41,222 nt of DNA from Azoarcus sp. (lineage in GTDB: Bacteria > Pseudomonadota > Gammaproteobacteria > Burkholderiales > Rhodocyclaceae): contig JAIRPB010000090.1 in assembly GCA_031257305.1 (NCBI GenBank), forward strand, positions 1 through 41,222. The letters are read 5' to 3'. How positions within the stretch are numbered: the stretch's first letter is position 1; the number at the start of each line of letters is the position of its first letter. Positions 1 to 41,222 of the stretch are shown piece after piece. The notes beneath the pieces were generated by a model that did not search any database, had not been told where the DNA came from, and worked only from the letters and a program-made list of their open reading frames with translations. Made by a program: the position numbers and the translations under genes.

Positions 1-92
1 TTTTCGATAACGGCAAGCTATCAAAAACAAGTGAAATAAGCAAGAAATTATCGGAATGTTGTACAACGGTAGCAGCACTAGAATTACATATG

Positions 93-3000
93 CTATTTCG
101 TTGGCATAGCCCGCACATCTCCCGTTTCAGCCTCCCTTATCCGCATATTCCTAAACGCCACCGAGAGCATGAGCTTGACGCGGTTGATTTGGTTGACTTC
201 GGATGCGCCGGGGTCGTAGTCGATGGCGATGATGTTTGAATTTGGGTAGGAGGTTTTGAGCGCCTTGATGACGCCTTTGCCGGCGATGTGGTTGGGCATG
301 CAGGCGAAGGGCTGCATGCAGACGATGTTGGGGACGCCTTGCTCGATGAGTTCTACCATTTCGCCGGCCAGAAACCAGCCTTCGCCGGTTTGGTTGCCGC
401 GTGAGAGGAACGGGGCGGCGCCCGCCGCGATTTGGTCGATGGTGGGGGGGGCGACGAAACGGGTGCTTTCGTTGAGTGCGCGGCGCAGGTCGCGCCGGTA
501 AAATTCCATCGCTTTGATGATGGTGTTGCCCGCCAGCGCAGCCAGACGGCTGCGCGAGAGGTAGCGGTAGTTGAAATCGTGGTCGTAGGCGCAGTACAGG
601 AAAAAATCCAGCAGGCCCGGCATGACGGCTTCGCCGCCTTCGTCCTCGATGATGCGGACGATGTCGTTATTGGCGCCAGGGTTGAATTTGACGAGGATTT
701 CCCCGACGAGGCCGACTCTCGGTTTTTGGGCATCGTTGAGCGGCAGCGTGTCGAAGTCTTTGACGATGGCGCGGACGTTGCGGCGGAAACTTCTGAAGTC
801 GCCGTCAAAAACGGATTCTTGGCAGCGTTCTAGCCAAGAGCGGTAGAGCGCGTCCGCCGACCCCGGAATTTTTTCGTAGGGGCGGGTGCGAAAGACTGTT
901 TGCATAAAGAGGTCGCCATACACCACGCCGAGCATGAGGCGGTGGATGAGTTTTAGGCTCATCTTGAAACCGTCGTGCTTTTCCATCCCCATTGTGTTGA
1001 ACGAAATGATGGGGATGTTCGGGAAGCCTGCGTCTTGCAGTGCTTTGCGCATGAACGCGACATAGTTGGTGGCGCGGCAGCCGCCGCCGGTCTGCGCAAT
1101 CATTACGGCTGTTTTGGCGGGGTCGTGCCCGCCGGAGGTGAGGGCTTCGATGATTTGCCCGACGACCATGATGGACGGGAAGCAGGCGTCGTTATTGACG
1201 AAGCGTAGCCCCAAGTCGATGGCTTGCGGCGAGATTTCTTCTAGCACTTTGACTTGGTAGCCGCATGCCCGGCAGGCGGGTTCGATGAACTGGAAGTGCA
1301 TGGGCGACATTTGCGGCACTAGGATGGTGGCAATGTCGCGCATTTCGGCGGTGAACCGGGGGCGGGCGGCGGGCGGGTGGAAATGGATGATTTGGGCGGG
1401 CGGTTTTTCGCCGCGTTCTTGTAGCGCGGCTTTGAGCGAGCGGATGCGGATGCGCGCCGCGCCGAGGTTGCTGCCTTCGTCGATTTTGATGCTGGTGTAA
1501 ATTTTGCTGCGGCGGGCAAGGATTTCGTGAACTTGTTCAACGACAATGGCATCTAGCCCGCAACCAAAAGAGTTGAGGTGGAGCACGTCGAGAAGGGGTT
1601 CGTTGGAGGCCAGCGCGGCGGCGCGGTAGAGGCGGGCGTGGTAGGTCCATTGGTCGACTACCCGTAGCGGTTCGTTGAGCTTGCCGAGGTGGGAGACGGA
1701 GTCTTCTGTGAGCACGGCCATGCCTAGCGAGGTGATGATTTGCGGGATGCCGTGGTGGATGGCGGGGTCAACGTGGTAGGGGCGGCCGGCGAGGATGATG
1801 CCGTGACGGCCTGTTTCTTTGAGGTAGTCGAGCGTTTCTTCGCCTTTGCGGGCAATTTCGCGCTTCATGCGGGTTTGCTCGGCCCATGCCAAGCCTAGGG
1901 CGCGGCGGATTTCGGCGGCGCGGATGTTCGGGAAAACCTTCGTGAGTTGTTTGGCAAGGTTTTTTTCATTTTCCAGCGCGAGGAACGGCTGAATCATGAC
2001 AACGCTGTTTTCTTTGAGGTAGTCGATGTTGTTGCGGATGAGTTCCGGGTATGACGTGACCACCGGGCAGTTGTAGTTGTTGTGGCTGTCGGCGAATTCT
2101 TTTTGCTCAAAGGGGATGCAGGGGTAGAAGATGGTTTTTACGCCCTGTTCAACAAGGTCGATGATGTGCCCGTGCACGAGTTTGGCCGGGTAGCACACGG
2201 TGTCGGAGGGCAGGGTGTCTAGCCCTTTTTCTAGCAGGATGCGGGAAGAGGGCGAGGAGAGGCGCACCTCGAAACCCAGTTCGGTGAGGAAGGTGAACCA
2301 CAGCGGGTAGTTTTCAAAGATGTTGAGCGCGCGCGGGATGCCGATAACGCCGCGTGGGGCGTTTTTGCGCGGCTCAAAGGCAAAAATGCGTTCGTATTTG
2401 TAGGCGTAAAGGTCGGGGATGTCGTCGGCTGTTTTTGGTTTGCCTAGGCCGCGCTCACAGCGGTTGCCGGAAATGAGCTTGCGGCCATCCGGGAAACGGT
2501 TGACGGTCATGGCGCAGGTGTTGGTGCATAGGCGGCAGCGCGCGACGGAATGCTTGACCTCGAAATTCTGCAAATCTTGGATTGGCAATATGGTGCTGGC
2601 AGGGAGGTGGCTTGCTGTATTTGCTGCGGGGGCATGGTATGTAGCGTCCCGGCGTTCTTTTGCGATAAGCGCCGAGCCAAACGCGCCCATCAGCCCTGCG
2701 ATGTCTGGCCGCACGGCTTCGCGGCCTGAAATGAGTTCAAAGGCGCGTAAAACGGAGTCGTTATAAAACGTGCCGCCCTGCACGACGATGTGCTGGCCTA
2801 ATTCTTCGGGGTTTTTGATTTTGATGGCTTTGATAAGCGCGTTTTTGATAACAGCGTAAGACAGCCCCGCTGAAATGTCGGAGACCGACGCGCCTTCTTT
2901 TTGCGCCTGCTTGACGCTGGAGTTCATAAAAACCGTACAGCGCGAACCGAGGTCTGACGGCGCGCGTGAGGCCAGCGCCTCGTGGGCGAAATCAGCGATG

Positions 3001-4400
3001 GGCATTCCGATGGATTGCGCAAAGGTTTCGATAAACGAGCCGCAACCCGAAGAACACGCTTCGTTGAGCAGGATGTTATCGATGACGCCGTCGCGGATGC
3101 GCAGGCATTTCATGTCTTGCCCGCCGATGTCGAGAATGAAATCGACATCAGGCAGGAAATGCTTGGCCGCTTTGTAGTGCGCGATGGTTTCGACTTCGGA
3201 ATAGTCGAGCCGGAAGGCTTCGCGGATGAGCGCCTCGCCGTAGCCCGTGACGGAGGAGGCGGCGATATAGGCGGTTTCGGGCAGTTTGGCGTAGATGTCT
3301 TTAAGGATGTTGCCCGCGATTTTGATGGGGTCGCCTTCATTGCTGCCGTAATACGTGTAGAGCAGTTCAAGGTTTTCGCCAAGCAGCACGGCTTTGGTGG
3401 TGGTTGAGCCGCCGTCGATGCCTAAGAAAACCGGGCCGCGGTAGTCCGCGAGTTGCCCGCGTTCAACCCGCGCTTTTTGATGCCGCGCATAAAACGCTTG
3501 GCGCTCTTCGTTATCGGAAAAAAACGGCTTCAGCGTGCCGGATTGCGCTACCGCAAACGTGGAGAGTTCTTCAAAAGCGGCGAGCACGGTTTTGAAGGTG
3601 TGTTTTTCTTTTTCTGTGCCGTATAGGGCCGCGCCAATGGCGACGAACATTTCACTGTCGTCAATCTGCACCCGGTTTTCGGGCGGGACGGCAAGCGTTT
3701 CAATAAAGCGGTTTTTGAGTTCGGGCAAAAAATTGAGCGGCCCGCCTAAAAAGGCGATGTTGCCGCGAATCTTGCGGCCGCAGGCCAGCCCGGTGATGGT
3801 TTGGTGCACTACGGCTTGGAAAACGGACCGGGCGATGTCCTCACGCGCCACGCCTTCGTTGAGCAGGGGCTGGATGTCGGTTTTGGCGAACACGCCACAG
3901 CGCGCCGCAATGGGGTAGATGTTTTTGGCACGGCTGGCGAGGTCGTTCAGCCCTTGCGCGTCGGTTTTGAGCAAAACCGCCATTTGGTCGATAAACGCCC
4001 CCGTGCCCCCGGCGCAGGAACCGTTCATCCGCTGTTCAACGCCGTTGGTGAAGAACGTGATTTTGGCGTCCTCGCCGCCCAGTTCAATGGCTACGTCAGT
4101 ATGCGGGGCGCGTATTTCGATGGCTCTGGAGCACGCGATGACTTCCTGCACAAAATGAAAGCCTAGCGTTTCGGCTACGCCAACGCCGCCAGAGCCGGTG
4201 AGCACAACGGAAACTTCGTCATCCGGGGCTAATATCCCCGCCGCCGCAAGTTCTGTGAGACACTGCGCCGCTGTTTTGCGTACTTCGGAAAAATGGCGCG
4301 TGTAAGACCTAAACGCCAGTTGCCCATGTTGGTTTAGCACAGCCAATTTAACGGTTGTCGAACCAATGTCGATACCGATACGATGCAATTCCCCGTTCAC
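93..4400 (-). CDS. Large 2-hydroxyacyl-CoA dehydratase activase-like protein (two BcrA/BadF/HgdC-type ASKHA domains + DUF2229-like + HgdB-like C-terminal region)
   Basis: 1435-aa ORF; two ASKHA phosphate-binding motifs (GIDIGSTTVKLAVL near the N-terminus, GIDGGSTTTKAVLL in the middle), GGxDAK/GGQDMK motifs, GSCAGGTGAF and ACSSGCGSF Cys motifs, GIPRALNIFENYPLWFTFLTELGF (DUF2229-like), Cys cluster CRLCTNTC. Confidence 0.85.
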   Translation of the reverse strand: MNGELHRIGIDIGSTTVKLAVLNQHGQLAFRSYTRHFSEVRKTAAQCLTELAAAGILAPDDEVSVVLTGSGGVGVAETLGFHFVQEVIACSRAIEIRAPHTDVAIELGGEDAKITFFTNGVEQRMNGSCAGGTGAFIDQMAVLLKTDAQGLNDLASRAKNIYPIAARCGVFAKTDIQPLLNEGVAREDIARSVFQAVVHQTITGLACGRKIRGNIAFLGGPLNFLPELKNRFIETLAVPPENRVQIDDSEMFVAIGAALYGTEKEKHTFKTVLAAFEELSTFAVAQSGTLKPFFSDNEERQAFYARHQKARVERGQLADYRGPVFLGIDGGSTTTKAVLLGENLELLYTYYGSNEGDPIKIAGNILKDIYAKLPETAYIAASSVTGYGEALIREAFRLDYSEVETIAHYKAAKHFLPDVDFILDIGGQDMKCLRIRDGVIDNILLNEACSSGCGSFIETFAQSIGMPIADFAHEALASRAPSDLGSRCTVFMNSSVKQAQKEGASVSDISAGLSYAVIKNALIKAIKIKNPEELGQHIVVQGGTFYNDSVLRAFELISGREAVRPDIAGLMGAFGSALIAKERRDATYHAPAANTASHLPASTILPIQDLQNFEVKHSVARCRLCTNTCAMTVNRFPDGRKLISGNRCERGLGKPKTADDIPDLYAYKYERIFAFEPRKNAPRGVIGIPRALNIFENYPLWFTFLTELGFEVRLSSPSSRILLEKGLDTLPSDTVCYPAKLVHGHIIDLVEQGVKTIFYPCIPFEQKEFADSHNNYNCPVVTSYPELIRNNIDYLKENSVVMIQPFLALENEKNLAKQLTKVFPNIRAAEIRRALGLAWAEQTRMKREIARKGEETLDYLKETGRHGIILAGRPYHVDPAIHHGIPQIITSLGMAVLTEDSVSHLGKLNEPLRVVDQWTYHARLYRAAALASNEPLLDVLHLNSFGCGLDAIVVEQVHEILARRSKIYTSIKIDEGSNLGAARIRIRSLKAALQERGEKPPAQIIHFHPPAARPRFTAEMRDIATILVPQMSPMHFQFIEPACRACGYQVKVLEEISPQAIDLGLRFVNNDACFPSIMVVGQIIEALTSGGHDPAKTAVMIAQTGGGCRATNYVAFMRKALQDAGFPNIPIISFNTMGMEKHDGFKMSLKLIHRLMLGVVYGDLFMQTVFRTRPYEKIPGSADALYRSWLERCQESVFDGDFRSFRRNVRAIVKDFDTLPLNDAQKPRVGLVGEILVKFNPGANNDIVRIIEDEGGEAVMPGLLDFFLYCAYDHDFNYRYLSRSRLAALAGNTIIKAMEFYRRDLRRALNESTRFVAPPTIDQIAAGAAPFLSRGNQTGEGWFLAGEMVELIEQGVPNIVCMQPFACMPNHIAGKGVIKALKTSYPNSNIIAIDYDPGASEVNQINRVKLMLSVAFRNMRIREAETGDVRAMPTK

Positions 4401-4561
4401 TCCAACCTCACATGACCATTCGGGCGAACACCGATATGGCCCGCTAAACTAATAAAACCGCGCAATATAGACACTGTGCCTTGACTACGGGGCGTTCATC
4501 GCATATTTTAGCGGGAATTTTACCGGGCGCGGTTCCTGCGCCCGATTCCGGCGAAGAAGAA

Positions 4562-4589
4562 GCGGCACGCACTTTGTAGCAAGTGCCGC
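4562..4589 (+). promoter_or_regulatory. Hairpin with two mutually exclusive stems upstream of trxA
   Basis: gcggcac(4562-4568)/gtgccgc(4583-4589) overlaps the alternative gcactt(4569-4574)/aagtgc(4581-4586); no T-run follows. Confidence 0.3.
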
Positions 4590-4651
4590 CCGAATCCCAG
4601 AACGTTTCTCCACTTAGCAGTTCAAAACACGCTTCCGCGAGGCATCATCAT

Positions 4652-4978
4652 ATGAGCGAGCATATCCAAGCAGTGACCGATGGCAACTTTGAAGCCGAGG
4701 TACTGAAATCCCCCCTGCCCGTACTAGTCGATTATTGGGCGACTTGGTGCGCGCCCTGTCAGGCGCTTTCCCCAATCGTCGACGAAATTTCCAAGGCTTA
4801 CGAAGGTAAGCTCAAGGTAGCGTCGATGGACATCGACCAAAACCAGCAAATCCCCGCCAGCTATGGCATCCGCAATATCCCGACCCTCATGCTGTTCAAA
4901 GATGGCGACCTCGTTGCCACCAAAGTCGGGCTTCTTTCTAAATCACAACTGACTTCCTTCATTGACTCCCATATCTAA
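4652..4978 (+). CDS. trxA: Thioredoxin
   Basis: 108-aa protein from ATG at 4652 ([13 protein letters not shown]...) with [13 protein letters not shown] active site and cis-Pro region [13 protein letters not shown]; next to rho. Confidence 0.92.
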
Positions 4979-6404
4979 GCCGGACTCTGCTTCGGCCCGT
5001 TCTCGCGGTGCGCAGCGCGCCCGCCGCCGGGGTCCCCGGCACCGCGACGGAAATCCTGCCTACACTGGCTTGCCCGCTGACGATGACTTGCAGGACGAGT
5101 CCTCCGAAGAATCGGGCGCAAGCACATCGACCGTACCGGCGTTACATCTTTCCGAACTCAAGGCACTGCATGTCAGCGCGTTGGTGGAGATGGCGGTTGC
5201 CTACAACATCGAGGGGGCTAACCGCCTCCGCAAGCAGGACCTTATCTACGCCCTGCTAAAAAGCCGTGCCCGGCGCGGCGAGCCTATCTGCGCCTATGGC
5301 GCGCTGGAAGTGCTGCCCGACGGCTTTGGCTTTTTGCGCTCGCCCGACATTTCCTATCTTGCGGGAACGGATGACATTTACGTGTCGCCTTCGCAGATAC
5401 GGCGCTTCAACCTGCGCACGGGCGACTCCATTGAAGGCGAAATCCGAACGCCGAAAGAAGGCGAGCGTTACCTTGCGCTCACCAAATTCGACAAAATCAA
5501 CGGGCGCCCGCCGGAAGAGTGCAAGAACAAAATCCTGTTCGAGAACCTCACCCCGCTGCATCCAAACGAATGTCTGCGTCTTGAACGCGACATGCGCGGC
5601 GAAGAGAACATCACCAGCCGAATCATCGACATGATTTCGCCGATTGGCAAAGGTCAGCGCGGCCTCATCGTAGCGCCGCCCAAAAGCGGCAAAACGGTGA
5701 TGCTGCAACACATCGCCCACGCCATTACGGCCAATCACCCGGACGTAGAACTCATCGTGCTGCTCATCGACGAGCGCCCGGAAGAAGTCACCGAAATGCA
5801 GCGTTCAGTGAAAGGCGAAGTGGTGGCGTCCACGTTCGACGAGCCGCCCACGCGCCACACCCAAGTGGCCGAAATGGTCATTGAAAAAGCCAAGCGCCTC
5901 ACGGAACACAAAAAAGACGTTGTCATTTTGCTGGACTCGCTCACCCGGCTGGCACGGGCCTATAACACCGTACAGCCCGCTTCCGGCAAAGTGCTGACGG
6001 GCGGCGTCGATGCCAATGCGCTACAAAAGCCCAAGCGTTTCTTTGGCGCGGCGCGAAACATCGAAGAAGGCGGCTCGCTCACCATCCTCGCCACCACGCT
6101 GATTGAAACCGGCAGCCGCATGGATGACGTGATTTATGAAGAATTCAAAGGCACGGGCAACCTAGAACTCCACCTTGACCGCCGCATGACCGAAAAGCGC
6201 GTCTACCCGGCCATCAACGTCAACCGTTCTGGCACCCGCCGCGAAGAATTGCTCATGGAGCAAGACATCCTGCAAAAAGTGTGGATCCTGCGCAAACTCC
6301 TCTACGGGATGGATGAAGTCGACGCAATGGAATTCTTGCTCGACAAAGTCCGCGCCACCAAAAACAACGCCGAGTTTTTCGACGCGATGCGTTCCGGGCG
6401 TTGA
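4962..6404 (+). CDS. rho: Transcription termination factor Rho with N-terminal extension; start uncertain (TTG at 4962 overlaps trxA)
   Basis: [18 protein letters not shown]-domain, [32 protein letters not shown]-binding region, Walker [24 protein letters not shown]-loop/R-loop region [29 protein letters not shown]. Confidence 0.95.
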
Positions 6405-6430
6405 GCGGTTAGAAAAGTCTGGTTTTGGAA

Positions 6431-6457
6431 AGCGGGAGCGTGCTCCCGCTTTTTATT
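6431..6457 (+). terminator. Rho-independent terminator downstream of rho
   Basis: agcgggagc-gt-gctcccgct inverted repeat followed by ttttattt. Confidence 0.8.
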
Positions 6458-7091
6458 TACTGTGATTCTCGCTTTCTGCTTTCATGTGCAATAACAGCCG
6501 ATGTACCGAGGTAGAAGAGTCCTCACGTGCCTGTTTCTCTAACCATTCTCCATTTTCTATGGCGGTATCAAGACGCGGAAAGAGTTCGTCGACAATATCG
6601 TCATTGGCTTTTTTATAATTCTTTATATGGCACTCACTAATCCTTTGCACTATTTCGGCGCAACAACTAAAAGGCGTATCCGTTTTCTCGAAATGTAGCA
6701 ATACCCAAAGCTCAAAGCAGGGAATGGAAACCATAGGCTTAATCGGCAAACCGCGTTTTGCCAATTTAGAAATTTCGTTAAGCGCCTGCTGATAACTAGT
6801 GTGCCTGTCGCGGTCAAACACACAAAAAATGTGGTCGTAGCCGCCCTTCTCTGCTTCCTTTTTAGCGCAGCCTACAACGTTGGACGGAGCTGATTTCGAG
6901 CCAGTATTGGCAGTGATAACGTGGAAATTCAAATGAAAAAAGTCGCGGCCACACAGTTTTTTGAAATAACATTTTTCAGTTTCTCCCTCGCAGACAATCA
7001 ACGTAGTTGAGCGCGGCGGCTTTTGTCCCGGTGTGCGGCGGAACGAATCTGGCGAGCGTAACGGAGAAATTGGTTTGCGCTTTTTTGCCAT
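6453..7091 (-). CDS. RloB-like TOPRIM-family protein
   Basis: Starts MAKKRKPISPLRSP at 7091 (the ORF track extends to 7115). Motifs: TTLIVCEGETEKCYFKKL (TOPRIM-like Glu motif), YDHIFCVFDRDRH (DxD), PMVSIPCFELWVLLHFE (RloB-family signature). Confidence 0.82.
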   Translation of the reverse strand: MAKKRKPISPLRSPDSFRRTPGQKPPRSTTLIVCEGETEKCYFKKLCGRDFFHLNFHVITANTGSKSAPSNVVGCAKKEAEKGGYDHIFCVFDRDRHTSYQQALNEISKLAKRGLPIKPMVSIPCFELWVLLHFEKTDTPFSCCAEIVQRISECHIKNYKKANDDIVDELFPRLDTAIENGEWLEKQAREDSSTSVHRLLLHMKAESENHSK

Positions 7092-7095
7092 ACCG

Positions 7096-8313
7096 TTACC
7101 ACTTCCACTGCCCAATCACGGGAATGGCTCCGTAACGGCCTGTTAGATAACCACGCTCCCATGCTTCATCCTTGCGCGGTGAGTAATCAAGCAAGGAATA
7201 AAGTTGCGTGGCCCGTTTTTTATCCTTTTCCGCAAACCAGATTTGGTCACGCCGAAACAAATCGGGAGCTAGTAAGGATGTGTTATGCGTAGTGAAAATG
7301 AGTTGCGCGTTTTTTGTGTTCTGTGGACTGTTGAAGAATTCAATAAGAAAGCGCGTGAGCATGGGATGCAGGCTACGGTCTAGTTCGTCGATGAAAAGTG
7401 GGAGGCCATATTTGAGGCTATACCTCCAAGGTCCCGCTAGCCTAAACAATTGGCGTGTGCCGTCGGATTCCTCGTCAGAAAAATCGAATGCCTTTTCGCC
7501 ATTGTCAGTCTTATGCCAAGCGAGGATGGTCTCTTCCCGCAGTCCTTCTTCTGATTCATATTTCTTCAACTCCAGCCGGTCTATGCCGAGATCGGCTTTA
7601 CGCACGAAATCTGTTAATACTGCATATTCTTCTTTATCAGTCTGGAACATTCCCTCTGAGGTCATATCATGGGTGCTACCTGTACCGCTTAACCCAAGTA
7701 CACGTAGATAAGAAAGCCAATTATAAAACTTGCGTAATTGTTCGCAATTCAGGCTCACAGATGTAGTTAGAAATAGAGCATCTTTGCGTGTCGAATCCCG
7801 CCAGACTTGATGCTGGCTCCGCCCTCCAGCAAATTTTGGGCCAAACCACCAGTCATAACTGTCTGTATCTGGCCTGTATTCGCGCTCAAACCATCGCTGC
7901 GGACGGCTATCGGGATAACAAACCAACCATTCCCGGTATATGCAGTCTTGCTTTGCCGACAAACCATAGTGATAGCGCACGTTATCTATGAAAACGACAA
8001 TCTCAAATTCGCACGGCGCCTCGTCACTATCCCCGAGTTTGAATGGCGCCATAGTAGGAAAGAACATTTTTCTGGGCCATAGCGAATGTCGTACCCAATA
8101 GCTCAACGTATTCATCGCTTTGAGCAAATTGCTCTTCCCACTCGCATTGGCCCCATAGAGCACTGCCGACCGCAGTACCCGTGCCCCCTTCAATCCCTTG
8201 CACGGCTCGAATGTGTTGTAATCCTGAAGCGTGGTGTCTTTGCTGGCGACCAAACTAAGCGTTTGCTTTCCGGCAAAGGAACGGAAGTTGGTAACGCTGA
8301 ACTCGATGAGCAT
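7096..8313 (-). CDS. AAA15/RloA-like ABC-type ATPase
   Basis: LIEFSVTNFRSF N-terminus, Walker A LYGANASGKSNLLKAM, Walker B LPLFIDELDRSLHP, QLIFTTHN; ends 4 nt before the RloB-like start. Confidence 0.85.
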   Translation of the reverse strand: MLIEFSVTNFRSFAGKQTLSLVASKDTTLQDYNTFEPCKGLKGARVLRSAVLYGANASGKSNLLKAMNTLSYWVRHSLWPRKMFFPTMAPFKLGDSDEAPCEFEIVVFIDNVRYHYGLSAKQDCIYREWLVCYPDSRPQRWFEREYRPDTDSYDWWFGPKFAGGRSQHQVWRDSTRKDALFLTTSVSLNCEQLRKFYNWLSYLRVLGLSGTGSTHDMTSEGMFQTDKEEYAVLTDFVRKADLGIDRLELKKYESEEGLREETILAWHKTDNGEKAFDFSDEESDGTRQLFRLAGPWRYSLKYGLPLFIDELDRSLHPMLTRFLIEFFNSPQNTKNAQLIFTTHNTSLLAPDLFRRDQIWFAEKDKKRATQLYSLLDYSPRKDEAWERGYLTGRYGAIPVIGQWKW

Positions 8314-8343
8314 GATGACCTCAAAACGAATGTTTTGCCGCTA

Positions 8344-8366
8344 TTTTTGCAAATTTTCTGCAAAAA
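8344..8366. repeat. Inverted repeat TTTTTGCA-N7-TGCAAAAA upstream of the RloA-like gene (candidate operator)
   Basis: Perfect 8-bp arms with 7-nt spacer (aattttc), about 31 bp upstream of the 8313 start codon, in an AT-rich divergent intergenic region. Confidence 0.5.
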
Positions 8367-8472
8367 AACGAGTGAAATTTGTTTTATTGAGTGTTTTTAT
8401 CCTTTAATCCGCTATAAAAACCCAAAAAGACATCCTCCGCAGAAATCCACATAGTCGTGTATTCTCGCCCCC

Positions 8473-9606
8473 ATGACTGCTTCTGCTGATATTTGTCTTG
8501 AATTGCGCGATACAGAAAACCCGCCGAGTCTGCGGGTTTGTGGCGCTTGGACTTTGGCCCGGTATCAGATGCTGGCCGCACAGGTGGCGAGTCTTCGCGG
8601 GCGGGTTAGGCCGGGGACGGCTATCGACTTTTCCGCGCTCACGGTGTTGGATACGGCGGGCGCGCGGCTGTTGTGCGAGCTTGTTGGGATAAGCGGGCTG
8701 AAAAACGCGCTGGCGGGCGAAACCCTCCAGCCGGCCCAGCGCGCGCTGCTGGAAGCGGTGGCCTCGGCGCTTGCTTTGCCCGGCCCGGCCCCGGAAAAAC
8801 GTTACCGCTTCGGCGATGTGCTGGTGCGTATCGGGAAGGCGATGGCCGCATTCCGGCATCATGTTGTGGGGTTGCTCGGTTTTATCGGCGTCACGCTTGA
8901 GCAGTTGGCACGCACTGTCTGCAAGCCCCGCCGCTGGCGCGTGGTGGCGACGGTAGCGCATCTTGAACATATTGGTTTTGACGCCGTGCCTATCGTGGCG
9001 CTGCTCACTTTTTTGGTGGGCGCGGTGGTGGCTTTTCTCGGCGCGACCGTGCTGGCGCAATTTGGGGCCACTATTTATACGGTGAGTTTGATTGGGTATG
9101 CGTTTTTGCGCGAGTTTGGCGTTTTGCTGGCGGCTATCTTGGCGGCCGGCCGCACTTCTAGCGCCTTTGCGGCACAGATTGGCTCGATGCGCGCCAATGG
9201 GGAAGTGGATGCTATCCGGGTGCTTGGGCTTAACCCGGTAGAGCTATTGGTGCTGCCCCGTGTGCTGGCGATGATGCTGGCGTTGCCGATTCTGACGTTC
9301 ATTGCCATTATTTGCGGCATCGCGGGGGGCATGACGGTTTGCGTTTTGCGTCTGGACATTTCGTTTGGGATGTTCGTTTCGGTATTCACCGATAATATCG
9401 GGCCGAGCCATTTTTATATTGGTATGGCCAAAGCCCCCATTTTTGCTTTTCTGATTGCCGTGATTGGCAGTTTGGAAGGTTTCCGGGCAAGCGGCAGCGC
9501 GCAGTCTGTAGGCGAACACACGACCTCTGCCGTGGTGAAGTCGATTTTTACGGTGATTGTGGTGGATGCCGTTGCGGCGATGTTCTTTATGGAGATGGGT
9601 TGGTGA
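8473..9606 (+). CDS. MlaE-family lipid ABC transporter permease with N-terminal STAS-like domain
   Basis: N-terminal STAS-like TAIDFSALTVLDTAGARLLCEL, then MlaE permease motifs FDAVPIVALLTFLVGAVVAFLG, REFGVLLAAILAAGRTSSAFAAQIGSM. Confidence 0.88.
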   Translation: MTASADICLELRDTENPPSLRVCGAWTLARYQMLAAQVASLRGRVRPGTAIDFSALTVLDTAGARLLCELVGISGLKNALAGETLQPAQRALLEAVASALALPGPAPEKRYRFGDVLVRIGKAMAAFRHHVVGLLGFIGVTLEQLARTVCKPRRWRVVATVAHLEHIGFDAVPIVALLTFLVGAVVAFLGATVLAQFGATIYTVSLIGYAFLREFGVLLAAILAAGRTSSAFAAQIGSMRANGEVDAIRVLGLNPVELLVLPRVLAMMLALPILTFIAIICGIAGGMTVCVLRLDISFGMFVSVFTDNIGPSHFYIGMAKAPIFAFLIAVIGSLEGFRASGSAQSVGEHTTSAVVKSIFTVIVVDAVAAMFFMEMGW

Positions 9607-10418
9607 GCGCCGCGAAAGCCAATGCCCATCGGGTAGGCTCCCATGCGGAACCCGTTATCCAAGCGCGGGGCATTTGCAACCGCTTTGGAAAACAGACTGT
9701 TCATGAAGGGCTGAATCTGGATGTCTTGCGCGGGGAAGTGCTGGCCGTCGTCGGCGGTTCGGGGACGGGCAAATCGGTTCTGCTGCGCACGCTGATTGGC
9801 CTTAACCGCCCTAGCGCGGGGTCGGTACGCTTGTTTGGGCAGGATATATACGCTTCACAGGCGGCGGGCAGTGCCAGTTTGTTGAGGCGCATTGGGGTAC
9901 TGTTTCAGCAGGGCGCGTTGTTTTCTTCGATGACAGTATTGGAAAATGTGGCGCTGCCCCTGATTGAGCATACCCGATTATCATCAGACGAAGCCCAGCG
10001 TCTGGCCGCGCTTAAGATTTTGCTTGCCGGGTTGCCTGCTGACGCGGGCGGCAAATTGCCCAGTGAGCTTTCCGGCGGCATGGTAAAACGGGCGGCATTG
10101 GCGCGGGCGCTTGCGCTTGACCCAGATATTCTTTTTCTGGATGAGCCAACGGCGGGGCTGGACCCCATTGGTGCGGCGGCATTCGACCAATTGATTTTGA
10201 CCCTGCGCGGCGCGTTAGGGTTAACGGTTTTTCTGGTGACGCATGACTTAGATACGCTCTATGCCATTGTGGACCGGGTTGCGGTGCTGGCTAATCGGCG
10301 GGTTCTGGTCAATGATTGTCTGGAAGCCGTCGCGGCAACCGAGAATGAATGGATAAAAGAGTATTTCCACGGCCCACGCGGCCGCGCCGCGCAAACTGCG
10401 CGTAATTGTGAATCATGA
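9600..10418 (+). CDS. MlaF-family ABC transporter ATP-binding protein (start TTG 9600 or GTG 9603)
   Basis: Walker A GGSGTGKSVLLR, Q-loop GVLFQQGALFSS, signature LSGGMVKRAALARAL, Walker B ILFLDEPTAGLDP, VTHD. Confidence 0.92.
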   Translation: MVSAAKANAHRVGSHAEPVIQARGICNRFGKQTVHEGLNLDVLRGEVLAVVGGSGTGKSVLLRTLIGLNRPSAGSVRLFGQDIYASQAAGSASLLRRIGVLFQQGALFSSMTVLENVALPLIEHTRLSSDEAQRLAALKILLAGLPADAGGKLPSELSGGMVKRAALARALALDPDILFLDEPTAGLDPIGAAAFDQLILTLRGALGLTVFLVTHDLDTLYAIVDRVAVLANRRVLVNDCLEAVAATENEWIKEYFHGPRGRAAQTARNCES

Positions 10419-10428
10419 GAGAGGCAAC

Positions 10429-11361
10429 ATGGAAACCCGTGCGCACCATCTTCTGATTGGCCTTTTTACCGTGGGTACGGTGCTGGCCGCGCTTGTCTTT
10501 ACGTTGTGGCTCAATGGCAGCGGCGATGAAGGCGATTTCAAAACGTATGACGTATTGTTTGATGAGGCGGTATCGGGACTCTCGAACGGTAGCACGGTAG
10601 AGTACAAAGGCATCAAAATTGGTACCGTGCAGGATTTGAGGCTTGACCCTACCAACATGCGCCGTGTGCGCGCCCGGATACGGGTGGAGCCGGTGGCGCC
10701 CATTTTTACCGATACCCGTGCGCGGCTTCATACCGCTGGCATTACCGGGTTATCGACGATTACCCTGACTGAAGGCACCGGCGAACCTTTGGCCCCGCGC
10801 CCCGGCGAAATTCTGGTCATTCCCACGGAACTTTCCTCGCTTAGCAAACTGCTGGATAGCGGCGAGGACGCGATGACCAACGTCAACCGCACGCTGATTC
10901 ATGTTCAGGCGCTCTTTTCGGAAAACAACCTCGCTAACGTTGCCCGCACGCTCGAAAATCTGGAACGCGCCACGAGTGCGTTATCTGCCGGGCAGGAAGA
11001 TATGCGCCAGACGCTTGAGCAATTGTCCCGCGCCAGCAAACAGGCCAACGTGGTGCTGGGCGAGACATCCCAACTGATACAGGATGCCCGCCGCTTGCTG
11101 GATGGGCCGGGGCAGGGCGTGTTCGATAGCGCCCAGCGTTCGATGGTGTCGCTGGAACACGCGATGCAAAGCCTCGATAAGCTGTTGGCGGATAACCGAG
11201 TCCCGTTGGATACGGGGCTGAAGGCTTTGGCGGATTTGGGTTCTGCCGTCACAGAACTGCGCTCAACCCTAGCGTCTTTGCGCACGATTGCCCGCCGGCT
11301 TGAAGAGCGTCCTGCTGATTATCTGCTGGGCCTTGAACCTACCCGGGAGTTCAAACCATGA
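10429..11361 (+). CDS. MCE/MlaD domain protein
   Basis: METRAHHLLIGLFTVGTVLAALVFTLWL single TM, MCE domain VLFDEAVSGLSNGSTVEYKGIKIGTVQDLRLDP, C-terminal helical region. Confidence 0.9.
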   Translation: METRAHHLLIGLFTVGTVLAALVFTLWLNGSGDEGDFKTYDVLFDEAVSGLSNGSTVEYKGIKIGTVQDLRLDPTNMRRVRARIRVEPVAPIFTDTRARLHTAGITGLSTITLTEGTGEPLAPRPGEILVIPTELSSLSKLLDSGEDAMTNVNRTLIHVQALFSENNLANVARTLENLERATSALSAGQEDMRQTLEQLSRASKQANVVLGETSQLIQDARRLLDGPGQGVFDSAQRSMVSLEHAMQSLDKLLADNRVPLDTGLKALADLGSAVTELRSTLASLRTIARRLEERPADYLLGLEPTREFKP

Positions 11362-12044
11362 TGTTCAGGCGCTTTTGCTGTTTCCTTCGCAAGCTCTGCG
11401 TTTTATGCCTATTGCCTTGCGCGGGCTGTACGATTTTGCCCAAACCTGAACCCGTCGACGTCTACCTCTTGCCTGTTTCACGCGATGCCGCACGTCCCGC
11501 TGACACAGCATTGCGGACATGGTCGCTGCGCATTGCCCGCCCGGATTCCAGCGGGCAACTGCTCGGGCAGCGCATCCTCGTTATCCCCGAACCCAACCGG
11601 GTGAGCGTCTATCAGGGCGCGAATTGGCACGAGCCAGCCGCGCTGTTGCTACGTAACCGTTTTTTTGACGCATTTAGGGCCGACGGGCGCATCAATGCGC
11701 TGTCGACCGAAGAAATGCGGACTTACGCGGATTTTGAACTGGCGAGCGAACTCGCCGCATTTCACAGCGAATATCGGCAGGAAGGCAAACCGCCGGAGGT
11801 GTTAATCAAGCTCGATGCCCGCGTAATTGATACGGCCAGCCGCCGTATTGTGGCCAGCCGCGCTTTTGAAGTGCGGGAAGCCGCCGCCGACGGTGCGGTC
11901 CCCACCGTGGTGGCGGCTTTTGGGCGGGCCGCCGACCAGCTTTGTGCTGACCTCGTGGCGTGGGCTATTGCCGGGGCCGATGGGGCGGGGCGGGCGAACG
12001 CCCCGGCAGAAACCTTGCCGGTGAAGGAAGCGCCCCAACCTTAA
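11358..12044 (+). CDS. ABC-type transport auxiliary lipoprotein (PqiC/DUF330-like)
   Basis: Lipobox LLPCAGC, then LRIARPDSSGQLLGQRILVIPEPNRVSVYQGANWHEPAALLLRNRFFDAF; ATGA overlap with the MCE gene. Confidence 0.82.
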   Translation: MMFRRFCCFLRKLCVLCLLPCAGCTILPKPEPVDVYLLPVSRDAARPADTALRTWSLRIARPDSSGQLLGQRILVIPEPNRVSVYQGANWHEPAALLLRNRFFDAFRADGRINALSTEEMRTYADFELASELAAFHSEYRQEGKPPEVLIKLDARVIDTASRRIVASRAFEVREAAADGAVPTVVAAFGRAADQLCADLVAWAIAGADGAGRANAPAETLPVKEAPQP

Positions 12045-12055
12045 AAGCGGTTGCC

Positions 12056-12286
12056 CTATTTATGACGGACAAAAAACTCGTAAGTGCTGTCCGGCATTTC
12101 TTTTTGGCTTAGCATCTCGTGCCCGGTTTGGCGGACAAACGCCTCGAAATCCTTGACTGACGCAGGGTCTGACGTGAGCACCCGCACAACCCGCCCGTTG
12201 GGCAAATCAGCCAGCGCCCGCTTGAGTCTCAAAACTGGCAACGGGCAACTCAAGCCCCGCGCATCAACATCTTTGTCAAATTCCAT
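12056..12286 (-). CDS. TusA/SirA-family sulfurtransferase
   Basis: 76 aa; DARGLSCPLPVLRLKRAL motif (CPxP). Confidence 0.9.
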   Translation of the reverse strand: MEFDKDVDARGLSCPLPVLRLKRALADLPNGRVVRVLTSDPASVKDFEAFVRQTGHEMLSQKEMPDSTYEFFVRHK

Positions 12287-12300
12287 CTTGTTTCACCTTA

Positions 12301-13755
12301 TCAACGCAGTTTTCTTGGCGGGTCACGCCATTTTTCCTCAACGGAACGTTTGCGGATTTCGCGCAAGCGCGCGTCAATGGCGGACATCTCGTAAAAGTCG
12401 CCATCCCCGGCGCGGCGCGCCAGTTCTAGCTGTTCGAGCGCGGCCCGCCAAGCGCCCTGCAACACATAGACTTCTGATTGTGCACGGTATTGTGCCGAGC
12501 GGTGGCCCAAATTTGCGTTGGCATGCGCGAGCAGCCCCCACAGCCGGGCATCGTTTCCATGTCCCGATAACGCCCGCCGCACGGTTTTTTCCGCCTCGGC
12601 GGCTTGTCCGCCCGCAATCTGCGCGTCAGCCAGCGCATAGACTAAACTCATGCGGTCTGGAAAATCACGGTACGCGGCCGTCAGGGTTTTAATCGCAGAG
12701 TCCGTATCGTGGCGGGCCATCGCAATTTCAGCGGATAGTCCCGCAACAAGCGGCGAAAACGCGGCCCATCGGCGCATCGCGTCAGCCGTGTGCGCCGCTT
12801 CTTCTAAGCGCCCCTGCTTGAGTTGCGCGTAAGCCAAGCCATAACGTAGCGCCGCGTTGTTTGGGCTGCCCTCGATTTGTCCTGCAAACAAACGTACCGC
12901 TTCAACCGCAGGCATTGACTGGACGCGCAGACGGGCGCGCACATAGCCGAAATCCGGCGAATCAGGGACTTGGCGGTAACGCATGCTCATCACCCGGTTT
13001 TCCATATCGGCAATACGTTCCGTGGTGAGCGGGTGGGTGCGCATATAAGCCGGCGCGCTATTTTCGTATAGGCGTGAGTTGCGCTGTAGCCGCTCAAAGA
13101 ACGCCGCCATCCCGCGTGCGTCAAACCCTGCTGATTCAAGCGTTTGCAGGCCGATACGGTCTGCCTCGCGTTCAAAATCGCGTGAATAACCCAACTGCGC
13201 TTGGGTAGCGCCGGCGACGCCAGATACGATAACCGCTTCACTCACTTGCGGATTCTTAGCCGCGAGTCCCGCCAAAATGGATGCTAACGTCATCCATGTG
13301 AGCTGTTTCTGCTTGCCAATGAGTTGCGCGATATGCCGCTGGGTAACATGCCCGATTTCATGCCCAAGCACCCCGGCTAATTCCGACTCCGACTGTGCCG
13401 CGAGAATCAGGCCAGTATGGACGCCGATATAACCGCCCGGAAATGCGAATGCGTTAAGCATGGCATCTTTCACCACAAAAAATTCAAAAGCGCGTCCCGG
13501 CTCGGCACTTGCCGCCACCAGACGCCGCCCGAGCCGGCTGATGTATTCCGCCACCACCGGGTCGTCGATTACGGACGGGTCTTGGCGCACCTCGCGCATA
13601 ATTTCTTCGCCCATCTGACGTTCTTTGGCAGGCGAAAGGTCATCAACGCCCACGTCCCCCAAATCGGGCAAGCCCGCCGCAAAAGCGTTGGGGATAAGGC
13701 AAAAAAGCAGCACGAGAAGCGATGAAAACCATTTACGCATGATTCCGCGCATCAT
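12301..13755 (-). CDS. M48-family periplasmic metalloprotease with TPR-like C-terminus (BepA/YfgC-like)
   Basis: Signal peptide, HEIGHVTQRH zinc motif, SRDFEREADRIGLQTLESAGFD, THPLTTERI, C-terminal helical repeats. Confidence 0.9.
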   Translation of the reverse strand: MMRGIMRKWFSSLLVLLFCLIPNAFAAGLPDLGDVGVDDLSPAKERQMGEEIMREVRQDPSVIDDPVVAEYISRLGRRLVAASAEPGRAFEFFVVKDAMLNAFAFPGGYIGVHTGLILAAQSESELAGVLGHEIGHVTQRHIAQLIGKQKQLTWMTLASILAGLAAKNPQVSEAVIVSGVAGATQAQLGYSRDFEREADRIGLQTLESAGFDARGMAAFFERLQRNSRLYENSAPAYMRTHPLTTERIADMENRVMSMRYRQVPDSPDFGYVRARLRVQSMPAVEAVRLFAGQIEGSPNNAALRYGLAYAQLKQGRLEEAAHTADAMRRWAAFSPLVAGLSAEIAMARHDTDSAIKTLTAAYRDFPDRMSLVYALADAQIAGGQAAEAEKTVRRALSGHGNDARLWGLLAHANANLGHRSAQYRAQSEVYVLQGAWRAALEQLELARRAGDGDFYEMSAIDARLREIRKRSVEEKWRDPPRKLR

Positions 13756-13921
13756 ACCGCCTTGCGCAAGCGGATGGCGTCAAAATAATTCAATTGCCCG
13801 CCTGTTTTTGCTGAAACAGTGACTAACACTGTGCGGATTGGCTCACCTATACCCTCATTAGACTGTAAAGTGACAATAAAACGCATAAAATACAATAACA
13901 TAAAATAAACACAAAAACATG

Positions 13922-13950
13922 TTGACATACGCACAAGTAATACCTATATT
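13922..13950 (+). promoter_or_regulatory. Sigma-70 promoter upstream of the comEA-like gene
   Basis: TTGACA-N17-TATATT, followed by an aaggag ribosome-binding site before ATG 13983. Confidence 0.7.
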
Positions 13951-13982
13951 AACTTTTCCAGTTAACCCAAAGGAGTATTGTC

Positions 13983-14294
13983 ATGCAACGGTTCCTCCGT
14001 TCTCTCGTTTTGTTTTTCGCGCTCAGCCCCTTGGGCGCGATGGCGCTAGAACCCGTCAATATCAACACTGCGGATTCAGCCGCTCTACAGCAAATTAACG
14101 GCATCGGGGCCGCCAAGGCCAATGCCATCATCGAATACCGCAAAGCCAACGGCCCATTTGCCAAAGTTGAAGATTTGGTCAAAGTGCCGGGAATCGGTGA
14201 AAAATCCCTCGTCCACCTAAAGCCGCAAGTCACCGTAGGTTCCGCCACCTCAGCGGCTCCGGCGGCTAAAGCGGCGGGGGGCAAGGCGAAGTAA
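13983..14294 (+). CDS. ComEA-like helix-hairpin-helix protein
   Basis: Signal peptide; EPVNINTADSAALQQINGIGAAKANAIIEYRKANGPFAKVEDLVKVPGIGEKSL. Confidence 0.9.
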   Translation: MQRFLRSLVLFFALSPLGAMALEPVNINTADSAALQQINGIGAAKANAIIEYRKANGPFAKVEDLVKVPGIGEKSLVHLKPQVTVGSATSAAPAAKAAGGKAK

Positions 14295-14296
14295 AG

Positions 14297-14334
14297 AAAA
14301 AACGCCCGTTTCTTTTTGTGGAAACGGGCGTTTT
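14297..14334. terminator. Bidirectional intrinsic terminator between comEA-like and msrAB-like genes
   Basis: aaaaaacgcccgtttc-tttttgtg-gaaacgggcgtttt, A-tract on one side and T-tract on the other, between convergent genes. Confidence 0.85.
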
Positions 14335-14347
14335 GGAGAGTGGGCAG

Positions 14348-15973
14348 TTATTTAACAAGAGGTTTTAATTCGCCATAGTTTTGTTTGTCCATTTCTTCAT
14401 AAGGAACGAAACGGATTGAAACACTGTTGATGCAATAACGTAACCCGCCTTTTTCTTTAGGACCGTCATCAAATACATGCCCGAGATGGGAATTGCCAAC
14501 GCGGCTTCTTACTTCGGTTCGCTTCATACCATAACTGTTATCGACGTGTTCAGTAATCACTGCTGGGTCAATAGGTTTTGTGAAACTTGGCCAGCCACAG
14601 CCCGAATCAAATTTATCAGCGGAAGAAAATAACGGTTCGCCAGTGACTATATCTACATAAATGCCCGGGCTTTTATGATTCCAAAATTTACCTGAAAAAG
14701 CGCGTTCTGTTCCTGCGTTTTGGGTAACATTGTATTCTTCGGGCGTCAGGATTTTTTTCAATTCTTCATCAGAAGGTTTTGAATAAAGATTGGGATTTAT
14801 AAGCCCCGTTTTTGGGGGCTGAATATCTTTTAGGCTATCAAAACTAATATGGCAATATCCGCCGGGGTTCTTTTTCAAATAATCTTGGTGATATTCTTCG
14901 GCAAGAAAATAATTTTTAATGGGCTGTAATTCTACCGCCAGCGGTTTGTTGTATTTTTTCTGTACCTCCGCCATGACAGAAGCAAGAATTTTTTTGTCGG
15001 CATCATTTGTGTAATACATACCCGTGCGATACTGGCTACCTATATCGTTGCCCTGCCGATTGACGCTAATGGGGTTAATGATTTTGAAAAATTGTTCCGC
15101 AAGGGTTGTGAGGCTAATCGTTTTGGGGTCATAGCGCACATGTACGGTTTCAGCGTGGCCGGTTTTTCCAGAACAGACTTCCTCGTATGTGGGGTTTTCT
15201 TTTGTGCCGTTTGCGTATCCAACGGTGACATCCTGTACGCCGGGAATACGTGAGAAGTATTCCTCGACGCCCCAAAAACAGCCGCCGGCAAAATAAATTT
15301 CATGGAAGTGGGTTGTGTGAGCCATTGTTTTTTTTATATCCAAGGTTTGGTTGGGCATTTCGTTTGTCGGTAAAATTTTGCCAGCAGTTAAGTTTTTAAG
15401 AATCTGCGCGTTCGATTCTTCGCCTCTTGTCTTTTTTAACACTGTGCCGTCTCCGGCTAAATACACCGCCGTGGGATAAGTCCGAACATCGAATTGCTCA
15501 ATGATAGCGCCTGATTCGTCAAAATAAACCGGAAAAGTAAGTTTTTGGGTTTTCGCCCACTGAATGAAATCATCCTTGGGAATTTCCCCGTTTAATCCGG
15601 GGGTAACAATAGAGATTACCGCCACATTTTGCAAAGACGACGCCTGTTTAGCCAGCGCCGCAAAATCCTCAAGTCCCCCCAAACAGGAAGGACACCATGT
15701 TGCCCAGAATTTAATGTAAACCGTTTTGCCTTGAAACTGCGCAAGGTTTATAGGGACACCATCCAACCCCGGCAGGGATTGTCCATAAGCTGATTGGGTG
15801 ATTGATGAAAAATTTTGCATAGGGCGTGTTTTATCTACAGTTTGCGGGTTAAAGAATGCCCAGAAGCCGATGAGCGTGACGAGAAAGACGGCTATCGGAA
15901 AGATTTTGCCTGTTTTGCCTAAAAAATGACGAATACGCTCGGTGTTATCTGAAAAATGGCCTAGGGATTTCAT
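14348..15973 (-). CDS. Membrane-anchored trifunctional TlpA-like thioredoxin / MsrA / MsrB fusion (PilB-type)
   Basis: N-terminal [15 protein letters not shown] thioredoxin motif, Msr[15 protein letters not shown], Msr[11 protein letters not shown] and [16 protein letters not shown]. Confidence 0.92.
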
Positions 15974-16041
15974 AATAGCGCCTATGTTTTAGTCTTACGC
16001 CAAGTAGATACCGTCTCCGCCGTCAAGGCATCGCAGAGTAT

Positions 16042-16131
16042 CCGTCATTGCGAGCGAAGCGAAGCAATCCAGAACGGTATTCCTGCCCGAAAGCCTGGAT
16101 TGCCACGGCGCTTCGCGCTTCGCAATGACGG
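16042..16131. repeat. Dispersed palindromic repeat (CCGTCATTGCGAGCGAAGCGAAGCAATCCAG type)
   Basis: Imperfect inverted arms ccgtcattgcgagcgaagcgaagcaatccag and ctggattgccacggcgcttcgcgcttcgcaatgacgg about 20 nt apart. Confidence 0.8.
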
Positions 16132-16303
16132 GATGGGTGTTTGCCCAACGGTCGTGGGTTGGCGGGAAGATTTCAGGATGCGGGTTTCTGTAGAGGGGGC
16201 AGACAGCGTTTTCCAGATAATGTACTCCCCTCATGATGGCCTTAGGCGTTTTTTCCGCCCTAACAGTACGCCAAAGCGACTAGCATGATTGCCGAGCCGC
16301 TCA

Positions 16304-16337
16304 AATAAAAAACCGCCTTTCGGCGGTTTTTTATTTG
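16304..16337 (-). terminator. Intrinsic terminator downstream of tRNA-Asp
   Basis: Palindrome aaataaaaaaccgcc-ttt-cggcggttttttattt. Confidence 0.8.
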
Positions 16338-16363
16338 AAAATCAACAGATTACAAAGTATTTC

Positions 16364-16440
16364 TGGCGGAGTGGACGGGACTCGAACCCGCGACCCCCGG
16401 CGTGACAGGCCGGTATTCTAACCAACTGAACTACCACTCC
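16364..16440 (-). tRNA. tRNA-Asp (anticodon GTC), CCA encoded
   Basis: Reverse complement ggagtggtagttcagttggttagaataccggcctGTCacgccgggggtcgcgggttcgagtcccgtccactccgCCA folds as a cloverleaf; 77 nt. Confidence 0.95.
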
Positions 16441-16513
16441 ACACGTTAAGCTCACCCGGAAACCCCCGCGCCTTGCGGTAGGAGGGAACGCTTGTTCCCG
16501 GGCGAAAGCGGGG

Positions 16514-16541
16514 ATTATAGAGATTTTTTCCGTCCACGCAA
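16514..16541 (-). promoter_or_regulatory. Candidate sigma-70 promoter for tRNA-Asp with GC-rich discriminator
   Basis: Minus strand TTGCGT-N16-TATAAT followed by ccccgc. Confidence 0.55.
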
Positions 16542-16639
16542 GGGTACGGGCGTTTCTGTGGGCAGAAATCCGTCAATTGCGTGGGCGGATGGCCACCGTT
16601 CTTCTTGCCAATGGGCAGGGTGAGCGTGTTACGTCTATT

Positions 16640-16686
16640 TGCACAGAAGCAGTGCGCTATAAGGCGTTATGCACCAAATTAGCGCA
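16640..16686 (+). promoter_or_regulatory. Two NtrC-like binding sites upstream of glnA
   Basis: TGCAC-AGAAGCA-GTGCG (16640-16656) and TGCAC-CAAATTA-GCGCA (16670-16686), centres 30 bp apart; both fit TGCAC-N7-GTGCA. Confidence 0.65.
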
Positions 16687-16748
16687 TATGATTCATTCGG
16701 ATTTTCCCAGTCCCTTGTGACACAATGCGCGTTTGGCTGCATTGTCCT

Positions 16749-16763
16749 TGGCACGGATACTGC
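16749..16763 (+). promoter_or_regulatory. Sigma-54 (-24/-12) promoter of glnA
   Basis: TGGCACGGATACTGC: GG and GC elements 12 bp apart, close to consensus TGGCACG-N4-TTGC. Confidence 0.7.
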
Positions 16764-16868
16764 TGTGTTTCGCGGACTGAACGTCCGGCCGGGTATTTCC
16801 AAAAAGTCCTATCGGCTCGGGCGGAACATCGTGAAGTCCGCTTTTGCTTGATTTTTCTAGGAGTGAAT

Positions 16869-18278
16869 ATGAACGCCCAAGATGTCATGAAGTTAATCCA
16901 AGAAAACGAGGTTCGCTTCGTTGACTACCGTTTTACCGATACACGAGGCAAGGAGCAGCATGTCGGTGTACCGGTTTCCGTTTTCGAGGAAGAAGTATTT
17001 GAGCACGGCCACATGTTCGACGGCTCGTCGATTGCTGGCTGGAAAGGCATCCAAGCCTCCGACATGATTTTGCTGCCGGACGCTGAATCTGCCTACATCG
17101 ACCCTTTCTTTGAAGAGTCCACTTTGGTGCTGACCTGCGATGTTGTTGAGCCGTCCGATGGCAAAGGGTATGACCGCGACCCGCGCTCCATCGCCAAGCG
17201 GGCTGAAGCCTATTTGAAGAGCACGGGCATTGGCGATAGCGCCTTTTTTGGGCCGGAACCTGAATTCTTCATTTTTGATGCGGTGGAATGGTCGGTTGAT
17301 ATGTCCGGTTCTTCCGTCAAAATTTTTTCCGAGGAAGCGGCTTGGTCAACGGCTGAAAAATTTGATGGCGGCAACTTAGGCCACCGCCCGCGTGTGAAAG
17401 GCGGTTATTTTCCCGTGCCTCCCGTCGATAGCCTCAACGATATCCGCGCCTCGATGGTGCTGGCGCTTGAATCCATCGGTGTGCCGGTAGAAGTACACCA
17501 CCACGAAGTCGCCACTGCCGGCCAGTGCGAAATTGGGACCCGTTTCACCACGCTCACCCGCCGCGCCGACTGGACGCAGATGCTTAAATATGTGGTGCAC
17601 AGCGTTGCGCAGCAGTATGGCAAGACCGCCACGTTCATGCCCAAGCCCATCGTAGGCGACAACGGTTCCGGCATGCACGTGCACCAATCTATCTGGAAAG
17701 ACGGCCAAAACCTCTTTGCGGGCAACGGCTACGCGGGGCTTTCGGAACTGGCGCTTTACTACATTGGCGGCATCATCAAGCATGCGCGCGCGCTCAATGC
17801 CATCACCAATCCGGGCACCAACTCTTACAAGCGTCTCGTGCCCGGTTTTGAAGCCCCGGTGAAACTGGCGTATTCCGCCCGCAACCGCTCTGCTTCCATC
17901 CGCATTCCCTATGTTGCCAGCCCGAAAGGCCGCCGGATTGAAGTCCGCTTCCCTGACCCCACGGCTAACCCGTATCTGGCGTTTACGGCGATGGCGATGG
18001 CCGGCCTTGACGGCATCCAAAATAAAATCCATCCGGGCGACCCGGCAGACAAAAACCTCTACGACCTGCCGCCGGAAGAGGATGCCAAGATTCCGACCGT
18101 GTGTTCCAGCCTCGACCAGGCGCTTGACTACCTCGATAAAGACCGTGAGTTCCTCACTCGCGGCGGCGTGTTCTCTAACGACTTCATCGATGCTTACATC
18201 GAACTGAAGATGGAAGATGTCACCCGTTTCCGCATGACTACGCACCCGGTTGAGTTCGACATGTATTACAGCACCTGA
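16869..18278 (+). CDS. glnA: Glutamine synthetase type I
   Basis: 469 aa from ATG 16869 with RBS taggag; [34 protein letters not shown], adenylylation-site region [10 protein letters not shown]. The ORF-track start at 16725 is an upstream extension. Confidence 0.97.
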
Positions 18279-18299
18279 TTTTTGCGGGCCAAACCACTC

Positions 18300-18329
18300 A
18301 AGGACGGGCGTTTGCCCGTCCTTTTTTTG
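18300..18329 (+). terminator. Intrinsic terminator downstream of glnA
   Basis: aaggacgggcg-ttt-gcccgtcc followed by ttttttt. Confidence 0.85.
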
Positions 18330-18424
18330 TCTGATTGCGGAAAGGGTTGGCGTTTATTCCCGTCTATATGGTGTAGCTTCACGGCACAAAGGCAATTTTT
18401 TGGGCAGAGACGAGGGGTGAGACC

Positions 18425-18982
18425 ATGAAATTTCCGAGAGCCGTTATTTTCTTGTTTTTCCTAGCTTCTAGCCTTGCGTCGGCGCCTGCCACAGCACAGG
18501 TGTTTAAGTGCGTCGATGGCAGCGGGAAAGTCACATACAGCAATGAGCGTTCCTCGGCGAAAGGATGCACGCAATTATCCAATGAGCAAGCCGTGACCAC
18601 TGTCTCTATGCGGGTTAGCCCGCCGCCCGCCGCGTCTCCGGCGGCCAGCTATGCGCCGTTGGTGGATATGGACAAAGCACGCAAGCAAGCACTGGAAGGC
18701 GAACTAGATAAAGAACGGGCCGCGTTGGAAAATGCGCGTAAAAAACTGGCCCAAGAGGAAGAAACCGGGCAGGGCAGCGACTTTTCTTGGCGTCAGGTGA
18801 GCGAAGAACAGTTCAAGGCCAACGTCAACGGAAAGTGCGAGAAAAGAGAGGACGGCTCGCTATGGTGCCGTGGCCGGAACTATCAAAAAGTGCTCGACCG
18901 TCTGCAACCATACAAAGATGAAGTCGAACGGCGCGAGCGCAAAGTTGAAGCGTTGACCCAGCAAATATCCGGCCTGCGCTAA
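18425..18982 (+). CDS. DUF4124-domain secreted protein, copy 1
   Basis: Signal peptide, AQVFKCVDGSGKVTYSNERSSAKGC, coiled-coil C-terminal region. Confidence 0.8.
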   Translation: MKFPRAVIFLFFLASSLASAPATAQVFKCVDGSGKVTYSNERSSAKGCTQLSNEQAVTTVSMRVSPPPAASPAASYAPLVDMDKARKQALEGELDKERAALENARKKLAQEEETGQGSDFSWRQVSEEQFKANVNGKCEKREDGSLWCRGRNYQKVLDRLQPYKDEVERRERKVEALTQQISGLR

Positions 18983-19006
18983 ATACGGACATTGAGGAAG
19001 CCCTAT

Positions 19007-19471
19007 ATGAACAATACGCTCCGCGCCATTATTTCCTTGTCCCTTTGTTCCCTGCTTCTGGGATTGATGCCGTCCGCGGCCCAAGCGCAGATTTACAAAT
19101 GCGTTGATGCGAACGGTAAAACTGCTTACAGCAGCGAGCGCGTCTCATCCAAAAACTGCAAACAGGTTACTAGCGGCGCGGTATCCACCGTGCATTCAAA
19201 CGTCTCGCCCGCCTCATTCCCCAAAATAAGCAGCGAGACACAAAGGGAACGCGATAAAGCCCGCCGTACCGTGCTGGAAAACGAATTAAATAACGAATTG
19301 GCGGCCTTGGCAGAGGCACGTAAAAAACTCTCCGAACAAGAAAGCATCCGAAACGGCGACGAAAAGAATTACCAAAGGGTGCTTGACCGCCTGCAACCGT
19401 TCAAAGACGCCGTTGAGCGGCGGGAACGCAATGTGGAGACGCTGAACCGGGAACTCTCCGGGATGCGGTGA
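19007..19471 (+). CDS. DUF4124-domain secreted protein, copy 2 (tandem paralogue)
   Basis: Signal peptide, AQIYKCVDANGKTAYSSERVSSKNCKQV; C-terminus YQRVLDRLQPFKDAVERRERNVETLNRELSGMR parallels copy 1. Confidence 0.8.
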   Translation: MNNTLRAIISLSLCSLLLGLMPSAAQAQIYKCVDANGKTAYSSERVSSKNCKQVTSGAVSTVHSNVSPASFPKISSETQRERDKARRTVLENELNNELAALAEARKKLSEQESIRNGDEKNYQRVLDRLQPFKDAVERRERNVETLNRELSGMR

Positions 19472-19563
19472 AGTTTTGTTAGGGCACGGCGTACCCCATG
19501 CCCTTATCCGGGATGGCGCGGATTTTGGGTGACGGCGGGGCGTGGGGCGGCAGCTTAAGCCTC

Positions 19564-20049
19564 TCACTCTTCCCGAATATCAACCCCGCCCGTTTCCATG
19601 TCCCAATGCGCGCGCAGGACAAAATCGATGGGGTACGGCTCAAACCAGTAGCTGGCTTCAATACGGAAGCGGGCGTGGTTGTAGCGGTAGGCATCGACAT
19701 TCTCATCGTAAATGACGGAAACTTTCAGAGACTCCGGCAAGATGCGCGGCTCGAAATTAAGCAGGGCAGACTGGATGCCTTCCGCCACGGCGTTGAGGTC
19801 CGACTCGGAGAAGCGCCCGCCAGCGAGGGGCGGGATGCCGAAATTAACCACGGAACGCATGACATGCGGAAAATCCTGCAAATGAAGCTGCCCGGCCAGG
19901 TTCGCGCAATTGAGGAGCCAGTTAAGGTCCCTTAGGATTGTTTTGCGGTAGGCGCTGCGGCTCATGGCGTTGCCGGCCTGCGAGAGCCTATCTAAAAGGG
20001 TGGGCAGAAAAATATCGCCCGTGGGAGTAATTCGGATAGGCTGGCTCAT
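19564..20049 (-). CDS. tssE: T6SS baseplate protein TssE (gp25-like)
   Basis: gp25/TssE features: LLDRL...ILRDLNWLLNC..., VVNFGIPPLAGGRF, IQSALLNFEPRILPESLKV; in a T6SS operon. Confidence 0.88.
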   Translation of the reverse strand: MSQPIRITPTGDIFLPTLLDRLSQAGNAMSRSAYRKTILRDLNWLLNCANLAGQLHLQDFPHVMRSVVNFGIPPLAGGRFSESDLNAVAEGIQSALLNFEPRILPESLKVSVIYDENVDAYRYNHARFRIEASYWFEPYPIDFVLRAHWDMETGGVDIREE

Positions 20050-20741
20050 TGCAAACCGCCGCTCATGAGCTTGCAGAACAGGCTTTCGTCGGGGAGGCCC
20101 TCGTGAATAATCCGTTTAGCCGGATGTTCAGAGAAATCAGCCGCTTCCGCCCACCAAAAACTATGCCTTTTGCGTTCTGTGAATAAGGCAGGCAATTCTG
20201 CCCAAGTGAAATGGTCTTGGAGCACGGTCGGCGCTTCCCCGCTCCCGCCAATACCGAGGTCGCTTAGGATGTTGGCGGTGGAATTGCCCCCGCGTTCTGC
20301 CTCGGTGAGCTGTAAAAGACAATCGCTGAGTTCCTGCACCGAAATGCGTTCAGCGATGGTGCGCCGTAGCGTGATGTCGACACGGTACTGCCAGCGGCTT
20401 TGCGGCGGCAGCACGGCTTGGATTTGGCGTTTGTTGAATGAGCGCAAGGCGATGAGGGGCGAATGCCGCCCGACTTTGTCGATGCTCGGCGCAAAGCAGC
20501 CAATCAGGGCAGGTTTGTCCCAAAGCCCCGCGCCAATCAGAAAATGCCAGAGAGGCGCGATATGGTAGGCCGCCTGCCAGTTTTCGGGAAACTCGCGCAC
20601 AAACGCCGCCATGCCGTTGGACATCCAGCCGTGGAGGGTTTCGTTGAGCGGATGCGGAAGCCCTTTGCCGGCAAAATCACCCACAGCGGGCAATTTCCCA
20701 AACCAGCCCATGTAATCGGGTTTCCAAAAAAATCTAAACAT
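20046..20741 (-). CDS. tagF: T6SS-associated protein TagF (start may be MGWFGKLPAVGDF at 20711)
   Basis: GWFGKLPAVGDFAGKGLPHPL N-terminus typical of TagF; ATGA overlap with tssE. Confidence 0.88.
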   Translation of the reverse strand: MFRFFWKPDYMGWFGKLPAVGDFAGKGLPHPLNETLHGWMSNGMAAFVREFPENWQAAYHIAPLWHFLIGAGLWDKPALIGCFAPSIDKVGRHSPLIALRSFNKRQIQAVLPPQSRWQYRVDITLRRTIAERISVQELSDCLLQLTEAERGGNSTANILSDLGIGGSGEAPTVLQDHFTWAELPALFTERKRHSFWWAEAADFSEHPAKRIIHEGLPDESLFCKLMSGGLQ

Positions 20742-20751
20742 CCGATTGCCT

Positions 20752-21540
20752 TTATGAATTCAGCGGGGGTATCCACTGTGTGCGGGTGGTCATGCCTTTA
20801 TCGTCGCCTTCGATAAAGACGGCCAGCGCACTATAGTTATCTAAATCAGGCGCGGCGGGGTCGGGCAGCTGCGCCATCATGCTGTCAATCCATTGTTCGG
20901 GAGTCTCTGCCTCCCGCAGCGTGGTCTCCATGATTTCTTCGCTGATGTTTTCCCAAAGCCCGTCGGAACACAGCAGAAAAATATCGCCCGTTTGCAGGGA
21001 AAGCGGCTCTTCGCGGATGGCGTGGTCGGGGACGCTCTCGCAGCCTACCGCCGCATACAGCATGTTTCTTTTGCAGTTGCCGCGCAGCGAGCCGGAAAAA
21101 ATACCGGCGTCTATCATGGACTGAAGAACGCTATGGTCCGTTGTCAGGCAACGGGCGCGCCCGCTTCGGAAAAGATAAATGCGGCTGTCGCCCAGATAGC
21201 TCCAGTAGGCTAAACCCTGTTCCGTATCGACAATCAGCGAAGCAATGGTCGTGTTCATTTCGGGATGCTCTGGATGCTGCTGGCGCACATCCGCAAGCGC
21301 CTCGCGGGCCACCGTAATCAGTTCGCCCGCCGCGCCGGGGTCGACGACGGGCGTTGTGGAAAAATATGACAACACCTTTTTGACGACAGTCTCCGAAGCC
21401 AGCGCCCCGCCCCGATGCCCGCCCGCGCCGTCCGCCATCACAAAACAGCCTAGCGTCTCGTTGCCGCAAAAGCCTACCGAGTCTTCGTTGGCCTGCCGGC
21501 CGCCGCGCTCGCTGCGGTGCGCAACCGATAAGTGCATCAT
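20752..21540 (-). CDS. pppA: PP2C-family Ser/Thr phosphatase (PppA-type, T6SS)
   Basis: RQANEDSVG, VMADGAGGHRGG, WSYLGDSRIYLFRSG, LLCSDGLWENI. Confidence 0.92.
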   Translation of the reverse strand: MMHLSVAHRSERGGRQANEDSVGFCGNETLGCFVMADGAGGHRGGALASETVVKKVLSYFSTTPVVDPGAAGELITVAREALADVRQQHPEHPEMNTTIASLIVDTEQGLAYWSYLGDSRIYLFRSGRARCLTTDHSVLQSMIDAGIFSGSLRGNCKRNMLYAAVGCESVPDHAIREEPLSLQTGDIFLLCSDGLWENISEEIMETTLREAETPEQWIDSMMAQLPDPAAPDLDNYSALAVFIEGDDKGMTTRTQWIPPLNS

Positions 21541-23456
21541 GAGCGTCTTGTCCTTTCACCGGATTGCACCGTGAGAATGGCTTTTTCGTAGGCTTCAAGG
21601 AAGGCCGCGCCAAAGAATTCTTGAAAATGGTCGCTGGCTCTTTCACGGATAGCCCTAAAGTGCATCCCGTATTCATCCCACAGCCGCGCTTTGCGCTTGG
21701 CCGGCAATACGTCCTCAACCAAATTTTTGGCGGGCGCATTGCCGCCGAGTTCTGCTGGGTCAAAGCGGTCCAGCACATGATTGAGCGCCGCCTGCATCCC
21801 CGAAATAACGCCAATCTGGTGCGCCCGCAGGTCAACAAAAGCGTTTTGCACCGCATCGACCGGTCCCATGAATCCCGGCGGGGTTCGCCCGAGGAGGCTC
21901 AAAATCGCCGTATTGCCGTCAGGCGAGAATTTGAACGGGTTGTTACGTTCCGGCGCAATCACAGTCACGTTAGCGCGGACAGCTTGTTTTACCACCGTCC
22001 GCCCTGCGATGAGGTCAACCGCCCCCTGCGTGAAGTTGCGCATCAACTGCCCCAGCAGGGTCATGAACGCTTTGTCTAGCCCTGCCCGGTTCGGCAGGCT
22101 GATACCCAAGCCTTCGATGAACGCTTGATAGAGCGCGTCGTCTGACGCCGGAGCCGTCGCGGGGGGCGCAACGGGTGTTTCCGTGGCCGTGGGTTTTTCG
22201 GGAATCGGCGGTTTTGCAACCGGCGGCGGGGCCACGCTTGTGGGCACTACAGCGGGGCGGGGCGGGGCATTCTCCACGGGCGGCGGCGATACGGGCGCAT
22301 TGGTGAGCAGAAAAGAAAGCGGGCCGGTTTGGGTTTGGCCAGCCTCTTTTTCTAAGCCGGAAAGCAGACGGTCAATATCATCTTCCGGCTGGGGCTGGCG
22401 CACGGGGACAGAGGCTATTTCAGGCGGAATAGCCGTTTCTGGAGGAATAGGGACAATAGGCGCTTCGGGCGGGGGAGCCGCCACAGGTTGGGCTGTTGCT
22501 GGGCCGTCATCGCCTAAACCAGAGAGTAGCGCGTCGATTTCGTCCATTCCGGGAATGTTGGGCGCGGCGCTTTCAGCCTGTTCCGGTTTTTGGGCAGGCA
22601 ACCGTTCCTGACGGACGGTGAACTCGTCCGTAGCGCGGGGAGGCTGGAACAGCGCGTTGAGGTCAGAACCGTGGGTTAAATCCATCCGTGGCGCGGCGGT
22701 TTGCGTAACGGGAGCGGTTTTGCCCTGCTGCAAAATGTCCCCAAACGCGCCTCCGCCGCCAGTCTCCCCAAACATTGCCTTGAGCGGGTCAAGGCTGCCG
22801 CTGTCTGGCCGCGTCAAATCCTGCCCGCCGCTGCCCATTGGCGGAGCGTCGTTTAGTAGCGCGTCAATAGCGCCTACCGTGTGGGAGGGATGGCCGGCAA
22901 TGAGTTCATCGCCTTTGTTATCAAGGCTACCGGGGTCAATGCCTTGTGCATTGAGCATCTGAAGGGGATCCCGCTGTGGGGCTGTCGATTTTTCTAGGAG
23001 CGAATCTGGAATCTCCATCTCTTTATCCTTTTTAGAGCCAGCCTCCGATGGCGCGGCCTCTGCCGCTTGCAATCCGGCGTTGAAATTTTTGTTATCTGTG
23101 GCTTGTTCTGGCGTTGAAGGTCTGACCGGGGACGCTTGCCCAACGTATTTCACGTGTAGCACGTAGATGCCGATAACAATCTTATCGTCGTCATACAGCA
23201 CACATTCTGTATCTGGGAGCAGTTCCATGTCATTGACACAGATGGGGTTCTTTTCGCTCACATTGCGCATCACAAACGCGCCCTCGGCATTGAGCGTAAA
23301 ACGCAAGTGCTTGCGCGACACCGTCCGGTAGGGGTCAGACAGGGAAATGATGTTGTCGTGGTCCCGGCCTATCATCTCGCCGTTGCCGTAAATTTCCCCG
23401 GCAACTGGCAGTACGGGAGGAAGGCCGTTATAGGTGAGTGCCCGGATTTCAAGCAT
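21537..23456 (-). CDS. tagH: T6SS FHA-domain protein (Fha/TagH) with long Pro/Ala-rich linker
   Basis: N-terminal FHA (MIGRDHDNIISLSDPYRTVSRKHLRF), disordered linker, C-terminal TagH region PNRAGLDKAFMTLLGQLMRNFTQGAVDLIAGR; ATGA overlap with pppA. Confidence 0.9.
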   Translation of the reverse strand: MLEIRALTYNGLPPVLPVAGEIYGNGEMIGRDHDNIISLSDPYRTVSRKHLRFTLNAEGAFVMRNVSEKNPICVNDMELLPDTECVLYDDDKIVIGIYVLHVKYVGQASPVRPSTPEQATDNKNFNAGLQAAEAAPSEAGSKKDKEMEIPDSLLEKSTAPQRDPLQMLNAQGIDPGSLDNKGDELIAGHPSHTVGAIDALLNDAPPMGSGGQDLTRPDSGSLDPLKAMFGETGGGGAFGDILQQGKTAPVTQTAAPRMDLTHGSDLNALFQPPRATDEFTVRQERLPAQKPEQAESAAPNIPGMDEIDALLSGLGDDGPATAQPVAAPPPEAPIVPIPPETAIPPEIASVPVRQPQPEDDIDRLLSGLEKEAGQTQTGPLSFLLTNAPVSPPPVENAPPRPAVVPTSVAPPPVAKPPIPEKPTATETPVAPPATAPASDDALYQAFIEGLGISLPNRAGLDKAFMTLLGQLMRNFTQGAVDLIAGRTVVKQAVRANVTVIAPERNNPFKFSPDGNTAILSLLGRTPPGFMGPVDAVQNAFVDLRAHQIGVISGMQAALNHVLDRFDPAELGGNAPAKNLVEDVLPAKRKARLWDEYGMHFRAIRERASDHFQEFFGAAFLEAYEKAILTVQSGERTRRS

Positions 23457-23471
23457 TTTTGTTCCTGCCGC

Positions 23472-24107
23472 TTAGTTTGACTTTGGACTCGGTGGCGAGC
23501 ACAGGCCCCGCAAGTCAACGAGATTGCCTTTTACCAGCGTGACATCCACCGTAAAAGGCGGGTCATGCGGGCATTTCACAGAGAGGCTGTGGCGGCCCGG
23601 CGCGACGAGCGCAATCCGCCCTCTTGGCGTGATATTGCCGAGTTCGACGGGGCGGCCATCCACTAACAACGTGGCATTGTCTAGGCCAAGCACCGCCAAT
23701 TGGGGCATCACGATGTCAGCGCGATGCTCAACAACTAACGTTGGGCTTCCCGGCTTCACCACGATTTTGTTTGTTTTATCAGTAGGGGCATTGTTTTTGC
23801 GGTTTGGCGGCAGGGTATCGGCGAGTGCTTGCTGGCCAGACTTCTGCCCTTTCGCTGCCGTAGCGGCAGCACGTTGTTCCGCTTCCGACCGGCCGGTTGC
23901 GGCTAAGACTTCTACCGGGTTATTGGACGCGGCCAGTTCAGTGACCTTATTTGCCGCAATGGCTTGCTGCCCGCTTTCCGTCCCACGGGGCGAATCGAAG
24001 AGCGAAGAACACCCCACGGCCAGCGGCAGGCATGCCAGCGCAAACAGTCCCGCCAACGCAAGACGGGTACGCTGAAAACCTCCGCCCTTAAAAATTCCGC
24101 CTTTCAT
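23472..24107 (-). CDS. Putative lipoprotein with PEGA-like C-terminal domain, T6SS-associated
   Basis: Start at MKGGIFKGGG (24107) preceded by aggaaaggg; lipobox LAVGC; C-terminus NATLLVDGRPVELGNITPRGRIALVAPGRHSLSVKCP resembles PEGA. Confidence 0.7.
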   Translation of the reverse strand: MKGGIFKGGGFQRTRLALAGLFALACLPLAVGCSSLFDSPRGTESGQQAIAANKVTELAASNNPVEVLAATGRSEAEQRAAATAAKGQKSGQQALADTLPPNRKNNAPTDKTNKIVVKPGSPTLVVEHRADIVMPQLAVLGLDNATLLVDGRPVELGNITPRGRIALVAPGRHSLSVKCPHDPPFTVDVTLVKGNLVDLRGLCSPPSPKSN

Positions 24108-24180
24108 CGCTTCCCTTTCCTCACCGTGCGAATCGCCTACAACAAACACAACATTGTTTTCCATCTGCCTGAATGTGTCG

Positions 24181-25302
24181 CTACTTGCCGGAGAATACGG
24201 TTAAAACAAGCACGGCAAACAATAACAATGCTATGAACAGCCCCCCCCAGCGTAGGGGCGCGCTGTTCCGTTTTGGTTTTTCATAGTTGCTCCAAGCGCC
24301 ATTGGACTGCGCTGGCGGGAAATCCGGCATGGGAAGTATCCCGCCGCCGGTTTGCAAAGAAGGCTCTTCTCTAACGGGAGGGGGGGCGGCTCCTTCCGCC
24401 GCTTCCAACAGCGCCGTGATGTAAGTTCTGACGGATTGCTGCCGGTCCTGCTGCCTAATCGACAGTCCAGTGTCAATGACTCTCAAAACCCACATGGGCA
24501 ACTCGGGCGACGCATAGTCCACAGCGGGTTTGAGCGAGTCTTTCATCATCCGGCTGACCGACATGGGCGGCATGGTGCCGGTCACAAGCAGGTAAGCTAC
24601 GGCAGAAATAGCGTAAATGTCCGTCCACGGCCCCAATTCCAACTCGCCGTCCATCCCGCCGTATTGCTCGATGGGCGCAAACCCGGGCTTGAGGATGATG
24701 GTGGTGGAGTCTTCCCCGGAGAGTTCCGTGTGCCGCGCCGCGCCAAAATCGAGCAGCACTGGCGCGTTGTTCTCCAGAATCAGGATATTGTCGGATGAGA
24801 TGTCGAGGTGATAGCACTCTACCGAGTGAATCTGCGATAAGCCTTCTAATACCGGCAGAAGGATGGAGAACAGTTCTTCGGTGGACTTCGCCCTAAACCC
24901 GCCGCGTACCTTTTCGCGCAGGGTTTTGCCCCGGTAGTAGGGCATCACCATGTAGGCCGTGCCGTTGGCCTCAAAAAAACGCAGCACCGAAACCAAGGCG
25001 GGATGCCTGAACCTTGCGAGGATGTGGGCTTCGTTAACAAAGCGCCGCATCCCCTTTTGGAACAGCACACGCTTATCAGCCTGACGGACTTCCACTTGCA
25101 AGCCGGCGCCCCGCGTCGCGAGGCTTCCCGGCAGATACTCCTTAATCGCCACTTCGCGCTCAAGGGACGTATCGTAAGCAAGATAGACAATGCCAAAGCC
25201 CCCTTCCCCTATCACGGCGCGGATAACGAATTCTTCCAGCCGCGTCCCGACGCGCAGGGCGTTCATGGGAACAATTTGTGTGGTGTCCTGTTCGATGCCC
25301 AT
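24181..25302 (-). CDS. ppkA: T6SS Ser/Thr kinase (PpkA-type), C-tail-anchored
   Basis: GEGGFGIVYLAYD, VAIKEYLP, YHLDISSDNILILE, LLDFGAARH, single C-terminal TM GGLFIALLLFAVLVLTVFSGK. Confidence 0.9.
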   Translation of the reverse strand: MGIEQDTTQIVPMNALRVGTRLEEFVIRAVIGEGGFGIVYLAYDTSLEREVAIKEYLPGSLATRGAGLQVEVRQADKRVLFQKGMRRFVNEAHILARFRHPALVSVLRFFEANGTAYMVMPYYRGKTLREKVRGGFRAKSTEELFSILLPVLEGLSQIHSVECYHLDISSDNILILENNAPVLLDFGAARHTELSGEDSTTIILKPGFAPIEQYGGMDGELELGPWTDIYAISAVAYLLVTGTMPPMSVSRMMKDSLKPAVDYASPELPMWVLRVIDTGLSIRQQDRQQSVRTYITALLEAAEGAAPPPVREEPSLQTGGGILPMPDFPPAQSNGAWSNYEKPKRNSAPLRWGGLFIALLLFAVLVLTVFSGK

Positions 25303-25316
25303 TTTGGCGCACTCCC

Positions 25317-28088
25317 CTAGTTAGCTTCCTGCGCCGCTGGCCTAGCCGCTTCAAGGTCGCGCATTTCAAACTCAAAAGCAAAATCGTCGTTTTCGGCTTT
25401 TAGCACAATCCGGCGTAATCCCTGCCCCGCAACCAGCCCCTCAAGATGGCGGCGGCTGATAGCTGGCAACACGGAGTTGGTAAGTATCGCATCAATCATG
25501 CGCCCGCCCGCATCCGCCGCATTGCAGCGTTTAATCACCAATTCCACCACCGCGTCATCATAGTCAAACGCCGCGCCGTGCGAGGCGGCAATCCGCTTCT
25601 GGATACGGCGAAGCTGTAGGCGCACGATGTTGGCAAGCGTCTCGCGGCCCAGCGGCATGTACGGGACGATGATAAGCCGCCCGAGCAATGCGGGCGGGAA
25701 CACTTCCAGCAAGGGTTTGCGCAAGGCCGTGGCAACGGTTTCGGCATCAACGGGCAAATCCGGGTCCGCGCACAGATTCATCACCAAATCCGTGCCCACG
25801 TTCGAGGTCAGGATGATAACGGTATTGCGGAAATCAATCTGCCGCCCTTCGCCATCTTCCATGCGCCCTTTGTCAAAGACTTGGAAAAATAGCTCGTGCA
25901 CATCGGAATGCGCTTTTTCGACTTCATCGAGCAGCACCACGCTGTACGGGCGGCGGCGCACAGCCTCCGTAAGGACGCCGCCCTCGCCATACCCCACGTA
26001 TCCCGGCGGGGCGCCTTTTAGCGTGGAGACGGTATGCGCTTCTTGGAATTCGCTCATGTTGATGGTGATGAGGTTTTGCTCGCCGCCGTAGAGGAACTCC
26101 GCCAGTGCCAGCGCGGTTTCGGTTTTGCCCACGCCGGATGGCCCGCACAGCATGAATACCCCAATCGGTTTATTGGGGTCGTCAAGATGGGCGCGGGAAG
26201 TCTGGATGCGGCGGGCAATGGCTGTCAGCCCGTGCCGCTGCCCAATCACTCGGCGTTCAAGGTTATCGACGAGGTCCAGCACGGCTTGGGCTTCGTTGCG
26301 CAGCATTTTGCCCACCGGTATGCCCGTCCAGTCGGCCACAACCGACGCCACGGCTTGGTCGTCAACCGCTGCCAGCACAAGCGCCCGTTCGCCACGGATG
26401 TCCGCCAATGCCTGTTCCTGTTGGCTGAGTTCGGCTAAAAGCGTCTCACGCGGGACGGGAGCCTCTGTCGGTGCGTCCGGGCTGGCGGCGGTATCTGGCG
26501 ACCCGGGTTCGGGCGACTCTGCGGAGGCTTCCGGCACGGCGGGCGCGGCTAGTTTTTCGCGCAGTTCGATGATGCGCGCGATGAGGCCCTTTTCTTTTTC
26601 CCACCGCAGCGCCAGTTCTTTTTCTTTCGCTTCTAATTCTTCAAGCTGTTTGTGGATTTCGTCGCCGCGCCCACGGGTATCGGCAATGCCAGCAGAATTT
26701 TCTTGGCGCAGCATTTCCTGCTCGCTCTTGAGAACCGTAATCTGGCGCTGGCAGTCCTCCAATTCGCCCGGGGTGGTGTGCTGGCTCACGGCTACGCGGG
26801 CAGAGGCCGTGTCAATCAGGCTCACGGCTTTATCCGGCAACTGACGGGCGGGAATATAGCGGTGCGAGAGCGACACCGCCGCACGCAGGGCGCTATCCAA
26901 TACCCGCACGCCGTGGTGTTTTTGCAGTGCGCCGGTGATGCCGCGCAACATAGCAACGGCTTTTTCTTCGTCGGGTTCCGGGATTTGCACCACTTGGAAA
27001 CGCCGGGTGAGCGCCGGGTCTTTCTCAATGTATTTCTTGTATTCAGCCCAAGTAGTTGCGCCGATAGTCCGTAGCGTTCCCCGCGCCAGCGCCGGTTTCA
27101 GCAGGTTGGCCGCATCCCCCGTCCCCGCCGCGCCGCCCGCTCCCACCAAGGTGTGGACTTCATCAATAAAAAGAATGATGGGTTTGGGGGAATGCTGGAC
27201 TTCTTCAATGAGCTGGCGCAGACGCTGTTCAAATTCCCCTTTCATGCTTGCGCCCGCTTGCAGTAAGCCCACGTCAAGCGAACGAAGCTGTACGCCCCGC
27301 AGTCCCGGCGGCACGTCGCCGCTGGCAAGGCGCTGCGCAAAACCTTCAACCACCGCCGTTTTGCCAACGCCGGCTTCGCCTGTTAGCAGGGGGTTGTTCT
27401 GGCGGCGGCGCATGAGGATGTCGACCATCTGGCGGATTTCATCGTCACGCCCGGTGACGGTATCCAGTTCGCCTTTGGCGGCGCGTTCGGTCATGTCGAC
27501 AGTGAATTTATGGAGGGCTTCCTGCTTGCCCATCGCGGCGGGAGCCATTGCGCCGGAAGATTCGCCGGGCGTTGATTCGCCATAAGCCTGCCCCGCGCCT
27601 ACCGCGCCTTCTTCGGGGCTGCCCGCGATAATGGATGCGGCTTGCGCCAGAAAATCGTCGACATCAATTTTGGAAAATTGCTGTGAAAGCGCCAGCGTGA
27701 CAACGCGCAACGTTTTATCAGACAGCAGCGCGGCCAGCAGATGCCCGCTACGCACGGCACCAGAACCAAAAGAAACCGAGGCCATCACCCAAGCCCGTTC
27801 TGCCGCAAGGTCGATGTCGCCGGACAAATCTTCAATGGCTAACGCCCCGTTGGGCAAACGTTCGAGCACGGCCAGCAGGTTAGCCGCGAGCTTGCCGCCG
27901 TCGATTTCGTAATGCCGGAAAATGCGGTGCAAGTCGCTATCGTCAAGCTGGAGCAACTGGTAGAGCCAGTGGCTAAGTTCAACTTTGGGATTGCCGCGCA
28001 ATTTGGCAAATACCGTGGCAGATTCAATGGCTTTGTACAGGACGGGATTGAGTTTTCCAAACAGCGCCACGCGGCTGATTCTAGGCAT
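25317..28088 (-). CDS. clpV: T6SS AAA+ ATPase ClpV/TssH
   Basis: Two AAA modules: GEAGVGKTAVVEGFAQRL and GPSGVGKTETALALAE; IDEVHTLVGAGG; ADWTGIPVGKM; 923 aa. Confidence 0.96.
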   Translation of the reverse strand: MPRISRVALFGKLNPVLYKAIESATVFAKLRGNPKVELSHWLYQLLQLDDSDLHRIFRHYEIDGGKLAANLLAVLERLPNGALAIEDLSGDIDLAAERAWVMASVSFGSGAVRSGHLLAALLSDKTLRVVTLALSQQFSKIDVDDFLAQAASIIAGSPEEGAVGAGQAYGESTPGESSGAMAPAAMGKQEALHKFTVDMTERAAKGELDTVTGRDDEIRQMVDILMRRRQNNPLLTGEAGVGKTAVVEGFAQRLASGDVPPGLRGVQLRSLDVGLLQAGASMKGEFEQRLRQLIEEVQHSPKPIILFIDEVHTLVGAGGAAGTGDAANLLKPALARGTLRTIGATTWAEYKKYIEKDPALTRRFQVVQIPEPDEEKAVAMLRGITGALQKHHGVRVLDSALRAAVSLSHRYIPARQLPDKAVSLIDTASARVAVSQHTTPGELEDCQRQITVLKSEQEMLRQENSAGIADTRGRGDEIHKQLEELEAKEKELALRWEKEKGLIARIIELREKLAAPAVPEASAESPEPGSPDTAASPDAPTEAPVPRETLLAELSQQEQALADIRGERALVLAAVDDQAVASVVADWTGIPVGKMLRNEAQAVLDLVDNLERRVIGQRHGLTAIARRIQTSRAHLDDPNKPIGVFMLCGPSGVGKTETALALAEFLYGGEQNLITINMSEFQEAHTVSTLKGAPPGYVGYGEGGVLTEAVRRRPYSVVLLDEVEKAHSDVHELFFQVFDKGRMEDGEGRQIDFRNTVIILTSNVGTDLVMNLCADPDLPVDAETVATALRKPLLEVFPPALLGRLIIVPYMPLGRETLANIVRLQLRRIQKRIAASHGAAFDYDDAVVELVIKRCNAADAGGRMIDAILTNSVLPAISRRHLEGLVAGQGLRRIVLKAENDDFAFEFEMRDLEAARPAAQEAN

Positions 28089-28104
28089 ATTGACCTCGAT
28101 GTTT

Positions 28105-29202
28105 TTAAGTGGTGACAGAAACGGATTCGTGTGGTGCGGGATGCCCCTTCCCGGCAGAGAGAAGGGCCGGACTGTCTGGCCGCTCTCCTTCTAGGACGAG
28201 GTCCCCGCGATTTTGCCCGGGAGCGGTGTGCCCAAGCCAAGTTGTCCAGCCCAATCTGCAAGGCTTTGCCCCCAGTTTGAGCGGCGGGATTTCGTCGTGG
28301 CGCAAAATGAGCCTGAAGTCCCATGTGTATTCAATGCCCACGTAATTGCGTACCCAATCGCGGACGGGGCGAAAACCTGCGCCTATGGGCAGGAATAGCT
28401 GGTATTCGTCCCATTTCAGCGGCCCCGCATGGATGCGTATCCCGTGCTGGCGGTCCAAAACCGTGGTACCGCAGATAGCGCCGCCGCCCAGCCGGCTGGC
28501 TGGCGCTTCTTCCCCAAGCCGGGTGCAGTCATCTTTTCTGATTTTGAGCTTGCGGGGCATCCATTCTTGGATTTGAAACGGGACGTTGAAATAGCCGCGC
28601 AAAATGGCGGTGAGTCCTTCTGGGTTGCGCGTGAGCCTGACTAAATGCCCTGCCATGTAGCGTTTTGCATGGGCGGGAATGAGGTCGCGGCGCTCAAAAA
28701 AAGGCTCGCCGTAGCCAATGAGGCTGCCGGCATAACGGGAAAAATGGTCGGTTTCTGGCCGGTCAAGGCTGGCCGCAGGCTGCGTATCCGCCCAAGCGCG
28801 GTAAAACAGCAGCGCAAAACGGTGATGGAAAATATCGAGAAACGATTGCAGGGTTGCATCGTCGTCATGGACTCCGCGTTCCCGTGCGAATTCGGTGAAA
28901 TGCAGGGGCATCGGGCCATTCGGGCCGAATAAGCCAAAAGCCGTTTGTTCGATATGGATAACGCCATCTTTGCCACGGCCGTAGCGGGCCAGCGCGGCCG
29001 GGGCAAAACCGAGCGAGGGCGGCTGGCTGATTCGCACCACCTCAAGAGCCGGCCGGGCGGCCGTGCCGAAACGGGGAAACGAGGGATTACGGGCGTTGAG
29101 CCAGCGCAGGATGCCAAACCAGTCAAAGCGCCACGGTTCGCTCTGCGCCTCTTCCGCGAAAGGCAAATCCACCGAATGGGCAGGGTTTTGGCCCTCAAGC
29201 AT
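28105..29202 (-). CDS. tssG: T6SS baseplate protein TssG
   Basis: ATG at 29202 (MLEGQNPAHSVDLPF) preferred over the track start 29259; FDWFGILRWLNA, FGLFGPNGPMPLHFTEFARERG. Confidence 0.92.
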   Translation of the reverse strand: MLEGQNPAHSVDLPFAEEAQSEPWRFDWFGILRWLNARNPSFPRFGTAARPALEVVRISQPPSLGFAPAALARYGRGKDGVIHIEQTAFGLFGPNGPMPLHFTEFARERGVHDDDATLQSFLDIFHHRFALLFYRAWADTQPAASLDRPETDHFSRYAGSLIGYGEPFFERRDLIPAHAKRYMAGHLVRLTRNPEGLTAILRGYFNVPFQIQEWMPRKLKIRKDDCTRLGEEAPASRLGGGAICGTTVLDRQHGIRIHAGPLKWDEYQLFLPIGAGFRPVRDWVRNYVGIEYTWDFRLILRHDEIPPLKLGAKPCRLGWTTWLGHTAPGQNRGDLVLEGERPDSPALLSAGKGHPAPHESVSVTT

Positions 29203-31066
29203 CAGGACGCCCCCCAAGGCGAGGCGGCCAAACAGCGATGGGGCGATGCCCCGCGCCATGCAGCGAGAGTTCGCAGAAAGAATTCATGGAAACGTGCCGG
29301 GATAAAAACTGCTCCAGCACACAGCCAAACAGGTACGGGCTGGCCCCCTCAAAAAGTATTTCATCAAGGGTCACTTTAATTTGTACGCCCCGCCCGAACA
29401 CCAACGGCCCCGAAACGGGCAGACGCCGGGTCACGGAGGAGGACTCTACCGACACAATGGAGGAACTCTGTTTAGCGGCGGCGGAATCCGCAAAGGCCGC
29501 ATATAACCCCAGCAAACCGCGCATCGCTTCTGCCCCGCTTTCGGGACTCATATCGCGCATCGCCAGATAGTTCAGCGATAGGTGGCTGATAATCCGCCAA
29601 GTCATTTCCCGTTCTGCGATAGAGAGGCGCGGGCGTGAGGGACCGCTGATGATGCGCCCCCAGTTCATAGACGAAGTAGCGCCCACCGTGAGGTCACGCT
29701 CCGTGTTGATGGGGATGAGCAGGGGCAGGTCGCGGTTCGTCAGCAGCATCGACATAGAAAGCTGGGCGATTTTTTCCGGCCAAGGGTTTTCTTTTGAATC
29801 GATGAGCGACAAAAACACCTCGGAACCCGCATAGCTGGACCGCGCCCCGCTACGGCGGGAGGTCTCCGAGAGCCGCCGCGACTCGCGCCGGGTCGTAAAC
29901 CAGGCATCGTCCCCCGCCACCTCGCCGCCCGAGTAATGGTAGAACGGCGCGAATTTGCTCAAGGGTTTGTTGCCACGGTCAAACCCTTGGACGGTATCAA
30001 TGCGGTAGACCTCAAAATCCCTTGGGCGGGTACGGTCTGGGACAACATGCTGTTCTGTTCCCGCATGCGTGAGGTTGAGGCGGATGGCCTGTTGTTTGAA
30101 CACATTGATAATCGGTACGCAATCGAGTTCAAAACAGCCTTTATGGACCGACTCGGCCAGCGAGCCGGCTTCTTGGTCGATTAAAACGGTGAGGTCGAAA
30201 ACCTCTTTGCCCAGACGGGTCAAAATGGGCTTTAACCCATTGATAGAGAAAAAAAGAAACCGCTGCGGGAACGCAAAATATTCGTGCAGTAACCGATAGC
30301 CCTGAAACACTCTGGGGTCGGTGGGCAACAACGCTTGGTCCGTGCCAAACCCCTCCGCGCGCAAGGCAGAAGCCGGCAACATGGCAGACACGGAACCGCT
30401 ATCGGGGGATGTCACCGACACGCCCACGCAATGCCCTACGATGGCCTCAAAAATGTGGGTAGCTACCACCTCTTTGGCGGAAATGAAAAACACGAGCCGG
30501 TCTGGATGAGGCTGGCCGGGGGTGACTTGCGCCCGGTATTTCAGCCGCAGGCGGATTTCGCCCTGCGGCGGTTTGTCGTGGAAACGGGGCAGCCCCGCAA
30601 CGCTTTTAACCGGCATCCCCGCCCGCGCTTCCACAATGCTAAGCGGCCAGGCTTCAAGGTCGTGCGCCGTCACAAAAGTACAGCTAGTAGGCGTACCCGG
30701 CGCGGGGGCGCTTTCAAGCGTGGTGCCACGCGGCAGGAATCCGCTAAACGATTTTTGCGCGTCATGCGCCGGGTCAAGCGGAATTTTGGCAATGGCCATT
30801 GCCGGGGTGGGCGCAAGGTAGTGCGGATAAACAATCTCGAGCAGCCGCTGTGAGAAACGCGGAAACTCGGCATCCATTTTGAGATGGATGCGGGCGGCCA
30901 AAAACGCAAAACCTTCTAGCAGGCGCTCAACGTAAGGGTCGGCAACCGTCCCTTCCCGCATACCGAGATGGCCGGCCACTTTGGGGAACGAGGCGGAAAA
31001 TTCCGCGCCGAGTTCCCGGAGATACGCCAGTTCGCGGTTGTAATAGTCTAAAAACCTCGCATCCAT
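29195..31066 (-). CDS. tssF: T6SS baseplate protein TssF
   Basis: FLDYYNRELAYLRELGAEFSASFPKVAGHLGM, DPYVERLLEGFAFLAARI, FPRFSQRLLEIVYPHYLAPTPAM. Confidence 0.96.
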   Translation of the reverse strand: MDARFLDYYNRELAYLRELGAEFSASFPKVAGHLGMREGTVADPYVERLLEGFAFLAARIHLKMDAEFPRFSQRLLEIVYPHYLAPTPAMAIAKIPLDPAHDAQKSFSGFLPRGTTLESAPAPGTPTSCTFVTAHDLEAWPLSIVEARAGMPVKSVAGLPRFHDKPPQGEIRLRLKYRAQVTPGQPHPDRLVFFISAKEVVATHIFEAIVGHCVGVSVTSPDSGSVSAMLPASALRAEGFGTDQALLPTDPRVFQGYRLLHEYFAFPQRFLFFSINGLKPILTRLGKEVFDLTVLIDQEAGSLAESVHKGCFELDCVPIINVFKQQAIRLNLTHAGTEQHVVPDRTRPRDFEVYRIDTVQGFDRGNKPLSKFAPFYHYSGGEVAGDDAWFTTRRESRRLSETSRRSGARSSYAGSEVFLSLIDSKENPWPEKIAQLSMSMLLTNRDLPLLIPINTERDLTVGATSSMNWGRIISGPSRPRLSIAEREMTWRIISHLSLNYLAMRDMSPESGAEAMRGLLGLYAAFADSAAAKQSSSIVSVESSSVTRRLPVSGPLVFGRGVQIKVTLDEILFEGASPYLFGCVLEQFLSRHVSMNSFCELSLHGAGHRPIAVWPPRLGGRPDA

Positions 31067-31072
31067 GCCGGC

Positions 31073-34000
31073 TCAGCCTCGCGGCACGGTTTGGGGGCAT
31101 CTGAACCGTTGCAGTTCAGGCATCCCAAAGGGGTTTTTAACGCCCGTCGAACGCACCTCAAACGTGGCCCTGCGCCCGCCCACATTGACCGTTACCTTAA
31201 AAATATTGGGGTCGGGGCCGCTTTGGGCCGCGTTGGAAAACAGCCGGTGCAATGCCCAGAAACCGTGCAGGTTTATTTCGTTGACGCCGTTATCTGTAGG
31301 CGGCGTCATCGCCACGCGGACACGGTCGTTACGGCTGGGCCAAGTGATGGCCGTGGTGACTTGCGCCCCGTGGCTATACCGGATGGTTTCCCCGCCCAGT
31401 TGCAGGGTGACGGACTGGGCATTGGCATCCAGCTCAAGCGGCGTAATCCTGAATTCCATCGTCGGGCTGCTGCCGTTTCGGAAAAACACGTCTTTAATGA
31501 CGCGAGCATCCCTGAAATTGCTGTTATGTTCCACCGATACGCCTTGTTGCTGGTAGAACTGGTCTATTTTTCCGCCGGGACCAAAAATATCCGCAAAAGC
31601 GCCCTCGGTCACATCGCTCGCGCTGCCGGGGCTAAACGGGTAACGCCCCGAAATGGCTTTGGTGCACGGCTGTGTCACGGCAATCCGTAAATCGTCAGTT
31701 TCTTTTTTTTTAGTGATGGCCTCGATGGTGCTACGGCTTTCTTCGACGATGGGCCGCGCTACATCCCTAAACCCTTTTGGCATCGTCGCCATTGCGCTGG
31801 CAAATCCCTTTAGGCTGGTAATTTCTCCCGGCGCGGGCGCTGCGCCGCCCCGTGGGACTTCGGATGCTTGAAGCAGCAGGTCGGCAATTTTGTTGAGCCG
31901 CTTTAGCTCGCCCAAAATCAGGGCGTCGTTGCCCGTGCCATTGCTGCCCTTTACGAACTTGCGTAAGTCCGCAAAGTAACGGTTCACCCTCATCGCGGGG
32001 ATGTCGTCGAGCGGCTGTACAGGAACCAGCCTCACGGGGCGAATGCTGCCGCCAGCAACCGGTTCCGCGTCGTTTTTATCCGTTTCCCTCACCAGTTCTG
32101 TTTCTTCAACGACTTTGAACAAAAAACGGTATAGCGGGGAGCTATCCGGCGAGCCGTCCCCAGATAACCGCCGGATAATTTCCGAGGCTTCCGCCGAGTT
32201 TTTCCGGGCCGCCACGCCCACGCTATTAAGATGCTTTTGCCAGATAGCGATATAGGCATTGGCATACATTTCATCGACGGCTCGGCTAAGCCTATTGACA
32301 TCCACTTTCAAACCGGGGGTGTTTTTGTCGATGTTCAGTACCCACAGCGATTCGCTTTTTTCGATGTCTTTTAGGCTGTTTTCACGCTCTTGTTCCCATT
32401 CCAGATAGCCTTTGCGGGTATACAGCGGGTCAATGGCAATGCCCGTGGCGTTGTGGTTGATGATGAGCGGCCATTCCGGCTCGTAATTAACGTCGGGGAG
32501 AGGGAGCCTGTCTCGCAGGTTTCTTTTCACCCGGCTGTGGACAAACACCGCCACGTCATTTTTCTTGAGCCGTGCGCGGGTGGATTCAATCAGTCCTTGG
32601 TCGACGGCTTTGGCGGGCGGGAGGATGTTTTCGGTTCGGAGCGCCTTGATGTGGCGCTCCAGCGATTTCATCTGATTTTGGCTGAAACCCGGCCCCCAGA
32701 AGGCTTTGGCAAACCGGATGAATTCGGCATCGTTCATGCGCCCTTTTTCAAACAGCATCAGGTAAGCCTTCAGCGCTTCGTAGGCATGTTCCATGTCGTC
32801 TTTGCCGTCGGTTTTCAGTGAATTTTCAATATCCACGGCCAGCATCGGCGCTAAACGCTCATTGAGCAGCCTTCTGTACAGCCCGCCCCGTGCGCCCCAG
32901 ACTTTGGGCTTGAGGTCGGTGCCTTGGTACAGCCCAAATTGCCACCACAGCGGGGGATTATCCACACCGAATGTCTGGCCGGCTTGGGCATCTTTGATGC
33001 CATCCAACAGGGAACCCGTCTCGTCAAGAATCGGCAACAAGCTGCCGAGGTTGCGGCCGGACTCGATGACGGTTGGGAGTTTGGGCAGTTTTTTGCCAAG
33101 GGCGTCGGCTTTTTGCCCGACATCGGCAAGGTATTCTTTATTGTTGCTATAACTTCTGCCCCAAGCCAGCACCGCGCCGACTAGCGCAAGTACGCTAAAG
33201 GCATATCCCGCGACATGCAGGATATGTGAACGCCGCTCTGCCCGGCGGTCCATGCTGGCGATATGCGCTTCCCCAAAAACAACCCTAGCAAGCAGCTCTT
33301 GCAAAAAATAGGCTTTGCCTTCCCCGACGGCGGCCGCTTTCTGCGGCGGCTTCACATCAAACCCTTGCCCAAGCACGTGAATCACACGGTCAAAAGGCGT
33401 GCCTTCCTGCGTGGCGCTGGTGAAATAGATGCCGCGCAAAAACGGGGATTCCGAAAACCGCGAGGTATCCAGCAATTCAGGCATCATTTCGCCAAGCACC
33501 TGCGTGAGCGCATCAAACTGTTGCGGGAAAGCGTAAATCAGTTCCCGGCGGCTCAAGCTCGATTCGGCTTGCAGTACGTCAGCAAGGCCGTTTGAGATGC
33601 GCGTCTGGAGAAGGCTGAATTCGGCGGCAATCTGTTTGAGGTCAAACTGGTATTTGCCCGTCGGCGACAGCGGCAGGGTTGCGCCCCACACCTGTGCGCG
33701 GCCTGAACGGTCCAGCGCCGAAAAATATTCGTCAAACCCAAGCATCAAATCGCATTTGTTGATGAGCAAGTAAACCGGGAACGACATCCCGAGGTCACTG
33801 CGTAGCTCGTCAAGCCGCTGCCGTAGCGTGGCCGCATGCTTGCGTCGTTCTTCCCGGCTCTGCCCTAATAGTTCTGCCACCGAGAGCATTACCAACATGC
33901 CGTTAATCGGCTGGCGCGGGCGGTTTTTTTTAAGCAGTGAAAGAAAGCTGCGCCATTCCGCCCTGTCTGACTGTGCGTCGGATTCATGCGTGGTGTAGCG

Positions 34001-34603
34001 GCCTGCGGTATCAATAAAGACGGCTTCGTTTGTAAACCACCAGTCGCAATTGCGGGTACCCCCCGCGCCGCGTATCGCCGACGCACCGACTTGGCTGGAC
34101 AGCGGGAAGGATAGGCCGGAGTTGAGCAGCGCCGTCGTCTTGCCAACACCCGGCGCGCCGATGATGACGTACCAAGGCAGTTCATATACATACCGCCCAC
34201 GGCGTGCGATGCGTCCCCAGAACGAGGGGCGGTCCGACTCGAAACGCGCTTTGCGCAGGATGTTGAGCGCCTCGTTGAAACGCTCGTTCAAAATCGCGGC
34301 CTTTTCTTTGTCCTCGGAGGCAGACGCGGCCAAAGATGACCGTAGCATGTTAGCGATGCGCTCGTTCATGCGGCCGGCGCGCCAGCGCACAATCATGAGG
34401 CGGATTAGCGCAATCAGCAGAATCAGCGCAATGAGCGCAATCCGGTACGCAACGCTCTCAAACGGGTAGACGGCCGGTTTGCCAAACGGGATAGCCGGCC
34501 CCAAGTACCAAATCATCCAGCAAAGCGCGACAACGCCAAACGTGACCCAGAAAATGCGGCTGCGCAATAAACTGGCGATGCCCCTTATCAATGAAAAAGA
34601 CAC
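31073..34603 (-). CDS. tssM: T6SS inner-membrane protein TssM (IcmF-like)
   Basis: 1176 aa; N-terminal TMs, Walker A GAPGVGKTTALLNSG, CDWWFTNEAVFIDTAGRYTT, FLSLLKKNRPRQPINGMLVMLSV, VYLLINKCDL. Confidence 0.96.
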   Translation of the reverse strand: MSFSLIRGIASLLRSRIFWVTFGVVALCWMIWYLGPAIPFGKPAVYPFESVAYRIALIALILLIALIRLMIVRWRAGRMNERIANMLRSSLAASASEDKEKAAILNERFNEALNILRKARFESDRPSFWGRIARRGRYVYELPWYVIIGAPGVGKTTALLNSGLSFPLSSQVGASAIRGAGGTRNCDWWFTNEAVFIDTAGRYTTHESDAQSDRAEWRSFLSLLKKNRPRQPINGMLVMLSVAELLGQSREERRKHAATLRQRLDELRSDLGMSFPVYLLINKCDLMLGFDEYFSALDRSGRAQVWGATLPLSPTGKYQFDLKQIAAEFSLLQTRISNGLADVLQAESSLSRRELIYAFPQQFDALTQVLGEMMPELLDTSRFSESPFLRGIYFTSATQEGTPFDRVIHVLGQGFDVKPPQKAAAVGEGKAYFLQELLARVVFGEAHIASMDRRAERRSHILHVAGYAFSVLALVGAVLAWGRSYSNNKEYLADVGQKADALGKKLPKLPTVIESGRNLGSLLPILDETGSLLDGIKDAQAGQTFGVDNPPLWWQFGLYQGTDLKPKVWGARGGLYRRLLNERLAPMLAVDIENSLKTDGKDDMEHAYEALKAYLMLFEKGRMNDAEFIRFAKAFWGPGFSQNQMKSLERHIKALRTENILPPAKAVDQGLIESTRARLKKNDVAVFVHSRVKRNLRDRLPLPDVNYEPEWPLIINHNATGIAIDPLYTRKGYLEWEQERENSLKDIEKSESLWVLNIDKNTPGLKVDVNRLSRAVDEMYANAYIAIWQKHLNSVGVAARKNSAEASEIIRRLSGDGSPDSSPLYRFLFKVVEETELVRETDKNDAEPVAGGSIRPVRLVPVQPLDDIPAMRVNRYFADLRKFVKGSNGTGNDALILGELKRLNKIADLLLQASEVPRGGAAPAPGEITSLKGFASAMATMPKGFRDVARPIVEESRSTIEAITKKKETDDLRIAVTQPCTKAISGRYPFSPGSASDVTEGAFADIFGPGGKIDQFYQQQGVSVEHNSNFRDARVIKDVFFRNGSSPTMEFRITPLELDANAQSVTLQLGGETIRYSHGAQVTTAITWPSRNDRVRVAMTPPTDNGVNEINLHGFWALHRLFSNAAQSGPDPNIFKVTVNVGGRRATFEVRSTGVKNPFGMPELQRFRCPQTVPRG

Positions 34604-34621
34604 TGCCTACCCCCTCTTGGA

Positions 34622-35914
34622 TTACGTTGCCGACGGATTTTGCGCGGCCTGCATGATGTAAATTTCGACACGGCGGCTCATGGCCTTGTCCTCGGTGCCG
34701 TCCCTGCGCCTCACGGGTTTGTCCGCGCCATACCCCTCGGCGCTCGTCAGGCTCGTCTGCCCGATGCGGCCATCAAGCAGGCTTTTTACGGATAAGGCAC
34801 GTGCCTCCGAGAGCGCGTCGTTGGATTTGTAACGCAGACGGCACGAAGTCGAACTGCCGCCGCAGACAGGGTCGCTATCGGTATGGCCCGCCACCACCAC
34901 TTCCACCCCGTTTTTGGGAATCGCGTCACCCACGCGCATCAGCACATCCCGGTAAGCCTCGCTGATTTCGGCACTGCCTGACGCGAACATGCCTACCCCG
35001 GCCAGCGTCCCCCGCAGGGTAATTTCGCATGCGCCGCCGATTTCTTTCACCGTCACGGCTCCCCCGGCATTGATATTTTGCTTCAGTTCATTGCATACGT
35101 TTTTCACGACGGGCGCGGAAGGCGGCGCGGCTCTTGCTACGTTCATTGCCGGAACCTCTAGCGCACTGAGCTTGCTTGAGGTGTCGCCATAGAACGGGGC
35201 CAGACGGAATGAAAACACCATGTAGAGCGCGATGCCCATCAAGACACACAGCAGCGCCACAATCCAAGGCGGGACCATCCGCCAGGCGGGCGATATGGAA
35301 CTGATGCCCTGCCAATGGGGTGAAAGCCGGTGCTCATAGCCGCCCCTCGCTTTGTTAAGGAGGGTGACAACCTGTTTTTTGAGCATTTCAAGCTGCGAAA
35401 ACCCGCCGTTCGCCAACCTAAAGCGCCCTTCAAACCCTAGCGCGTTGCAGTAATACAGCAACTCGATAAGGTCTTTATGGCGTTCTGGGTTTTGCACGAG
35501 CCGGCCTAGGAGCAGGTAATACTTTTCACCCCCCCATGTTTCGTTGTGAAATGTAACCAGCATACTCTGGTTGGCCCAGACATTATTGCTTCCCCACGGC
35601 ATTAGCGACACAACTTCATCTAAAACGGTGCACAGGCAATAACGTGCGCCGATTAAGTCCTCCCGTGGAATGCCGACCGATTGCGCCCGTGCCTCAAATG
35701 CGTTGATTTCGTTGACGATTCGGGTACGTAGCACCCTGATGTCTGACATCTCGTGCACAGTGCGTATTTGCGGAATCATGTCCAGAAGCGGGTTAGCCGC
35801 CCAGACAAGCGGGTTAATGCCGCTGTCCGCACGGTATGCCTGCCCCGAAACAACGTTTTGCCGCGTTTGTGCGGCCGCCTGCCGCTGAATTTGCCCGTCG
35901 TCCGTATTGTTCAT
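34622..35914 (-). CDS. tssL: T6SS TssL (DotU-like) fused to C-terminal OmpA-like peptidoglycan-binding domain
   Basis: MNNTDDGQ start at 35914 gives an ATGA overlap with tssK; DotU region ARYCLCTVLDEVV, C-terminal TM, VVVAGHTDSDPV...EGYGADKPV...SRRVEIYI. Confidence 0.94.
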   Translation of the reverse strand: MNNTDDGQIQRQAAAQTRQNVVSGQAYRADSGINPLVWAANPLLDMIPQIRTVHEMSDIRVLRTRIVNEINAFEARAQSVGIPREDLIGARYCLCTVLDEVVSLMPWGSNNVWANQSMLVTFHNETWGGEKYYLLLGRLVQNPERHKDLIELLYYCNALGFEGRFRLANGGFSQLEMLKKQVVTLLNKARGGYEHRLSPHWQGISSISPAWRMVPPWIVALLCVLMGIALYMVFSFRLAPFYGDTSSKLSALEVPAMNVARAAPPSAPVVKNVCNELKQNINAGGAVTVKEIGGACEITLRGTLAGVGMFASGSAEISEAYRDVLMRVGDAIPKNGVEVVVAGHTDSDPVCGGSSTSCRLRYKSNDALSEARALSVKSLLDGRIGQTSLTSAEGYGADKPVRRRDGTEDKAMSRRVEIYIMQAAQNPSAT

Positions 35915-37251
35915 TTGCGAATGGCCCAGCATTCAAGCGCCAAACCGGGAAAATCCCCGGCAATGTGCAGCGCCAGAGCGGCGCTGGTATCTAATCCTTG
36001 CCAAAATTCGTTTTGGGTATCAAGCTCAAAATAGCTGTAACCCGCGTGAAACGGCAACTCCCTTGGCGCAATGGGCAGGGGGCGCAACGGGACGCCGGGA
36101 AGCTGTAAGTTCATGAGGTCGCGGATTTTTTCGACCGGGCCAATTTTGGCGTGCGCCGGGAACTGCGAAAGCAATTTTTCGGGCGGGACCTGCGCATTGA
36201 CGGCCAGCACAAAAGAGGCTTGTTTGAACAGGGCACGGTCTTGCACCACAGCCACCGAAATCCCAAATTTCCGGGGCACAAGCTCAATGCGGATAACCGT
36301 TTGGTCCAGCACCACGGCCAGATATTTCCGCAAATAGCCCATCAGCATTGAAAAAGTCCGTCCCAAATCGTCATGGATATAAACGGGAATGCTGCTCATG
36401 CGTCGGCGCTCTTCCGAAAAAGTCGACATTTCGCCAGCCAGGCTCAGCAGGTACGAGAAAAGGCGTTCGGGATGCAGCGCGCGGACTTTGGAAAGATGCG
36501 AGATGAGCGGATGCCAGCGGTTGATGCTTGTGAGGGTGAGGAATTCGCCCACATCCGAGACCCCGCCCGCTCCCCGCCCGCCCGCCGCAAGGCGCGCGGT
36601 GATGGCATCGGCGCGGTGCTGGAGGATGTTTTCTATTTCTTTGATGAAGCCAGACAAAACCAACTGCCCGCCGCAGTGCAGGGTGGGCGGAATATAGCTA
36701 TCGTCAAGGCGTAGCTGGTTGTCCGTCTGCCGCTCCGACACATGCGCTACGCCCATTGTGACCCAACCGCTTGGCACGGCGTTTTCGAGCAGCAAGCGGA
36801 AACGCGGGCGTCCCACTTGGATTTCTGCCGCTTCCGCGCCGGACTCGTTACCGTCCCCCGACTCAAAGGTGGCCGCCACATACCGTGCGGCGCTGGCGGA
36901 ATGTTCGTTATAGATAACGTTCTCGATACCTTCCTGCGAAGGCGGCAACGCCAAAACTACTTTGATATTTTTTTTGTCCGGCGGGAAATCTAGCGTCACC
37001 GGGCCGGTTTTATCCGCTTCAATGTCAAAAGGCGTCCCGTCCGGCATAACCCCTATGGCACGCCGGATTTGGACGGTTCCCCGGACCAATGCCCCCGGCT
37101 CAACAACCAGTTCGGAAAATCCCCAGAAAAAAGGCGTATGAGCCGCCGCGCAGCGATGGATATAAGACTCGATATAACGTTCCTGCTGCTGGAAATGCTG
37201 CGGCCGCAGGAACATCCCCTCTGACCAGACAACCTTGTTGATATAACTCAT
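35911..37251 (-). CDS. tssK: T6SS baseplate protein TssK
   Basis: VVWSEGMFLRPQHFQQQERYIESYIH, FFWGFSELVVEPGAL, SYFELDTQNEFWQGL. Confidence 0.96.
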   Translation of the reverse strand: MSYINKVVWSEGMFLRPQHFQQQERYIESYIHRCAAAHTPFFWGFSELVVEPGALVRGTVQIRRAIGVMPDGTPFDIEADKTGPVTLDFPPDKKNIKVVLALPPSQEGIENVIYNEHSASAARYVAATFESGDGNESGAEAAEIQVGRPRFRLLLENAVPSGWVTMGVAHVSERQTDNQLRLDDSYIPPTLHCGGQLVLSGFIKEIENILQHRADAITARLAAGGRGAGGVSDVGEFLTLTSINRWHPLISHLSKVRALHPERLFSYLLSLAGEMSTFSEERRRMSSIPVYIHDDLGRTFSMLMGYLRKYLAVVLDQTVIRIELVPRKFGISVAVVQDRALFKQASFVLAVNAQVPPEKLLSQFPAHAKIGPVEKIRDLMNLQLPGVPLRPLPIAPRELPFHAGYSYFELDTQNEFWQGLDTSAALALHIAGDFPGLALECWAIRK

Positions 37252-37321
37252 TCTTTACCCGGCGAAATAAACAAATAACAATGGCAAGACAATCAGGATG
37301 GCAGGCCGTCCCTGCGTTTGT

Positions 37322-37888
37322 TTACGGTTTTGCCTCCGGCCCGCGTTCTTTATCGTCCCTGCGGATAATCACGCCTTTATCATCCAGCACGAAAGTTTGC
37401 CGCCACGTGGGTGAAACATTATTGGACCACAGCCGGCCGGCAAGATAAGGTTCCGGCAGCGGGACGATGCCCCGCCATACGCTGGCGGAAGGGTCACGGT
37501 AAGCGGCAACAATGCCTAGAAACTTGCTGCCAGAAGCGGCTTTGCGCTCCACAATCTGGATTTGCGTGGGAATGAGGCTGTATTCATCGCTGGCCAGCAC
37601 ATCCCCGCCCAGCGTCGGCATATCTTGCCCCGTTAATTCAAAATAATCGGCCGCCAGAAACCGCGTATCGTTTGAAAGCTCGAAAATCCGCACGACAATC
37701 GGAGAAGGGCGCCCCGACACAGAGGGGTTAACCCGGTCCGTCGTGCCAATGGTAATGCTCAACGGGCGGGGAAGCTCCGGCCTTTCGCCAGAGCGAAGCC
37801 CGCTAGAAGGGCATCCGTAAAGAATAAAACACACGCATACGGCAACAAACCATTTCACGTTAAAACGGCCAAAACCTAAAAACACCAC
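37322..37888 (-). CDS. tssJ: T6SS outer-membrane lipoprotein TssJ (GTG start)
   Basis: Lipobox LYGC, RPLSITIGTTDRVNPSVSGRPSPIVVRIFELSND; aaggagg RBS before GTG. Confidence 0.92.
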   Translation of the reverse strand: MVFLGFGRFNVKWFVAVCVCFILYGCPSSGLRSGERPELPRPLSITIGTTDRVNPSVSGRPSPIVVRIFELSNDTRFLAADYFELTGQDMPTLGGDVLASDEYSLIPTQIQIVERKAASGSKFLGIVAAYRDPSASVWRGIVPLPEPYLAGRLWSNNVSPTWRQTFVLDDKGVIIRRDDKERGPEAKP

Positions 37889-37969
37889 GATGCCTCCTTA
37901 TATTTCGCTGCATTACATCAACATCAATTGAAGCATGACATGCAGAAAAAAGATATTCTATATTGAATG

Positions 37970-37998
37970 TTGACCTTCGATTATAATCAGTATAAAAT
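37970..37998 (+). promoter_or_regulatory. Candidate sigma-70 promoter for tssABC
   Basis: TTGACC-N17-TAAAAT in the AT-rich divergent region tssJ/tssA. Confidence 0.45.
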
Positions 37999-38075
37999 GT
38001 ATTGTCCACTTTTGAATATGTTTTGGGTTTAATCCGAAATCAATTTTTCATGACGGCTTTGCCTTGCCTTCTATA

Positions 38076-39122
38076 ATGAATTCAATCTTTGATTCGCGCC
38101 TTTTTGAAACATCATCCCTTCCCGGCGAGGACTTGGAATATACCGCCGGATTTGCCGAATTCGTGGCGCTTTCAACGCCCCGCGAAGAACGGCAAGTCGG
38201 CGACCATGTCATACCGGCACAACAGCCCAACTGGGCCGAGGTTTTTAATGCCGGGTGTGCCCTGCTCCAAAAAAGCCGCGATTTAAGAATTCTCACCAAA
38301 ATTTGTTTGGCGGCTCTTCAAAAACACGGCCTTCCGGGATTTGCGCAAGGGTTATCCCTTATGGCGCAATGGGTAGAAAGCGAATGGGATTATCTCTATC
38401 CGCTACTCGAAATAGAAGGCGATTTCGACCCGCTCGCCCGTAGTAATGCCGTTTCTGAAATTTCGGACCGTAATACCGTCGTTCGCGCATTACGGCAAGC
38501 ATCTCTCCTAGAAACCCAAATCGGCCCTATCTCAATATCCGCTGTAGAACATTTGTTAGATGGAAAAATAGAAGAAGGACAATCAAATATTTCTTCTATT
38601 GGCCAGCTTTCAACAATCTTGGTGGCAGAAAAATCCAAAAACCAAGAACGCCTTTCGGCAATTGCTTCTATTTCTTCTTCGCTTGCGGTAATCAATAACG
38701 CATTCAAAAGCCGTCTTGAACCGGAATATTGGCTTGATACCGAATTATTAACAACGCTCGTCAACCGGGTTGCGCGGTATGTGGCTGAACAACTGCAAGA
38801 ACAAGCCCCCGGCGCACAGCCTGAAACACAGGCCGACCAGCCAAACGGAAACGGCGCGGACGCCCCTTCAGCATCGCCCAAGGCTCTGCCCGCCTCGCTC
38901 AATTCCCGCGCCGACGCTTTCAAGGCGCTTGCGCTGGCGCGCGAATATTTTGAACACCACGAACCTTCCCATCCCGCCCCGCTACTCATCCGGCGCATCG
39001 AACGCATGGCCGGCGCGGGTTTCAAGGACATCGTCAAAGACCTCATGCCTGATGCCCTCTCGCAGCTTGTCTTGCTCATGGGAGAAACGCTGGCGGAAGA
39101 GAATGGCGAGTATGCGGGATAG
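38076..39122 (+). CDS. tssA: T6SS protein TssA (ImpA_N-containing, short form)
   Basis: ATG at 38076 (MNSIFDSRLF); PNWAEVFNAGCALLQKSRDLRILTKICLAALQKHGLPGFAQGLSLM; C-terminal YFEHHEPSHPAPLLIRRIERMAGAGFKDIVKDLMPDAL. Confidence 0.92.
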   Translation: MNSIFDSRLFETSSLPGEDLEYTAGFAEFVALSTPREERQVGDHVIPAQQPNWAEVFNAGCALLQKSRDLRILTKICLAALQKHGLPGFAQGLSLMAQWVESEWDYLYPLLEIEGDFDPLARSNAVSEISDRNTVVRALRQASLLETQIGPISISAVEHLLDGKIEEGQSNISSIGQLSTILVAEKSKNQERLSAIASISSSLAVINNAFKSRLEPEYWLDTELLTTLVNRVARYVAEQLQEQAPGAQPETQADQPNGNGADAPSASPKALPASLNSRADAFKALALAREYFEHHEPSHPAPLLIRRIERMAGAGFKDIVKDLMPDALSQLVLLMGETLAEENGEYAG

Positions 39123-39201
39123 CCTTCTCACAGCAACAGGCTCATTTTCTTTCTCAAAAGGTACGGCTTTGCCGCACCAGTAACTTTATAAAGGAGTTCT
39201 C

Positions 39202-39753
39202 ATGGCTATCAAAGGAAACGTTGGAAACAGCGGACAAAAGTTCATTAGCCGTAATCGTGCGCCCCGCGTACAAATCGAATACGACGTTGAGCTTTACGGT
39301 TCCGAAAAAAAGGTTCAGATACCTTTCGTAATGGGCGTGATGTCCGATTTATCCGGCAAGCCCAAAGAAGAATTGCCGCCCGTCCTAGACCGGAAATTCC
39401 TCGAAATTGATATTGACAATTTCGATGAGCGCATGAAAGCCATTAAGCCCCGCGTGGTTTTCTCCGTCGACAACACCCTCACGGGAGAAGGCAAACTTGC
39501 TATTGACCTCACCTTCAACAGCATGGACGACTTCAAACCGGGCGCCATTGCCCAGAACGTTGAGCCGTTGCGCCAGCTTTTGCAGGCCCGCACCGAACTC
39601 AACAACCTGCTGACATACATGGATGGCAAAACCGGCGCGGAAGACCTTCTCGGCGACGTTCTCCAGAACCCCACGCTGCTTAAATCCCTTGCCACTGCCC
39701 CCGCTAAATCTTCCGCCGCAGCCAAAGGCGGTGACGACAAACAGGATAAATAA
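39202..39753 (+). CDS. tssB: T6SS sheath small subunit TssB
   Basis: RVQIEYDVELYGSEKKVQIPFVMGVMSDLSGKP, FLEIDIDNFDERMKAIKPRV; RBS aaaggag. Confidence 0.97.
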   Translation: MAIKGNVGNSGQKFISRNRAPRVQIEYDVELYGSEKKVQIPFVMGVMSDLSGKPKEELPPVLDRKFLEIDIDNFDERMKAIKPRVVFSVDNTLTGEGKLAIDLTFNSMDDFKPGAIAQNVEPLRQLLQARTELNNLLTYMDGKTGAEDLLGDVLQNPTLLKSLATAPAKSSAAAKGGDDKQDK

Positions 39754-39758
39754 ACGCT

Positions 39759-41222
39759 ATGACCACCTCTAAATCCGCCGCAGCACAAAAATCTGCCGCC
39801 ACTGCCTTTGCCGAGCAAACTGATTTTGCGGCGCTGCTCGAAAAAGAATTCAGGCCCAAATCGGACGAACAACGCTCCGCCGTCGAATCCGCCGTGCGCA
39901 CGCTGGCCCAGCAAGCCGTTTCGTCAGCCGTCACCATTTCTGGCGATGCGTACCGCACCATCGAAGCAATCATTGCGGAAATCGACCGCAAAATGAGCGA
40001 ACAGATTGACCAAATCATCCACCATGAAGACTTCCAGCAACTCGAAGCGGCATGGCGCGGCCTGCATTACCTCGTTACCAGCACTGAAACGGACGAGATG
40101 CTCAAAATCCGTTTCATGAACATCTCCAAAAAAGACCTGCACCGCACCCTGCGGCGTCACAAGGGCATCGGCTGGGACCAAAGCCCCATCTTCCGGCGCA
40201 TCTACGAAGAAGAATACGGCCAGCTTGGCGGTGCGCCTTACGGCTGCTTAGTGGGCGACTATTACTTTGACCATTCCGCGCCCGATGTCGAAATGCTCGG
40301 CGAAATCGCAAAAATATCCGCCGCCGCACACTGCCCTTTCCTCGCGGGTTCTGACCCTGCCGTCATGCAGATGAAGTCTTGGCAAGAACTCGCCAACCCG
40401 CGTGACCTCACCAAAATTTTTGAGAACACCGAATACGCCGCTTGGCGTAGCCTGCGCGAATCGGACGACTCGCGTTACATCGGCCTTGCCATGCCGCGCT
40501 TCCTAGGCCGCATGCCTTACGGTGTTAAAACCAACCCGATTGACGAATTCGATTTTGAGGAAAACACCGGCGGCTCTGACCACCAGCGTTATCTATGGGT
40601 CAACGCCGCCTACGCGATGGCGGCCAACATCAACCGCAGTTTCAAAAACTACGGCTGGACCACCGCCATCCGTGGCGTCGAATCCGGCGGCGTGGTCGAA
40701 AACCTGCCCTGCCATGTTTTCCCGACGGACGACGGCGGCGTAGATATGAAGTGCCCCACCGAAATCGCCATTTCGGACCGCCGCGAAGCGGAACTGGCCA
40801 AAAACGGTTTCATGCCGCTCATCCACCGCAAAAACACCGACACTGCCGCGTTCATCGGCGCGCAAAGCCTACAAAAACCGGCTGAATACGCCGACCCAGA
40901 CGCCACGGCCAACGCCAACCTCTCCGCCCGTCTGCCCTATCTTTTCGCCTGCTGCCGCTTTGCCCACTACCTCAAGTGCATCGTGCGAGACAAAATCGGC
41001 TCCTTCAAAGAACGCGCAGATGTCGAACGCTGGCTTAACGAATGGATTGTCCAATATGTAGATGGCGACCCGCGCAATTCCAGCCAAGACACCAAAGCCC
41101 GCAAACCGCTGGCGGACGCGCAAGTGGTCGTGGAGGACATCGAGGGCGACCCCGGCCGGTACAACGCCAAGTTCTTCCTGCGCCCGCACTACCAGCTAGA
41201 AGGTCTCACCATGAGCCTGCGC
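39759..41222 (+). CDS. tssC: T6SS sheath large subunit TssC (partial, runs off right end)
   Basis: ATG at 39759, open frame to the window end (488 codons; absent from the ORF track because it has no stop). DQIIHHEDFQQLEAAWRGLHYLV, RFLGRMPYGVKT, HYQLEGLTMSLR at the end. Confidence 0.96.
   Translation, partial: MTTSKSAAAQKSAATAFAEQTDFAALLEKEFRPKSDEQRSAVESAVRTLAQQAVSSAVTISGDAYRTIEAIIAEIDRKMSEQIDQIIHHEDFQQLEAAWRGLHYLVTSTETDEMLKIRFMNISKKDLHRTLRRHKGIGWDQSPIFRRIYEEEYGQLGGAPYGCLVGDYYFDHSAPDVEMLGEIAKISAAAHCPFLAGSDPAVMQMKSWQELANPRDLTKIFENTEYAAWRSLRESDDSRYIGLAMPRFLGRMPYGVKTNPIDEFDFEENTGGSDHQRYLWVNAAYAMAANINRSFKNYGWTTAIRGVESGGVVENLPCHVFPTDDGGVDMKCPTEIAISDRREAELAKNGFMPLIHRKNTDTAAFIGAQSLQKPAEYADPDATANANLSARLPYLFACCRFAHYLKCIVRDKIGSFKERADVERWLNEWIVQYVDGDPRNSSQDTKARKPLADAQVVVEDIEGDPGRYNAKFFLRPHYQLEGLTMSLR

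What the first reader, a model, noticed from the sequence alone, without database searches (positions are those of the whole stretch)
6453..8366. Stand-alone RloA/RloB-like ATPase + TOPRIM pair: candidate anti-phage module
Seen: two adjacent leftward genes, an AAA15-type ABC ATPase (GANASGKSN, FIDELDRSLHP, TTHN) followed 4 nt later by a small TOPRIM-like protein (IVCEGETEK, VFDRDRH, PCFELWVLLHFE). They sit between a housekeeping rho and a lipid-transport operon and look more AT-rich than the flanks. Knowledge: RloA/RloB were described as ORFs linked to type I restriction loci in Campylobacter, and the ATPase + TOPRIM logic parallels PARIS (AriA/AriB) and OLD/Gabija-type systems. No restriction genes are visible here. 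Inference: an independent two-component defence or toxin-like unit with the ATPase as sensor and the TOPRIM protein as effector.
Basis: partly seen in the sequence, partly recalled or inferred. Interest (0 to 1): 0.62.

Follow-up and report, generated by a model that had tools for sequence, protein, structure and literature searches.

The report
AbiL-type anti-phage gene pair
Two neighbouring genes that were probably acquired from other bacteria form a complete copy of AbiL, an anti-virus system first described in dairy lactococci; they are intact and widespread but not a new kind of system.

Summary
Two leftward genes lie at 8313-7096 (ABC-type ATPase, 405 aa) and 7091-6453 (RloB/TOPRIM-like, 212 aa), 4 nt apart, intact and AT-rich. 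The pair is AbiL (AbiLi + AbiLii): PADLOC AbiLi E=1.4e-95 and AbiLii E=5e-28, both better than a Lactococcus prophage pair annotated as "abortive phage resistance" proteins. AbiL was described in 1999 and is catalogued in PADLOC. The unit is almost always a two-gene operon (RloB directly downstream in 144 of 153 testable relatives; mirror-tree r=0.91). It occurs in only 4 of 22 genomes of the genus, in non-monophyletic copies at different sites, and also on plasmids and phages. The proposed empty rho-mlaE site test cannot be run, because rho and mlaE were not neighbours in any same-genus relative examined. RloB keeps six residues that match OLD-family two-metal nucleases (E35, E39, D93, D95, E127, K161). 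Best mechanism: a Rad50/PtuA-like ATPase sensor gates a TOPRIM nuclease that aborts infection; target and trigger are unknown. It is not PARIS (no DUF4435, no profile similarity to AriB). New member of a known kind, low interest.

The parts
7096..8313 (-). abiLi (rloA-like): Rad50/PtuA-like ABC ATPase, 405 aa. Walker A G54-x-N-x-x-G-K-S61, signature-like E282-S-x-G-T286, Walker B D309-E310, H-loop H343; C-terminal R355-D-Q-x-W359 and Y389-x-x-G-x-x-G signature of the family
   Evidence: PADLOC AbiLi 1.4e-95; Pfam AAA_21 1.7e-34; motif conservation in 145 sequences; AlphaFold2 pLDDT 93.0; Foldseek to Rad50, SMC heads and PtuA, E down to 3.8e-11
6453..7091 (-). abiLii (rloB): TOPRIM-like putative nuclease, 212 aa; candidate catalytic residues E35, E39, D93, D95, E127, K161
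   Evidence: Pfam RloB 1.1e-32; PADLOC AbiLii 5e-28; residue conservation; AlphaFold2 pLDDT 91.7; profile alignment to OLD TOPRIM in register
8314..8440 (-). AT-rich leader of the operon; probably holds its promoter (no sigma-70-like site was found there by consensus scan)
   Evidence: sequence; GC 37.1% over 8314-8472; scan
6426..6455 (.). strong inverted repeat just after rho; terminator of rho and possibly, read the other way, of the abiL operon (the stop codon of abiLii lies at its edge)

Best explanation
The pair is a stand-alone, horizontally acquired AbiL anti-phage system. AbiLi (the ATPase) probably forms an ABC-type oligomer that holds AbiLii in check and responds to a phage-derived trigger. 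AbiLii is then released or activated as a two-metal TOPRIM nuclease that blocks phage and host growth. Shown here: family membership, intact motifs, operon structure, co-evolution of the two proteins, mobility. Shown elsewhere: one AbiLii homologue is toxic in E. coli, and lactococcal AbiL acts by abortive infection. Inferred: that AbiLii is a nuclease, that AbiLi is the sensor, and what is cut (tRNA or other RNA is a guess from AriB).
For: AbiLi and AbiLii models hit at 1.4e-95 and 5e-28, better than the Lactococcus proPhi7 pair annotated 'abortive phage resistance protein' (4.4e-76 and 4.7e-18). Operon: RloB directly downstream in 144 of 153 testable loci, with a 1-nt overlap in 58 of 144; mirror-tree r=0.91 against a permutation maximum of 0.15. 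ATPase motifs near-invariant in 145 sequences, TOPRIM Glu and first Asp kept in about 99%. ATPase model matches Rad50, SMC and PtuA. Patchy in the genus, non-monophyletic copies at different sites; on plasmids, in a P2-like Klebsiella phage and in 122 viral-contig loci. Literature: AbiL acts by abortive infection with AbiLii as the toxic effector (PMC10440598); F. nucleatum AbiLii is toxic in E. coli (PMC3985639); AriB, in the analogous PARIS system, is a TOPRIM tRNase held by an AriA hexamer (PMC12409363).
Against: Nothing was tested with a phage here. In PMC3985639 the lactococcal AbiLii was not toxic in E. coli, and F. nucleatum AbiLi did not neutralise its AbiLii, which argues against a simple toxin-antitoxin pair. 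The TOPRIM assignment is weak by sequence (Pfam Toprim E=0.032, below cut-off; hhalign P=0.0024), and no solved TOPRIM structure was a significant Foldseek match. The window copy has a long branch (0.86), so its activity could be changed despite intact motifs.
Confidence: 0.72

Rival explanations
1. It is a divergent PARIS (AriA/AriB) system.
For: The ATPase also hits the PADLOC AriA models (5.3e-34), whose best hit behaves like the general AAA_21 domain, and the gene order is the same.
Against: AbiLi scores far better (1.4e-95). The partner has no DUF4435/PF14491 hit, which the published PARIS detection rule requires (PMC9122126), and no profile similarity to DUF4435 (hhalign P=0.85).
Confidence: 0.04
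2. It is a classical two-component toxin-antitoxin pair, AbiLii being the toxin and AbiLi a plain neutraliser, with plasmid or locus maintenance as the main role.
For: F. nucleatum AbiLii is toxic (PMC3985639); related ATPase + TOPRIM pairs are treated as toxin-antitoxin pairs in NetFlax (PMC10440598). Frequent on small plasmids.
Against: F. nucleatum AbiLi gave no antitoxicity; here the pair is chromosomal, between housekeeping genes; an ATPase with full ABC motifs suggests a regulated switch.
Confidence: 0.12
3. AbiLii is not a nuclease effector; the ATPase does the work and the TOPRIM-like domain binds nucleic acid or is dispensable.
For: In E. coli YbjD, a class 1 OLD protein, the Toprim domain is dispensable for the anti-phage phenotype (abstract of PMC13261556). 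No solved TOPRIM structure was matched.
Against: Near-perfect conservation of E35, D93, E127 and H133 across the family is what an active site looks like.
Confidence: 0.1
4. A non-defence function, or a decaying remnant.
For: Long branch of the window copy.
Against: Both frames open, all family motifs intact; patchy and mobile distribution.
Confidence: 0.05

Closest known systems
AbiL (AbiLi/AbiLii), lactococcal abortive infection system (Deng et al. 1999; PADLOC AbiLi PDLC02335, AbiLii PDLC02337)
   Same: Two-gene order, full-length ATPase homology (30% identity to the proPhi7 protein), AbiLii homology with the same EG-TE, FDxD, E-x-W-LLHF and Y-x-K residues.
   Different: Chromosomal, beside rho, and not plasmid-borne; only about 30% identical, so trigger and range may differ.
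RloA/RloB of Campylobacter type I restriction loci
   Same: Same RloB family (PF13707).
   Different: No restriction genes near; the stand-alone state is the common one in the sampled family.
PARIS (AriA/AriB)
   Same: ABC ATPase followed by a small TOPRIM-type protein; likely the same sensor and effector logic.
   Different: Effector family differs (RloB, not DUF4435); no detectable profile similarity.
OLD nucleases / Gabija GajA
   Same: ABC ATPase plus TOPRIM; six candidate catalytic residues match BpOLD E400, E404, D455, D457, E508, K562 in order (PMC6755086).
   Different: Two separate proteins; no helicase (GajB); weak profile match only.
Septu / retron PtuA-PtuB
   Same: ATPase structure is close to PtuA (Foldseek E about 2e-10).
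   Different: Effector is RloB/TOPRIM-like and not HNH; no reverse transcriptase gene in the adjacent genes.

Membership tests
AbiL | AbiLi-type ATPase by profile | tested here: met
   PADLOC AbiLi 1.4e-95, 318 bits; proPhi7 control 4.4e-76
AbiL | AbiLii (RloB-domain) partner directly downstream, same strand | tested here: met
   AbiLii 5e-28, Pfam RloB 1.1e-32, 4-nt gap
AbiL | Abortive-infection phenotype against phage | not testable with these tools
   needs phage assays
PARIS | DUF4435 (PF14491) effector | tested here: not met
   no PF14491 hit up to E=1; hhalign P=0.85; no PF14491 in the genome
PARIS | AAA_15 or AAA_21 ATPase | tested here: met
   AAA_21 120.7 bits, cut-off 27
OLD / Gabija | ATPase and TOPRIM in one polypeptide (with GajB helicase for Gabija) | tested here: not met
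   two separate ORFs; the next genes are rho and mlaE, no helicase
TOPRIM nuclease fold | conserved Glu and DxD in a Rossmann-like fold | tested here: inconclusive
   E35, D93, D95 conserved, Pfam Toprim 0.032, hhalign to OLD TOPRIM P=0.0024 in register; no significant solved TOPRIM match
RloA/RloB in type I R-M loci | embedded in hsdR/M/S locus | tested here: not met
   no hsd genes among the adjacent genes; type I R hits in only 3 of 121 neighbours of relatives

The most novel reading that the evidence does not exclude
AbiLii is a previously unproved two-metal RNA nuclease (tRNA or rRNA) with an OLD-type six-residue centre, held inactive by an AbiLi oligomer and released by a specific phage protein, so that AbiL is a mechanistic sibling of PARIS with an independently derived effector.
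Probability: 0.3. Interest if true: 0.45.

Novelty: new member of a known kind. Interest (0 to 1): 0.17.

Why it matters
AbiL is widespread: 584 or more genome hits and 122 viral-contig loci for the ATPase. I found no mechanistic study of it among the papers searched. The conserved residue set gives a concrete mutational plan for AbiLii. The locus itself adds one more chromosomal copy and shows that the 'restriction-linked' label of RloA/RloB is misleading for most relatives sampled here.

Tried and rejected
Empty rho-mlaE site in relatives: not possible, rho and mlaE are not adjacent in any same-genus genome checked, and both flanks vary. Close relatives by RloB alone in genome contigs: none found; too divergent for back-translated patterns. 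Insertion-element or repeat borders around the pair: no convincing flanking direct or inverted repeats. RloB against solved structures: no sequence relative and only generic Rossmann-like Foldseek hits with E>0.001; in viral models the only significant hit is another RloB. RloB against DUF4435: no similarity. Literature: the terms AbiL, AbiLi, AbiLii and RloB in the open library gave no mechanistic paper on AbiL. Whether the junction is real or an assembly join could not be tested (no reads); the sharp GC drop and intact operon agree with either a true insertion or a rearrangement point.

Full report
Observation. The ATPase is 405 aa and matches Pfam AAA_21 (1.7e-34) better than AAA_15 (1.6e-8); the second protein is 212 aa from the ATG at 7091 and matches Pfam RloB (1.1e-32), with Toprim (0.032) and OLD-like TOPRIM (0.12) below the cut-offs. 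The pair differs in base composition from its surroundings: GC3 is 0.52 and 0.47, against 0.71 for rho and 0.66 for mlaE. The terminator of rho (6426-6455) touches the stop codon of the RloB gene, and the pair fills the whole space up to the mlaE promoter region.

Identity. PADLOC names the pair AbiLi (1.4e-95) and AbiLii (5e-28). As a control, the Lactococcus prophage proPhi7 pair, annotated by its depositors as 'abortive phage resistance protein', scores 4.4e-76 and 4.7e-18. The window proteins align with that pair at 30% and 27% identity, with the same motifs. AbiL has been known since Deng et al. 1999 (cited in PMC10440598 and PMC3985639). PMC10440598 states that RloB-family proteins occur in type I restriction operons and in AbiLii, and that HHpred relates RloB to OLD TOPRIM domains. 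So the finding is a new copy of a known system.

Distribution. RloB occurs in 4 of 22 genomes of the genus, own genome included. The ATPase copies fall in at least three places of the family tree: the window copy and one of the two G021 copies pair with each other next to Polynucleobacter, Competibacteraceae, Accumulibacter and Rhodanobacter; the others lie elsewhere. Their neighbours differ (metG, hemH, mutT-like and others, named here from sequence by eye). The ATPase has matches in 182 plasmid records, RloB in 32. The pair sits on 3.9- and 5.0-kb enterobacterial plasmids and beside the portal gene of a P2-like Klebsiella phage.

Junction. In the same-genus genomes where each gene could be placed, rho and mlaE lie on different contigs or far apart, and what follows rho and what precedes mlaE differ from genome to genome. 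The pair therefore sits at a lineage-specific joint between two blocks (trx-rho and the mla operon), and no ancestral empty site was found to compare.

Operon and co-evolution. Of 160 ATPase loci fetched, 153 had enough downstream sequence; RloB follows directly in 144 (132 by the first rule and 12 more when overlapping start choices were allowed), and one more has it displaced by about 1.8 kb. The sample was drawn with an alignment of paired ATPases, so the figure applies to this clade. In 58 of 144 the genes overlap by 1 nt. Distances between ATPases and between their RloB partners correlate at r=0.91 over 130 pairs; the largest of 500 permutations gave 0.15.

Neighbours. Among 121 genes directly next to relatives of the pair, defence models hit now and then (type I restriction, DISARM, BREX, DarG, MADS, two or three genes each), but no partner recurs. 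The pair is usually a stand-alone unit.

Active sites. In 145 ATPases the Walker A (G54, N56, G59, K60), the E282-S283-x-G285-T286 motif, D309-E310 and H343 are invariant or nearly so. The structure model (pLDDT 93.0) matches Rad50 and SMC heads and PtuA of Septu and retrons (E about 4e-11 to 2e-10). In RloB, E35 is kept in 136 of 138 aligned sequences, D93 in 137, D95 is D in 125 and E in 9, and E127, H133 and K161 are almost fixed. Burkholderia OLD uses E400, E404, D455, D457, T506, E508 and K562 in a two-metal centre (PMC6755086). E35, E39, D93 and D95 fit by profile alignment in register; E127 and K161 fit by order only, and T506 has no clear match. hhalign gives P=0.0024 against OLD TOPRIM, P=0.85 against DUF4435 and P=0.87 against the ATPase as negative control. 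The RloB model is good (pLDDT 91.7), but no solved TOPRIM protein is a significant fold match. So a TOPRIM-type nuclease is likely, not proved.

Mechanism. Most likely AbiLi senses infection and gates AbiLii, whose nuclease activity stops growth. Toxicity of one AbiLii homologue (F. nucleatum) and its absence in another (lactococcal) were reported in PMC3985639; AbiLi of F. nucleatum did not neutralise its partner there, so a simple antitoxin role is doubtful. AriB of PARIS is a two-metal tRNase held by an AriA hexamer (PMC12409363), the closest worked example of the logic; the family is different, so RNA as the target here is only a guess.

Verdict. Observation confirmed, interpretation partly supported, new member of a known kind, low interest.

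Noticed in passing
window 14348-15973 (-): Fused thioredoxin-like + MsrA + MsrB protein (541 aa, PRK14018 family), also AT-rich (GC3 0.42), so perhaps another acquired gene.
   Followed up: partly
window about 19564-39122: Type VI secretion gene cluster: TagH-like FHA protein, TssH/ClpV, TssF, TssM, TssL/DotU, TssK, TssA.
   Followed up: partly
window 93-4400 (-): 1435-aa protein with two stretches matching acyl-CoA dehydratase activase.
   Followed up: no
L077 (G021:C339) 2019-3577: A second AbiL-type ATPase in the same genome as L075, followed by a short RloB-like frame (94 aa), possibly truncated.
   Followed up: no
L078 (G050:C65) about 10227-15948: Distant RloA/RloB-like pair beside small genes that look like TIR-type and other conflict proteins (by eye).
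   Followed up: no
L111, L116, L127, L128, L143, L161, L181, L239: AbiLi-type ATPases without a detectable RloB directly downstream; possible alternative partners.
   Followed up: no
window 6453-8313: The window ATPase lies on a long branch (0.86) although all motifs are intact; RloB lacks the Lys of the usual CEGEKTE motif.
   Followed up: no
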